Below, piece after piece: positions 1-64,000 of a stretch of 64,000 bases of DNA; position 1 is the stretch's first letter, and each line of letters starts with the position of its first letter. The notes under the pieces were generated by a model. It saw only the letters and a list, made by a program, of their open reading frames with translations, made no database searches and was not told the origin of the DNA. The stretch is from Halichondria panicea (lineage: Eukaryota; Porifera; Demospongiae; Suberitida; Halichondriidae), in the NCBI RefSeq assembly GCF_963675165.1, contig NC_087377.1:5952042-6016041 (forward strand). Reading direction: 5' to 3'. Position numbers and translations under genes: made by a program.

Positions 1-56
1 AAAGTTATTGCATAGGCAAATTGCTAAATCGAGGCACGCGTGTCGTACCTCCTCTG
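1..56. mobile_element. Right end of a TIR element (CAGAGGAGG family), cut by window edge
   Basis: The stretch ends in TGTCGTACCTCCTCTG, the reverse complement of the CAGAGGAGGTACGACA terminus found at 7756, 19749, 32179 and 49401. Its inner sequence (TTGCTAAATCGAGGCACGCG) closely matches the right half of the 49401-49553 copy, so this is that subtype. The left end lies outside the window. Confidence 0.7.
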
Positions 57-304
57 AGTTGCCACCATTTGCGCATTTTATTTGGGAAATGCCTAACTAG
101 CGTTGCATAATCAGGATTTGCTCGAAATTAATTGGTTGATTCTGGAATTAACTGTTTTCGTTGACCACGAACACCAAGCATAAACAAGTTGCAACTGCTA
201 TGCAAGTAGAGTCGTACTATGTGCAGTATCATAATAATTATACGGACTGTATAATTATAATACGTACTCCTGTGTGAATGTGAATTTTATAATTTACGGC
301 TTAC

Positions 305-3300
305 CTGCATGAGTTGTGGCCGGAGGTAGTTAAGGATGTCTTGGTTGGCAGAAGACATGGAATGATTGAGCTGACTCTCTTGGGAAGATATAGAGAGAGG
401 AGACAGAGAGTCACGGCCATCTTCAGCTGTACATGTGGAGAATGATTTGGAAGAAAATTCAGTAGAATACAGGTATGAAATAATACCGAGATTCAGAAAG
501 TATATATGGACACAAGCTGTAAAGTAATCGAGTGTCAATTAATAGTCCATGGCACTTACTTAATAGATATAGCTCTAGCCTCCCAATATACTGGTTTCAA
601 ATGCGTATAGTTAATCAATTGCGAATGACACTGTACATGCAAGCATGAGTGCGTTTCTAACTATTGCATGCGAATGCTCTCTATTTAGGAGGCTTTTGTT
701 TGCAAAATGAGCAATTCGCAATGGCTCGCATTTGAAAACCTGTATAATTGGGTAATACGATAGACTACACAAACTTCATCTGTGGGGCCAAGTACAACTG
801 TTGCAAATACGGACTAATTATTGCTTAGTATCACTGAGAAAGTTTACACAGTCCACAAAAGTCGAAGAGGTGAGGTATTGTGTGAAATGGGTTGGTCCGT
901 GGGTACAGCATAGATACGCCTGTTTGTGTAGGGGGGCTAATGAGTCGTGCAGTTGATACAGGTGATTACTTTGCAAGTTGATTCAACTGTCAGAGAAAAA
1001 AATCTGCCACGTTCAAATTAGAAGTTCACATGCATGCATAGCAATTAAATGTTATTCCTTACAATAATGTTATGCCTAATGCGGAACGCTAAGAATGTGT
1101 CATCATTCATTCCTTGAAAAGAGAAGAAAAAGTCTCACAAAGTTTTCCCACACTTGTACACATGCAATAATAATTTATGTGATTGCGCTGATCAAGACAC
1201 TATAATGTCCTGTCTCGTCAGATTTGAAATATATACCACATGAACTACAGCACTATAAAGTTGGGGTTGCATAATTTCACATGAAAAAAACAGCAGCTCA
1301 GAGCTTAAGGTGGGAAGGGCTATCATGCGGTCAACGTGGTAAGAGGGACTGCTGGATGCACTAGTCCGAGGCCAGAGGCAGGACGGGTATTCACGAGTCC
1401 TCAACATGGATGGGCTCCACGTGGTTAAAATTATAGAGTGCACATGCATAGGACTAGATACATGTAGTTTGATGTCTCAAATCAGAAGTGTGTATATAGC
1501 TATAGCTAGCCCATGCATAGCCAAGCTTCCTAGCCTTTAATTGCTCACTTTATTCTACCACTAAGATTTTAAGAAAATCTTCCACAGGTAAAACTAATAA
1601 CTTGTTGTGTTGAAGCTATCGATGCTGTAACACACCATTTAAGCTAGTTGAACAGACTTAGAATCGCAAGCAAAGAGAACAAACCGTGGAAGAAACAGAT
1701 ACAACACGTGGCACCGCGGTGCACCTCGGGTTAATGACAATAGGAAGTGCAGCAAATTAATGTAAACATTTTCATCATGATAATAATTATTATCATTATG
1801 TGTAATAATAATAATTATTAGCTAGATATAATAATTATACATTGTAGTAGCTTTAGTTATTGTGCCTTTGACACATCTACAGAAGCATCAGCAGCGGGTG
1901 CTTTTATTGCTATAATTATATGATGCCAATAATAATTATGGAGAGTGCTGTAAGTCTTTTTCTAAGAGGTACTTTAATTTCACAGTCAATATACAAAATA
2001 AATGAGCCATGTATTTACTTCTGTATCAATACTCAACGTACATGTACCTGTGATGTTGGCTGCACTGAAGTCAGTAGAATCTTCTTCCTATATAGGAGTA
2101 ACAGTTGGCACATGGGGATGTTTAGTTAATATATTGATATAGTATTTGTAATGTAAGTTTGCCTGAATCATCTACGTACCATTTCCCTTCATTTTCCATT
2201 TACACAACCATGCAGATAATAATTTTATTATGGTCTATGTCTGCCATTGCCATTTCTAAGGAAGTGTTGTCACGCTTGGCTGTAACCTAATATCCATTAT
2301 CATATTACCTCCATGCTGGCACCAAAAAACTTCAGGCCAGGTTATTTGGAATAGTTGTACAATCATGTCTAATAATTATACATTAGCTGATGAAATAATT
2401 ACACAGAGGAGCCTGTATAAACTTGCCGATGTACGTTATTTTTACCAGATGCAAACTTATCCTCCCACATGACCTCAGGCTATTGAGGAGAATAAGCTAT
2501 TTGCTTAATGATCACTGAACTCAAAGTGTAAGGAATGTGAACTGCAATTTGATACTGCTTTATGCACACAGTTACCCTCCTAAAGACACATTGCTTAGTC
2601 CAATTGTCTACCTTCAGTTTACCCAGGCATGAAGCTGGTTGCACACACAAACAGCAGATGATTTTATGTTTCTGCTACCAGTATCACAACAAAATATTCA
2701 ACGCTAAACAGGAGCTCAATCATGCAAAGATACAATAATATATATAGGTCATTAATTGTATCGCACCAAAATGAAATCATAGCTAAAATTATAATACTTG
2801 TCTCTCCTATAAAATAAAAATCTCCATTTGAAAAACCCTCTACACGCATAATATGAGTGCGGAGGGTAAAAATAGAGATTATAATCTCTTTTACCCTCTT
2901 TGTGTGCTGAGTTGTATTATAGATGCTTTTACCGTTATATTTGAGTGTAGGGTCATTTCCAGTGGATCTTTCTCAGCTTTCACAACAACTCCAGGATTGA
3001 TATTTGACCCAGTCACCATGGAAACAGTTCCAGGGAACATGATCGGTATTTGAGAACCAGAGGCCGGTATTAGCTCAATGTTGGAATTAGAGCGTTTAAG
3101 TTCACCATTCTCTGAGTGGAGGTGAATTTGGCAATTGACGGTGAAATTTACAACACCATTTGACGATGTAGGTGTAACAGCTGACACTTCAGATGCTTGA
3201 AGTGCCTGTAAATTAATAGAAGAGAAATTATTTATATAAAACAGCTGATTTGGTATACTGTTGTACTGGTCTCGGAAAATGACAAGTTTTTGCAAAAATG

Positions 3301-4377
3301 CAATCGTTATACAGTAGGCGTACTTTAATAGTAGCGGTGGTGATTAAAATTTATCTCTACAGCTACACACATCAAGGTAACTTGCTGTTTCATTGTTCAA
3401 CGTTTTCCCTTCATTTCTCTTTCCACTTCGCCAGCTTGCCCATTGTCCTTTATTACTGCTAGACTTCAAATCATAGAAAGGACTAGTAGCTTCCTTCTTG
3501 TTTGGAGAATTCTTGCTGGGATTTTTGTCTGTTGATGCAACACTACTGAAATGTTGTGCAGATCTTGGTAAGGACGAGCTCATCCTTGGCTGATTCAAAT
3601 CCGAGAATCTTTGACAACCTTCTGTGAGGGAAAAACTAGACTGCCCTGTAGTAGTATCAACCGTGGTGATCAGAAAGCTATGATGTTCTTCATCATCAGA
3701 GTCTTCTCCTTCACTTGGACTGCACCGATCATCTTGTGGAACTCGCTCGGGAGTCATGCTAAATGGATCCGTCAGTTGTGAGATCGAAGCTCCTGTAACA
3801 GCAAACATGCGTGTGCAACATTATCATGTACAACAGTACACATACATCTAGCTACGTATACAGAGTCATAAATTAATTAGAGCTGACACATATTAAAGAG
3901 CACAAGTACAAGTTAAAGTTCTATCAAATTACCTGCGAAAGTTGATTGGCTGTATGTAGACTGGGATGCCAAACTTGGTGTTTGATACCACCAAGGTGTG
4001 TTGGGATCTCCAGTAGTGAAATTAGATCGAGCCATTGCAGACAGTGCTGTAGTGCATACAAATAACTAGATACATCTAAGAGGATAATTATATTAAACTA
4101 CCGGTAAATCACTTAGATCTATGTTATAATTACCTAATGTTATTTCTTTTCAGTGTCCAGACACTTGTGTCAATGGTTTCTTTAGTTATAACTGGCAATA
4201 AACTGTAGACTCAAATAGTCTATGTTCACACACACCTTCCTGCTTGATGCCATTCTGCGAAGTTGCAAGCACAATTATTCTACTCCCACTCAACCACAAA
4301 GACGTTGTCAGTGCATTATCATCTACTTCTATAACGATCTTAACCGCTTGGTAGTCACGCCCAACATAAGAAAACAT
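305..4377 (-). CDS. Uncharacterised serine-rich multi-exon protein (partial, 3' end beyond left edge)
   Basis: I do not recognise the family. Exons readable on the minus strand, in transcription order: 4236-4377 (ATG at 4377), 3933-4046, 3371-3792, 2895-3205, possibly 2048-2087, and 305-426. Phases join cleanly for the first four (1, 1, 0, then out in 2). The short 2048-2087 exon accepts phase 2 and leaves in phase 0, while 305-426 needs phase 1, so at least one exon between them is missing. The first exon has an alternating hydrophobic pattern (VKIVIEVDDNALTTSLWL), the third is acidic and serine-rich (SEGEDSDDEEHH), the fourth is beta-rich (NFTVNCQIHLHS ... NITVKAS), and the last is serine-rich (SPLSISSQESQLNHSM). 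This alternation of beta-rich and disordered parts would suit a large scaffold or lipid-transfer protein, but that is a guess. No signal peptide or membrane segment is visible. Confidence 0.5.
427..2894. other. Mostly intronic sequence of the minus-strand gene
   Basis: AT-rich sequence with ATAATTAT tracts (for example 1779-1850). One 40-nt candidate exon, 2048-2087 on the minus strand, has an ATATAG acceptor and a GTACAT donor. A serine-rich open stretch on the minus strand near 1290-1440 could hide another exon, but I found no acceptor with a fitting phase. No transposon ends were recognised. Confidence 0.4.
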
Positions 4378-4664
4378 GTCCACTTCACCCGAGTATCTAG
4401 CCTTCAAAGAAGCTTACTACAAGCTCTCTCTATCTCTGAGCCACCCTGAAGTGCTGGCGGGTCTGCTATGGTCCAATGGATTTATCACACCAATGGAGAA
4501 ACATGATGCACAGGATGTATCAAAGATGGCCAGAGTTAGAGCTACAGTTCTTTTGGATGTGATAGCAAATAAGATTGAGCTTCAGGCGGAAAAATTGAAA
4601 CAGTTTGTTACCATTCTCAAACAAGACACTTCACTCAAAGACTTGGCAATGATTCTCGAACCTA
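4376..4664 (+). CDS. Gene 1 exon 1: CARD-like domain
   Basis: Residues 1-96. The pattern LAGLLWSNGFITPMEKHDA followed by a LLDVIANKIE helix and KLKQFVTILKQD matches the CARD/death-fold layout: an early 'I/L..E' turn, then paired Leu-rich helices ending in a 'L...L' helix. The donor is CCTA|GTACGT in phase 1. The minus-strand neighbour starts within the same CATG. Confidence 0.7.
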
Positions 4665-7600
4665 GTACGTAAACGTACACCAGATCTAGTGTGTACATAT
4701 TGATTCAATGTGCCAGCAAACTGAGCAATGCTTTTTAATCAGTCTGTTTTCATTTATTTGGTTAGTTTTCTGCCCGCATAACTTGTTCATTAGCTGTACA
4801 ATGTCTGTACATTAGGTACATATATGTCGGTATGCATAATTATTGGTAGTAGTACTAATTATTATGTTTTCCCTTTTTTTCCCGTAGCTCGTGAAGAACC
4901 TCAGTTGTCCGCTTCTCAACCACGAGGTGTGTGTGATAGCGTGTCTCTATTACTCTCTATTCTCTATTACTCTCTATTGAATGTGTGTTGACGAAGGCTT
5001 TTTTTTATCACAAATTCCATTGCTGAGACATTTGTTTTGATTCGTACATTCCCACAATTGTTTTGTAGTGAGTACTAACGGCAAGTCTGAAGAACAAATG
5101 AAAGTATGGCTGAAAGAAATTGGACTAAGGGATCGAGACATCGAACTACTGATAGGTAACGAATATTTGTACTAGCTGCAGACACATTGGAAAAGTATGT
5201 CCTGAATATTTCCATGTACTACTTACGGGAGTCATTTGGACACTTACATGTACACCACTGTCGTATTTAGCATCTGCAATCTTTATTATCATGTACACGT
5301 GTGCTGTATATATAAATGATTATGTCATTTTCAGATGAGGGGTTTGGAACTGGTCCTGGATTCATGACACTAGAGAAAGAGGATATTGATGATATGAAGT
5401 TTACGAAAGGCGGAAAAAAGCTACTGTTAAACAAAATTTCTACAAATTCAGAAACGGAAACAGTTTCCATGGATACCACTCCCACATTAGTTAGACCCTT
5501 GGCAGGAGGTGTGTAATAAAGAAGTTCAACAGTTATTTATTAAGATGAGTACTGTACATAATAGCTACATGTAGGTCTAGTATGAGAGTCATGATGTGTA
5601 GGAATGTAGTTCACTCATACATACACACAGTCCCACCCTCCACACTACTACCAGAATCAAGCACTGCAGACGAAATATGTGATGAAATAGGGTTGCCCCC
5701 TTACGTACTGGACACCGAATTCCCTGACCACTACTCAGTAAATCTCTCATTCGCAAAATTAATCCCAGATTGGAAAGTGTTTGCACAAGGTCTTGGACTA
5801 TCCCCTCAGGATATACGAGGAATAGAGACAAACATTAGCCTGACTATTATGATGCAAAGTACTGAGACTATTAATATTTGGAAGAGCCGTTTTGGATTCA
5901 AGGCTCGCTACAGGATGTTGGTGGATGTGGCATTGCAACACAGACTGTTGAATTTGGCAAGACAGTTTTGTAGACTCTTACAGAGTAAGTCCAACGTACC
6001 TTATTGGCTGTATTGTTTTATGTGCAATATACACCTGTATACTGTCTACTTTTGCACGGTTTTGACACAGCACTCATGTATTCGTACATGTGCGATGTGT
6101 AGGTTGATTGTACTTTACTTAGCCCATTACTTGAGAATATATCATTTTGTATCTGACTTTTTGCTGGCTAAGATCTACTGTCCTCAACAAACCTAGTGTT
6201 ATCGACTTGTGGTTTTTAAAGTGATGCGTTTTGCAGCTACCATAAATTATAATACATTCGTCATAATTTTCCCCTATAGAAATGGTGGGCAGAGCTCCAG
6301 TAGAACCTGTTAGTTCAAGACAACCTGGTGAGACACGGAGTACATGCACATGTAATGGTTACATACATTGTAGCTCCGAGATGGCCATGAGAGCTAGTGT
6401 TTACTAGAAAACACCAACTGTTGTCGGTTAACTCTGTTGCATGAGCCATATCGCCCTCCCTGGTGGCGTACTCCTGTACATATATATAATTACATTACAG
6501 CCAAACAAAAGCATGTACAATGTAATTCTACACATGTCTCAACGATGAATTTCTCCAAATTTGGTTTAGTTTTAGTAGTGGACAGTAGATTGTCAGCTAG
6601 ATTAATCCATTTAACGTCTTAATTAAGGGCCAGCTGTTTGAAGTGTATTGATCATGATTTTCATATCAATTAAATTTGCACACCCTTGTATATAAATCTG
6701 TTTGTGATCAACAAGCATGCAACATGTACAATCTCTTACACATTATTTTGTGGATCGCACACCCGTCGCTTGTGAACCTTTTCACATGTATTACACACAG
6801 CTAAATTGGTAAGTATGGAAGTCTCACTCGATTCTCTGCTAGTTGCACTCGAACCATTACACTTCTCAAGGAGCTACAATGGACAGTTGTCTAGAGCACT
6901 ACGTGTACCTGACTCAAAACTGAGCGAGTTTGAGGCTAACAATTACAATGATATCCGTCAAGTTAGAACTGAGATCTTGAAAGAGTGGTTGAGACAAGGT
7001 GAAGACGTATCATGGCATACAGTGGCTGCTGCTGTGCTGAGAATTGGCGATCGGGCTCTGTCGAGGAAACTAATGGGTGAGTATGTTTCAGTGCAATACA
7101 ATAATTACGCAAATGCATTGTAGTTATACAACAGCACCGATTGTTATCCGAGGTGTGTAGGCGGTCATGGGTATAGTAGTCGGTTGGTTTGTCTATCTGT
7201 TTGTTTGTGATTGCTCACCTGGATACCATAGCAGTGAGGGTCAGCATGGATATAGCCTTCACACAATAAGTTATATAGTTTTAATAGTGGCAGATTTTGA
7301 TGTTAAAGCTTCGTTGTCAATAAAAGCAAGCAAAAACTAAGCTGGCTACTGTGAGCCTACTCCGGTCCCACTACATGCCAGCAAAAATGTTCATCATGTA
7401 TTAAAGCTATATTGCTAATAGCTAGTAGCTTAATACGCCTCGGTGCGCATGCGCAAGCGAGGTATACGGTAGTGTGTCTAGACTGCTACAGCTGCTCAAG
7501 GATCAATGTGAAGTTCAAGTAAGCGTTTATATAGGTTTCTAGTTATGTTTTCTTGGATTTTTATTCGTAAATAATACTTCGTTCTTGAGTAATGCCTAGT

Positions 7601-9921
7601 TTTGCTTACTTGGAATTCCATTGCAGTTTTTTCAGAAGAGTGCGTGGCAAAACTTGTCCATGGAGTGTTGCTACTCTACTTAGTACTTAGCTTTGCACTA
7701 GAATGCTAGCTATTGGTAGCTGCAAGAGTGAGAAGAGAGCTGCTAGGCTCTGCTGCAGAGGAGGTACGACACGCGGTTGGCTGCTATTTCTTAAGTGAAG
7801 GCAAAGAAGTCGTTAAAAATGCATTCCAATGATGACATTCAGCTGGTGGCAAGTAAGAGACACTTTTAGAGCATAAAACCCAGTGAATTTGTTACTGGCT
7901 AGTAGCTAGAGTTTTTTACAAGTAGAGATTAGATTTGTTGTAAGAACCAAGACTCAGATGTTGGCAGTGATCCTATCCTGAATGCAGGCACGGAATACTT
8001 CTTAAACACTCTAAAACAGAAATACAATAATATCTCAAAATCTAAGTGGTAGTTAAAATTGGTTGAAAAGCTATTTCACATCAGCATAAGCCCAACAATC
8101 AACCAGCCTGATCTTAGAAACGTCAAGTGTATTTCTTGAAAGATACACGCCAAACCAAACCAAATCCACTATCAAAGTACACACTGACAGTCTTGAATGA
8201 TATTCATGCACAAGTTAAAATAATCATTTTGGTTGGTCATGTGACCGTGTCGTACCTCCTCTGGCTCTGCTGGTGCAGTTCATTTTAGACTTGTACTTTT
8301 GGCATCGATCGTTTTTGACAACATAGTTGATCATTACCCACTCCTTGAGTTTCTTTGCAGCAAAAATATAATGTTCATCATGATATCAAGGGTGTATGAA
8401 GAGAAGAGGGCATGCAACTACAATCTATCAAATTACAAATGGGAGGGGCGTGTGCACTAAAAATAGATTGCACGTGCACTTACTCCATAATAGTCACCAA
8501 GCCAGCTAGCTAGCTAGCACTGTACTGTTGGGTAGAGGTAGCCACAAGGTCAACAAGCGGAAGAGAAGGACCAATGCTACAATGTAGACTAGAAGTAGCC
8601 ATTGATCATTAATTTTGCGGTAATTTCTAGTATAACAGTGTTCACGCCCACTATCATGCCTATTTACCTGTGGGTGGTTGGCTAAATATAGTATATCCTG
8701 CTGACTCATCAGTATTTTGACGACTACACAGTATACATTGCGAGTTGCATGCCCTCTTCTCTTCATATGCCCTTGATGATATATAATGAGTGTATAGCTA
8801 AAATAGCTATAGTAGCTGTATATTATGTACATGTAGCTTTGAAACCTCCACCGAGGCATTAGCACCCGCGGTGCTTTCATTGATTCAGCACTTAAAGAAC
8901 CAGCTCTAACTCTGCTTTACAAGGTTCCTGGTTCTAAAATTATTCTAAAATTACTTTACCTGACATGAACTTTGATGTGGGACGGAGTTCGGCAACTTAC
9001 TCTACCTCGCCTGCGCATGCGCACACCGAGGCATAATTAATTTGGGGCGAGCGAAGCAAGTTTCTCACCTAGTGTTCAACGTTGAGATTTTGTCTGTGTG
9101 TCTGTCTGTTATGGACCAGCACGATATTCGTTTTTCGTACTCGTGACCCTTTACCAACTTTTACGTGAATTGCTTCATGGGCACAATAGCTATAGCTACA
9201 CTCATCAGCAACGAAGCTCAGACAAGACACAGACACTCTTGATGCCACAGGCAAACCTACAGCAGGTCAGAGAAGCTTAGCCTGAGATCACACAGGCACG
9301 CCTGCAGGAGGTCACAGCAACTCATTCGCTATTTTTCATCAATGATAGGTCACAGTAAATCACTAAATACCTTGTCTACTTATGTTCAGCATAGTCTTGT
9401 GTCTTTTGATAATAAACCTGCTAGCTCAACAGGACAACAACGAGACCAGACACTACGGCAGGTCAGAATACCTCAAATGGAAACTTCTGAGGTCACACAT
9501 GTACCTTTGCAACATTTAGTCAGAGCAGCTTATTACTTGCCAATTAAGCCATGATAAATATACTTGTTAGCCTTGTAACTAAAGCTCAGACGAGACACAG
9601 ACTCTTGAGGCCACAGGCACACCTGCAGTAAAACAAACCTTGCCGGCTTGGTCACAATAAACATGCAAAACAAACAACTTTGAAACTACTTTTGCATCCG
9701 ACATGCAGTTCAGTCTCAGCTATGGTCTCAGAGTCACTAGCTAAATGGGGCTGGTAACTGATCACATGAACAAAGTGCATCAAATTAAACACAGATAAAC
9801 TCAAATGCTTCAGCTCGCCCCATGACACGTTACGTACCTTGCTGCGTCACTCTAGTTATGTGTAGTTGTAACAGTGAATCACGATCTTTTTATTTTTGCA
9901 GCCTATAGAAGTCCAGAATGA
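4376..9921 (+). CDS. Gene 1: CARD-SAM-DD-DD adaptor protein, 428 aa, eight exons
   Basis: Exons: 4376-4664, 4888-4926, 5069-5155, 5335-5508, 5631-5984, 6280-6327, 6801-7076, 9902-9921. The summed length is 1287 nt, exactly 429 codons with stop, and every internal junction is phase 1. Domains: CARD-like helical domain about residues 8-95; SAM domain about 117-168 across exons 3-4; death domain about 200-312; second death domain about 335-422; short tail ending SPE. The start is set by an in-frame TAA at 4367-4369, just upstream of the ATG. Death-fold and SAM domains act by homotypic assembly in the cytosol, so an adaptor role in cell death or innate signalling is inferred; no enzyme domain is present. 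The last 20-nt exon follows a strong TTTTTATTTTTGCAG acceptor after a repeat-filled 2.8 kb intron and is the least certain part; a possible ATTAAA signal lies at 10123. Confidence 0.75.
5069..5508 (+). CDS. Gene 1 exons 3-4: SAM domain split by a phase-1 intron
   Basis: Exon 3 (5069-5155) gives MKVWLKEIGLRDRDIELLI and exon 4 (5335-5508) continues DEGFGTGPGFMTLEKED, then KGGKKLLLNKI. The order WL..IGL, GF....L, L..EDI and G.K.LL..I is the SAM consensus. The intron interrupts the domain at the same position and phase as in the minus-strand gene at 62.2-63.8 kb. Confidence 0.75.
5631..5984 (+). CDS. Gene 1 exon 5: death domain
   Basis: Residues 197-314. DWKVFAQGLGLSPQDIRGIE is a typical helix 1-2-3 start, followed by INIWKSRFGFKARYRMLVDV and a Leu-rich final helix (LLNLARQFCRLL). 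The acceptor is CACACAG and the donor AGTAAGT, phase 1 on both sides. Confidence 0.8.
6801..7076 (+). CDS. Gene 1 exon 7: second death domain
   Basis: Residues 331-422. LSRALRVPDSKLSEFEANNY, ILKEWLRQGEDVSWHTVAAA and LRIGDRALSRKLM follow the death-domain helix pattern, including the W-x-x-V/L-x-x-A-L motif. A 16-codon proline-bearing linker exon (6280-6327) separates it from the first death domain. Donor GGTGAGT, phase 1. Confidence 0.8.
7136..7436. repeat. Interspersed repeat, inverted copy at about 21990-22240
   Basis: The sequence around TTTTGTTTGTGATTGCTCACC and GGCAGATTTTGATGTTAAAG reappears in reverse complement at 21990-22240 in gene 2. No open frame and no clear terminal repeat. Confidence 0.5.
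7756..8263. mobile_element. Non-autonomous TIR element, CAGAGGAGG family, 508 bp
   Basis: Left end CAGAGGAGGTACGACACG, right end CGTGTCGTACCTCCTCTG. It is flanked by a perfect 9-bp duplication GCTCTGCTG (7747-7755 and 8264-8272) within family A sequence. A 9-bp duplication is typical of MULE-type transposons; the transposase that moves it is unknown. Confidence 0.85.
8381..8780. mobile_element. MITE with about 37-bp terminal inverted repeats
   Basis: The left arm TATCAAGGGTGTATGAAGAG continues into GGGCATGCAACT and is mirrored at 8733-8780. Single ends of the same family occur near 32022 and 54368. The interior has no gene. Confidence 0.6.
9040..9835. repeat. Repeat with GGGGCGAGC / GCTCGCCCC ends and internal degenerate repeats
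   Basis: Begins TTTGGGGCGAGCGAAGC and ends CAGCTCGCCCCATGAC. Inside, units containing CACAGGCA.ACCTGCAG and CAGAC.AGACACAGAC recur three times. No gene was recognised. Confidence 0.4.
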
Positions 9922-10122
9922 TGACTAACCCCGCCTCCCTACGGACTGAATCTCTAGTGCATGTGGTGAAGACCGATCCTCTTTGTGTGTACTTTCCTTC
10001 AGGGACACTGTTTTCTTAATTATTATGACTGTACATATGTAGCTATGTTATTGTTTGATGAATGATGATAATGATGATACTGTTCATCAGTTTTTTATAC
10101 TTATTATACAAAATGATAACAG

Positions 10123-10128
10123 ATTAAA
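10123..10128 (+). terminator. Possible polyadenylation signal of gene 1 (ATTAAA)
   Basis: A variant poly(A) signal 200 nt past the gene 1 stop codon; no AATAAA is seen nearer. Weak support. Confidence 0.3.
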
Positions 10129-10258
10129 AAAGATTGAGTAAAATTATGGCATGCATGGACATTAGCCTCGTTCCCAGGAGGCCTTACTTTTTTTGCTGTT
10201 GTCATTGTAAAAATAGACAAAATGAGGCAGCAAAGAAAGAAATGGGCGTACTTAAGTC

Positions 10259-10312
10259 CAGCCTCGATTCCGGGCCAGGCCACTCTAGCGAGAGGGGCTG
10301 GGATCGAGGCTA
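10259..10312. mobile_element. Mini hairpin repeat (AGCCTCGATTCC family)
   Basis: AGCCTCGATTCCGGGCC pairs with GGGCTGGGATCGAGGCT. Relatives at 37902, 38692, 48973 and 54990. No clean target duplication at this copy. Confidence 0.5.
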
Positions 10313-10670
10313 AGCTATATAATTATACGTCTATTTCTTCTTTTATTCCTCCAATTAATGTATTTTAATCTGCCTGGATTCGAGGCTAATATTGTAGAAC
10401 CTAGCGTTATTTTAGAGACAACTCGGCTGGGAACGTTCCGTACCGTATAATTATGATTTCCCCCCACGGCCCCGTGGATTATCGAGGTGGATTATTGGCT
10501 GTGTACATGTAGCTGAGATTATTATAGAGCTAGAGAGGACTGGACCTTGGACTAGACCAGATCGAGAGACCCGTGTCCTTATTTCTGTGCTACCCATCAG
10601 CTAGGTAGGTCAATTAATTAGGCTATCAGCAAGTCTAGGTGTTAACCATGTAGCTCTATATCTGTGTGCA

Positions 10671-10695
10671 TGTGTGTGTGTGTGTGTGTGTGTGT
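10671..10695. repeat. (TG)n microsatellite
   Basis: Uninterrupted TG dinucleotide repeat. A second one at about 11634-11670 lies in a transposase intron. Confidence 0.9.
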
Positions 10696-11178
10696 ACTGC
10701 TATTCGGAGGGGCCTGGGCCATTTGTGACAAAAATGGGTAGTAGTAACTTAACTACCAAGACTTGTTTCTGGCCTTAAGTGCTGCATGCCATTAGATAAC
10801 TGAGTGGTGATACCATAGATTGAAGAGAGAGGGATTGGCAACGGAACACCCTCGAAGTACCATCTGTGTTTCCCCTAATCGAGGCTAATATTTCTACGCT
10901 GTGTCTACTGAACCGGCACCGGTATCGCAATTTATTACACTTACAGGACCGTCACCGGCGCTACTGCACTGTAGAACAGAGTACCGTCACCGGTAGCCAG
11001 TACAGATCTACTTGTAGGACCGGCTTGTGCTTTCTTGTGAGCTAGCTAGCTAGCTAAAGTGCATGAACAGTATCTATTCTCTCTCATGTCCTGTTGTTGT
11101 GAAGCTTTATTTAGAAAAAGTACATGGGTCATCAATACAATAAAAATCACTGCAAAATTTAATTATTATTATTATTCT

Positions 11179-11632
11179 TTAGTTTGAGGCTGCCTGGTAA
11201 CAGGAACGACAGAACCAGTTCTTTGCCTTGGGCCTCTTCAGAAGACCAACACAACTGAAGTGAAACCAAAGCAAACACGATTCACACGCAATAGAATCCC
11301 CTGACGTCTTCGAATTTAAGTCGTGATGGCATATGTTGCACACCCAGGTCATCTTCTTGTGCTTTTGTTTTACGACTTGTTCAACTAACATCCAGGCTTC
11401 ATACGTGTAATATTTACGAATTGTTTGCACTTGTACATTTTCATCCGCAACTGCATCGGTTATCTTTTCTGGTCTACATTCGACATGTTCCTCTTCTATT
11501 AAAACTCCCTGCTTTAGAGCTGGCTCTGTGACTTTCTTGTCAACAAACCATAACAGCATCACTGTGGAACAATGAATAATAAGCATCATGTTTTACAACA
11601 CAAAAATACATCAAACGCTGCGTACATAAGAC

Positions 11633-11670
<38 letters not shown>

Positions 11671-14600
11671 GCACCTTCTTCCTTTCTTGATATATGAAGG
11701 CGACTGAAGCTGCATGGCTTTGATTTCTTGTCAGCGTCTTTCTTTGCTTTCTTTGCTGGTAGCCCAATTGTGGTTAACTCATGACCTCTCGGTCGCCCTC
11801 TCTTTTTCACAATAGGTACGACTTTGATTCCTGAGAATAAGGAGACTCGGTGAGTAAAAATTGCTTACTGTACCCTTGTGAAAATACCAAAATGCGAACT
11901 TCTTAGAAAGGTATTTGATGCCAACCCAGAAAAAAGAGTTAGTAGCACGTGTTTAGAATAATAATTGACGAAATGTATCACAATAAATTAAGATTGTACC
12001 CGGCCTATACTATACATTCCACCATAATTATTCATACATACCCAATGTTCCTTGGGTTGTGTTTACATTCTGTCCTCCAATGACTGGCGATTCACGCGGT
12101 GACTTGATGTCTGGTGCCACAGTGCCAGTCTCTTCAAGTGCAGCACCTTCCTTGCTTTTGACAGAGTGCTGCTCATCATTATCATCATCACCAGACTCTG
12201 AGCTGACTTCACTGACTTCACCTGAACATTATTTGTGAGGAGGTGGTGTGCATTGTTTAGAATATGGGAATACCTGTACATTACATGTCACTCAAGTACA
12301 AATAAAGTGGTATTGTGGGAAGAGGGAGAGCTACAAACAGCATTTTAAGTGGCACCACTTGCAATGAAATAATTATCAGACTCACTTTCATTCAGTTCTG
12401 CGAGCCCAACTTCTTCTCCATTCTTCCAATACAATATTAAATCTTTTACTAGCTTCATTCGCCTGTCAAATTGGTTTTTGGATGCATAGCTTGCAACTGA
12501 CGCCAACTCAGCAGAAAGAATTGACATTTTTCAAAATTTTGGATGTTGGCTTAGTGAGCGGCGATGCTCCTTTCCAGTTGTTAAAACCAATGTACCCTCT
12601 GAAGAATGGGCTGAGAAAATCCGATGTGTAGATCGATAGTAAGCAGTAGTCCATCTTTCGTTACAAAGAACAGCATCATAGGTAGATATACCAAGTTGAG
12701 AGTGCAGTGCGAAAATATGGCGACAAGGCAGGAGCATTGACCTACTGAATATGCACTCGCAACTAGAAATTGTGACGTTTTTTTGTCCCTCTGATGTTTT
12801 CACAATATACACGTCACCTTCCTTTGTGATTTTCGATACCTTACCAGCTAATTCTAGCTGCTTGTGAACAAAATCAGCCGCATAATTTGTCAATAGTCGG
12901 GAGTACATACTTTCAGAACTGTCATCTCGAAATAGGTTAACTTTCACTCGTTGAAAGACCAGAGCAGCCTTATGATCACATTCAGTTCTCAATGCAGTTA
13001 AAATGACGAAAAATCTATCAACAAACTCTTCCAGGGAGCTATGGCGATTTATTACTTGCTTCAACTTTCCATTGATACTCTCCAATCGATTGTTAGTAAA
13101 ATTGAGAAAGTTGCCACAGTTGGACTTCATTCCGAGAACCCATTCATCTCTAATGCTATGCCAATTTTCGTCAAAATATAACACAACTTCCCTTGGAGCA
13201 GATCTCTGGAAGTTAGCATAAAGCTCTCGATAGTGAGCTTCTGTGGTAGCGTAAGCCATTTTCTGTACCATCTCCAAGCAGAGGGACCGTTGCCCAGATG
13301 AAATCCCCATTTTTTTCACAAGTGATCTCTCTTCGTAGGCTTCTCAACGCGTGGAATAAGCATATGAGAACAGAAGCATTTGGTAGTTGCTCCTTAACAA
13401 CATCTCTCTCGCCAATATCTTTGTCTGCCATCACAACTCGTACATTCTTCCAATTTTGATTATGCTGTTTGAAAGCCTCCATCATCCAAGACATGCTCTC
13501 TCTATCTTCTGTCACCAACAAGCAGACTGCCACTATTTCACTTTGACCGTTAGAATCCTCGGTGAGCATTAAATATACAGGCAGCCCTAATTCCAGCAAT
13601 TTGTATGCGGCATCAAGGCATAGAAGCTCAGGGTATGCTTTAAAACATTCTTTCATTTGCTGATCCTGAAAAAATACGCCTTTCAGGTTTTTTTCACTGT
13701 CTGAGAATATTTCCACAGAAGCTCCTATGCCAAAGAGAGACTTGTGTAAGTACATGCAAGCTAGACATTAGATGGGTATTTTAGGGGCAGAGCTGTTATT
13801 CTGAAAGAATCAACATGCACTAATTATAAACGCATATAAATTATACTAATGAATCTTGCACGCCATTAGTATTAGTGACTTACCATAATGCGTCATCAGA
13901 GTATCAACCGTAGCATCTAGGCTGTTTCTGCTTTTCCTGAGTTTGGTAGAGGATGCAATGTTTGTCAGATCTTTTAAAAGAATAACATTCCCTGTCTCTC
14001 GTACTAGTTCTTGCTGCAACAGCTTTTTGTTTACATTCATCCCCAGAAGTTTAGTAGCCTTTTCTTTAGCTTCAGTAGGGAGGCTTCTTTGACGTGGTAG
14101 ATGTTTAAACAGCTCCTACACATTGGAACACACAAATTATGTCTTATCAGTACATGCATGGTGATAAAACTAACCTGAGATACTTCATGGGTATGTTCCG
14201 TCGAGACACTTCCCACTTCAAAAGCAGTGCATTTTCAAGGATATATGAGCCGGACAATCTTGCCTGAAGGTCCTAAAGAAAAAGTGCCAGGAGCGAGAAA
14301 TAAACAAGAAATAAACAGAGGAACACTATGCTCATGATTCATGATTCTACTAGATATAGATACGTACAGACAGATAATAAGATTTTTCGTGTTATAGTCA
14401 GTAATTATGCAACTATCAATGTCAGTCCCCACTACTCCCCCCCCTGTGGAGGACATAGTGGGGATTTGATTCAGTAAGTAACTCGAGGTGCGGGATAGGG
14501 TGGGGAATTTGACTTCCTCATTTCCTCAGTATACAAACTTACAACAGTAATATCTAGAAAATGTAACACATGCAAGTCAAATCCCGGGGTTATTAAGTAC

Positions 14601-15101
14601 GCATTAAGTAGGGGTATGGGAGGGGAAGTAGGGATTTGATTTCAACCAGTCCCCCAGGGGTGGGGCAGTAGATATTGATGCAAATCAAATCCCCACTAAA
14701 CCCCGACATACCCTGCAAGGTGGGTATAGTGGGGACTGAAATTGATAGGTGTATAACTGCATGCAATATTAAACTACGACTTACGAAGTGCACCTGCTTC
14801 CCTTCCCTCGGGGCTTAAAGGATCGACCGCCATGTATACAACAGTACTTTAATTCATAGTACTTCAGATCAGTCTTTAAAGGTCGCTCTATCCCTCTCTT
14901 ACGAGCAGCAGTAATCGTTCTGGAGTCTCTCCTCCACAGCTCTATAAAAGCTTCTTTCTTGTAACATTCTACTTTCAATTCAAATTCTTCCAAGCTACTA
15001 AATTTATCTCCAATTTTAAAATTGATTGTTGAGTTGTCACTGCCAGTAGCAGGACCAGCACTAGCCATTTCTTTATAGTTCTCTAAACGATGGCCAGCCA
15101 C
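11179..15101 (-). CDS. MULE transposase: N-terminal zinc-binding region, DDE, SWIM, AT-hook and PHD finger (damaged)
   Basis: Eight exons on the minus strand: 14785-15101, 14175-14273, 13884-14115, 12386-13724, 12042-12221, 11675-11830, 11179-11561, with the large exon 12386-13724 holding the catalytic domain. (The count is seven coding exons if the first is whole.) Domains in order: ZSWIM3-like Cys/His start (YCCIHGG then DCPAHISLK); catalytic Asp in LLCLDAAYKL, Asp in MADKDIGERD, Glu in NNRLESINGKL; SWIM motif CECIFSRSMLLPCRH; acidic Ser/Asp linker; AT-hook KRGRPRGH; C-terminal PHD finger (CNICHHD ... CESCLLWFHFSC ... FCRSCY). It would cut and paste the element in the nucleus. Lesions: one extra T in the T run near 14232, one extra A in the A7 run near 13309, and an in-frame TGA at 12531-12533. 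So it is probably inactive, or the two homopolymer lesions are assembly errors. Confidence 0.8.
14400..14757. mobile_element. MITE inside an intron of the MULE transposase
   Basis: Arms with CTATCAATGTCAGTCCCCAC (left) and an inverted match at the right (GTGGGGACTGAAATTGATAG). The interior is rich in GGGGATTTGATT repeats. It lies between transposase exons 1 and 2, so it inserted without breaking coding sequence. Ends are approximate. Confidence 0.55.
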
Positions 15102-15423
15102 GTGGCCGGTTCAATTGTACGCAGGACTATAGGAACCGGAGCCGGTTCTCCTAAGTCAATATTATTGATGCCGGTGCCGGTTCAGTAGACACAGCGATAT
15201 TTCTAACGTGGAGTCTAAACATGAATAATTCATGAGAATTATTTTTTCTGTCAGTAAAAGTCCACAAGCAGTTCTGCTGCTAAACGTCAACTTCACCTCA
15301 TTGTTGTGGCCTGTTGACGTTGGGACACAGCTATTAAAGCATACTACTTACATGTACATGTAGTAACACAACCTTAGCTATAATTATCATACATGTAGGT
15401 GCTATAGGTACACAAGCATGAAA

Positions 15424-16114
15424 AAGCGCTCTATAGACCCATTGCAGTGGGTGTGGTTATGACGTCACGCTTTGATACTTCAATGATAGCCGCCATTTTG
15501 GGGTACCACATCAAACAGATTTGTGCAATTTACAGGTAAAAATAGTGATTTTTGTACTTATTGTGGAAATCCTAGTAGTAGGGATAAAGACAAGAACTTC
15601 TACTGACTCCCAAGTGTCATCCCAAGTCAAAGAGACAAAGAATTAGAGCTGAGCAGCCTGAGACATGGAGAATGGCTTGTGTATTTTCTGCAGTTTTGCT
15701 GTTCCTGTAACTTTTTCATAGAATTTTCAATTCAGTTCATACTTGCACACACATGTCACGAATCATTATAGCTAAATATAGCTAACACATATAAACTTGA
15801 AAACAACTCTATGTCATTGCAATGTACACATTTCCACTAGTATAAAGCCATCTTTTCACTCTTTGTTTTCAGCCGCATTTTGAAGGATCTAGACCAATAA
15901 TGATATCTAGCTTGTTCAGGTACTTCTTCTTGCCACCTTGGTCTTGTTTCAAAGATAAATAACCTTCTACAAAGGGTATCTTTTTGGTGCTAAATACTAG
16001 CCAAATTGTGTTCATTGTACGTAAAAGTCTGTTACTGGTACCTCAAAATGGCTGATATTCCAATGACATCATTATTAATTACGTTTACGTCACTGCAATG
16101 GGTCTATAGCGCTT
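15424..16114. mobile_element. TIR element with a THAP-like remnant (P-element-like)
   Basis: CTATAGACCCATTGCAGTG at the left is mirrored by CACTGCAATGGGTCTATAG at the right, and similarity continues inward (GCCATTTTG.GGTACC). At 15545-15690 (plus) the frame CTYCGN ... KDKNFY, stop, LPSVIPSQ resembles the start of a THAP C2CH zinc finger, a domain found in P-like transposases. No other transposase sequence remains. Confidence 0.5.
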
Positions 16115-16463
16115 GTGTATAAACTTTCGTGGAATGAGGTTTTTGCAGTATAGGAGCCCTTGGCAGCATGCATGTATATTAATTCGTGGGTATAAATGTT
16201 CGTGGTACATGTTTATAATCAGCAAAAACTGCGAACATTTATATATACCCTCGAGAATATACCCGCTATACGGCACCTCTAACTACTTCACGACAATCAA
16301 GATTCATTTTCTTTGTATTCACCATCAGGAGGCATATCTTTAAATGTTGGAGGGGTGAGCATGCATTAGACAATAAGTTTCGCGGGAATTTTACTTATGT
16401 AGACTTCATTGTAGAGCATCACGTGAATCGCTTCCGTTACCAATCCCGCTCTCTTTAATGATG

Positions 16464-17580
16464 GTGATATCACTTTCTTTAACCAAAAGGGGTGTGTCAA
16501 TGCTTTTTACCACAAGCGGGGGCTGATGAGAAACAAGGAAAATCTACTTTGCCTGGCCTAATAGAAGCGCCAAGTCCACAACCTCCCCACCGACTGCTGA
16601 GTTTACACAACTTCCCACCATGTGGTTTCATGCCCCAAGATTTCTTAGGTGTTAGGCTGCAAGTTCACCCGACCTATTGGTACCTAACTAAGAATTTCAA
16701 TACAAAGGGTTGGGGAGGGCGTGGCCAGACTAGGAAACCTGAGTAGGGAAGGCACGTCCATACAGACACATAGAAAACGCGTGTATTCTGCGCACTTACG
16801 TTTTGGGCCAGGCTCTCAATGCCAACATTTAGTTTATCCGGACAAAGACACATTTCAAGCAATGTAGTTTTATTGCTAGCAAGAGTTTTGCGGTTAGATA
16901 TCTCGAAGAATAGCTCTTTTAAACTACATGTACATGTATAGAGACCATTTGCATGTAAGAGCTAATTGCTGTGACGTCATTGTAAAATTCATGAATTGAG
17001 ACTTTACATGTGCACTGTGCGCTTGTTACTACCCGAGAAGCTCGTTGCTAGGTAGCAAGTGCGTTCTAATTAGAAAATAAGGCAGCTGCCACACTAGTCC
17101 TTGCTAAGACAGAGCTAGCTAGCGAGCTAGAGCCTGTTACTCTCTGGCCGGCCTTATAAATGGAGGATTCTTCCCAACTTGTCTGCAACACTGCTGTGTG
17201 ATCAATGGACCAGTAAACAGTCAACATGCAAGCATCCTTTCTACGCATGTAACATGCATGGGTGTAATACATGCATGTAGTCTGACGCATGTAATTTCCT
17301 ATTATGTGCACACTATTTCGCATAGGGACGTTGTACAAGGATGAGTTTTAAGGTTGAATGGAAAGTTTGGAGTCAGATACAGATGAAAAAAAGGCTAGCT
17401 TGCTTCGCATACCACATTACATTATACAAAAGTACATTAGAAAAAAAATTAAAAATTTTTTTAAGGAGTTTATAATTTTTTTTTATTGGCACGTACTTAA
17501 TTTAGCGTTAATTACAAAATTCGCTAAAATTTGCTAAAATTAGTACCCGTTTATAATAGTAACAATAAGGTACCGACGTA
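16464..17580. other. Intergenic stretch without a recognised gene
   Basis: Between the nested transposon block and gene 2. Several short frames exist but none has domain-like content or splice support. A run of A/T near 17420-17475 is low complexity. Confidence 0.5.
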
Positions 17581-18240
17581 AAATAGCCGAGGGTTAGCAC
17601 TTCAGTGCTCTAGTTATTTAAGTAGAAACATTTTCTGCTGAATCTGCAGTGCAGTTCTCCACGTGCAAGTGAGTCTTTGTTGCAAGTCAAAAGAGTGTTC
17701 AGTTCTAGAGATATAGACAAAAGAAGCACTATTAGTGTGAGAACACAAAGACAAGAGATGACAGTTAGTTTACTGCACAGACTTCCTAGAGACCCAAGCA
17801 AGAGAGCTGAATGGCTAGAGCTTCTCCAGCTGAAGAAGAAAAGTATCCAGACACTTGTGAACCTGGTTTGAAAAATTTTCCTACAGCTAGCTTCAGCTCT
17901 GAAAAAACTCTTGCTTGAGTCTCTAAGAAGTCTCTTGTCTTTATGTTTCCCTTGGAACCTGTATTGTATGCTTGTGCCTGTATACATTCCTCGAAGGAAG
18001 AAAAGGAGACCTGCCACATGTACTAACTGTTGCAGCACATGCATGCGCAAAATGATTGGAAAACTAAAATTTTTACCAGAAAAATATCCTGATGAATATA
18101 CAGACAGAAGTCATACACAGAGCTATAATTATACATGTACATGTACATTTGGCTAGCAAGCTACAGACAGAACTGTAGGTTTGTTGCAACAGCTATTTTC
18201 TTCTTTTCTGATAGAGTCTGTAATTATAATTATGCCTCGA
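17580..18240 (+). pseudogene. Interspersed repeat with THAP-domain remnant
   Basis: Starts near GCCGAGGGTTAGCACTTCAG, a motif also at 21610 (inverted) and 63545. Within it the frame HRLPRDPSKRAEWLELLQL (17790-17850) matches the middle of a THAP DNA-binding domain (F/H-R-x-P-x-D-P-x-x-R-x-x-W). Stops on both sides and loss of the Cys pair make it a fossil, probably of a THAP-type transposase. Confidence 0.5.
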
Positions 18241-18267
18241 GGCGTAGCCGCACGAGGGTTATAGTAA

Positions 18268-18284
18268 AGCAGAGGAGGTACGAC
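18268..18284. mobile_element. Solo left end of CAGAGGAGG-family element
   Basis: CAGAGGAGGTACGACATGG inside a family A fragment that starts GCCTCGAGGCGTAGCCGC. No matching right end was found nearby, so the element is truncated. Confidence 0.45.
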
Positions 18285-18629
18285 ATGGTTGACCTTTTCT
18301 CAATCGGTCTCTAGTGACCTTTATTGCATTCTTCGAGACCACAAGAATATGAAAATTAGCATTCTGCGGCTAGGAATGTGTTGTTGTACTAGCTGCACTG
18401 GATATAGCAAGCTTTCCAAGCAGGCAAATAAACGATCAAAAGAAATAAAGCAGGCAAATAAATGATCAAAAGGAATAGAAGCGCTAGCGCTAGATGAAAA
18501 ACATAATGGGTGCAATAATCAATAACGCAAGACATTACCCTGCGTACCTCCTATCGATCTAGTTTTGTCTATAATTATTTTTTGCTGATTATTATTGCAC
18601 ACTGTACATGCATGGTTCTAGAGTTCTAG

Positions 18630-18951
18630 ATGGAGGAATGGCCTAAAGCGACTGAGGCTCAGTTGAGCCTTGAGTGCTCAGATCAAGCTCTTCAGCAGTT
18701 GTCTGCCGAGATAGCTGGCTATAACAAATACAAGCACATGTTGGGCCTCAGTGATGCTGTGATTAATGAAATCGATCACAATCCAAGCACCTTCTACAGC
18801 ACTCAGGGCAAATTTCATTCTGCTCTAAAAAAGTGGAAATCAAAAAACCTCGATACAAAAACAGCGTCTTACAGTCGATTAGTAGAAATAGTTAAGACTA
18901 CCAATGATGGAGATGCTCGCAGGAAAATTCACAGAGCGTGTGTCAATGCAG
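18630..18951 (+). CDS. Gene 2 exon 1: N-terminal death domain
   Basis: Residues 1-107. An in-frame TAG directly before the ATG fixes the start. YKHMLGLSDAVINEID, FHSALKKWKSKN and TASYSRLVEIV with RRKIHRAC match the death-domain helices 2 to 6. Donor AGGTAAGT, phase 1. Confidence 0.8.
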
Positions 18952-21900
18952 GTAAGTTGATGTCATAATAAGTATTAATTATCAAATGAACAAAGGCTAT
19001 AATTTTTTCATAGCAAAGAATGTCGGCTGTCTGAAATATAATGGAGGTAAGCACATGTGTATAGATACATACCATAATATTGTACTTGTACCATGATGTG
19101 CTCTGACACTAAGTAAGGTACAAATTCCATGTACCTTTCCATGGGTGTACATTTATACCCTAGGGTACATGGCTGTGGTCTCAGCCTGAAGCCCTCCCTC
19201 CACTCTTTAAGGACCAAAGTACCGTTGCGGTAACAAAAATTGTAGAAAGCACAAAAATTAATGTGCAGGTGTTTGAAGTTGTAAATGTGGTTTTGTCAAG
19301 TGCAGCACACGCACACAATATGTACAATTGCTTCTAATCAATAGGTGTTTCATAGTACAAGCCACCTGTACCATGGATATATAATTATGTGTGTATTTTG
19401 TTTACCTCGTGCAGTTGTATGTATTCCCTCGGGTTACAAATCCAATACACCCTTGAATCCATGGTACAACTATTACATGTACATGTATGTACATACACCT
19501 GCACATGCATTCCGCATGATCCTCTATATAATAACAGAGGAGTATCAAACTCCCACGCACATTCCATTCTACATCTAGGAGTAGGACTAAAATTCACTGA
19601 ATACGTCACCCTACTGGAGTTTGCAGAATCTTTGCAACACACCAGTAAAAGCATAGAACGTTTACGCGTTCCGTACATGTATATGGGTTTTGTGTACACA
19701 TTGTAGTATCTGTTTTACTACTTAAATGTGTAAGCACTAGTAAGGAACCAGAGGAGGTACGACAGGCGCGGTGCAGCTCAAGCAATTAGCCTTTGATTGA
19801 GCAATAATTATTATCCGCCCACATCGTATGTTTTTGCTGAGAGTAATCAAAGGCTAATTACTTGAGCTGCACCGCACCTGTCGGACCTCCTCTGGTAAGG
19901 AACTATAGTGCTCAACACTTATTCATGTGTTGCGAAGATACGCAACTCCAGTAACACTTGTAGTTGTGTAAACTGTTCGCCAGAAATAAAATAAAATTTG
20001 GGCTGGAGGACAAACCACAGCATGGACCGTATCATTTTTAACTCTACACATACGCACCCACTTAAAATGTGGTTTGAGAGTGAAATAGTATGACATTACT
20101 TGTACCGTAATGTGGTTTGTACTACAACTGCCAATGAAAGCACCGCGAGTGTGCTGAGGTGTCAAAGCTACCATAAAGCTACTAGTTATTAGCATATATT
20201 TTTATATGCACATTATTACCGTATAGCGCGAAATTTTCGAGGGGCGAAATTTTCGCGGATATCATGGGTTAGCAATCCTACACGAAAATTAAGTCTACGA
20301 AAATTGTTCTTTATTAAAATTATAACATTTAAAGGTGTGGCTTCCGGTAAGCAGTCATTCTGCGAACATTGTGCAACGAAATGCTTTTAGAGGCCAATCC
20401 ACCAAATATAAGTGCCTCGAAAATTTTGCGCTATACGGTTATCATGATGAACATTTTGCATTAATTGCATCCAGGTATAATCCAGACTAAAAGTGTATAG
20501 AAACTCTTACATGTACTTGCACTTTATTGATCCTTGAACAGCTGTAGCAGTCTACACAGACAGACACACATGCAGTGGCGTAGCCAGGGGGTGGCGAAGG
20601 GGGCAAATGCCCCCCCTTTTTCTGGATCTCTACTGCTCTGCTCAGGTTAGTGTAGCTGATTATCTTGCTGAGCACTCCCTTTCTTCCGAATCTTGCTGCA
20701 GTTAGCTAGCTAGTAGGCAAGCAAAATAATTTAGTCCCTAAACTGTGAGCTATTCTGGTCTAAATCTATGGACAGTTCTTGTTCTTTGCTAAACTAGCTT
20801 CTTCTATGCAAATAAAACATCACGCCACACCCAACTAGGTAGAGAAGTAAATTATGCCGTCATAATTAAGAGGCGTGGCTTCTGATCAAAATTTTGGCAC
20901 TGCGCGGCTGGTAAATTTTGTCCCCTCTTCCAAAAAATCCTGGCTACGCTCCTGACATGTATACAAACACACTACTGTATACCTCGCTTGCTCATGCGCA
21001 CCGAGGCATAATAATGCTGTGTCCTAGCAACGAAACATACGATAGCAGGTACATTTAGTGATTTTATTTTGCTGTATGATTGTGTTTACGTGTGATACAT
21101 GTAGATTGAAGCATGCAGGGACAGTTCCTAGATTATTAATCCCTAACCAAATCATCTACTCACCAAACGTATACTGTAATCGAATGTCCTTATAGGCTTA
21201 AAATCCGATGAACCACCACCGTTAGAGCAACTGAGGAGTCATGAGCCTGCCCCAGAAATTCCCAAGCCTCCTGAGGAAGCACCTGACAATAAGGTACAGC
21301 TTGGTGCGGTTTTCTCTGTACATGACATTGTATATGTGATTCCCGTGATTTGCCAAGCCATGAGCTACATGCATGTACATGTATATTGCATAAGTGGACC
21401 CACTTCAGGGCTGAATTCAGGATTTTATGCCAGGGAGGCAAATGAACAATGTAGGAGGGGGAGAAGCCACCCGCGGCATAATATGTTTCATTGCATACTA
21501 AACTAGGGGGATCCGGGGGCATGCTCCCCCGGAAAAAAGAGGGCTGATGCATCCCTGCACTTCTACGACGTGGGGCGGTGTATTACAAGTACATGTAGGC
21601 TGCACACTTCACAACTAGAGCACTAAAGTGCAAACCCTCGGCTGGTGACATGATAATAAAGAAACCAGAAGAGTGATGATGCGGTGCATGTAGCATACAT
21701 GCTAGTCATACATGTATGACTAGCACAGCAACTCAAGAGCAATAAAACTAAACCAGACCAGCTGGAGGCATGCTGAAACATTGAGTGGTACATGTCACAT
21801 GAGACATATACTGTGGACTGGGATCACAGCAAAGAAGCCTGGAGTCTTAGACTTAGAGAGGTATGGCTCCTACCAGGCTGGAGTATATAGGATCCAGAGT

Positions 21901-24900
21901 CAGCCAACAACCAGTCACAATTTTAGCTTTCTACTATCAATTGTTCCAGGTACGGATCACTTCAGCTGCAACTACGTAATCAAGGCCATGTGTAGCTAGC
22001 TACATTGTAGCTGCCAACATGCAAGTTCAAGCTTCTTAGCTTTTGCTCAACAAAGAAGCTTCAACATCAAAATCTGCCACTATTTAAACCAAGATATTGT
22101 TCTGTGAAGGCTATACATGCTGTAAACGCAGCACTGTGGTACCCAGGTGAGTAGATATACCTGTGACAAACAAACAAACAAACAGACCAACGGGCTACTA
22201 TACCCGTGGCCGCCCACGCGCGCCTCGGGTAATAATTATACATCTACATGTATGCCCCATGCATGCATGTTTTCTTATACGTTAACGATATAGATATCAG
22301 GGCTATGTTATACATGTAATAGAATGTTTTGCGAGCATCAAACATATGCGAAATTTGTGAGGGTTGATCGATAACCACACGATCCTTGCCAGAACGCAAT
22401 ACAAAAATAATGTTTAGATAGCAAAAAAGGTCAAATTTTCTGCTGATTAGACTCATTCGCAAAGGTTTTTCACCAGCAAAATATTCTAGATAATAGTTAT
22501 AGGCTGAGTCCAAGGTCTTTATGGGGTTTTGAGAACCGAAGTTTGCTGATTTTCGTGCTTCTCTAGATGCTGAAATGAAGCGACTTCAATCTGCTGGTGT
22601 TGGCTCTGTACGTAAGCAGGCTGAACCACTTTGCCTTGAAGAAGAAGAGGGTTGCTGTGGGAGAAAAAACTGTTAGGAGACCACAGCCCGGACGCTCTTT
22701 TGAACACAATAGTTGTTCATGAATGGACTGTATTTTGCATTGCACAGTGGAGGTGAGCACAGACAACTTCACCATAATCCTTGCCATGCAGATTGAATTT
22801 GTGAGCCTCGAAATGAACAATCATTCCTCAGATACAGGGAAGACGTATCGAAGAATCCTCCCAGAGGATTGAAAGGACGCAAGTTCAAACCCAAAGTAGT
22901 GGTTCACTATTCAAATCCCGAAAATCCTCAGAGATGCTTTGTTGAGCTGTTTAAGAGATACAATAGCTTGTGTCCTCATGATCGCCCGAGCAATGCGTTC
23001 TACCTCTCTCCTCTGACAAAACCTAAACAAGATTGCTGGTTTTCCCGAGCACCTTTGGGACACAACACCTTGAAGAACATGGTGAAGAACATGTGTAAAA
23101 AAGCAGGAATACAAGGTTTCAAAACGAACCATTCGCTCAGAGCCACAACTGCAACCAGGTTGTACTCAAGTGGTGTTGATAAACAACTCGTAATGGAGCG
23201 TATAGGCCATCGCAGTATCGAAGGGATCAGAAGCTACAAGCGAACCTCCTTAGAGCAGCATGAAAACATTTCAGACATCCTACACAGTAAAAAGTCCCTG
23301 TAGCCAGAAACCAATTCACAGAGTCTTATCTGCCATCTCTGCCTCCTCCAATGGCTGCCACCACATTTCCGTGCTCACAAGTGTCGACAAACAACGTAAG
23401 CGCACCTCGCACCTCATTCTCAAGTGATGATCATGCAGGAGTATTCTACATAAGTTCATGCTCAAACATATCTAATCATTCCAACTAACTGTGAACTCTG
23501 AACGTCATTATAATTATCGACATTTACATAATTAGTCAATTCAGTATGATTGTATGTATCATGTAAAAAATGTTAAATGCATGTAGTAAACATATAATGG
23601 ACCTCCATAGAAGACCTCTGAATGTCTGAGAGGTCGAAAGGACCTCCAAGTAACCAATCAGATTGCACCATTTGTGACAAGCATTTTCTAATAACACGGT
23701 ATATCTGTACATGCATGTGCTTGTACATGTAGGTGCCTGAGATTCAGCAATTTTGCTACATTCACGAATCAACCCGACGTCACTTGGTATGGGATGTGAA
23801 GCAAATTTCTGAGCTGAAAGTGCATTTTCTGAACCCTGACATTCTAGAGAAGGAGCACTGGAAGTGTGGGCATGCGGGTCCCCTGACAGTTGACACTATC
23901 CTGGCTTGGGCCACTGTCTGGAATAGCCATGCTGAAAAGTACCCACATATTGCTGATGAGCTAGCAACCGCTGACACAGCTCAAATAAGAGTGTTTTTTA
24001 CCAGCAACAGTAAGTAATTATTTTCAGCGGGGCGATAATTATAAACCCTCCCCAATAGCATCGCCCTGATACAATGTACATCTATCATGCAAGATAAAGA
24101 TTATATATACCGTATTTACTTGATTAAACACCCATCTCGTTTAAACGCCCATGGTGATCAAGCTGTCTTTGTCAATAAACGCCCCTCTTAAATAATCGCC
24201 CATGTATGGGGCGTGGCACTGTGTGTGGAGCTGAATTAGCTTGTGGAACCAGCTAAAACAATGGCAGCATAGAATAAATAGAGGGAGTTATGATGGCAGA
24301 GAGGACACAGAGGGAGTAACGCCACTCCTACGACTTAAGATTGAAGCTGAGAGCTGTAGCAGCAGTCAAAAAGAGCATAATAACTGCTGATGAGCAAGAG
24401 TTTGAAGTATACAAACAATAAATGCCCGTTTTGAATAAGCGCCCATCTCGTTTAAACGCCCCCTCTACAGATGTTGCTAGGACGTTTAATCAAGTAAATA
24501 CATTACATGTACAGTGGAACCTCTTACCCTTAAGGTGACATTCTCAGGTATTTTTTTTGCAGTATATAGCACGGGAAGTCCTTTTATAGTGCTGAAGTCA
24601 CATGCCATAATTAATCGGATTTATTTACTGATTCACTCCGTATCTTAGGTGATTTCCAGTGAATATGAGCCATATTTTACTTCCCCCAGGGAAGTATGGA
24701 ATATGGCTCATATTTTTACTTCCTACAAGCACTATTCAACTTTTAAATCATCTTGACAATTTGTACACAGTAAAATAGCAATATAGCACGCACAAAGTTT
24801 TTGTAGACTAGATGTATGTTGTGCTATTGTCGTATTGACCTGAGCTAGCTAGCAGTCTAAGCTCATGAGGCTTGAAACACTGCAGTTCAATCCTTGCTCT

Positions 24901-27900
24901 GTGTTTCTAGTCAAGGCTGTGGCGCAGAGGTACTGTACTAGGTAGAGGAGTTCGAGTACAGTGCATGCAGTGTTGGTAGACTTGTGCAATGCAAATTCAA
25001 AACAGCAGCTGCTGATATTGGTGGGCGGGTCTGGTCAAAGTTTATGGCTTCCAGTAGAACCTAGCTGCTTGGAGAAGTAGCTAGCTCTCATACTTGACAG
25101 CTGTAGCTGTTCTAACTGCATATTCTGAGGCACAACTGTGAGAGCAAGCTTGACTGTCTCCATTGATGTTCAAATGACTGTTTTGCTGTTTTTTTCAGTA
25201 AATAAATCAGTTGTTGACTGGTTGCCTAGTAATTATGGTTTATAAACAACCTCAGCCTCGGGCTACGCCCTCGGCATTGGTTGGTTATAAGCCATAATTA
25301 CTAGTCAACCAGTCAATAACTATAACATACCACACCTACGTGTATTAGGAGGGTATGCACCCAGTGTATCCATGCTATACTGTGGTTACATATCCCATCA
25401 GCTGCGTCCCAGAGTAACCACACTAGCAGAGGATGTAATAATTATGGGTGCATATAATTATTATCCGTAAGTAGTTGTGGTGTGGTACCGGTGACATAAT
25501 TATTTTCGCGGGTAGCTGCTATTTCTGCGACTGAGAGTAAAATCGATTCGCAAAAATGTGTACTTGCGGATAATTGGAAAATGTAATTAAAACCACTGGC
25601 GAGTAATTAGAAACGTTATGATAATTTCACAACTTGAAGGATTTGGCAGAATACCAGCAAAATATGATAAACAGTGAAATCGCAAACAAATCTACGTGTA
25701 CCTGAAAATATGTCACCTTCTTCAGGTACATGTACCTATAGTACATAAAGCTAACAACTAGCTTGTACATACATGTAGTACGCACATTTTAAATTTATGG
25801 TGAAGCAATTGTTTGTGCCCGGCTGTGTGTATAGCAATTAAGGCTTTGACTTTCTACATGTATGCCTACAGGAAAAGTGATGTCCTGGTCGAAGGTTGGA
25901 ACCGCAGCAACTTGGGAAACTGATAAAAATATGGCGACAATGGTCTTCAACTTGTATGGCATGACAAAAGCTGTCCAAAGAAGCATAGTGATTCATGAAT
26001 TTGGCCATGCCTTGGGACTGGATCACGAGCATCAACGATCCGACTTCTGGGATGTCTTGCAGCCATTCACTATCGGAACAAATCAAATGAAGAACGGAGA
26101 CAGTGGGCGTTGCATATCAGCTTCTGAGGCTGTTTTCAATCTCAGGGAAACGATTGGAAGTGATCGAACTGAATATGACAGCAAGAGCATCATGCATTAC
26201 TGGTAAGTGACTATTCTGTATGCATGTTAGAACACCTCCAAATGGTGCATGCCTGGTCTAAATTTATGTTACCATCTGGCCCACTGCTAAAAAGCTAAAA
26301 GCTCGGCCTATTTTAAGTAATTTACCTACTGGCTGTAATAATACGAAATACAAAAATAAAGATGTATACCGTAGAAACTGGATTATTGGCGCATGCGCTT
26401 TTGGGGTCAATAGCAGAGCTCTATACGCTTACATGTATATTCGAGAATACGCCTATAATGCAGTCATTTCGAGCCCCACCCAGCAACCGGATGTCTCTGT
26501 GATGAGAGCTGACTTGCAAGCTGGCTTGAAAGTGAGCAAGCAAGACAAGCAGGCAACCCTAACTGGATCTGTATCATACTATTATATTGCAGTTCATTTT
26601 GCAAATCATAGCCAGCTAGTAAGTATAACATATTGACCATGAACTTGGAATAAAAGGACCTCATGTACGTCTCACATTCTCTCAGCCATGATCAGACAAG
26701 GTAACAGCATGCCCAGACAGTCCTTCCAGATGGATATTACCAGCTATAATTATAGCTATCGTGCACTGTACAAGCTAACTAGCTCATAGATAAACAAAAT
26801 TAGCTGAATTAATTCTAAAATTTCACTAATAGCCTTCGTATAATTGGAAAAGCGCTTCAATTCAAATAAAAAGCCTACAGTTGACCATGCACTTAAAATA
26901 AAGATACGCTTATAGTCGAGTAAGCGCTAATAATCCAGTTTCTACGGTATCCTATTTCCTCCGTACAGAGATGCTCACGGTGTAATAGTCATTCATGGTG
27001 ATATAATTTATATCACTGATATTTCCCCATTGCGACCAGACATGTACATTTTGTAGATAATTTTCTGCCCTCTTGCACGCTAGGCTGCCATAAAGCTTTA
27101 CAAAATGAAAGCACCGCAGGTACTGATGCCTCGGTGGAGATGCCACGGTGGAGATGCCAAAGCTACATAACAAATAGCTGATGAACATTTTTGCAATAAT
27201 TATTTTGCTGCATGCAAACTCAAAGAGTGGGTAATGATCGACCATGATTGTCGTTAAAAACGATCGATGCCAAAAGTTAAAGTCTAAAATTAATGGCTGC
27301 CATCAGCAGAGCCTTGCAGCTCTCTTCCTCACTCTTGCAGCTACCAATAGCTAGCGTTCTAGTGCAGAGCTAACTACTAAGTAGAGTAGTAACACTCGGT
27401 AAACAAGTTTGGCTACGTGCTCTTCTGAAAAGGCTGCAATGGCATTCCAAGTAAGCAAAACTAGGCATAACTCGAGAATGAAGCATTATTTTGCAAATCC
27501 ACGAATTAAAATTCAAGTAAACATGACTAGAAGCCTATAGAAACTCTTGATTCATCCTTGAGCAGCTGTAGCAGTCTACACAGACACACACACAGACACA
27601 CAAACACACTACCGTATACCTCGCTTGCGCATGCGCACCGAGGCATAAAAACCATTTGCAATGTGAAAAATTTCTTGGATTGACCAGGGAACAGTGTCAA
27701 TTACATTTTGTAAAATTTACTTTAGTTTTATTATGAGCCTTCGTTCTTGATTTATGCCTAGTTTTGTTTGCCATTGCAGCCTTTTTAGAAGAGTGCTTAT
27801 AGCAAAACTTGTCTATGGAGTGTTGCTACTCTACTTAGTAGATACATGACATAATTATACAGTGTACTACGCTAGGTGTTGGTAGCTGCAAGACAGGAAT

Positions 27901-30900
27901 GAGAATGAGCCTTTATCAGTAGGTTTTACATAGGATTGGCAGTGGGTTTGCCCGTGTTTAGCAATATTTCAATTATTTTGACTCATGTTCAAACTGTTCG
28001 GAAAGGCCACATCAAGGAACTGGCTAGACAGATAGTTTATTTAGCCTTTTCTTTCTTTGTATCTCTCATTTCATAATCCATGAACATTTTAATGAATGAA
28101 TATTGTCATTTTAAAAATTGTACTATTTTGACGTTTCACCGCTCTTTGTCTGACTGACTAAGTAAGTAAGTAAGTGAGTAAGTAAGTTTCTTGCCCAGCA
28201 TTTGCTCCAAGTACAGCCATCTCCAGGACATTCTGCACAGGGTTTCCAAACGACTACAACCTGGATTACAAAGCGCTACTTCAGATTTGCGATTGCTTCC
28301 ACGAGGCAGATGACCTCTCAGTCTCTATTTCTCTTACCTAGACAATTCCGCCATCTTTAATGACTCAGCAATTATTGCGTTGTGGCCAAATAATAGATAG
28401 GCGTGGCTAAGAAACCGTGCGCCCACTGCTGTGCTTTTCCAGAGCCTGAGGTGTTGCTTTACTTCACACTGTTCAGCTCTAGCTCCCTTTCTCTGACAGG
28501 CATGCTATATGCACTGGCTAGATATCATGCTCTTAAAATGGCTGTCATTTAACACAAATTCAACATATCAAGCAATTAATAGTATGATATTATCCTATGG
28601 ATACTGAAGATTATCACGAGTCTGTGCCAGTAACTGCACGAGTGCCTGCAAGGCACGAGTGACAGTTACTAGGCACGGACGAGTGATAATCATCAGTATC
28701 CATAGGATAATGCATTTATTGCTTGGCAACCAAAATGCAAGTTGAATCTGCGCATGCGCAACATGCGGTTGCTTTATCAACCAGAAGAATGCGTAGCAAC
28801 AAAATTGATTTCTCCCAGTTGAAGACGAGTTTAAGAGAAAGAAAACAGCTAGAAAGACAAAGAAATAAGACTCTAGAACACCAAGAGAGCTTGCAGAAGG
28901 CTACTTAAAGATTTTGTAGAGAACAGACAAGAAAAAAGACAAGAAAAACGTTGACAACCAGCAACCCGTTTTGAAAATGGATAGTTCTGAAGGATAAACA
29001 GCATGTGCTTGCTTTCTATCATGCTCCAGTGTATCAGAAGAGGAAACATGCACCGCTATAACTGAAGAAAAGTGTGACAACCGTTTTTGAAGCCAAAACG
29101 ACTTTATACAAGCCTGAACAGGCTTATATGGTGGTCCAGTACACTTCTACATGTGCAATACTCCGCTCAAAGCACCCACTTCCAACACTGATGCCTGTTT
29201 GATGCGTTAAATATGAACACTGACAACCTCCTGACCCTCAGCTTCACTGCAAAAATAGCACAGAAGTGATACAGAGCATCAGAAAACAAGAAAAGAGACT
29301 GATAAACATTGCAATGCATGATTATAAGTGTGTAAACTATGTTTTTTCTTGTTCTCTCACTGCTGAAAACGTTTTATTCCAAATAAGAATCACTTCCTAG
29401 TGTGCAATAACAAGTGTGCAATAATACTTCCGGGTGTGCAATATGGAAAAATATCTGCACAGTCGGTGATGAGTCGCTTCCTGTGCAATTTGAATGTAAA
29501 ACGCTGATGTCAGCACTTATTAAAAAGCAATAATACTCATTATTAGTCCAGAGATATTCGAGAAGATATCTGATTAGTTCTGTCTTTTCTTCTTGAACTT
29601 CTGTACTGCCTCTTGACGTTCCACTTATGCATGTCATGATACGTAAATTTATACTTCTGCACTGAAAAACAAAGGGAATCCGACTAGAAAAAGATTTTCA
29701 ATGTGAAAAATTGCTAGGATTGGCCAGGGGAACCACAAAAAAGCGTGGAAACAAGAAATCAGACGAGAGCATAACTCCAATCCGTTACAACGTCATGAAC
29801 ATGTACAATACATAGTATAGACTGTGTTCCAGATCCATCTACCAGCTTCCATCCACCACATCATTCCATGCAGGTCACCAGTACAGTAATTCTACAGTAA
29901 ATCATCATGATTATAATTATGCCTGCACAATGGATGTATAATAAATATATATAAGGATTGGTCTGATTATAGATGTATAATAAATATATATAAGGATTGG
30001 TCATGTACATGTAACTCATAATTTTTTTGATGAAAATAGCAAGGCACCTGTCAGGCGAGCTGTTTTCAGCAGCTATTGAAGTACATGTATGATCGGCATG
30101 CAAACAATATTAATAATTAATTTTGGCTCAAAGTGATTTTGAAATTATTGTAGGTTTGACATGAACTGGTTGCTACCCGCCTACCGTTCTCTTGCCAACA
30201 TTAAAACAAATACACAACTGACTGTTGCTCAGAAGAAAGTACTTGAGGGTGTACATGCTCATGACTGCCGCAAAGGAGCACAATTGTCAAAAAATCCTTC
30301 GATACTGGATTATACGACTCTAAACAAGTCCTATGCAGCTATGTCTCAAGGTGAGCTGCATGTACACTGTAGCATAATTACATGCATGAAGTATTGTTCT
30401 GATCATCTTATAGTCTGAGAATTTCACCAATATTGTTTTGATTTACCACATAATTATGCCTCGAGGCGTAGCCGCACGAGGGATACGGTAAAGCTGACTG
30501 TGTGTGTGTGTGTCTGTGTGTCTGTTCCAGCTGTAACTGCTCAACGGTTGCAATGCGACAAAAGCTAACAGCTTCTATAGGCTTCTAGGCACGTTCTCTT
30601 GGATTTTGATTCGTGGATTTGCAAACTAAAGCTTCTTTCTCGAGTTATGGCTAGTTTGACTCACATTGAAGGCTGTTGCAGTCTCTTCAGAATCTTTCAT
30701 AGCATCATCTGTTCGCACAAACTTTCTATTCAACATAATGAGTTAGCCTTGCACTAAAGCGCTAGCTTTTTGTTAGCTACAATACTCAGAAAATATCTGT
30801 TAAAACAGCTAGCTAGCAATACAGTAGCCATTTGTGAAATTGATCTCTTTGGACCACACCCTTTAATTATTCCTGTGGATGTAATGCGCATGCGCGCTCA

Positions 30901-33900
30901 TTCCCCATGTGTGAGAAATAACATCCAAGATCCAGATCCAGATCCTCCTGGCAGAATCATCTTTGTCTTGAGTGCCTGGTAAGCCACAAAACACTACCAT
31001 ATAACAATATAGATAACAATAATTTTTTTTATGCATTTACACAGGTCTTTTCTTCTTAGATATTATATACACTGAACTACAGATCCTGGAAGAATCAATT
31101 TTCTTCTTTCTTGAGGTCCTAGTAGACCACATAATACAACAATAGATGCATGTAAATAAGTCTTTTCTTCTCAGTGACTTTATATAGATAATAAGCTAAC
31201 TTTAATATAAAATTCATTATAGAAACTAATATAACACTCTAATACTTTTCAGCGAAAGCAAAAACATGGCGAGAGGCATTAGCACAGCGCCAGCTTGAAC
31301 ACTAGTATATACATGTATCTATGTACTTATAATTACATGTTTTAGACTTTAATTAACGTTATTACTACTTTTTTCCGTATACTTGAATCTGTGGCTTATG
31401 CCCTCCATTGCGTTGTCGAGAAGGCTTGCACATGCACTAGTCAGAAGCCAGATCTCAACTGCCTCTACGATGGTCGTATGGTCGGGTTATCTTCCAGTTG
31501 GAAGTACAAAGACTTGCCATAGCCTATACAGGAACCAAGCTCAGACATTCCGACCATTCGACCATTTGTACATGTAGAGGTAGATGAGTACAAAGACTTG
31601 CCATAGCCTATACAGGAACCAAGCTCAGACATTCCGACCATACGACCATTTGTACATGTAGAGGTAGATGAGAGCCTCTTCTGGCTTCTGAGTAGTGTGC
31701 CAGCTTTCTCGCAATGGAGGGCAGCCAGCCACAGCTAGCTAAACTACATATATAGTACAATGTAGATAGTACATTGATAGTACATAGGCGTGGACGGCCA
31801 CGCCTATGGTTACTATCACCCATGCAATAGATACCAGGCCGTATTTTATCAGCCTGGGGCTGAGGCTAGAACATGCAGGAGCCCAGTGGAGTTAGTGGGC
31901 GACATGTCTTCTTAAGTTTTTCAGTAATTTTTATAATCCTTTTTTCCTCAGATCTTCAAAGGACCAGTGACACAAAACTATTAATTAGCTTTCTTTTACT
32001 TCTCGAAGACAACTTACGTATTAAGGGCGTATAAAAAGAAGAGGGCATGCAACTCGCTATGTACTGTATGTACTCAGCATACTTCATATCAGAGGCCAGA
32101 TATAGTTTACAATTATGTGAACAAGTGGGTGGTGTTATGTACGGAGTGGGCGTGTACATAGAGCTGCCTAGCCTAGTTCAGAGGAGGTACGACAACATTA
32201 CGTGTGGGACAATGGACTGTAAATTAACATGCAGCAAAGATGTGGTGGTGGGCGTGGCCTTTATCATTCAGACCACACCTACAATACTATTTACTGCTGT
32301 TGATAGAAATTTCATTGTCCGCGCACGTGATGTTGTCGTACCTCGTCCTCTGAGCCTAGTTTACAATGTAGTACAGAAAAGCATCATGACCAGTAGTCCA
32401 GCCAGACCCCAAGACAACCCCTTTAAGTGTGAAGTTAGTCACTGGACGTATTGTTAAAAAGTACCAGTTCAACTCCTGGTAGATCTATTAATGCAGTGGA
32501 CAGGACTTTCGTATCTTCTTGGTGCTGCTGAATGCACTGCCTTTAATACTGCTAGTACGAGCCATACTGCTGGTTTTATCAACGCTGAATGCTGCAATAA
32601 TTGAGCTAAAGTCTATTTGGAAGTTGTGTGGTCAATTATGGCTTCATTTATGCTTTACGGTTGACAAGTATGCCAGTAACTTCTGCATGGAAAGTGACTG
32701 GTTAAGCTCGATCAGCATAATTATAGTGATAGAAGCGCTTTTTAACAAGAAATCCAATACTATGAAACTTTGAATTTCAGTGCAGTATGACAAAGTTATA
32801 ACACGAACGTCAACAACACTTTCCCCAAAATCCATTCATTGCTATGTCCAATCGGGCACCTTCAGAAGTGTTAGCTGTAGTAGCAGATAAGGTCTCCTTA
32901 TTAATTTTTGTGATGGGATGTAGATCAGGCTCCACCCTCACGTCATGGCATACCTCAGTCAGAACTGAAGCTGTTAAGTCCCTTGTTTCGTTATGCCTAA
33001 TAATAGGGAAAGCCCCTCTTGGGTAAGGGATAGCATGCTCAACCGAGAACCGGGAACAAGTTGTGAGTAAGCCTGCAGGCATCTGGAATGTGATGATACT
33101 AATGTACATGTATCTCTAAACGCACTCTTGTGGAGGTTGAACCCATACTCTTGTAATGATATTAGCATTGAGCCAAGAGCAACTATCTTGTGTTTCCTTT
33201 CGGATGTCCCATTTGTTCTGAAGCTATTGTGATATGGTCTCTATGGGGTAGTTTTGTGATGATGGGGATGGTATCACTTTCTGTAGAGGTTCAGTTACTT
33301 TCCGGGAATCGTCGAAGTAGTGGTTACAGGTTGATGAGTTCAGCATACTAATTCCACCGAGCTCTGCAGGGAGGTCTAAGATTCCTCTCTGTGTTGTTTA
33401 GAGGTGGTTTGCCGGTGAGAGCTAGATGACAGCAAGTTTCTTCTAATGATTTCCTCAATCTCTCCCAAGAGATGGCAGATGTTCAGTACGGTCCTTGTCA
33501 GGAAAGACCATCTACTGCTCCAGCCATGTGTGTATGCTGCGTGTGGTTGTGTGCCGGCCCATTGGCACAGTTTGAGGAGCTCCGCTTTCCAGGTTTCAAG
33601 TTTCGTATGTACAAAATTCTCTACATCTGTAGGTGTCACCAATGCCGATAGGTCTCATACCTGGGCATTTTTCTAGGGCAATGAGACGACATGCTAAGAG
33701 CCTTGGTGGTTAGAGTCTTTCCAATCATACGCTTCAAGGCCCAAAGGCTTTCAGGGCTTAGTAGAACCCTCACTATACGTTCGGTCTCCCGGCCTTTGGG
33801 CTTCTTAAATCACATAGAAACTTCCTAAACAATGTACAAAATGAGGGGCTATTTGAAAGAAATTATGGAATTAAAACAACCGTGAGAGCCTCAAGTCCAA

Positions 33901-35589
33901 ACACACGTACAGGAAGTTTGTTTACATTTACATGTATAATTATGTACGTGTACATGTAGTTGTGTATCGAATGATCATATTCTGTGGTCGTTTTCTTAAT
34001 TCCCATGGAACTTTATCTCCCACCTGCAGCAGTCGCTGGTGAACATGTTCAGCTTCCACCTGTGCTTTCACTGTCTGCTCGGCCTGCTGAACTTGAAGCT
34101 GTTTCATTCGACGGTATATAGAGTGTCATAGAGTATTTGTTAACATGTACGTATAATTATACCGTATAGAGGGTATATTTCGAGGGTATAAATGTTCGTG
34201 GTTTTCGCGGATTAGGCATGAACCGCAAATTTAATATTTCATGCATGCATGCTGCAAAAAAGGCGCTATTCCACGAAAATTAAATCTGTGAAAACCTTTC
34301 TAAAGGCACATCCGCGAAAATTTATACCCTCGAAATATACCCGCTATACGGTAGTTACCACACAAGAATGAGTGCAGTTGAACCTCCCTTACCACCTCCG
34401 AAGAGCAATCTTCGGCTATAAAACGGCCAATTTATGTTCAAATTAGTTATAGTTATTAACTGGGTTGCCTAGTAATGTTGGCTTATTACCAACCAATGCC
34501 GATGGCATAACAGCTGATATTTATAAATACCTATCTATACTAGGAGAATGTACAACATTGTGGAGCGAGCGTGCGCGAATTGTGCATATATCTGGGTTGT
34601 AGATCCAATTAACTCAAAAGAAGTTGGTAAAGGATTATGAGTCTCAAAACCAATTATCGTGCCGGTCCATGACATACATACATACATACAAACAAACATG
34701 CGGACAGAATTGCAACAGTGAAGACTAGGTAGGGACTCGCTTTGCTCACCCCTATAATTAATCACTGTGGTTATATATGTCGTACATACGTTATAGTACA
34801 GTAGAACCTCGATTATCCGGCTTAAAAGTTTATTTTTAATCAATTCGGAAAATGGGCGTGTCCCTGAAATGTGCATGCGCATTGCAGCTGTTACTATGGA
34901 GACAGGTCTGCTTATGTTCGGCGCATGCGCAGAACCATGTGGCACTCCTGTTTATCAATAAAGTTGGTGGATCAAGGCGTGGTTTATCTATTCGATTATC
35001 CGGTTATCCGGCCTGCCTCTGGAACCAAGGTGTATGGAATATGGGCCGTCTGTAAGGGACACGTACTGCATTAAATACCTATCTATATTAATGACTGTGC
35101 TTATGCCCCCCCCCCCATTGACTAAACGTACAATTTATTACATGTTTTATTATGTGGCTCGATCAAAAGTGATCCAAAGTGTCCTTTATCTTGTTCTACT
35201 GTATTAATTTGGCGCTAACATATTATTATTACTGTAACCCTGCATGTATACACTATAATACCGTAACTTACATGTAATTATGTTCGATACCTGACTTTCC
35301 TTCTAATGCAGTACTGACTATGGATCACTTCACTACTATTTTCGAGATACTTAAGAAAACAAATAAGGAATGGTACAACATAGGTCTCGGACTTAATGTG
35401 GAGATGGATGAGCTTGAGAAGTTTGAAGATAATTTTCCAAATGATAACGTTAAGTGTCTGAGAAAGATGTTGACTCGTCGCATACAACAAGGTGGTCTGA
35501 CTCGCTCCCTACTGTGTGAAAGCCTAAGGCGACCTTTAGTGAAGAGAAGTGATGTAGCTGATGAAGTTCAGACTGCAAAGCTCTTGTAG
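18630..35589 (+). CDS. Gene 2: death domain - metzincin protease - death domain, 539 aa, eight exons
   Basis: Exons: 18630-18951, 19014-19046, 21196-21293, 23733-24009, 25872-26202, 30154-30350, 34030-34113, 35312-35589; total 1620 nt, 540 codons with stop, all junction phases consistent (1,1,0,1,2,1,1). Domains: death domain about residues 12-105; Pro-rich linker 119-151; metzincin catalytic domain about 165-400 with zinc site HEFGHALGLDH at 285-295 and Met-turn SIMHY at 349-353; linker 420-447; death domain about 450-535. The zinc site and SIMHY resemble astacin/matrixin-type enzymes. No signal peptide, membrane segment, propeptide or cysteine switch is visible, so a cytosolic, death-fold-recruited protease is inferred. 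The link from exon 6 to exons 7-8 rests on phase and on linker similarity to gene 3; a separate downstream gene remains possible. Introns hold many transposons. Confidence 0.7.
19014..19046 (+). CDS. Gene 2 exon 2: 11-codon linker
   Basis: Acceptor TTTTTTCATAG, donor GGTAAGC, phase 1 both sides; codes KNVGCLKYNG-like linker. Small symmetric linker exons also follow death-domain exons in gene 1 and gene 3. Confidence 0.6.
19749..19894. mobile_element. CAGAGGAGG-family TIR element, 146 bp, in gene 2 intron 2
   Basis: Left end CAGAGGAGGTACGACAGGCG, right end TGTCGGACCTCCTCTG. The arms pair for about 60 bp, so the element is nearly all inverted repeat. Perfect 9-bp duplication GTAAGGAAC at 19740-19748 and 19895-19903. 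Confidence 0.9.
20219..20438. mobile_element. MITE (CCGTATAGCGCGAAAATTTTCG type)
   Basis: CCGTATAGCGCGAAATTTTC at the left, GAAAATTTTGCGCTATACGG at the right. Relatives with the same CGCTATACGG end at 34162-34351, 35829-37242, 38870-39019 and near 16120-16275. Confidence 0.7.
20499..21015 (-). mobile_element. Family A remnant split by a second element
   Basis: The left part (GAACAGCTGTAGCAGTCTAC) and right part (ACTGTATACCTCGCTTGC) join to match 27556-27648. The interruption is the element at 20573-20954. Confidence 0.5.
20573..20954. mobile_element. TIR element with CAGTGGCGTAGCCAGG ends (hAT-like)
   Basis: Left end CAGTGGCGTAGCCAGGGGG, right end AATCCTGGCTACGCTCCTG. ACATG flanks both sides, so the true duplication may have decayed. 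CAGTGGCGTAGCCAGG is a known style of animal hAT terminus; no transposase is present. Confidence 0.6.
21196..21293 (+). CDS. Gene 2 exon 3: proline/glutamate-rich linker
   Basis: Codes a disordered segment with DEPPPLEQL and EIPKPPEEAPD. Acceptor CCTTATAG, donor AAGGTACAG; enters phase 1, leaves phase 0. It joins the death domain to the protease. Confidence 0.6.
21990..22240 (-). repeat. Inverted copy of the 7136-7436 repeat
   Basis: GCTTCAACATCAAAATCTGC and ACCAACGGGCTACTATACCC mirror 7136-7436. Ends CGCGCGCCTCGGGTAATAAT. Confidence 0.5.
22560..23303 (+). pseudogene. Tyrosine recombinase fragment (Crypton / DUF3504-like), in gene 2 intron 3
   Basis: The order of motifs is that of the C-terminal domain in Crypton-derived proteins: AEMKRLQSAGVGSVRKQAEP, then GGEHRQLHHNP (first catalytic Arg box), LKGRKFKPKVVVHY, NHSLRATTATRLYSSGVDK (H-x-x-R box), ERIGHRSIEGIRSYKR (His and catalytic Tyr). 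The last 144 residues (22869-23303) are open and intact. Upstream, TAG near 22675 and TGA near 22790 interrupt the frame. Crypton recombinases integrate circular DNA by tyrosine recombination; this copy is dead and sits in the sense direction between exons 3 and 4 of gene 2. Confidence 0.75.
23733..24009 (+). CDS. Gene 2 exon 4: N-terminal half of metzincin domain
   Basis: Residues 152-243. ELKVHFLNPDILE, VDTILAWATVWNSHAEKYPH and AQIRVFFTSN match the first strands and helix of metzincin catalytic domains (a 'W...W.....F ... ADIRVSF' pattern). Acceptor ACATGTAG, donor AGTAAGT, phase 0 in and 1 out. Confidence 0.7.
24110..24503. mobile_element. MITE with CCGTATTTACTTGATTAAAC ends
   Basis: CCGTATTTACTTGATTAAAC (left) pairs with GTTTAATCAAGTAAATACA (right). 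Interior repeats of TAAACGCCCAT. Probable TA duplication. In gene 2 intron 4. Confidence 0.7.
24663..24713. repeat. Short near-perfect hairpin
   Basis: ATATGAGCCATATTTTACTT pairs with AAGTATGGAATATGGCTCAT around a CCCCCAGGG loop. Confidence 0.6.
25209..25321. mobile_element. Foldback element, 113 bp
   Basis: AGTTGTTGACTGGTTGCCTA pairs with CTAGTCAACCAGTCAATAACT, and pairing extends through most of the element. A half copy lies near 34448-34510. Confidence 0.6.
25872..26202 (+). CDS. Gene 2 exon 5: metzincin zinc site and Met-turn
   Basis: Residues 244-354. MSWSKVGTAA precedes the zinc helix IVIHEFGHALGLDHEHQ, which has all three His ligands, the catalytic Glu and the bend Gly. SKSIMHY follows 56 residues after the third His, as expected for the metzincin Met-turn. 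No frameshift or stop. Donor GGTAAGT, phase 2. Confidence 0.9.
26369..26947. mobile_element. TIR element with TA duplication (Tc1/mariner-like ends)
   Basis: Left end CCGTAGAAACTGGATTATTG, right end TAATCCAGTTTCTACGG, flanked by TA on both sides. No transposase. In gene 2 intron 5. Confidence 0.7.
27098..27648 (-). mobile_element. Family A element, inverted near-full copy
   Basis: AAAGCACCGCAGGTACTGATGCCTCGG at one end region and CGCTTGCGCATGCGCACCGA at the other. This uninterrupted copy is the best reference for the family (about 550 bp). Confidence 0.6.
28591..28709. mobile_element. Foldback element / long hairpin, 119 bp
   Basis: TATCCTATGGATACTGAAGA pairs with TCATCAGTATCCATAGGATA; the inner stem includes CACGAGT.CGTGCC-type pairing. 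Imperfect pairing continues outward to about 28569 and 28729. Either a MITE or a transcribed hairpin precursor. Confidence 0.55.
28710..29860. other. Gene 2 intron sequence without a recognised element
   Basis: A 61-residue basic frame at 28723-28908 (plus, SLRERKQLERQRNKTLEHQE) looks helical but has no splice support. The motif TTTCAATGTGAAAAAT occurs near 27658 and 29697, marking an unclassified repeat. Confidence 0.4.
29933..30002. repeat. Two-copy tandem repeat, period 39
   Basis: GATGTATAATAAATATATAT followed by AAGGATTGGTC occurs twice head to tail. Confidence 0.8.
30154..30350 (+). CDS. Gene 2 exon 6: C-terminal part of protease domain
   Basis: Acceptor TTATTGTAG and phase 2 complete the Trp codon left by exon 5. 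QLTVAQKKVLEGVHAHDCRK fits the final 'LS..D...I..LY..C' helix of astacin-like enzymes. Donor AGGTGAGC, phase 1. It lies 3.95 kb from exon 5. Confidence 0.6.
30454..30790 (+). mobile_element. Family A partial copy
   Basis: Begins GCCTCGAGGCGTAGCCGCAC and has the TGTGTGTGTG...CAGCTGTAACTGCTCAA and TTCTAGGCACGTTCTCTTGG blocks shared with 7437-7650. Confidence 0.5.
31401..31721. mobile_element. Foldback repeat with an internal 84-bp tandem duplication
   Basis: CCCTCCATTGCGTTGTCGAG (left) is mirrored by CTTTCTCGCAATGGAGGG (right), with CAGAAGCCAG/CTGGCTTCTG further in. Inside, an 84-bp unit starting GTACAAAGACTTGCCATAGC is repeated at 31504-31587 and 31588-31671. Confidence 0.65.
32179..32352. mobile_element. 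CAGAGGAGG-family TIR element, 174 bp
   Basis: Left end CAGAGGAGGTACGACAACAT, right end TTGTCGTACCTCGTCCTCTG (two extra bases). Perfect 9-bp duplication AGCCTAGTT at 32170-32178 and 32353-32361. In gene 2 intron 6. Confidence 0.85.
32790..33730 (-). pseudogene. C-terminal fragment of an invertebrate retroelement polyprotein
   Basis: Minus-strand pieces in different frames follow the order of the tail seen in many sponge and cnidarian reverse-transcriptase polyproteins (recalled family resemblance): KLETWKAELLKLCQWAGTQP, HGWSSRWSFLTRTV and IEEIIRRNLL (33376-33642); LHKSAFRDTC (about 33100-33168); VEHAIPYPRGAFPIIRHNET, RDLTASVLTEVCHDVRVEP and ARLDIAMNGFWG (32810-33060). Frameshifts and stops make it dead. 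No reverse transcriptase core is present. It is antisense to gene 2 within intron 6. Confidence 0.6.
34030..34113 (+). CDS. Gene 2 exon 7: linker exon paralogous to gene 3 exon 4
   Basis: Codes VAGEHVQLPPVLS then ARPAELEAVSFD. Gene 3 exon 4 (56298-56387) has the same plan ending RPANLEAVQFE. Acceptor CCACCTGCAG, donor GGTATAT, phase 1 both sides. Confidence 0.65.
34162..34351. mobile_element. MITE with CCGTATAG / CTATACGG ends
   Basis: CCGTATAGAGGGTATATTTC pairs with AAATATACCCGCTATACGG; TA flanks on both sides. In the last intron of gene 2. Confidence 0.75.
34799..35040. mobile_element. Partial Tigger/pogo-like element
   Basis: Left end CAGTAGAACCTCGATTATCC after TA. Inside, CGATTATCCGG recurs but no clean right end is found. 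Same terminal style as 46980-47409. Confidence 0.5.
35312..35589 (+). CDS. Gene 2 exon 8: C-terminal death domain and stop
   Basis: EWYNIGLGLNVEMDELEKFE, CLRKMLTRRIQQGGLTRSLL and SLRRPLVKRSDVAD are a textbook death domain. The exon is 278 nt, the same length as gene 3's last exon, and is nearly identical to it at the DNA level. A possible ATTAAA signal lies at 35767. Confidence 0.85.
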
Positions 35590-35828
35590 CTACATGTGCA
35601 TGTACCTGCACATGTAGTTGTTAAGATTGTGAGTTTTGTACCAGAATATTTTTACTTTTGTGTTTTCAAATTGTCATAACTGCATGATGTCCAATTATTT
35701 TCATTACTATGTTGTCGAGGTAACAGGGTGTAATATATTTACATGGTTGCGTAGCCATGATTTGGTATTAAAGGGGTCGTCGTTCTATCAATACAGTGTA
35801 GCATAAGAATCCTCATGTCTTATGCAAT

Positions 35829-37242
35829 ACCGTATACCGTATAGCGCCGTATACCGTATAGCGGGTAATTTTCTGGAGACNNNNNNNNNNNNNNNNNNNN
35901 NNNNNNNNNNNNNNNNNNNNNNNNNNNNNNNNNNNNNNNNNNNNNNNNNNNNNNNNNNNNNNNNNNNNNNNNNNNNNNNNNNNNNNNNNNNNNNNNNNNN
36001 NNNNNNNNNNNNNNNNNNNNNNNNNNNNNNNNNNNNNNNNNNNNNNNNNNNNNNNNNNNNNNNNNNNNNNNNNNNNNNNNGGGCCTAGAATTTTAAAATT
36101 TTGGGCCCCCCGGGCCTAGAATGTTAACAGTTTAGGCCCCCCAGGGGGTCCAAACTCTTAACATTCTAGGCCCCCACTGTGAGATTAGGCCCCCCCCTCT
36201 TCTGCTATCCTTTTCTGCACGATAGAACGAAGTCAAAGAGATATAATAATATGGTAAGGTTAGCTCTATTAGTTGACAAAGCATCAAAGAGACTGCATGC
36301 ATGCAAAGACTCTGTATATCAAAGTAGCAAAAATGTTTGCATTATTATTCTATTATGGAATTCAAAGTGAAGGAAGATTTACCTTTCATTATAAGAGTTA
36401 ATGGCTTTGATGCAGCTCTGCAATGTTGGATCTGCCTGTAAGACAATCGATGTTGTTGCATAGCTATCGGCATATTTGCAACTTTGTGCTTACTTTCTCA
36501 GCCAAATTTCAGGACAAAAAAGTATAAAACACACAATTTTTCAGTGCAAAGACAACAATTCATATCTTCCTCCATGTTTTCCTATACATAGAAGATGTAA
36601 ATTGTTGTGGGGATGCTCCAATAGCATCACTGGCTCAGCTCTCAAGTAATGTGGAATCACAGATAGAGTCAAGAGAGAAACTGTTTTAACATGGTGGAAT
36701 CACAATAGCAGTTTCCTTTCGGAACAAGGGTAATCTTGGACAGTCCTGACCAATTCGGGACAGTTGGCACCTATGTGCTTCGTGCTGCATGAGGCCTGAT
36801 TCATAGAATGACATGGTGCAGTGTGATGGCTGTGAGACCAGTGGTATACTACTGACAGTACTGTACATGCATGAAATGTGTGTGTGTGAGGAGAGCTGCA
36901 TTCAGTAACTGGCACTGCATAGACTGTGAAGACCATAGAAGACTGTATTGGTGTATTTTGAGAATGCACTGTCCATAATGTTACCGCTGTTATGCTGTTA
37001 ATGGGGGGCCTAAAATGTTAAAATTCTAGGCCTGGGGGGGCCCAATCTCATGGGGGGCCTAAAATTTTATGACACTTGAGCACCCTCTGGCCTCCAGACA
37101 CCAATCCACTGGTCTTACTAACTGAGCAGTTGCATGTCCTCTGCATGAAAGTATAATTATTGGCTCGTGTTACTAGTCATGAGCCATGACCACGCCCTAC
37201 TGTGAAAATTAAGCCCCTCGAACAATTTTCGCGCTATACGGT
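35829..37242. mobile_element. Large TIR element around the assembly gap
   Basis: Left end repeats ACCGTATAGCG, right end TTTTCGCGCTATACGGT. It contains minisatellite-like GGGCCTAAAATGTTAAAATT units in both orientations beside the gap (36081-36200) and near 37000-37075. No coding frame is supported. Confidence 0.5.
35881..36080. other. Assembly gap, 200 N
   Basis: Run of exactly 200 N, probably a placeholder of arbitrary size. The GGGCCT-rich inverted repeat next to it may be the reason for the break. Confidence 1.
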
Positions 37243-37901
37243 ATTTCTAAGTATGCAGCCCTCCACTGAAGTATAATGATGGTCCTCACTGAAAAGAGTT
37301 ACTTGAACAGTGAGAAGAAATGCATGGCAAATAGAATAAAAGTTAGTACAAGTATATAATTATAATTATAGATGTACATGTAATAATTAAGGTAGAACAA
37401 TCAGGGCAAGCTGATCGATCGCCTTCAAAATTCGCTGCTGTAAGAAACAGCAAAAAATTCAATTGTTAGTGACACTAGCGCAAGTATTAGTTGCTTTCTC
37501 CCCCTCGAACATCTCTGGCGTCCTGGAAGTATAGGCTTGTCAGGACAACAGTACGTGGCCACATTTAGCGCTTGTCTTCCTCATTTTATACTGCATGGGA
37601 ATGCATGGTATAAATTATAGATCTAGAATAATAATAATAATATAATAATCGATATTTGCATGCCTTAAATGTTACAGAGTCCCTTCCAGCAAAATATCTT
37701 GTTAGTCAGAGCCATGTCGGGCGTTGTATAAAAATTAAGCAATATGCCATGCAAACTTTGTGGCAGCTCTGAGGTGAAATTCTTCATCTATTATAAATAG
37801 GTCTGCTGTACAACGAGTTAATACGAGCTAGGCTATTTGGACAGATACGCTTGCCCTACTCAAAATAATTATAGTGCCTGAAACATGCAGCACATTTCAT
37901 G

Positions 37902-37966
37902 CTAGCCTCGACCCCAGGCCGATCCGTCTCCAATTGAACGCTAGGTTGCCTCTTCGAGGACGCTAA
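37902..37966. mobile_element. Mini hairpin element, 65 bp, with 7-bp duplication
   Basis: CTAGCCTCGACCCCAGGCC ... CGAGGACGCTAA, flanked by TTTCATG at 37895-37901 and 37967-37973. Confidence 0.6.
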
Positions 37967-38100
37967 TTTCATGCATGCATGGAATATGAATATAGGTACC
38001 AATGTACGTCATTGCTCAGACATGCCTGAAATAATATACATGTACCTGAAACGGGTAAAGGATTTGGGACGCTTTACAGGTAGGAACAGTGCATGATTAG

Positions 38101-38602
38101 TAGGCTTTTCCCAATTATGCTGGCATAATTTTGGAATAATAGGGACCATTTTTGAGCTCCATTAGCATTAAGCATTATTCCAGAATAATAGGTGAACAAA
38201 ATAAATTTGGAGGTGTGGTTTTACTTAAAGAGGCGTGGTTTAATATAAAGGGGCGTGCAAAGACCACATGGCCAAAACCAGAGGAGGTCTGGGCCAAAAC
38301 TAGTCAGTGTATACAGTATGCAGAAAGAGTTTTTTCTATTTTGGAAAGTTCTTTTAATAAGAAACAAACCCATTCTCTTCAAGACTATATATGTGCATCT
38401 GTAATGCTACCAGAAAATAGCTTTTTCTTTTTGTAAACACTGTCTCACACACTTTTTTAATGATTCATTTTCCGAAAAATTAATAGGTGACAGTCAAAGA
38501 ATAATAGGTAACATACTAACAGTCGAAGAATAATAGATGGACCTTCCTGGCATAAAAGAATAGCATAATAGGCAAATTTTTTAGCATAATTGGGAAAAGC
38601 CT
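38101..38602 (+). mobile_element. hAT-type element keeping a scrap of transposase
   Basis: TAGGCTTTTCCCAATTATGC (left) pairs with GCATAATTGGGAAAAGCCT (right); CATGATTAG flanks both sides (38092-38100, 38603-38611). Inside on the plus strand, QYAERVFSILESSFNKKQTH with LQDYICASVM (about 38308-38405) matches the C-terminal hAT dimerisation region. So this is an internally deleted hAT element rather than a random MITE. Confidence 0.7.
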
Positions 38603-38691
38603 CATGATTAGGTGCATGGTCTGAAACATGCATGAATCAATATCTGATCGTGCACGTTTCATGCATGAAATTAAAACATGCATGTTTCATG

Positions 38692-38752
38692 CTAGCCTCG
38701 ATTCCAGGCCGCTGAAAAAGGCCACTATTCAAGGGGCTGGAGTCGAGGCTAG
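38692..38752. mobile_element. Mini hairpin element, 61 bp, with perfect 7-bp duplication
   Basis: CTAGCCTCGATTCCAGGCC pairs with GGCTGGAGTCGAGGCTAG; flanks TTTCATG at 38685-38691 and 38753-38759. Confidence 0.75.
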
Positions 38753-38869
38753 TTTCATGCATGTTCATTGAATGCTTGCAGTATAATGGGGAGTTTAGCT
38801 GTATTCGGAAAATGAAACCTTCGTTTAAGCGCTTAATTTGTATAATTATAGTATGGCAATATGGGCTAT

Positions 38870-39019
38870 AATAGATGGATAATATTTTCGTGGTTGCTAC
38901 TTGCACTGCAGGTATAGGTAGGCAAGTTCGCTTCATTCGTAGGTAAAATATTCGTGGTCCAAACTTCAACCATGAAAACTACGAATATTTTGTCCCACAA
39001 AAATTACCCGCTATACGGT
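38870..39019. mobile_element. MITE fragment ending CCGCTATACGG
   Basis: Inner inverted similarity ATATTTTCGTGGTT / AACCATGAAAACTACGAATA; right end ACCCGCTATACGG before TA. Left end decayed. Confidence 0.5.
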
Positions 39020-40110
39020 ACATAGATCTCATTGTTCGGCTCTGACAGTAGTGCCTGTACTATAATTTATAGCTTTGAACTGTATAACTACTGCATTAAA
39101 AAGTAAGCACTTAAACAAAAGTTTTCCAGTCCAACTTATAGTCAATTGTAGCAGATAGAGATTAAGATAGATGCGTCCTATTAAATAGCTATGGTCAAGT
39201 GGTTTCAGCCTCCTCGGATTTAGGCCCCCTGCGCTGGATCATATTGCATATGCACATCAAAGACAGTCCACTGCGATTGTCTCTTAACCGCTTCCCTAGC
39301 TAGCTGATGAAGTGCGAGGCTAGTCGCAGAGACTCTTGCAAAGAGGCTGGAATTCGAGACTAAGGCTAGCCTCCTTCAATGTAATTATTAATGACATTAA
39401 ACGGAGTTAACAACAGGGGAGCTGGTTGAGAGGCAGGGGGCAAAGCCTTTTCTTTGCACCTTCGCCCTCTGCTATCATTATGACTCTTGGTCGAATGATA
39501 AGTTAATTGAATGACCCTGTTGACATAATTATACACAAATTTAGCTTCTTCCATGATTTCTAATACACACAAAGCCTGTGTATCCGACCTGTACCTATGA
39601 TACTGCATGCCCTAAGCTTGCTGTATTATGCGGCCCCTGCCCTTGGCCCTATTGCTTCTACCTACTGGCCCTTAACTAGGCTTTGGGTAAGGCAGAAGGC
39701 AATGGTCATTCGACCAAGGAAAAGGCTTTGTGCGTATATTAAGGGTCATACGACCAAAGACCAACGGCAGGAGAAGTCATACGACCAAGGGCAGAGTTTA
39801 TGGCGGCATTGCAGAAATCGTGGTGTATTTTGACGAAGGTCAAAGCAAGGGTCAGGGTGAGTTGTAGGGGTCTAACCCACTGCAGGCAGAGGGAGGCTTG
39901 GCACACCTGATGGTGGCACACCTGATGGTGACAAGAGAGGCAATAAGCTGGTAGCAACGTTATTAGTTGGTGCATCCATGTGAGAATGCACTTTGATGAG
40001 CTGGAACCATGCATTTTCTCAGCAACTCCACACTCTGTACCTGCTATCGAATATCCCAACAATTTATACCAAAAGGAGTATCTATTGGCTGGCTAGGTTG
40101 GTGAAGTGAG
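39020..40110. other. No gene recognised
   Basis: Contains a weak AGCCTC/GAGGCT hairpin near 39318-39365 and three GTCATACGACCAA-like units at 39705-39795. Open frames here look like chance. Confidence 0.4.
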
Positions 40111-40245
40111 TATTGTTGTTGTCCGTGCTAAAGTTTGTGTCTGTAATTAAGATGCTACCTTGGGCTGCTGCCAAGAAAGATGGTACTGTGCTGCATGTGT
40201 TCACATTGCACATGTATGGCTGGTTTAGGCGTAGCCTCGAGACCA

Positions 40246-40289
40246 GCCGTTCGTTATCTGAAAGAACGTTCTTTCAGATAACGAACGGC
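40246..40289. repeat. Perfect 44-bp palindrome
   Basis: The half GCCGTTCGTTATCTGAAAGA continues AC and is followed immediately by its exact reverse complement, with no spacer. Pairing stops on both sides (A against A). It lies just after a GTAGCCTCGAGACCA scrap of the mini hairpin family. Confidence 0.95.
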
Positions 40290-40414
40290 AGGTTTAACGA
40301 AGTTTTTTCACACATTACAGCTACATTGTTTGCTGTGGATACTTACAACGTACAGTATCTAAAGACGATACTTGTACATGTACATCACAGTTATGTGCCT
40401 GGCTACCACCAAGT

Positions 40415-40965
40415 ATGCAAAACCAGCCAGCCAATAGATTGTGTGTTCACCCCGACTTTCCATACCTCGGTGCTAGCCCAGATGGTGTGGTAGAATGTGA
40501 CTGTTGTGGTCGAGGCGTCAAGTGCCCATTCTCATGTAGAGAACAATCTTTTTCGAAGGCTAGTGAGGACTCGCCTTCTTTTTGTTTAGGAACGAACGAA
40601 GATGGTCAGTTTCAGTTGAAAAAAACCATGCTTACTACTACCAAGTTCAGCTGCAAATGAAACTCTGCGATCTGAACTATGCTGATTTTATTATTTGGAG
40701 ATTTAACGTTTTTTGAGGAAGCGCTGCACAAAGTAAAATAATTCTTTATAGTATGGTATTCTTCCTGAGCTACTGGCTAGATGGTATACAACGTAATCTA
40801 CAGCAAACAACGCCGATGTTACTGGAGATGCTGACAATATCGTGGTTGTTTCTTTTACAGAAAATCAATATTGTTATTTTATTTGCTGTGATGGACAAAA
40901 CTGGTAGAATGTCCAAAAGGAAATGGTTTTGCCCTGACTGTAGGAAAATGCCGTCAACTAAGTGA
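40415..40965 (+). pseudogene. YqaJ-type exonuclease plus PHD-like remnant of an ISL2EU-like transposon
   Basis: HPDFPYLGASPDGVVECDCC then KCPFSCREQSFSKA matches the YqaJ/PD-(D/E)xK nuclease family (ASPDG holds the catalytic Asp). The usual E-x-K is reduced: GRGV runs straight into KCP, so the catalytic Glu codon seems deleted. After a frameshift in an A run near 40620 the frame continues NHAYYYQVQLQMKLCDLNYA with Q-x-x-Q-M, then a stop. At 40880-40965 ICCDGQNW and KWFCPDCRK form a broken PHD-type finger. In ISL2EU transposons a YqaJ protein accompanies a DDE_4 transposase, and such a remnant faces this one at 41190-41460. Confidence 0.7.
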
Positions 40966-41189
40966 ACAGTGATATTGACTTTTTGGTTGTGTATAATTAT
41001 GGAAGATTGAATGAATGTTAATGTATAGGTAGTGGAGCGTGCATGTATAGACGATTACATAACTAACAAAAAATAGATAATAAATTATTGTATAGCGCTG
41101 CACATACATAAAAAATTTTGTCTACTGCACTAATAATCATCTGTTTTTTTTTGTCGCACATCATCATGTTTATGGTCAGTGTTCAGTGT

Positions 41190-41460
41190 TGACGAGAGAA
41201 GAGTACTTAATTCTGTCGTATCGCTCTTTCGACATGAACTCGAACGCGTGCCTGTTGTCTACTAGCCACTGCATCTTGCACGGTAAACCCTCGATCAGCC
41301 AACACTAAAATCACCAGGCTCAAGGTAATTCAAAAGGCCACACATTTCTGTGAGACACTTATTGGACACTCGGCCACCCCATCCCTTTGAGACAAATGAA
41401 AAGAGTGTGATAGCTATCAAAAACTTCTGATGCTTGTAGTTCGAACATGTTTGAGCTCTG
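41190..41460 (-). pseudogene. DDE_4 transposase C-terminal remnant (ISL2EU-like)
   Basis: On the minus strand the frame [18 protein letters not shown] then ARVRVHVERAIRQN is the third catalytic block and following helix of DDE_Tnp_4 transposases; upstream, GWPSVQ / TEMCGLL-like pieces in other frames fit 'GGRVSDK..TE.CGLL'. Frameshifts and a stop show decay. It converges with the YqaJ remnant. Confidence 0.6.
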
Positions 41461-41739
41461 GCCATTAGGTAACAAAGCCGTGTAACAAAGCAGTATTATA
41501 TGCAACTACTAGCAGATCACAGCCATGCAAATCTAAGCGATTCGGGCATCATCTTGTAGATCTTTGACTGGTATATCTTCCTAGCGTAACTTGCACAATC
41601 AAAAGTCGAAGCGATATAACACCTTCCAGGTCAGATATCGGTCCGTCCGTCCGTCTCCCCTGCTCCCCTCAATACGGAGCTGGAGGGGGTAAATTAAACC
41701 AATCCCACAATACGCACTCCACTCCAAGTAATCAAGTTA

Positions 41740-44060
41740 CCTCAATTCTAAATTTCGGCTGCCTAAATATTAGAGGTTTCAAATCAAAATTAATATAGAT
41801 TATCTGCGTACACTACTTCTATTCGCAATTTCTGAACACTGGCTTCATAAGTACGACCTGCACCTTCTCTCCTCCCTTATCAGACAACTTCTTGTGCGTC
41901 CACCCCCACTCCAGAGGACCCAGTATGGTGCTGACCTAGTTTCTTAAGGCCAGGCCATTTTCTTCAGGAAATCACTTCAGAACCTTGTCAGGAAACTAGA
42001 CACATCACTCTCTCACTGTGTTGTCGGGTTGCAATTATAAGAACCCTTCCCTTCCCAGTCTGCTTTCTAGGAGTCTATCTCTTGGGCTGCACCGACAATT
42101 TTAGAGAGTGCCTTGACTACATTGACTCTTTGATTAACTCCTTCTGAACGCAGACCCTGGAGAACCAAACGAACAGGGCAGGATTCTCCGTCAGTACGTG
42201 GAATTACACCTGTACCTTTCTTCCTTATCTCATTACCACACACAGTGAGGCCGTTGACCATAATTATTCTCTGTCACTTGCGCTTCCTAGATGTTTTCAC
42301 CTCGGCAAAAATCTAGAATGTCCCATGAACACCTCTGACCATCTCCCAATCTCGGCTAGTATCCTAGATACTCTCATGGCCAACCACAACTCTACTAGCT
42401 GCCCGGGTGAAAATTTGAAATAGAAGAGAGATATACGACGGCTCCTCTATAGAGATAGCTTGGTCACTCCCGCCTACACGTGGCTCCACCTCTCAAATTG
42501 ATACCTCTATCCGTAGTCTGGTATGCCTAATGTACGAGACAGCTTAGCAGACTGGCAAGGTTCTTGAGCGAGAACCATTGAGAAAAAATAAGTTTGACAA
42601 ATATAGGTATGTCAAAGGCCTTTTTAAGGGCCTTTTTTCTGCTTCTCAGTGCAGCTCCGAGGATCTTTATGCTTGCTTTTCCTGTCACATCCCTGAGCTG
42701 CTTACCCTTGGCTACGGCTATCCCAAAAGGTGCAGATAAAGACCTTAAGAACCCTACAGACGTATTTCGCTCCTGTCCAATGTTGGAAAATTATTTGAGA
42801 AACTAATTTTGGAGAAGATGCTGTCCCATGGCATTTCTCTCAGCCCTCTCCAGGGAGGCTTCCGTCCAGGCTACAGCACAATCCATACAGCCTTTATATT
42901 CCAAGAAGCAGTCTAGTCAGTCTCTCTCTTAGATAGCAGAAAAAAACTCAATGGTTCTCGCTCAAGAACCTTGCCGGTCTCCTAAGGAGTACGCCAAGGT
43001 GCGATCCTCTCCCCGCTTTTCTACTCGGTGTTTGTAGATGATCTGCTTGCCCAACTACATCAATGCGGTCTTGGCACTATGGTTGGTTCCGTCCACTGTC
43101 CCTCCCCAATGTACGCTGACGACTCATTGCTGACTCTTCAAAAAGCCTGCAGAAGCTTCTAGAGCGGGTGCCGGGTCCAACTAGACGAATGCTGGTAACT
43201 ACATCTGGCCTGGCAAAAATATCCAATCGTTGCTCTGCAGGGAGGAGTGCCTTTTTGCCTTGAACTCGATTGGAGCAAGATTTGGCTGCCTCTCCACCCT
43301 ATACTCTTCTCTCTGCCTCCCCATGCTGGAAAGATCCCACAGGAAAATACTGCGCACGATTCAGGGTCTCCTGACCTAGATGTCCCTCACTTGCACTGAC
43401 GCAGCTCTGCTTTATCAACTCTATCGCCTGTATGTCAACAGAAGAGTATGTCAACAGAAGACCTCCCCAAAAAACTGCTCCAAAACACTTTCATTGGGGT
43501 ACTCAACTTCTACACACTCATTCCCTCCAATATTTAATATGGTATTGAATGGCAAAAACAAAGATTCTTTCAAAGCAGTAGCAAAAAAGTCAATGCTCAT
43601 CAAACAGCACGTAGACTCCTGCTCGAACCTCTATATATCATCCCTGTCTGCCCATCTTGGGAAGCCCTCCCAGTTGTGGTCATGTTCCCTGAACGACAGA
43701 TCTCTTCACGGCCCTCAGGATCAGGCTTCTTACAGGCTGTGACGGCCTAGAACTTGACGCCTCAAGATTCAGATATACAGGTCAACTAACGCTGCACCGG
43801 GAGATGCAACCTGCAAACTTTGTAATCTAGGACTAGAATCACCCTCGCACTTCTTGTCGACCTGCCCAGCTCTCTCCTCACTCAGGGAGGCTCTCATAGC
43901 CGCCAGCATAAAATACCACAGTTCTGGGGACGTACTGCTTGGTCTAGTCTGGTCATCTGATGCCCATGCATGCGTAAGACTGGATCTTACACTCTCTCCA
44001 CAATCTGCACAGTGACATTCTAACTTTAAGGTGGAGCCTGTGTCTTCGCATGTGATCTGC
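41740..44060 (+). pseudogene. Decayed LINE retrotransposon 1 (endonuclease, RT, zinc knuckle)
   Basis: Order on the plus strand: apurinic endonuclease start CLNIRGFKSK and LFAISEHWLHKYDLH (41757-41850); GVYLLGCTDN (about 42070); SDHLPIS (about 42337); RT pieces LFEKLILEKMLSHG, LQGGFRPGYSTIHTA (42785-42900), GVRQGAILSPLFYSVFVDD (about 42985-43045) and MYADDSLLTL (43110); tail with C-x2-C-x8-H-x4-C knuckle near 43818-43865. Many stops and an internal deletion between FQEAV and the GVRQG block. The frame order is that of a non-LTR element. A 29-bp inverted repeat is embedded in it (42554-42582 and 42947-42975). Confidence 0.75.
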
Positions 44061-44367
44061 CGAAGAAGGTATAAGTCAGATATGATATGCTACATACCGC
44101 CTCGGAGTAACATGTGCATATATCCTCCTCTTAGGTGTGGCATACTTAACTGGTTCTATAATTAGAACAATTACAGTATCGATACTTTCCGTGGCGGTCG
44201 TGGTGGTGCATGCAGGTGGTTGACCTCGCGCGAGACAAAAGGAGTTCCTGGACTTCTAGTGAACATGTAGGCTTTGATACTGAGGGACGTTGACTCACAG
44301 TCTTAACCGCCAGGAGCAGGAGTGGCTAAACGGGAGCTAGCCAAGCCCATGCAAGCAAGCCCTCCCC

Positions 44368-44681
44368 TAGTCTGGGGGCCAGACAATCAAGAGAGCTAGG
44401 ATTAGGTCTGGAGACTCTTGCAGCATTTCCGTGTGCTCTAGCGGAATGTGGCCAGAGCCTATGTCATGTGATTTTTAACCCAATGAAATGCGAGTATTGC
44501 CTCTGTGGAATTTGGATTACAGCCAATGGAATTTAGACCAATGAAATGAGAGTATTGTTACATCTACTCCTTCTTTATAACCTCCAATATCACAGTCTCC
44601 TCCCTATTGACATTCCAAGAGCACACGTCTCTCTTCCCCCTCCCGGCCCCCCTCTGAGAAAAAGGTCTGGCCCCCAGACTA
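44368..44681. mobile_element. TIR element, 314 bp, with perfect 9-bp duplication
   Basis: TAGTCTGGGGGCCAGA at the left, TCTGGCCCCCAGACTA at the right; GCCCTCCCC at 44359-44367 and 44682-44690. No coding sequence. Confidence 0.9.
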
Positions 44682-44739
44682 GCCCTCCCCAACTTCGTAT
44701 CGTATAATTATCTTGCAGCAGAGAGAAAGAGGCTGGAAT

Positions 44740-46160
44740 TCGAGACTAAGACTTAGTCTAATCATAGATCTCCGGACAGTCGAACTTAAATATAAGTATC
44801 TTATCAACCGTACACGATACTTTCGGAGAAGAGTAAAGCTTCGTCCCAACATTGCACGCTTGGAAAGTGAACTTATGTCTGCTACTAAATTAAACTTTGA
44901 GGCAGATCTGGTTCAAAATTTTGCATATTCGAATGATAGCGAGATATACAAGTACATTAACAGCATACTCAAGTGCAACAGTCTACCTGTGTGCATGTAT
45001 CTAGAATCTAAAGTTGCCTCAAGTGATTTAGAAAAGGCCTCACTGTCATGCAGTTTATTCCAAATCTGACTTTCAAAACTCTGATTTGCAATCTAAAGCT
45101 ACCTCTTCATCCACACCATCTCTAAATTTTATAGAAATCACCAAGCAAAGGGTACTTTCTGCACTTTAAAGTCTAAACGCCTCAGGTATGGACTCTATCG
45201 GGCCAAAAATTCTCAAAACTTGCTCTCTTGGCCTTCATGAAGTACTTCACCATTTGTTCAGCCTCTCTCAGAGTGGAAAATTCATTGTATAGTTCCTATA
45301 TTCAAATCTGGCGATAAATGCTCTGTCTCAAATTACCGCCCAATATCTTTATTATCCTCAGTTTCAAAAGTGTTGGAGAGATTGGTTTATGATAAACTTT
45401 TTAGTTTTCTCAGTAATAAAATCTCAAAAGCACAATTTGGTTTCCTTAACACTTCTTCCGGTGACCTCGGGTGTCCCTCAAGGGAGCATCTTGGGTCCAT
45501 TGCTATTTTTGGTTTTTATAAATGATTTACCTAACTCTGCCCTGTGTTCTTTTATTCATTTTGTTTGCTGACGACACAAAGTGTTCAAAACAAGTCATAT
45601 ATTGGAACGATGTCTCTAACTTGCAGGAAGACTTGGATCGTCTGTATAACTGGAGTATGAAATGGTCTCTCAAGATTCAAAGTGTATTAGCATGTCTTTT
45701 TCCTCTTCTCAACCATCCATCAACTCTTCCTACCACATCGCTGGTAATAATGTTAAACAATTAAACTTGATCTAGGAATTATATTGCAAGAGAACTTGAA
45801 ATGGGTTCATCACTACGACTCAATATCAGCGAAGGCTTACCAGAAACTTGGTTTAATTAAGAGAACATTTTCTACCTCAAACTCCATCTCAACTAAAAAA
45901 CAACTGTACCTCTAGGTCCCAGCTCTCCTATGGCTCCCAATTATGGCTCCCAATGCTCATTAAGCATATTGTTTCACTTGAAAAGATTTAACGCAGGGCA
46001 ACTAAATTCATAGTAGGATACAACTCTAACCTGTCATATAAAGAGAGGCTCATTCAATTGAACCTACTTCCACTGATGTATCATTTGGAGCTATATATTG
46101 GATGTTGTATTTTTTGTGACATCTTTCAAAAATCTATCAATTTGTTTTGACATCAGTAAG
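44740..46160 (+). pseudogene. Decayed LINE retrotransposon 2 (RT domain)
   Basis: YKYLINRTRYFRRRVKLRP, NDSEIYKYINSILKCN (44780-45000), then RT signature [20 protein letters not shown] with INDLP (45458-45530) and FADDTKCSK (about 45557-45585), followed by a decayed thumb. The [14 protein letters not shown] form is common in CR1/Rex-type elements. Frames shift several times and stops are frequent. Different lineage from LINE 1, whose matching motif reads GVRQGAILSPLFY. Confidence 0.75.
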
Positions 46161-46728
46161 TATGTCTCTATCTCTACAGTTCATTATTATCATTTGAAAT
46201 GTCCTTGTTGCAAATGCATTCTTAACTAGTAAATATAATAGTTTTGGTAACCTGTTTCAATCAGGATTGCCCTCAGCATCACTTATTTTATGTAATCATA
46301 TCAAAATCTATCACTGTACATGTGAATGTCTATTGCTGTAAAATCAGATTGATTAAATTTAGCTTTCTCGTGTGTCGACCATTATCGATTGAATGTGGAG
46401 TGTATAGCTTTGATGATTTACTAAAGCGAGCATTATTGCATCCTTAGTATTATCAAGAGTTCATTGCTAGTATCTAATTGAACCTGTGTGACAAAGAGAA
46501 GAAGAAGGAGAGCCTGCGAAGGAGGCTAAGGCTAGACAGGCTGTCTTTGTACAATTGTATAGTGAGTCTCCCCAACTGAAGGTACCTCGGTAAGTTTTAT
46601 GTTTGTACAATGTACAATGTGTAATAATTACGTAAATAACGCTATAATTATATAAGTTTTTTTGTATAAAGACCAAAGAAAATACCAAGCAAAATACCGT
46701 ATTCACCCGAATTACCGGGACATTATTC

Positions 46729-47868
46729 CAGAGATAAAGTAAGGAAAGGGATTGGCAACGGTCGAAAAAATGTGACTATCCGTGATGCGCTACGTCATCG
46801 ACTTTTTTTCATCTTTTGTAGCCTCCATTTATAGCTAAAAATAAAAAAACATGCTTAAGAAAATCAAAATCAAGAATTTATGCAGCCTAGTTGATCAACA
46901 GAGACACAACAAAACAAGATATGTAGGTAAAACATCATAGGCTTACAGCAGTGCTTCTTAAAAGGGGCACAAACTAATACAGTAGACTCTCGCTATTCCG
47001 GCTCTCTGAAGTACGGCCACCTCGATATACCGGCCATTTGGTTTGGCACGGAATGCTACCTCTATGTTTACTGCACAAAACTCACCCTGAAGTACGGCCA
47101 CTCGCTATTCCGTTTACCGGCCAGTGCTGACTGTCCCAAATAACGTTTTCAATGTAATTTTTATATGTGTATTACGGCCGGATATGATGTTTTGGGTGTG
47201 GTTTAGTAAATAAAATTGGACTACACTTAAATAGAGAGCAGAATGATTCATTATCTTTCATTATCCTCGAGACAAGAACTGCAAATCAGTGATTAGATTC
47301 GAGGTAAGGTTGTTTTTAAGCCGCGGCTAATTATCCGAAGTATGGCCACCTCGCTATTCCGGCCAAGCTGCATGGTCCCAAGGGTGGCCGGATTAACGAG
47401 AGTCTACTGTATAACACTTCCTCGTCTTTTACAGCCTCCATTTTAGCATTTTTGGTTATAAATGTAAAAAACATACAAAAGAGATTTAACCAAAGAAATG
47501 TATGCAGGCCAGTTTGTCAACATAGACACAAATAAACAGGATCTGTAGGCAAAACATCATTTGGCTACGGCAGTGCTTCTTAAAAGGGGGCACAGACCAA
47601 TAATAACTAGTTTTCAAGCTCTAGAGCACCACAGTAAATTCTTCCACGCTTGGACTTCACTTTAAATAAAGCACAGGACACGTGTAGCCTTATTCTAAAG
47701 TCTCATGAGACTAATAACTAACTAAAAGTAATAATTACTTCGTTTCGCGGGCGTTGTGCCGGGAAATAATGCGCATCAAGGATGGTTGAGAGGAAATCAA
47801 TATGAAATCAATGTGAAATGATCATGTGAGTTACTCCCGTTGCCAATCCCTCTATTACTCTATCTCTG
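46729..47868. mobile_element. GGGATTGGCAACGG-family TIR element
   Basis: Left CAGAGATAAAGTAAGGAAAG then GGATTGGCAACGG, right mirrored ending ATTACTCTATCTCTG. Flanks ATTATTC and ACTATTC match 6 of 7. Inside, a unit of about 210 bp (CCTCCATTT ... CTTCTTAAAAGG) occurs twice on either side of the 46980-47409 insertion. Confidence 0.7.
46980..47409. mobile_element. Tigger/pogo-like MITE, 430 bp, TA duplication
   Basis: CAGTAGACTCTCGCTATTCC (left), GGATTAACGAGAGTCTACTG (right), TA on each side. These ends are typical of pogo/Tigger elements. Innermost of three nested insertions. Confidence 0.8.
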
Positions 47869-48809
47869 ACTATTCTAAGGGACACTTCGGACTTACGTAA
47901 TTTTTTTCATTCTATATTAAGGAACAACAGGAAATGTAGACATCCCGATCTAATTAGAACGAAAAAGAGCATGTTAGCTCGATAGAGACTCAAAACTCTT
48001 AGAAACTCTCTGGATTCTACTCTCTGGCACCGTAATAATTATGTCACTGACGGTTGAAGACACCTTTGTAGACATGGAACCCGCGTACACAGCTTCTAAA
48101 CTGCATGAAAGACATTTTAGCTGCAGAACTAGCCTCGGCCTGGAATCGAGGCCGTGTACGTACCTTAAATGGGGAAATATTCGTTGTAATTACTACGGGA
48201 CACCCCTAATACAAGGGACACTTCGAATTTTTCTTGCTCTATTCCAAGGGACACTGGAAGCCGTAATTATTTTTTGTGTCCCGGTAATTCGGGTGAATAC
48301 GGTAAGTCGTGTTGTGTGTTTAAGGTTACGGTATAGTGTTCCCACCCATGCATCAAACGCTCAATTATTTTTGTGCATTTTGTACAGTGGAGAATCACAA
48401 AGTTAAAAATGTTTTCAGTCGGCCAGCCTCGGTAGGCCAGAACTGAAGCTTCTATCTATTTATACGAATGAGCAGGGCGACACGAAGAGAAATGTGCGCA
48501 TAATCACTTCTGTGTAATGCCAAAAGTTGATCCGCGTTTCGCCTTTAGACACCCCGCCAACCCAGCGGGAAATGTTATTACTATCATTCACAGCTCCCCA
48601 GTGAGACTCTTAGTCCTGTGCTGAGCATCCACGCCTACTGTGCATCATATAGAACCTGGCATAGGGTCCAAACTACTTGATATAAACATTTATCCTTGAA
48701 TTGAAGGAAAGAAGTACATGTAAACTCAGACTGCTGTGGAGCAGCAGGTAGGGGATGCCATTTTTGTAGATCAATAACCACACCCTTTGTCCGTTATTAT
48801 AGGCGGTTA

Positions 48810-49180
48810 CCGTAATACCTCGATTTAAGGCGACCCTCCAAAAATGCCGACCCTCCAAAAATGCGACACCCAGGAGCTTCAGCAATTTTCTGACCTCTAA
48901 AATAGCGACAGCTGCGTTGACAATTATTTTTTAATGTCACGTTCTAAATAGAGGTAGATGTAGCCACTCCCTAGCCTCGATTGTAGCCCACTGGAAAATC
49001 GATCAGTGTTTTTAAACGGCCTGAAATCGAGGCAAGTAACTCCGTAAAGTTACCTCTAATTAGATGCGACCCTCTAAATATGCGACACCAGGACTCCAAT
49101 ATAATTTTTCGACCTCCAACAGAAGCGACCTCTGGCTTCGTAATTATTAAAAAGTGTCGCTTTAAATTGATGTCTTACGG
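48810..49180. mobile_element. TIR element with TA duplication, containing a mini hairpin
   Basis: CCGTAATACCTCGATTTAAG pairs with TTTAAATTGATGTCTTACGG; TA flanks. Repeats of GCGACCCTCCAAAAATGCGA lie inside. A mini hairpin (CTAGCCTCGATTG ... GAAATCGAGGC) sits at 48973-49036. Confidence 0.75.
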
Positions 49181-49327
49181 TAATTCTTGCACTAAATGTA
49201 TCTTTTGTGCAAAAGGCTAGTCCGTTGTCCGGAGTTTGGAGGTGTCCGCTATTTGGGGTTGCAAGTACACTAGTTAGATAGTAAAAGCAGTTCGGAGGTT
49301 CCTAGATATACTGTGATGCACTAGCAT

Positions 49328-49713
49328 CAAGAGTATGTAATAGAGAGAGAGAGTATCGAACGTTAGGCATAATTTATAGTGTATCAGATGTATGCGGAGA
49401 CAGAGGAGGTATGACACGCGTGCTTCGATTTAGCAATTAGCCTCAGCAATAACGTTGAGCATAGGCGGAATTATGTCTCGATTATCCGCCCACGCTCAAC
49501 TTTATTGCAGAGGCTAATTGCTAAATTGAGGCACGCATGTCGTACCTTCTCTGATGGACGTGGAGTGGGTAGATTACATCACCCACACTTGGATTGGTCA
49601 GTGTGCAAATTCCAAGCCCATGACAGATACAGGAAGTCACGTTACTCTCCGCATACATCTGATGCACAGTATGCATAGCCTACGTTCGAGATACTCTCTC
49701 TCTATTACTCTTG
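49328..49713. mobile_element. Long-TIR element with perfect 7-bp duplication
   Basis: Arms of about 75 bp: left CAAGAGTATGTAATAGAGAG to CAGATGTATGCGGAGA; right TCTCCGCATACATCTGATGC to CTATTACTCTTG. CTAGCAT at 49321-49327 and 49714-49720. It is split by the CAGAGGAGG-family element at 49401-49553. Confidence 0.85.
49401..49553. mobile_element. CAGAGGAGG-family TIR element, 153 bp
   Basis: Left CAGAGGAGGTATGACACGCG, right GCATGTCGTACCTTCTCTG, with long internal pairing through GCAATTAGCCTC/GAGGCTAATTGC. No target duplication is recognisable at this copy. Confidence 0.75.
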
Positions 49714-49717
49714 CTAG

Positions 49718-50510
49718 CATGTAATAGGGGGTGTGGGCAACAAATGTGGGAGTGGTCAAACATTTTGCGGGGTGCTTACCAAACCTCCCCCCATCCTAGA
49801 TGAAACCCTGATAGTCTTCCCAAAAGATGGGCGGCTGATTCATGAGACTATACTATTCAATGGTTTCTGCATACGGGATGCATTATTTACGACAGCAGTG
49901 CTCTTATTAATTTCCGGTCACCGTCAATAGCTAAGGAGTTCACTCAGCTTTGCCCTGAAAAATGAGTAAAACTGTCTCATTTCACCAAAAACAAAGAACT
50001 TTGCATAAAGCCAAACAGTCTTTGTTGAAGGCGTAATTTGTAGAGGTGTTTACCACTACCCTAGCTGATGGATGGGATGTAAAGCCGGAGGTCCCCAGGG
50101 GATCTGACTCAGTAAGCTTCAAACTTACTTCAGACCCTTGTCAGCAGATCCGCTGCAGCCACTATCAGTAGTAGCTTGAGCTATCTGTATCATGGCTGGC
50201 ACTGTGTGCTCGCTTCATTCTTCCAGCCGCTTACTGTGTTTCATCGTGTATACTTAGAAGTTGGACGCTCCTTCTCATATTTATGAGCTCCTATCTCTAG
50301 CCATTACCACAGCACTGTATTAATCCTCCAAGGTTGGAATTCAATTTGGTCATTTCATTATAAAGCAAACTAATGACCTTATCTAAAAAATATTTTGAGC
50401 TAAGCACGAGTATGATACCACGAGGGTGCTTCGTTTCCAACCCCTCTCAGGGAAATTTGGGGAAAGGTTTGGCACGCCGCAAAATGTTTGGCCACACCCC
50501 TTATTACATG
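49718..50510. mobile_element. TIR element, about 790 bp
   Basis: CATGTAATAGGGGGTGTGG pairs with CCACACCCCTTATTACATG; further inward CAAACATTTTGCGG / CCGCAAAATGTTTGG. It abuts the 49328-49713 element. No coding sequence. Confidence 0.7.
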
Positions 50511-51360
50511 TTAGTGAATTACAGTAGATAGTTACATAGTGCACGTCATAGAACAGTACTACTAATGTGATGATGTCATTATTCTACAACATTTTGGGGG
50601 GTTTTGGGGGGAAGTTTACCCCTGCCCCCCCCCCTACTAGATGAGACCCTGCCTTTTTATTCTATCTATGCTGCCACCTAGTCCCGCTGGCCGTACATGG
50701 AAAATCGGAAAGATTGTGACTAGCTGCTCTAATTATAGCCTGTAGTAGGGAAAGTAATAATTGCATCCTGTCATGTGCTTCATTAACCATTCGAGTTTAG
50801 GGTGTTCTACCATTATTTTTGAACCATGATTTACTCAGCACCCAGTTCTCTGTGTGCATGCGTTCTATGTGGTTCGAGTGTGTCGAACTTGTCCCTATTA
50901 AAACCAGAGTTTTATAACTGCAATGTGAAGCAATACTCTGACTGCAATTGCTGAAACTTTCAGATAGCTACTAGATCTAGATCTAGATCTACTATATGCT
51001 CATGCAGTCTGCACATGCAATAAAACACTGCTAGGGTGCATGATCATGTGACCGCTGAAAGATGATTGGTAGTAAGTTCCACATTAAAGAATTCGACACA
51101 AAAACTTGATGTATAGTCACCATGAATTCGTTTCGTATGGCCGTCGAGACTACCTGCCACCTTGCTACATTGCTTTACACATGTATGTGTGCATATATGC
51201 TGCTAATGTACAGTAGTACTGCAATACGTTGATGGGTTACTATACAATGTATGTCCATGGCTATATAGCAGATTTGCTGCCCACTTACATGTACTACATG
51301 TAGGTTACCACAATAATAATGATTCATTGCGTGTATTGATTCCCCCTCTCCCTCCCCTGT
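50511..51360. other. Upstream region of gene 3
   Basis: Holds a G/C-run repeat (50595-50635) with the phrase CTAGATGA.ACCCTG also near 49797. Nothing coding was recognised. The CTCCCTCCCCTGTAG acceptor at 51362 implies an upstream, probably non-coding exon somewhere here. Confidence 0.4.
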
Positions 51361-51363
51361 AGG

Positions 51364-51691
51364 ATGTCTCGTATCAGTCTACAGCAGTTGAAGGACAATA
51401 CGGGAGTCACTGACGACCAACTAGCCTCAGTGTGCTCCGATCAACACCTCAAAGAGTTAGCAGAACTTATCGACGACTACCAACAGTTTGCCGTTGCACT
51501 TGAACTAAAGGGATGGAGAATTACGGAGATTAATACGGACTTAGCAATGAATTATGTCATGAAAACTCGCACGGTTTTGAAGCAGTGGAAGAATGAGAAT
51601 GCTTTTGAGGCAACTTATTTGAACTTGTTGAACGCGGTGCTTAGCCTGGGTGAGGGTGTTCTGGCGATCAAGCTCTGTGAGCTTTGCAGAC
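51364..51691 (+). CDS. Gene 3 exon 1: death domain 1
   Basis: QQFAVALELKGWRITEINTD, TRTVLKQWKNENAFEATYLN and GEGVLAIKLCELCR give six-helix death-domain spacing. Donor ACGTGAGT, phase 1. Confidence 0.8.
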
Positions 51692-54600
51692 GTGAGTATG
51701 TGTGTGGGAGGGAGGAGGGGATGATAATTTTTTTACTGCCTGTCATGTGGAACCTATAAGGGTGCATGACGTCATGATTATAATACAGTATGCTGAAACA
51801 GCAGTTTTAAAAATTCTGTTGTTTACATACAGTGTATATGCCTGCTTGGCTACGGCCTATAATTATTTCAACAGTTGAAAAATGCACCTCATGGTTTAAA
51901 CTGAAGTTCTAATGTACGAAGAGTTACAGTGTCTTTATAGTCTATAGAGTAAAATTAATAAACGCAATTTGATGCGTATTGGTACATAAATATAAATATT
52001 TTGGGATTAGAACATTATGATGATACCATTGTGTTGGTGAACAAAACATATCAACAAATATTTCCAAAGGTGGTGGGTACATGTATGTGGTGGTTTATGT
52101 AACACCAACATTTTTCTATAGTGGACAATCGCTTAGCTATGGAAAAGACCAATCGTTTTCGGCTAAGGTATGGAACTTTGGCACAACATTCCTAAATAGT
52201 TAACCTAACATAATTATGCACGGTTACGTCATAGATTGAAAAGGAAGGGGATTGGAAACGAACGGGCCTACCTGTGTAAATGGTTGAAACACTCCACGTT
52301 ATATTTCGCGCTCGCGAATATTTTCGTGATTGAATGGTCTAGTAATTAATTTCTAGCTCTCCTATCCACTAGCGATCACTCAGAAGCTGGGAGGTACTCT
52401 AGAGAAGTAAGTTTATACCACTGACAAGCTCTAAGTCCGTTGTCTTTACTCGGTTTCCAATTTTTGTTGAGTTTAGCTTGAATTACTCTATGTCAACTTT
52501 TCTCTTTCCCTGCTGTGAAGTCAAAACAGCAAAGGACATTTGCTTGACTGGGTTATTAAATATCTTAGTACTGCATAGAATGGCTTCATGCTATGGATAA
52601 GCTGTACTGTTCATAAACGTTTGCAGTATAGTCCTTCAAACTGCTTTAGTATACTTTTACTAAAAGTTTTGGACACACCACGGGCCTTGCTTTAGTATAC
52701 TTTTACTTTTACAGACACACCACAGGCCTTGACCTCTCACAACTTAATTCATAGTAAGAGCTATTCCTTCTTGTATAGCATTTATTTATTTAGTGACAGT
52801 GACTGTGTGGCTTAGTCAACTTTTAGAGCTAGAAAAATCAACATTAAAAGTGATCAATTTCACCATTTCTATGTACAGCACATTGTATAGCAGTCAAGAC
52901 AGGTACTGAGCATGCTGACTATAAATTTAATCCTTTGTAGTTTTAGCCACACCCTATAACGCGGAGTGTTTCACGTAAACATTTTCGTTTCCAATCCCCT
53001 TCCTTTTCAATCTATGGTTACGTATAGCTTACATAAGTAGGCTAAGGTCTAATCGTTTTGTTTTTGCACGTCCACTATCTTTTGATACAAAAAATTTGTC
53101 CAGAAATACTTTAGTTCTGGAGATATTAATTTGATGTTACACATAATTATTTTTTTACGATCACCACTAAAATGATTTCCCACTGCAACAACTTTTGGGG
53201 AAATATTTTTGAATAATGTACGTTGTAGCTTATTCATTCACCTACACAATGGTATCAGCACAATTTCTTAGAATCTTGAGATACATTTAAGTACAACTAC
53301 TCACCCTATTGTGGTATTTACTCTCAAGGCTGAAGGCACTGTATAATCGTAGTTGTTAGTGCAAGAATACTGAGAATATATGTACATGTACGGCATGCTT
53401 GATCCACGTACCCACTTAAATCATTTTTGATGAACAGCAATTCAAATTTAGTGCAAAATTTAGTGCACGTGGCTGCATGCCTGTCTGTCGGCATGATTCC
53501 AGCTGCATATTTAAAGGACATACCCGTTTTCTGAATTATTAATTGCATGTATACATAGAGCTAATTAAGCCGGCATAGTCAATGTTTGGATAATGGAGGT
53601 TCAACTGCACTACATGTAGGTTGTATAAAATAATAGCACTGGAAACAGGTGAAACTTTGTGAAAAAGTTATTTTTTTAACTAATTTTGTCCTCTGGGCTG
53701 TTTTACCCAGTGTCCAGTGGCCCTGTTAGAGTTCCCAGATCTAGTGAGTTGTGTACATTGAGGCTTTTCAAAGCATTTCCCGCGGATTGACATTTTCATG
53801 CTAATAATAATATTGGTTGATTCGTATGATGTGGTACGTACGTACAGCAACCACATGTCATGTCATGCATGCGCAGATTCAGCCAGCACTGAAACTTGCA
53901 CAGTAATTAATCCCCTATGAGTAATTGCACGGGGAAAATGTTATTAAAGAGAACTGCATTATTAACGATTAGAAATCAAAACTCGTGCAATAAGGGTACT
54001 CATAACCTCACTATTAATTACAGGCACATGGTTCCAATCTTCCTCGAATATCTATGCCCTAGAAACTAAAAAAAGTGTGTTAACTGCTTCCTCTGCTGAT
54101 TCATTGCTGCTCTGACCCCTATTAGAATGCAATGGTGACGATGAGTCTGCCAGTGGCCCTCCCGCACCAAATGCCCTGCCTCCCTCATTGTCAGGTGAGA
54201 ACTACTGTAGTTGCGATTGATATACATGTACAATTGAGACTATACATGTACATGTATATAGAGGTCATCAGTGAAACCTCCAAATATATGTAGGGCCCTG
54301 CATATATATGAATTTGTACTCCCTTGTCCTTTGTCCAGTACATGTGTAGATTCACCTGCATGCAGTGGTATCAAGGGCGTATAAAAGAAGAGAGGGCATG
54401 CAACTCCACTATCAGTACACGTAGCTAGCAGAGTTCAAACGTGGGCGGAGGAATGTGTGCATTTGCATGAAGTGCTAAAAATAGAAATTTTTATTTTTAG
54501 CATTTCATGTACAGTCATCCAATTGCGGTAAAATACTGTGTAGTGCAAATCTTATATTATAATTACAGCACACATTCATGTATAATAATTATTATGCAGG

Positions 54601-56766
54601 CACAATAATTAATTTTATAGGTCAGTTTCTAGCGTATAACAGTTTGAACATAAGTGAAAGTACGTGCAACAGCCGTGCCAATCCTATTGTACAGTGGCGG
54701 TCAACAAGTTCCCGTTACATTAACGTACATGTAGTATGTCCGTACCCAAAACGTCATATCTGGCCGTATTAAAAAATTTAGTGTGGGGCAGCCAGAGCTG
54801 GCCGGTATATGGAATAGCGAGTGGCTGCATTTCTGGGTGAGTTTTTTGTAGTAAAGATCAAGCTACATGTACATGTACATGTAGCAATCCGTTCCAAACA
54901 AAACGGCCAATATAATTATCGAGGTGACCGTACACTTCAGAGAGCCGGATTAGCGAGAGTCTACTGTTATCATTAGGTTTGACTGTGCGCTAGCCTCGAT
55001 TCCAGGCCGTATTTTAATCGGCCTTGAATCGAGGCTAACTGTGCGCATACCCTAGCGTTGTATAAATCATAGACTGGAAACCACTCCCCTTTTCTGTGGG
55101 AGAAAGGGACTGACAAGCTGCCGTGTTGAGAGTTGTCCCGTGGAATGCAATTAGCGTAATGCGTGGGTGCCTCGAGAACAAACTGCCAGTGATGTACTTA
55201 TATACTAGAGGCCAGTAATAGTTAGTGTGTGGGCGGTGACACATGAGTATTTGTGACGTTTGCATTCTTGTGGCAGTGTGACATTTTCACGCGCTGGGAC
55301 AACTCAACACGGCAGCTTGCCAGTCCCTTTCTCCCAGAGAGAAGGGGAGTGGTTTCCAGTCTAAAACATAATTTTTCATGATGACGTCACAACTGCTTGA
55401 TTGATAATGAAGGAAGTGGTCCTTTCTGCATCCAGTTTAACGCTATCGTTTATACGTGCGTTAAAAGGAACTTTTTACTGTACGTATACGTTTCCGTTCA
55501 CACCGTATTAAAAGCGTTGTAATTTACTGTATTGTTGCTATACTTATTTGTTGCACGTTACAGCTAACTCGCTAGCTCTAAACAGCTAGCTGCCTGCGGT
55601 GTGGCCGGAGTAATAATTTTTGTGCCTACTTTTAGCGTTTATTTTGCGCCGATCAGCGTACTACGGATCAATTTACTATACGTAAATTGAACAAGAACCT
55701 CTATATTGGTTGCTACTGTAGTACAATCCTAACTATTTATTATTGACTGTCTACATGCGTACATGTATCTTGCTCAGTATCCTCTTACTGCACGGTAAAA
55801 AGAGTTTGTGTATTGAGTTCATCTGTCACTCCCCACGCAGACAGTGAACTCGACATACTCAAGCAAATGCAGGACCAGACTGGAGTAACAAATGGACAAT
55901 TGACTCAACAGTGTTCTGTAGCTCATCTCAAGACAATAGCCGAACATATTGAGAATTACGAACCATTCGCTGAAATATTGCAAATCAAACGGTGGAGAGT
56001 CACAGAGATTAAAATAGATCCAGCACTGAGTTATGTGCACAAGACCCAGGCCATTTTGAAACAATGGAGACAGGATAATCCTTATGAGGCTACATATATG
56101 AATCTTGCACTGGCAACACTTAAACTGAAGGAAGGCACAGTGGCTGCTAGGATCTGTGAGCTGGCACACGGTAAGTCCCTCCAATTATAATCATGACGTG
56201 ATAGTGTACAGTTATTCAACATCTCTTCTGTGGCCCATCACAATAACAATATCAACATGATTGTTACATTCTGTGGAACTCTCTTTCCCACTTGCAGGTA
56301 CTGCAACAGTTGCCAATAAACATGTTTATGCACCTGAGTCTTCACCATCTCCTCGGCCTGCAAATTTGGAAGCTGTTCAATTTGAAGGTAGTGATTTCTA
56401 TCATTATTTTTACTATGTCTTATTGCTATCGACAGTATGCTATTTAGCATGTATTTCTCTCTCTCTCTCATACATATAACATGCAAAGTTTTGACAATGA
56501 ATCATTTTTCGAATATTTTCGAGATAGTTAAAAAGGCAAGCAAGGAATGGTACAACATTGGTCTCGGACTTAATGTGGAGATGGATGAGCTTGAGCAATT
56601 TGAAGATAATTTTCCAAACGATAATGTTAAGTGTCTGAGAAAGATGTTGACACGTCGCATACAACAAGGTGGTCTGACTCGCTCCCTACTGTGTGAAAGC
56701 CTAAGACGGCCTCTAGTGAAGAGAAGTGATCTAGCTGATAAGATTCAGAATGCAAACCTCTTGTAG
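51364..56766 (+). CDS. Gene 3: triple death-domain protein, 364 aa, five exons
   Basis: Exons: 51364-51691, 54126-54194, 55841-56170, 56298-56387, 56489-56766; total 1095 nt, 365 codons with stop, every intron phase 1. Domains: death domain 1 at residues 1-109, Pro/Ser-rich linker 110-132, death domain 2 at 133-242, linker 243-272, death domain 3 at 273-360. Domains 1 and 2 are clearly duplicates (LKELAELIDDYQQFAVAL against LKTIAEHIENYEPFAEIL; W..TEI..D.A..YV.KT in both). Domain 3 is a close paralogue of the last exon of gene 2. No catalytic domain is seen, so it is probably an assembly scaffold in the cytosol. Exon 1 has a strong acceptor just before the ATG, so an upstream 5' UTR exon is likely. 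Confidence 0.8.
51955..53345 (+). repeat. Left arm of a 4.3-kb-apart inverted duplication
   Basis: Blocks AAACGCAATTTGATGCGTAT, GTGGACAATCGCTTAGC, ACCAATCGTTTTCGGCTAAG and TTTGATGTTACACATAATTA recur inverted at 57672-58320. The arm is split by the 52230-53016 element. The two arms enclose exons 2-5 of gene 3. Confidence 0.75.
52230..53016. mobile_element. GGGATTGGAAACG-family TIR element, 787 bp, perfect 7-bp duplication
   Basis: CATAGATTGAAAAGGAAGGG (left) and CCCTTCCTTTTCAATCTATG (right), flanked by GTTACGT at 52223-52229 and 53017-53023. The other arm of the surrounding repeat has a single GTTACGT at the matching point, that is, the empty site. Confidence 0.9.
54126..54194 (+). CDS. Gene 3 exon 2: linker
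   Basis: Codes NGDDESASGPPAPNALPPSL. Acceptor CCCCTATTAG, donor GGTGAGA, phase 1 both sides. Confidence 0.65.
54692..54965. mobile_element. Tigger-like MITE fragment in gene 3 intron 2
   Basis: Right end GGATTAGCGAGAGTCTACTG matches 46980-47409; inner blocks GGAATAGCGAGTGG and GAGAGCCGG also match. Left end uncertain. Confidence 0.55.
54990..55038. mobile_element. Mini hairpin element, 49 bp, perfect 7-bp duplication
   Basis: CTAGCCTCGATTCCAGGCCG pairs with CGGCCTTGAATCGAGGCTAA; CTGTGCG at 54983-54989 and 55039-55045. Confidence 0.75.
55071..55362. mobile_element. TIR element with about 70-bp arms
   Basis: AGACTGGAAACCACTCCCCT to GTTGAGAGTTGTCCC (left) is mirrored by GGGACAACTCAACACGGC to GGTTTCCAGTCT (right). 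In gene 3 intron 2. Confidence 0.8.
55841..56170 (+). CDS. Gene 3 exon 3: death domain 2
   Basis: The acceptor CACTCCCCACGCAG sets the start. EPFAEILQIKRWRVTEIKID, TQAILKQWRQDNPYEATYMN and EGTVAARICELA parallel exon 1. Donor GGTAAGT, phase 1. Confidence 0.8.
56298..56387 (+). CDS. Gene 3 exon 4: linker
   Basis: Codes NKHVYAPESSPSPRPANLEA then VQFE; paralogous to gene 2 exon 7. Phase 1 both sides. Confidence 0.65.
56489..56766 (+). CDS. Gene 3 exon 5: death domain 3 and stop
   Basis: EWYNIGLGLNVEMDELEQFE to SLRRPLVKRSDLADKI. Same 278-nt length and near-identical DNA to 35312-35589. Confidence 0.85.
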
Positions 56767-57671
56767 CTATAATTATAGCCTTCGCAGTGTAATTTGCATG
56801 AATTATAATTATAGAAATAATTTGTTGGCATAATTATACGTTTTTTACTTTCATGTTAATTGTGCTCGCTGTCCTCGCTGTGTTCAAGAACAATTACAAT
56901 GTCATGTAGACATGTACCTGTATGACTGTAGTGTCGTGAATCTCTCAGACTCTTCTACACAAGGGGGGCTACTAATTCATAAAGAGTATTGTAGTCTATA
57001 ATTAATCACAGCGCATGCAGTACCGCTGCGATCGATTTCACTCGTCCATTTTTTTTTACATACAAGCAAGGTAAACAGTAAATAGCCAGAGTAGAAGCTA
57101 ATACAAATCTGTTACCTACTAAGACAGACAAAACATGTACAACAGAACATACTATGATTATACTTTCAGTAGCTGATTTTTAGAATACATGATACACGTA
57201 CCATCTGTGTCAAAACCTTGATTCCAGGCTAATAGAGTTTCTGGAAGATTCGAAAGTGCTAGACATCGCAAACGGGACCGAAAGCTGAGTAATGTTCAAC
57301 TGGTAAGCTAGGCTGATCTCTGATTGTGAACGGAGGATTGGGACAAGACATGTCTCCTGAATATTAATAGTAGGCAAAGTCTGATTATAATTATGTTTCG
57401 GCACTCAGCCAGAGTGTTAATGTTGCACATGGTTAGCAGTCTCATTTCACCCATGATTGCTCAGCTGTGCAAATCAATTAATTCCCACTCGTCAATTGCT
57501 GTGATCGATCCCACTATACGATTCCACTACATGTACGACCAACACGGCATTTCGAGTAGACTAACAATTAAATAAATTTAACGGGCTACTATAGAGCATA
57601 ATAATTATGTGGAACTTCATTATAATTATTAAATTGACTATAATAATTATTATGAAAACAGTTACATGCCT
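56767..57671. other. Downstream of gene 3, no gene recognised
   Basis: AT-rich tail of gene 3 followed by unclassified sequence; CCAGGCTAATAG near 57222 may be a mini-hairpin scrap. Confidence 0.4.
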
Positions 57672-58320
57672 TCAGCTTTGAGAGTAAATACCACAATACA
57701 TGTAGGGTGAGTAGTTGTATTAGTTGTTGTAGTGGGAAATCGTTTCAGGTGAAAATGGGGGTGATCGTAAAAAAATAATGATGTGTAACATCAAATAATT
57801 ATATCGATCTGGAACTAAAGTGTTTCTGGGACACATTTTTAGATAGAAAATTCATAAAGTGCAAAAACAATAATTATTATACCTTAGACGACAAATTTGC
57901 TTGAGTTCCATCGCTAAGCGAAAAGGCACCTAAAATATACCCCATAATTGAGTATTAATCAGTACGTGTACTTATGTAAGCTATACGTAACCATGCATGC
58001 ATAAATTATGTTAGGTTAACTATTCAGAAATGTTGTGCCAAAGTTCCATACCTTAGCCGAAAACGATTGGTCTTTTCCATTGCTAAGCGATTGTCCACTA
58101 TAGAAAAAAATAATAATGTTTGTGATATAAACCACCACATACCCACCACCTTTGGTTCCCATGGACATCTTTTTGGATGAGTTTTAGATAATTAATTTTG
58201 TTCACCATGCAACACAATGGTATCGATCATCATAATTATTTTCTTATAAATGTTCCAATCCCAAAATATTTACAAGTATGTACCAATACGCACCAAATTG
58301 CGTTTATTTACTGTATAGGC
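57672..58320 (-). repeat. Right arm of inverted duplication (uninterrupted)
   Basis: Reverse complement of 51955-53345 without the 787-bp insertion. Its single GTTACGT near 57991 (read on the minus strand) marks the pre-insertion site. A further scrap (ACACAATGGTAATAAT) is near 59278. Confidence 0.7.
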
Positions 58321-59373
58321 TGAATGCACGTACTGTATCATACTCCGGCTCTGTCATGTATTTTTTCTCTTGATGCTCATACGGCAAAATATCGACGAGC
58401 ACCTCGATTACGGAGGAATAATTCCAGGGTCAAAAGGTCATTAATTATAAAACAACACATGGCACATGAGTTTACCCTTGCGCCCTGAGTTTATACACCA
58501 CCACTGGATCCTCTATAATCACAATAGAAATCGGTTGAGCTATTGTGCCCTAGACAAACCAGTTTTCAAGAAGAGATCCAGGGTAGTGAAACAGACTATG
58601 ACAGTGATCCAGATGAAGACCTTTTCACTGATGAGGTAGCTCAATAATTCTTCAATTACTTTATATTGCCCTTTTCTTGGACGGCAGACATCGATTAAAA
58701 TACCCTCCGAAACAATTGCTTTTTTGTTTTTTCTGTACATTCTATAAAGAGTGGACTGTTGTGCAAGTGTTTTGTTTTCATTTGGTGCAGAATGTCTAGC
58801 TGTAAAAATTTCTGAAAAACTGTCTGGCCACATCATTTGCACCCTATATACTACACATGCCCAAATTTGGGAGCCTGAGGAATGAACAGGATTGAAGTCA
58901 TCAGTATAAATTCCAAGTTTTCCTTCTTCTCATGTAGTACTTGATTATCATAATAATAGTTGCGGTTAATGGAATGCAAAAAGGGGTGTGACACCTTAAT
59001 GTACGTTCCCTCTGTCGATCTCCAGTCTATGTGAGAAGTCCAATGGATGGTGCTACATGCAGACAGTTATGCAATATTGCTGAGTATGGTTCTAATTTAA
59101 AGTAATGTGCATTGAGCGTGAACAAAAAGTCACATGCAAAACGACTTTATTGTTGAATTATAATGGCAACGCCTTATGCAATTAGTAGCCTTGCCATTGC
59201 TTAATTGTTACTCGTGCTAAATCACCACATACCTATACCCCACCTTTTTTGGGGGATCATTCTTTTACCTTTTACCTACACAATGGTAATAATTGTAAGC
59301 AATAGGACTCTCTTAGACTAAAAAGCACCGCATTGTTAACTCATTAAAACTCCCCAGTACAAAACCAGAATTA
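58321..59373. other. No supported gene
   Basis: A 100-residue minus-strand frame at 58540-58842 (MYRKNKKAIVSEGILIDVCR) has no splice support or known domain; possibly a transposon scrap. Confidence 0.4.
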
Positions 59374-59720
59374 TCAAACATGATATATTGCATCTATCTC
59401 TATCAATACATCACTATAAAGTATCCTATCGCGTCTCAGTATCTGCACAAAGTCTGCAAACTTCCTGGGGAAACTCCTAACCCTGCCCAGTACTGCACTG
59501 TACAACCGACTTCCCTTAGAGTTTCTAGTTTCGTTCAATTCGCTTGTTTCGTCCATAGTGGCTTGAGAGATGAATCCTTCACCATATAGAGCCTGAGCAA
59601 GTGCTTTTGGGTCTTTAGACATGGCGTGGTTGAGCTTCACACTACATCGGACCATTGTGTTGTAGGCATTAGAGCAGTCACATTGGGAGTAGTCATAGTC
59701 ATTGTTGAGTTCGTTCACTA
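59374..59720 (-). CDS. Gene 4 terminal exon: CARD-like domain
   Basis: About 115 codons. L..ALYGEGFIS....D mirrors L..LLWSNGFIT....D in the gene 1 CARD, and the VLGRVRSFPRKFADFVQILR helix pair mirrors VIANKIELQAEKLKQFVTIL. The domain is slightly longer at its N-terminus (DYDYSQCDCSNAY). Confidence 0.7.
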
Positions 59721-62700
59721 CTGGGTATGAGAATGCAAAAGCGGGCACATCCATATGAACTACGGTACAATAAAACCTCTAAAAATAATACCTGTCAGTG
59801 TTATACGCAGGGTTTTGCCTATGCAAACTGGTCGGGTACCGACCTCTATAAACGACCAGCACTTACCTCTCTGCCACCACTAGCTACAGTAACTCTCTAC
59901 ATAGCTAGCTACAGCATGCGCATAATTATGTGCAAGTGAGGCATACAGTAGTGTGTTAATTGTGCATGTGTCTGTCTGTGTAGACTGATCAAGGGGATGC
60001 AAGTAAGAGTTTCTATAGGCTTCTAGTCATGTTTTGGATTTTAATTCGTGGATTTGCAAAAATAATTGTCCATGGAGTGTTGCGACTCTACTTAGTAGTT
60101 AGCTCTGCACTAGAATGCTGGTAGCTAGCTGCATGCTAGGCTTTACTGATGCAGCAGCAATCATTCTTTTTAGCTACAATCATGAGCTTGCAGAAAAATT
60201 AATGCAAAAGTGTTCATCATGTTATTTTACTGATACAGTGCAAACTCCATTAACAACCACCTCCAAAGAGCAACCAGCACACGCTATAAACGGCTAAGAG
60301 CTCATGTCCGGATTGAAACTAAAATGACTTCAATGTAGAGCAACCTCTCAGGAGCGACCACCTCTCTACTCCGTATAATGAGCAGCTTTCTCGTCCCCAA
60401 CCAAGTTTAGCAATGGAAAATAACCTCCCAGAACGGACAGCCACACCCATAATTAGTAGACAATTATTGCTGAGATATGAAAACCTAGCTGTAGCTTGTC
60501 CCTAAGAGCTTGTATGAGCTAAAGAAGCAGTTAGCAAAGCTCTAAGATTCATTTGCAGCAAGAAATGACTCATAGAGCATACATACATGTAGCTGGCAAT
60601 CAAAACCTCCTAAGGAAGACCACCTCTCTATAATGGCCAAAAGGCTGTTCCCCAATGGTGTCCGTTTTATGGAGGTTCCACTGTATCATGTTCCTATGAT
60701 TCTATTGGCAATACCTTAATGTTACTATTATAAACAGGTATACTACTTATAGTGAATTTGTAATTAACGCTAAATTAAGTCCGCGCTAATAATAAAACGC
60801 ATTAAATAATGAATTGATGAACATTTTTGCACTGCATGCCAGAATCACAAAGAGTGGGTAATAATCGACCATGATTGTTGTTAAAAAGGATCGATGCCAA
60901 AAGTATAAGTCTAAAATGAATGGCTAGCCTTGAACCTCACTCTTACAGCTACCAATAGCTAGCGCTAACTACTAAGTAACACTCCATGGACAAGTTTTTC
61001 TACGCACTCTTCTGAAAGACTGCAATGGCCATTCCAAGTAGGCATAACTCGGAAACGAAGCATTATTTTGCAAATCCTTTTAGACGCCTATAGAAACTCT
61101 CTTCATTGATCCTTGAGCAGCTGTAGCAGTCTACACGCACACAGACACATACACACGCTAAACACAGACACAGACACACACTACCGTATACCTCGGTGCA
61201 CGCATGCCACGAGTCATAAATAATTATAATAATTATACTTGCACGTTTTTTGTCTTTCTGGTGAAATTTCTCTCTAGAATTGTTCAAGCATAAACAAACG
61301 AGCAATTTTTTTTCGGGGTGGGAGAAAAGACCCTGGTCTAGCCTGGTACCACTCAACTAATCCTGGGTCAGTATGTTTCTTCTGTCCTCGTTTTCACACC
61401 TGATTAAAATTAATGTATGGATAATAATTTTTACCTGGGCTGTTATAAAGGTGTCTTGGTACAGCTCCAACAGACCGACCCGCTACAGAACCAGTAGCTC
61501 CAGCAACAGGTTGCTCTGTGGGAGAGGAAAAGGGTGTCTGAGTTTATTAATTATGTGTGTGCAACTCTATGAAACTTCACTCACAACCAACATACATGTA
61601 GATATTGGCCAACACAGTACATAATTTATAATTTATACGTACTTTGTTTCTTTTCCTTTGGTTCAGTGATCAGTTTTGGAAGCAGTCTCTTGCCTAGAGT
61701 AACAACAATTAATAGTGGCAGTAATAGATAATAATTATAATTATGCACCTACTATAATTATATGAAAACACTGCGGGTGCCGATACCACCTCGGTGAAGA
61801 CTCTAAACATTTATGACATGAAGCTACTAGCTATATTACACACATGTACAATATGCTGGAGGTAATGCAATGGTGTAAAAGAGTGGGAAATGATCGACCA
61901 TGATGGTTGCTAAAACGACGACAAAAGTACAAAGTATATACATGTAATTAATTAATGGCTGCTCTCATGATCTGATCGGTGGAGCTCTTTGTTCACTTTT
62001 GAAGCTACTTATAGCTAGCGTTTTAGAGCTATATAACTATTAAGTAGAATAGCAACACTCGATGTACTAGTTTTGTTACACACTACTCTGACTCCTGCTT
62101 GCACTTTAGCAAAAAATCTATACACACACACACACAACCGTATACCTCACTGAATCATGAGCTCACCGAGACATAATAATTACAGGGCCTCAAAACTTAG
62201 GGTTCACCCATAAAACTGACCTGCTTTAGTCAATGGCATGTCTTCGAGATCTTCAGGTAGTAACAACTCAAAACATTGAGCAGTAGAAAATCCCTCATCT
62301 GCAAAAAAGGTTTATCAGTATAAATCACAGCAAATTTTAGACTTCAAAACAGTTCTATAGCCTCATTCTAGCGTCGACTCCTATAGATGCTCAAGAGATT
62401 CCTTGGTCCAAGCATTGACCATTCGACGTCTTTTACTAGAGTTGTAAGCTCCTCTTGGATAAAATGAATCTAAACAACGCCCATGGACCCATGGAAGCTT
62501 AGCCATCTTCCCGTGATATCATGTGTGTATTTTACAAACGGAATACGAGCAGCACATAATCAGCAGCACACGTGTACTTGCATCCTGCACGTATCCGACA
62601 TTTGTTTAGCATTAATTTCGTGCTGTTTGCGTGCTGCATGGTGTATTTTAGACATAGGTGTGGGACGAGTGCAGGATAAGTGCGACTGTTATAGCTGTGG

Positions 62701-63844
62701 TACATGTGCTGCATGTGTACCTCATGTATGTAGCCTGCTCGTATTTGAAGGACGTGTGTTTTCCACATGTGTGCAGAACGCATGTAATGGCAGCTATGTA
62801 CATTCGTGCTGCACACATGCCACGTACGATTGGTGCTTTCATGTTGCACCTATACTATGCGCATTGAGCACGCGTGCTACCCGTGTGTGTGTAGACTGTG
62901 TGTGTGTGTAGACTGTGTGTGTGTAGACTGTGTGTGTGTAGACTGCTACTGCTCAAGGATGAATCAAGTGCAAGTAAGAGTTTCTATAGGCTTCTAGTCA
63001 TGTTTTCTTGGATTTTAATTTGTGGAATTTTTGCAAAATAATGCTTCGTTCTCAAGTTATGCCTACATGTAGTTTTGCTTATTTGGAATGCCATTGCAGC
63101 CTTTTCAAAAGAGTTCGTAGCAAAACTTGTTCACCGAGTGTTGCTACTCTACTTAGTAGTTAGCTCTGCACTAGAACGCTAGCTATTGGTAGCTGCAATA
63201 GTGAGAAGAGAGCTGCAAGGCTCTGCTGACTTGCAGCCATTAATTTTACACTAGAACTTTTGGTATCGATCGTTTTTACAACAATCATAGTCGATCATTA
63301 CCCACTCTTTGAGTTTCCCTGTGATTATGGATCCTGCATGCAGGAAAATTAAAATCTTGTGACATTGATCAATGTGTGTATAAAAGGTAGAGTTGTGTAT
63401 GTAGCTTTTGCACCTCCATCGAGGCATCAAAACCAGCGGTGCTTCCATTTTTGTGGCGGACATGTTTGCTCTTATTTCAATGGTTCCTCTTAACTAATTT
63501 ACACAATTTTACTGGTGAGTGTTTTTATTTATTCATGTCGACAGCCGAGAGTTAGCACTTCAGGGCTCCATAGTTTTAACAGAGTCAACATTTTCAAGTA
63601 CATGCATGTACATGTATTAAGTGACCTCTCAGTGCTCCACCCCAAAATCTATTCTCCTAACTACACAAGAGCTTAAAGTAAAGGACTACCTCTTGCTACA
63701 AAAAACAAAAATTAACGTTATGAATGTACATACTGCATAGAGACTAACCAGCCAGAGTTTGTATGTCCTTGCCAGACACCCCCTTGTGTGTCAGCCATGA
63801 AATGAAGGAGGGAAAAGTGTGGGGAGAGTCATCAACTACGCAAT
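59374..63844 (-). CDS. Gene 4: SAM...CARD protein (partial, 5' end beyond right edge)
   Basis: Minus-strand exons in order: 63749-63844, 62221-62298, 61643-61693, 61435-61515, 59374-59720, all joined in phase 1. The first three build one SAM domain: FISWLTHKGVSGKDIQTLA, then DEGFSTAQCFELLLPEDLED, then GKRLLPKLI. The fourth is a Gly/Ala/Val linker. The last has a strong GCATTCTCATACCCAG acceptor and encodes a CARD-like domain (KALAQALYGEGFISQATMDE, LYSAVLGRVRSFPRKFADFV, QILRRD) ending at a stop. The SAM domain is a clear paralogue of gene 1's, with an intron at the same place. Here the CARD follows the SAM; in gene 1 it precedes it. A missed exon between 59721 and 61434 is possible. Confidence 0.7.
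59925..60235 (+). mobile_element. Family A partial copy
   Basis: Contains GCATACAGTAGTGTGTTA, TTTCTATAGGCTTCTAGTCA and CATGGAGTGTTGCGACTCTA, shared with 7437-7700 and 62880-63160. Confidence 0.5.
60236..60683. mobile_element. TIR element with TA duplication (pogo-like)
   Basis: CAGTGCAAACTCCATTAACA (left), TATGGAGGTTCCACTG (right), TA flanks. Interior repeats of GACCACCTCTCTA. No transposase. Confidence 0.65.
60808..61215 (-). mobile_element. Family A copy, inverted, partial
   Basis: GATGAACATTTTTGCACTGC to TACCGTATACCTCGGTGCAC; parallels 27170-27648 with deletions. Confidence 0.5.
61765..62172 (-). mobile_element. Family A copy, inverted, diverged
   Basis: CACTGCGGGTGCCGATACCA at one end and CCGTATACCTCACTGAATC at the other. 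It lies between gene 4 exons 62221 and 61693. Confidence 0.5.
62221..62298 (-). CDS. Gene 4 exon: middle of SAM domain
   Basis: Acceptor CTTTTTTGCAG, donor GGTCAGT, phase 1. Codes DEGFSTAQCFELLLPEDLED followed by MPLTKA; equivalent to the start of gene 1 exon 4. Confidence 0.7.
62880..63455 (+). mobile_element. Family A copy with GTGTGTGTAGACTGT minisatellite
   Basis: The start holds about four units of GTGTGTGTAGACTGT (62882-62942), then the family sequence from GAATCAAGTGCAAGTAAGAG to CATCGAGGCATCAAAACC. In a gene 4 intron. Confidence 0.55.
63749..63844 (-). CDS. Gene 4 exon: start of SAM domain
   Basis: Acceptor CTCTCCCTCAG, donor GGTTAGT, phase 1. Codes DDSPHTFPSFISWLTHKGVS then GKDIQTLA; equivalent to gene 1 exon 3. 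Confidence 0.7.
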
Positions 63845-64000
63845 CTGAGGGAGAGTAGTGTGTGTGTTTGCATATTAATTATTATGATCTAGTGCAGGCA
63901 AATGCAACAGATAATAATCTCACATGTACAGTTACATGACCTGCTAACTGTATGTAGCTTTGCGAAATACGCCCACCCTTTTCTGCAAGAAGTTTAGGCT

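Follow-up and report, generated by a model that had tools for sequence, protein, structure and literature searches.

Gene Structure and Domain Organization

The window, a stretch of 64,000 nucleotides from the demosponge Halichondria panicea (order Suberitida), contains eight exons that join through GT-AG introns in matching phases and are translated into 539 codons followed by a stop. The exons and the catalytic features that they encode are as follows:

18630..18951, + strand: exon 1, start codon plus N-terminal Death domain (residues 1–107; translation, splice sites)
19014..19046, + strand: exon 2, linker (splice sites; same in the public protein)
21196..21293, + strand: exon 3, proline-rich linker (splice sites; same in the public protein)
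23733..24009, + strand: exon 4, prosegment Cys plus N-terminal protease half (PrN family profile, E 1.2e-32)
23754..23756, + strand: codon of Cys159, candidate cysteine-switch residue (prosegment Cys column, 10/10 representatives)
25872..26202, + strand: exon 5, catalytic exon (Pfam Astacin 34.7 bits, cut-off 22.5)
25994..26029, + strand: zinc-binding motif HEFGHALGLDHE, residues 285–296 (translation)
26186..26200, + strand: Met-turn SIMHY, residues 349–353 (translation)
30154..30350, + strand: exon 6, C-terminal protease end (PrT family profile, E 8.0e-27)
34030..34113, + strand: exon 7, linker before the C-terminal Death domain (15/27 residues, 56%, identical to a linker exon of a neighboring gene)
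35312..35589, + strand: exon 8, C-terminal Death domain plus stop codon

The exon-joined protein of 539 aa is identical over its full length to the public protein P0001 (LOC135337974 isoform X3, H. panicea), whose cluster holds seven member sequences, so that further isoforms or near-identical entries exist. The order of modules in P0001 is a Death domain, an astacin-type (M12A) protease, and a second Death domain. Death domains are modules through which cell-death and immune signaling complexes assemble. A first-pass annotation of this DNA had read a Death/metzincin/Death protein from phase-matched exons, and the identical public protein, together with the intact zinc site and Met-turn, bears out this reading. 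The public annotation, a record that we take to be a computed model, contradicts the opposite outcome, in which the protease exons would form their own gene with a signal peptide. Inside intron 3 lies a tyrosine-recombinase-like frame (22797–23303, + strand; DUF3504 E 1.4e-17, Phage_integrase E 2.3e-12), which is probably a mobile-element remnant.

The Catalytic Domain

The catalytic domain of P0001 displays the features of the M12A family, namely an SxMHY Met-turn and a zinc site of the form HExxHxxGxxHE that includes the family glutamate, and Pfam scans of the whole protein returned no match to a caspase family. Reading the translation by eye revealed no FxGD aspartate switch between residues 108 and 171. 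Four columns of structural-disulfide cysteines were filled in all six canonical astacins of H. panicea that were used (eight loci were fetched; L051, with no frame containing the motif, and L056, which was partial, were left out). In the same catalytic-domain alignment, no Cys column reached 50% among 18 family sequences.

A search of the 131 Mb genome with the catalytic exon returned 57 matches, which are rows rather than genes since one gene can yield two, and 49 of them scored ahead of the first canonical astacin locus. Approximately 12 copies form a tandem array at 5.32–5.47 Mb of contig C1, on which the window also lies, while the others are mostly found at C3:1.36–1.46 Mb. Both the zinc site and the Met-turn are kept in 28 of the 30 distinct copies read (30 loci fetched). 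Across 78 pairs drawn from the array copies and the window's exon, the median dN was 0.189 and the median dS 0.540, with a ratio of 0.326, and only one pair had a dN/dS above 1; the window exon compared with the array copies gave dN values of 0.20–0.29 and dS values of 0.81–1.52. The low median ratio and the preservation of both motifs in 28/30 copies show that purifying selection acts on the enzyme part.

A Conserved Cysteine in the Prosegment

The first-pass annotation had stated that the protein has no propeptide, and this statement has to be corrected, as a prosegment with a conserved cysteine remains (Cys159 in the window gene). In an alignment of 63 rows, 58 are ungapped at one column upstream of the first catalytic Trp, and 54 of these hold Cys there, a count inflated in register by five bacterial rows (P0073, P0076, P0089, P0094, and P0121) that are aligned by an earlier Cys though an ICTE-type Cys is present; the runner-up upstream column reached 46%. 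The cysteine occurs in 29 of 31 sponge-like rows and is missing in P0013 and P0040; P0040 carries a Cys 11 residues ahead of the Trp. All ten representatives, which were chosen by the analyst, contain exactly one Cys 10–45 residues before the Trp, with T, S, Y, M, or F as the next residue; this motif class was set after viewing the sequences. Shuffled sequences showed this pattern in 1.16 cases on average, and 0 of 20,000 shuffles reached ten. At the level of unspliced genomic DNA, the Cys was clear in 22 of 26 exon-4 copies, ambiguous in two, and lacking in two. In the bacterial relative P0087, the equivalent Cys aligns to Cys28 (chain count) of the myroilysin zymogen. Because the family retains a cysteine prosegment, latency need not depend on the death domains alone.

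Cys159 of the window protein precedes the first catalytic Trp by 12 residues, the shortest spacing of 28 sponge-like rows (median 29), and it lies only ~4 residues before the residue aligned to the mature N-terminus of myroilysin. This short spacing suggests that the window protein may be kept latent in another way than its relatives are. A search for a cleavage site located a Gly 7–11 residues before the Trp in 12/28 sponge-like rows and in 15/26 other rows; P0005, from the same gene as P0004, was mistakenly placed among the latter. The sponge-like rows show no conservation of the arginine-glycine cleavage site that is often present in bacterial relatives.

Structure Models

Structure prediction of the 539-aa model, which had been proposed with the first-pass annotation, gave helices across residues 9–111 in the Death region. 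The prosegment had a pLDDT below 50, Cys159 was covered by no structural row, and the P0001 model contains no docked prosegment. The related protein P0004, which has a prosegment of the usual length, was also modeled, again with a prosegment pLDDT below 50, and compared with PDB chains; 12 of 50 rows extend into the prosegment. These rows report the first and last aligned residues alone, which leaves room for gaps in between. A pro-MMP-2 row puts Cys150 of P0004 on residue 73 and a pro-karilysin row on residue 25; Cys73 of proMMP-2 and Asp25 of karilysin are their switch residues. Two myroilysin rows place Cys150 on residue 28, assuming that the entry numbering follows the chain count, as two myroilysin entries suggest. 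For the pro-astacin row (3lq0, 141 to 1P), a simple offset does not bring Cys150 onto a nameable switch residue. Seven pro-MMP-9 rows start at differing residues and share a common offset of 51, which places Cys150 on residue 99, given in PMC6211011 as the switch cysteine (Cys99) of that proenzyme. Thus, the P0004 model points, with low confidence, to a prosegment cysteine that superposes on its switch counterparts in pro-MMP-9 and pro-myroilysin, bearing in mind that AlphaFold2 may remember pro-MMP structures.

Paralogs and Exchange of End Modules

The window gene is, on sequence comparison, a member of a sponge gene family with swapped end domains and not a lone oddity. The paralog L057 (C1:5377000–5385500) encodes an N-type Death domain, the protease in three pieces, and a C-type Death domain within 5.6 kb on a single strand, so that the Death + astacin architecture for which the first-pass annotation had recommended a search is indeed found in paralogs, here in the same order. 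Identity between L057 and the window gene is 25% in the N-type Death domain, 61, 64, and 46% in the protease exons, and 35% in the C-type Death domain; these values suggest that the end domains of the family either evolve faster than the protease or were exchanged. Two further genes at C3:1432000–1441900 encode a protease followed by a Death domain. P0007 maps entirely to one of them, and its catalytic exons are split at equivalent sites.

Module exchange is visible in P0002, since its last exon (C1:5336992–5337318) is the Death domain most like window exon 1 (52%); its first exon is CARD-like (Pfam CARD 17.8 bits, below the cut-off of 23.9). The RefSeq-type proteins P0003, P0004, P0006, and P0007 join the same modules, and in P0013, P0035, and P0040 the protease and the C-terminal domain are read in a single uninterrupted frame. 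P0006 is an isoform of L057 in which a hydrophobic segment (KD 2.47) replaces the N-terminal half of the protease; the exon skipped is intact at its DNA locus. The C-terminal regions of P0012 (from Geodia), P0013, P0014, P0035, and P0040 align with the Death set. Pfam found Death in the C-terminal region of P0014 (E 0.0095) and had no match in those of P0012, P0035, and P0040, and the death-fold reading of these four C-termini comes from the joint alignment. By eye, P0007, P0008, P0009, P0010, P0040, and P0122 were given SAM-like, Ubl-like, and TRADD-N-like readings, with Pfam matches absent or sub-threshold.

P0011 (LOC135347766, H. panicea) combines a Mob1/phocein domain (E 1.1e-42) and the same protease type in one protein, with a SAM_2 match of 13.6 bits that is below the cut-off of 20.5. 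P0122 (763 aa) shares its front half and protease with P0035, while their C-terminal halves differ, as if alternatively spliced; P0122, the longer of the two, has extra domains that received no family assignment.

Death Domains and a Protease-Less Neighbor

The presence of death domains at both ends of the protein, as the first-pass annotation had it, is supported, the N-terminal one as likely. Scanned alone, the N-terminal domain of P0001 scored 21.9 bits against Pfam Death (cut-off 22.6). Profile A4 of this N-terminal Death family had the Fas death domain as its best PDB match (E 0.0039), and hhalign related the N-terminal and C-terminal Death profiles with an E of 2.4e-5 and a probability of 75. 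The helices of the N-terminal region matched a single structural row, at an rmsd of 6.0. Therefore, the N-terminal domain likely has a six-helix death fold, though this assignment is not firm. The C-terminal domain of P0001 has the six-helix death fold.

Downstream in the window (51364–56763, + strand), Death exons of both types (two N-type, one C-type) occur together with a linker that resembles exon 7, and no protease is present:

51364..51690, + strand: N-type Death exon (one-gene grouping inferred)
55858..56163, + strand: second N-type Death exon (one-gene grouping inferred)
56485..56763, + strand: C-type Death exon, 80/92 residues (87%) identical to exon 8

The last of these is a copy of exon 8 located 21 kb downstream of it, with 89% DNA identity over 290 columns. 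The neighbor's Death exons and linker look like one gene. It is plausible that the window gene arose when protease exons of the array landed between Death exons of the neighbor's type, and the protease-less neighbor is a candidate partner or competitor of the window protease.

Two more Death exons lie upstream of the window gene at 5756–7072 (+ strand), with Pfam scores of 27.0 (cut-off 22.6) and 19.6 bits. Elsewhere on the contig, at C1:0.05–2.6 Mb, the N-terminal Death exon has dozens of relatives, many of them paired 0.7–0.9 kb apart, which is by similarity a large death-domain expansion on the window gene's own contig.

Cellular Location

Export was judged by hydropathy and domain scans. 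The first-pass claim that the protein lacks a signal peptide agrees with the hydropathy of P0001, which has no strongly hydrophobic stretch (none above KD 1.08) and no signal-like start, its best N-terminal 9-residue hydropathy being 0.49. Among 12 proteins scanned, 11 have no 19-residue stretch above KD 1.6. These profiles and the missing disulfide Cys columns fit a reducing compartment. Two proteins of the family speak against such a compartment: P0013, which lacks the prosegment cysteine, starts like a signal peptide, and the P0006 isoform contains a hydrophobic segment.

Phylogeny and Origin of the Protease

A profile search for the protease passed 3558 proteins, of which the best 120 were listed, and the named rows among them belong to H. 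panicea, Geodia barretti (order Tetractinellida), bacteria, and fungi. No other animals appear in the named rows among the matches listed (120 of 3558), which is not evidence of their absence. Eighteen sponge-like sequences, including those of G. barretti and H. panicea, formed one clade with a support of 0.961 and, in IQ-TREE, a UFBoot of 98; the labels "sponge-like" and "bacterial-type" were assigned by the analyst, also to rows lacking an organism name. In the first tree, this clade was nested among bacterial-type sequences. The canonical animal astacins, including the sponge's own, formed a long separate branch (UFBoot 100). These trees suggest that the protease may have been acquired by gene transfer from bacteria, although the AU test does not reject the rival tree joining the sponge-like clade to the canonical sponge astacins (p 0.379).

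Proposed Mechanism and Alternative Explanations

The window gene joins its modules on a single polypeptide with a conserved cysteine, catalytic residues under selection, and no visible export signal. As a whole scheme, we somewhat favor an intracellular zymogen metalloprotease that death-fold assembly recruits and perhaps also activates. The protein would sit in the cytosol, where the prosegment cysteine would hold the catalytic zinc in a latent form. An upstream death-fold assembly could collect several molecules through the N-terminal Death domain, and their proximity would allow one molecule to cut another between the prosegment cysteine and the catalytic domain. Because the prosegment lies between adaptor and enzyme, activation would remove the adaptor, the cut shedding the N-terminal Death domain along with the prosegment as procaspases shed theirs. 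The active protease would retain the C-terminal Death domain, which may aim it at a second complex. A broader proposal, to which we give slightly less than an even chance, is that sponges run a second class of death-fold proteases beside caspases, consisting of cytosolic, cysteine-switch metalloproteases with interchangeable terminal adaptors (Death, CARD-like, or other), which immune or death-fold assemblies would activate by concentrating them.

The shortening of the Cys-to-core segment to 12 residues in the window gene and the model with no docked prosegment would also suit a protease that is always active and merely placed by its death domains, for example at engulfed bacteria or inflammasome-like assemblies, with no switch at all. 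We regard this as unlikely, as the Cys is kept in the window gene and clearly in 22/26 genomic exon-4 copies, and a metalloprotease free in the cytosol would have to be held in check. Alternatively, the Death domains could bring the protease to death-fold complexes, whose members it would cut, ending the signal. The two Death domains per protein speak for such a role, as do the same-type Death exons of the neighbor, which would be natural partners or substrates, but no result sets it apart from the other readings, and we give it a rather small chance. Synthesis in the cytosol followed by exit through lysis or unconventional secretion, with the work done outside the cell, would agree with the description of astacins as extracellular in the accessible part of PMC9848320, with the signal-peptide-like start of P0013, and with the hydrophobic segment of P0006. 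This route appears improbable in view of the catalytic domain devoid of disulfide Cys columns and the low hydropathy of 11/12 proteins, P0001 among them.

The public record, probably a computed model, may come from a predictor that fused separate Death and protease genes. Such a chimera is very improbable given that L057 shows the same order, that P0003, P0004, P0006, and P0007 join the same modules, and that P0013, P0035, and P0040 do so for the protease and C-terminal domain in one uninterrupted frame. Least credible of all is a functionless, dead, or decaying copy: the window gene is located 0.5 Mb from the main array and the motif is broken in 2/30 copies, yet the window copy itself is intact and its dN against the array copies is far below its dS (0.20–0.29 versus 0.81–1.52).

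Comparison with Known Systems

Myroilysin is a secreted bacterial enzyme without death domains. This M12A protease of Myroides (PDB: 5gwd, 5czw, 5zjk) carries a prosegment Cys before its catalytic domain, as does the sponge family, but its prosegment is longer than that of the window gene and the two are just 26% identical over the aligned part. A review of astacins describes the canonical animal ones as extracellular, with an FxGD aspartate switch and disulfides, and treats the cysteine switch of myroilysin as bacterial (PMC9848320). In contrast to crayfish astacin, the meprins, and BMP1/tolloid, which have a signal peptide, FxGD, and disulfides, the window protein shows none of the three, the signal peptide being judged by hydropathy.

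In initiator procaspases and the paracaspase MALT1, a death-fold domain is fused to a protease zymogen. By analogy, the window protein likely shares their logic of recruitment and proximity, whereas the enzymes differ, a caspase-fold cysteine protease in the one case and an unrelated zinc metalloprotease in the other. To our knowledge, the animal proteases fused to death-fold domains are caspases and paracaspases. The sponge family looks like a caspase-style protease system made from an unrelated enzyme. Searches of open-licence PubMed Central full texts found no description of a Death + astacin or metalloprotease arrangement in sponges or cnidarians. The first-pass annotation, which knew of no described family with the Death-protease-Death order, agrees with these searches, while the order itself turned out to be one arrangement within a wider sponge family.

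The excerpted text of PMC8195603 presents bacterial Death-like-domain effectors and Amphimedon TRADD-N proteins as systems with interchangeable effector enzymes and lineage-specific expansion, naming caspase and trypsin; as far as that excerpt goes, the sponge family resembles them in pairing Death-superfamily adaptors with interchangeable, lineage-expanded effectors. Amphimedon has 357 TRADD-N proteins, for which the excerpt names caspase, PNPase, and HD as enzymatic effectors (PMC8195603). Within the same excerpt, the bacterial death-fold-linked proteases are trypsin- and caspase-like, and metalloproteases are mentioned just as inactive zincin-like domains of the bacterial system (PMC8195603).

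If the proposed mechanism is true, the assembly logic would be portable to an unrelated enzyme, an animal lineage would have arrived convergently at caspase logic by way of a metzincin, and early animal immunity would include a protease insensitive to caspase inhibitors. Moreover, the cysteine switch, held to be bacterial among astacins, would operate inside animal cells. The sponge family would then be an animal astacin branch with the cysteine, bearing on the view expressed in the available sections of PMC9848320.

Other Features of the Window

Pfam gave no match for a frame at 59377–59778 (− strand) that appears CARD-like by eye. At 12534–13767 (− strand), the window contains ZSWIM/MULE transposase-like frames (ZSWIM1-3 RNaseH-like E 8.5e-41, MULE E 4e-17).
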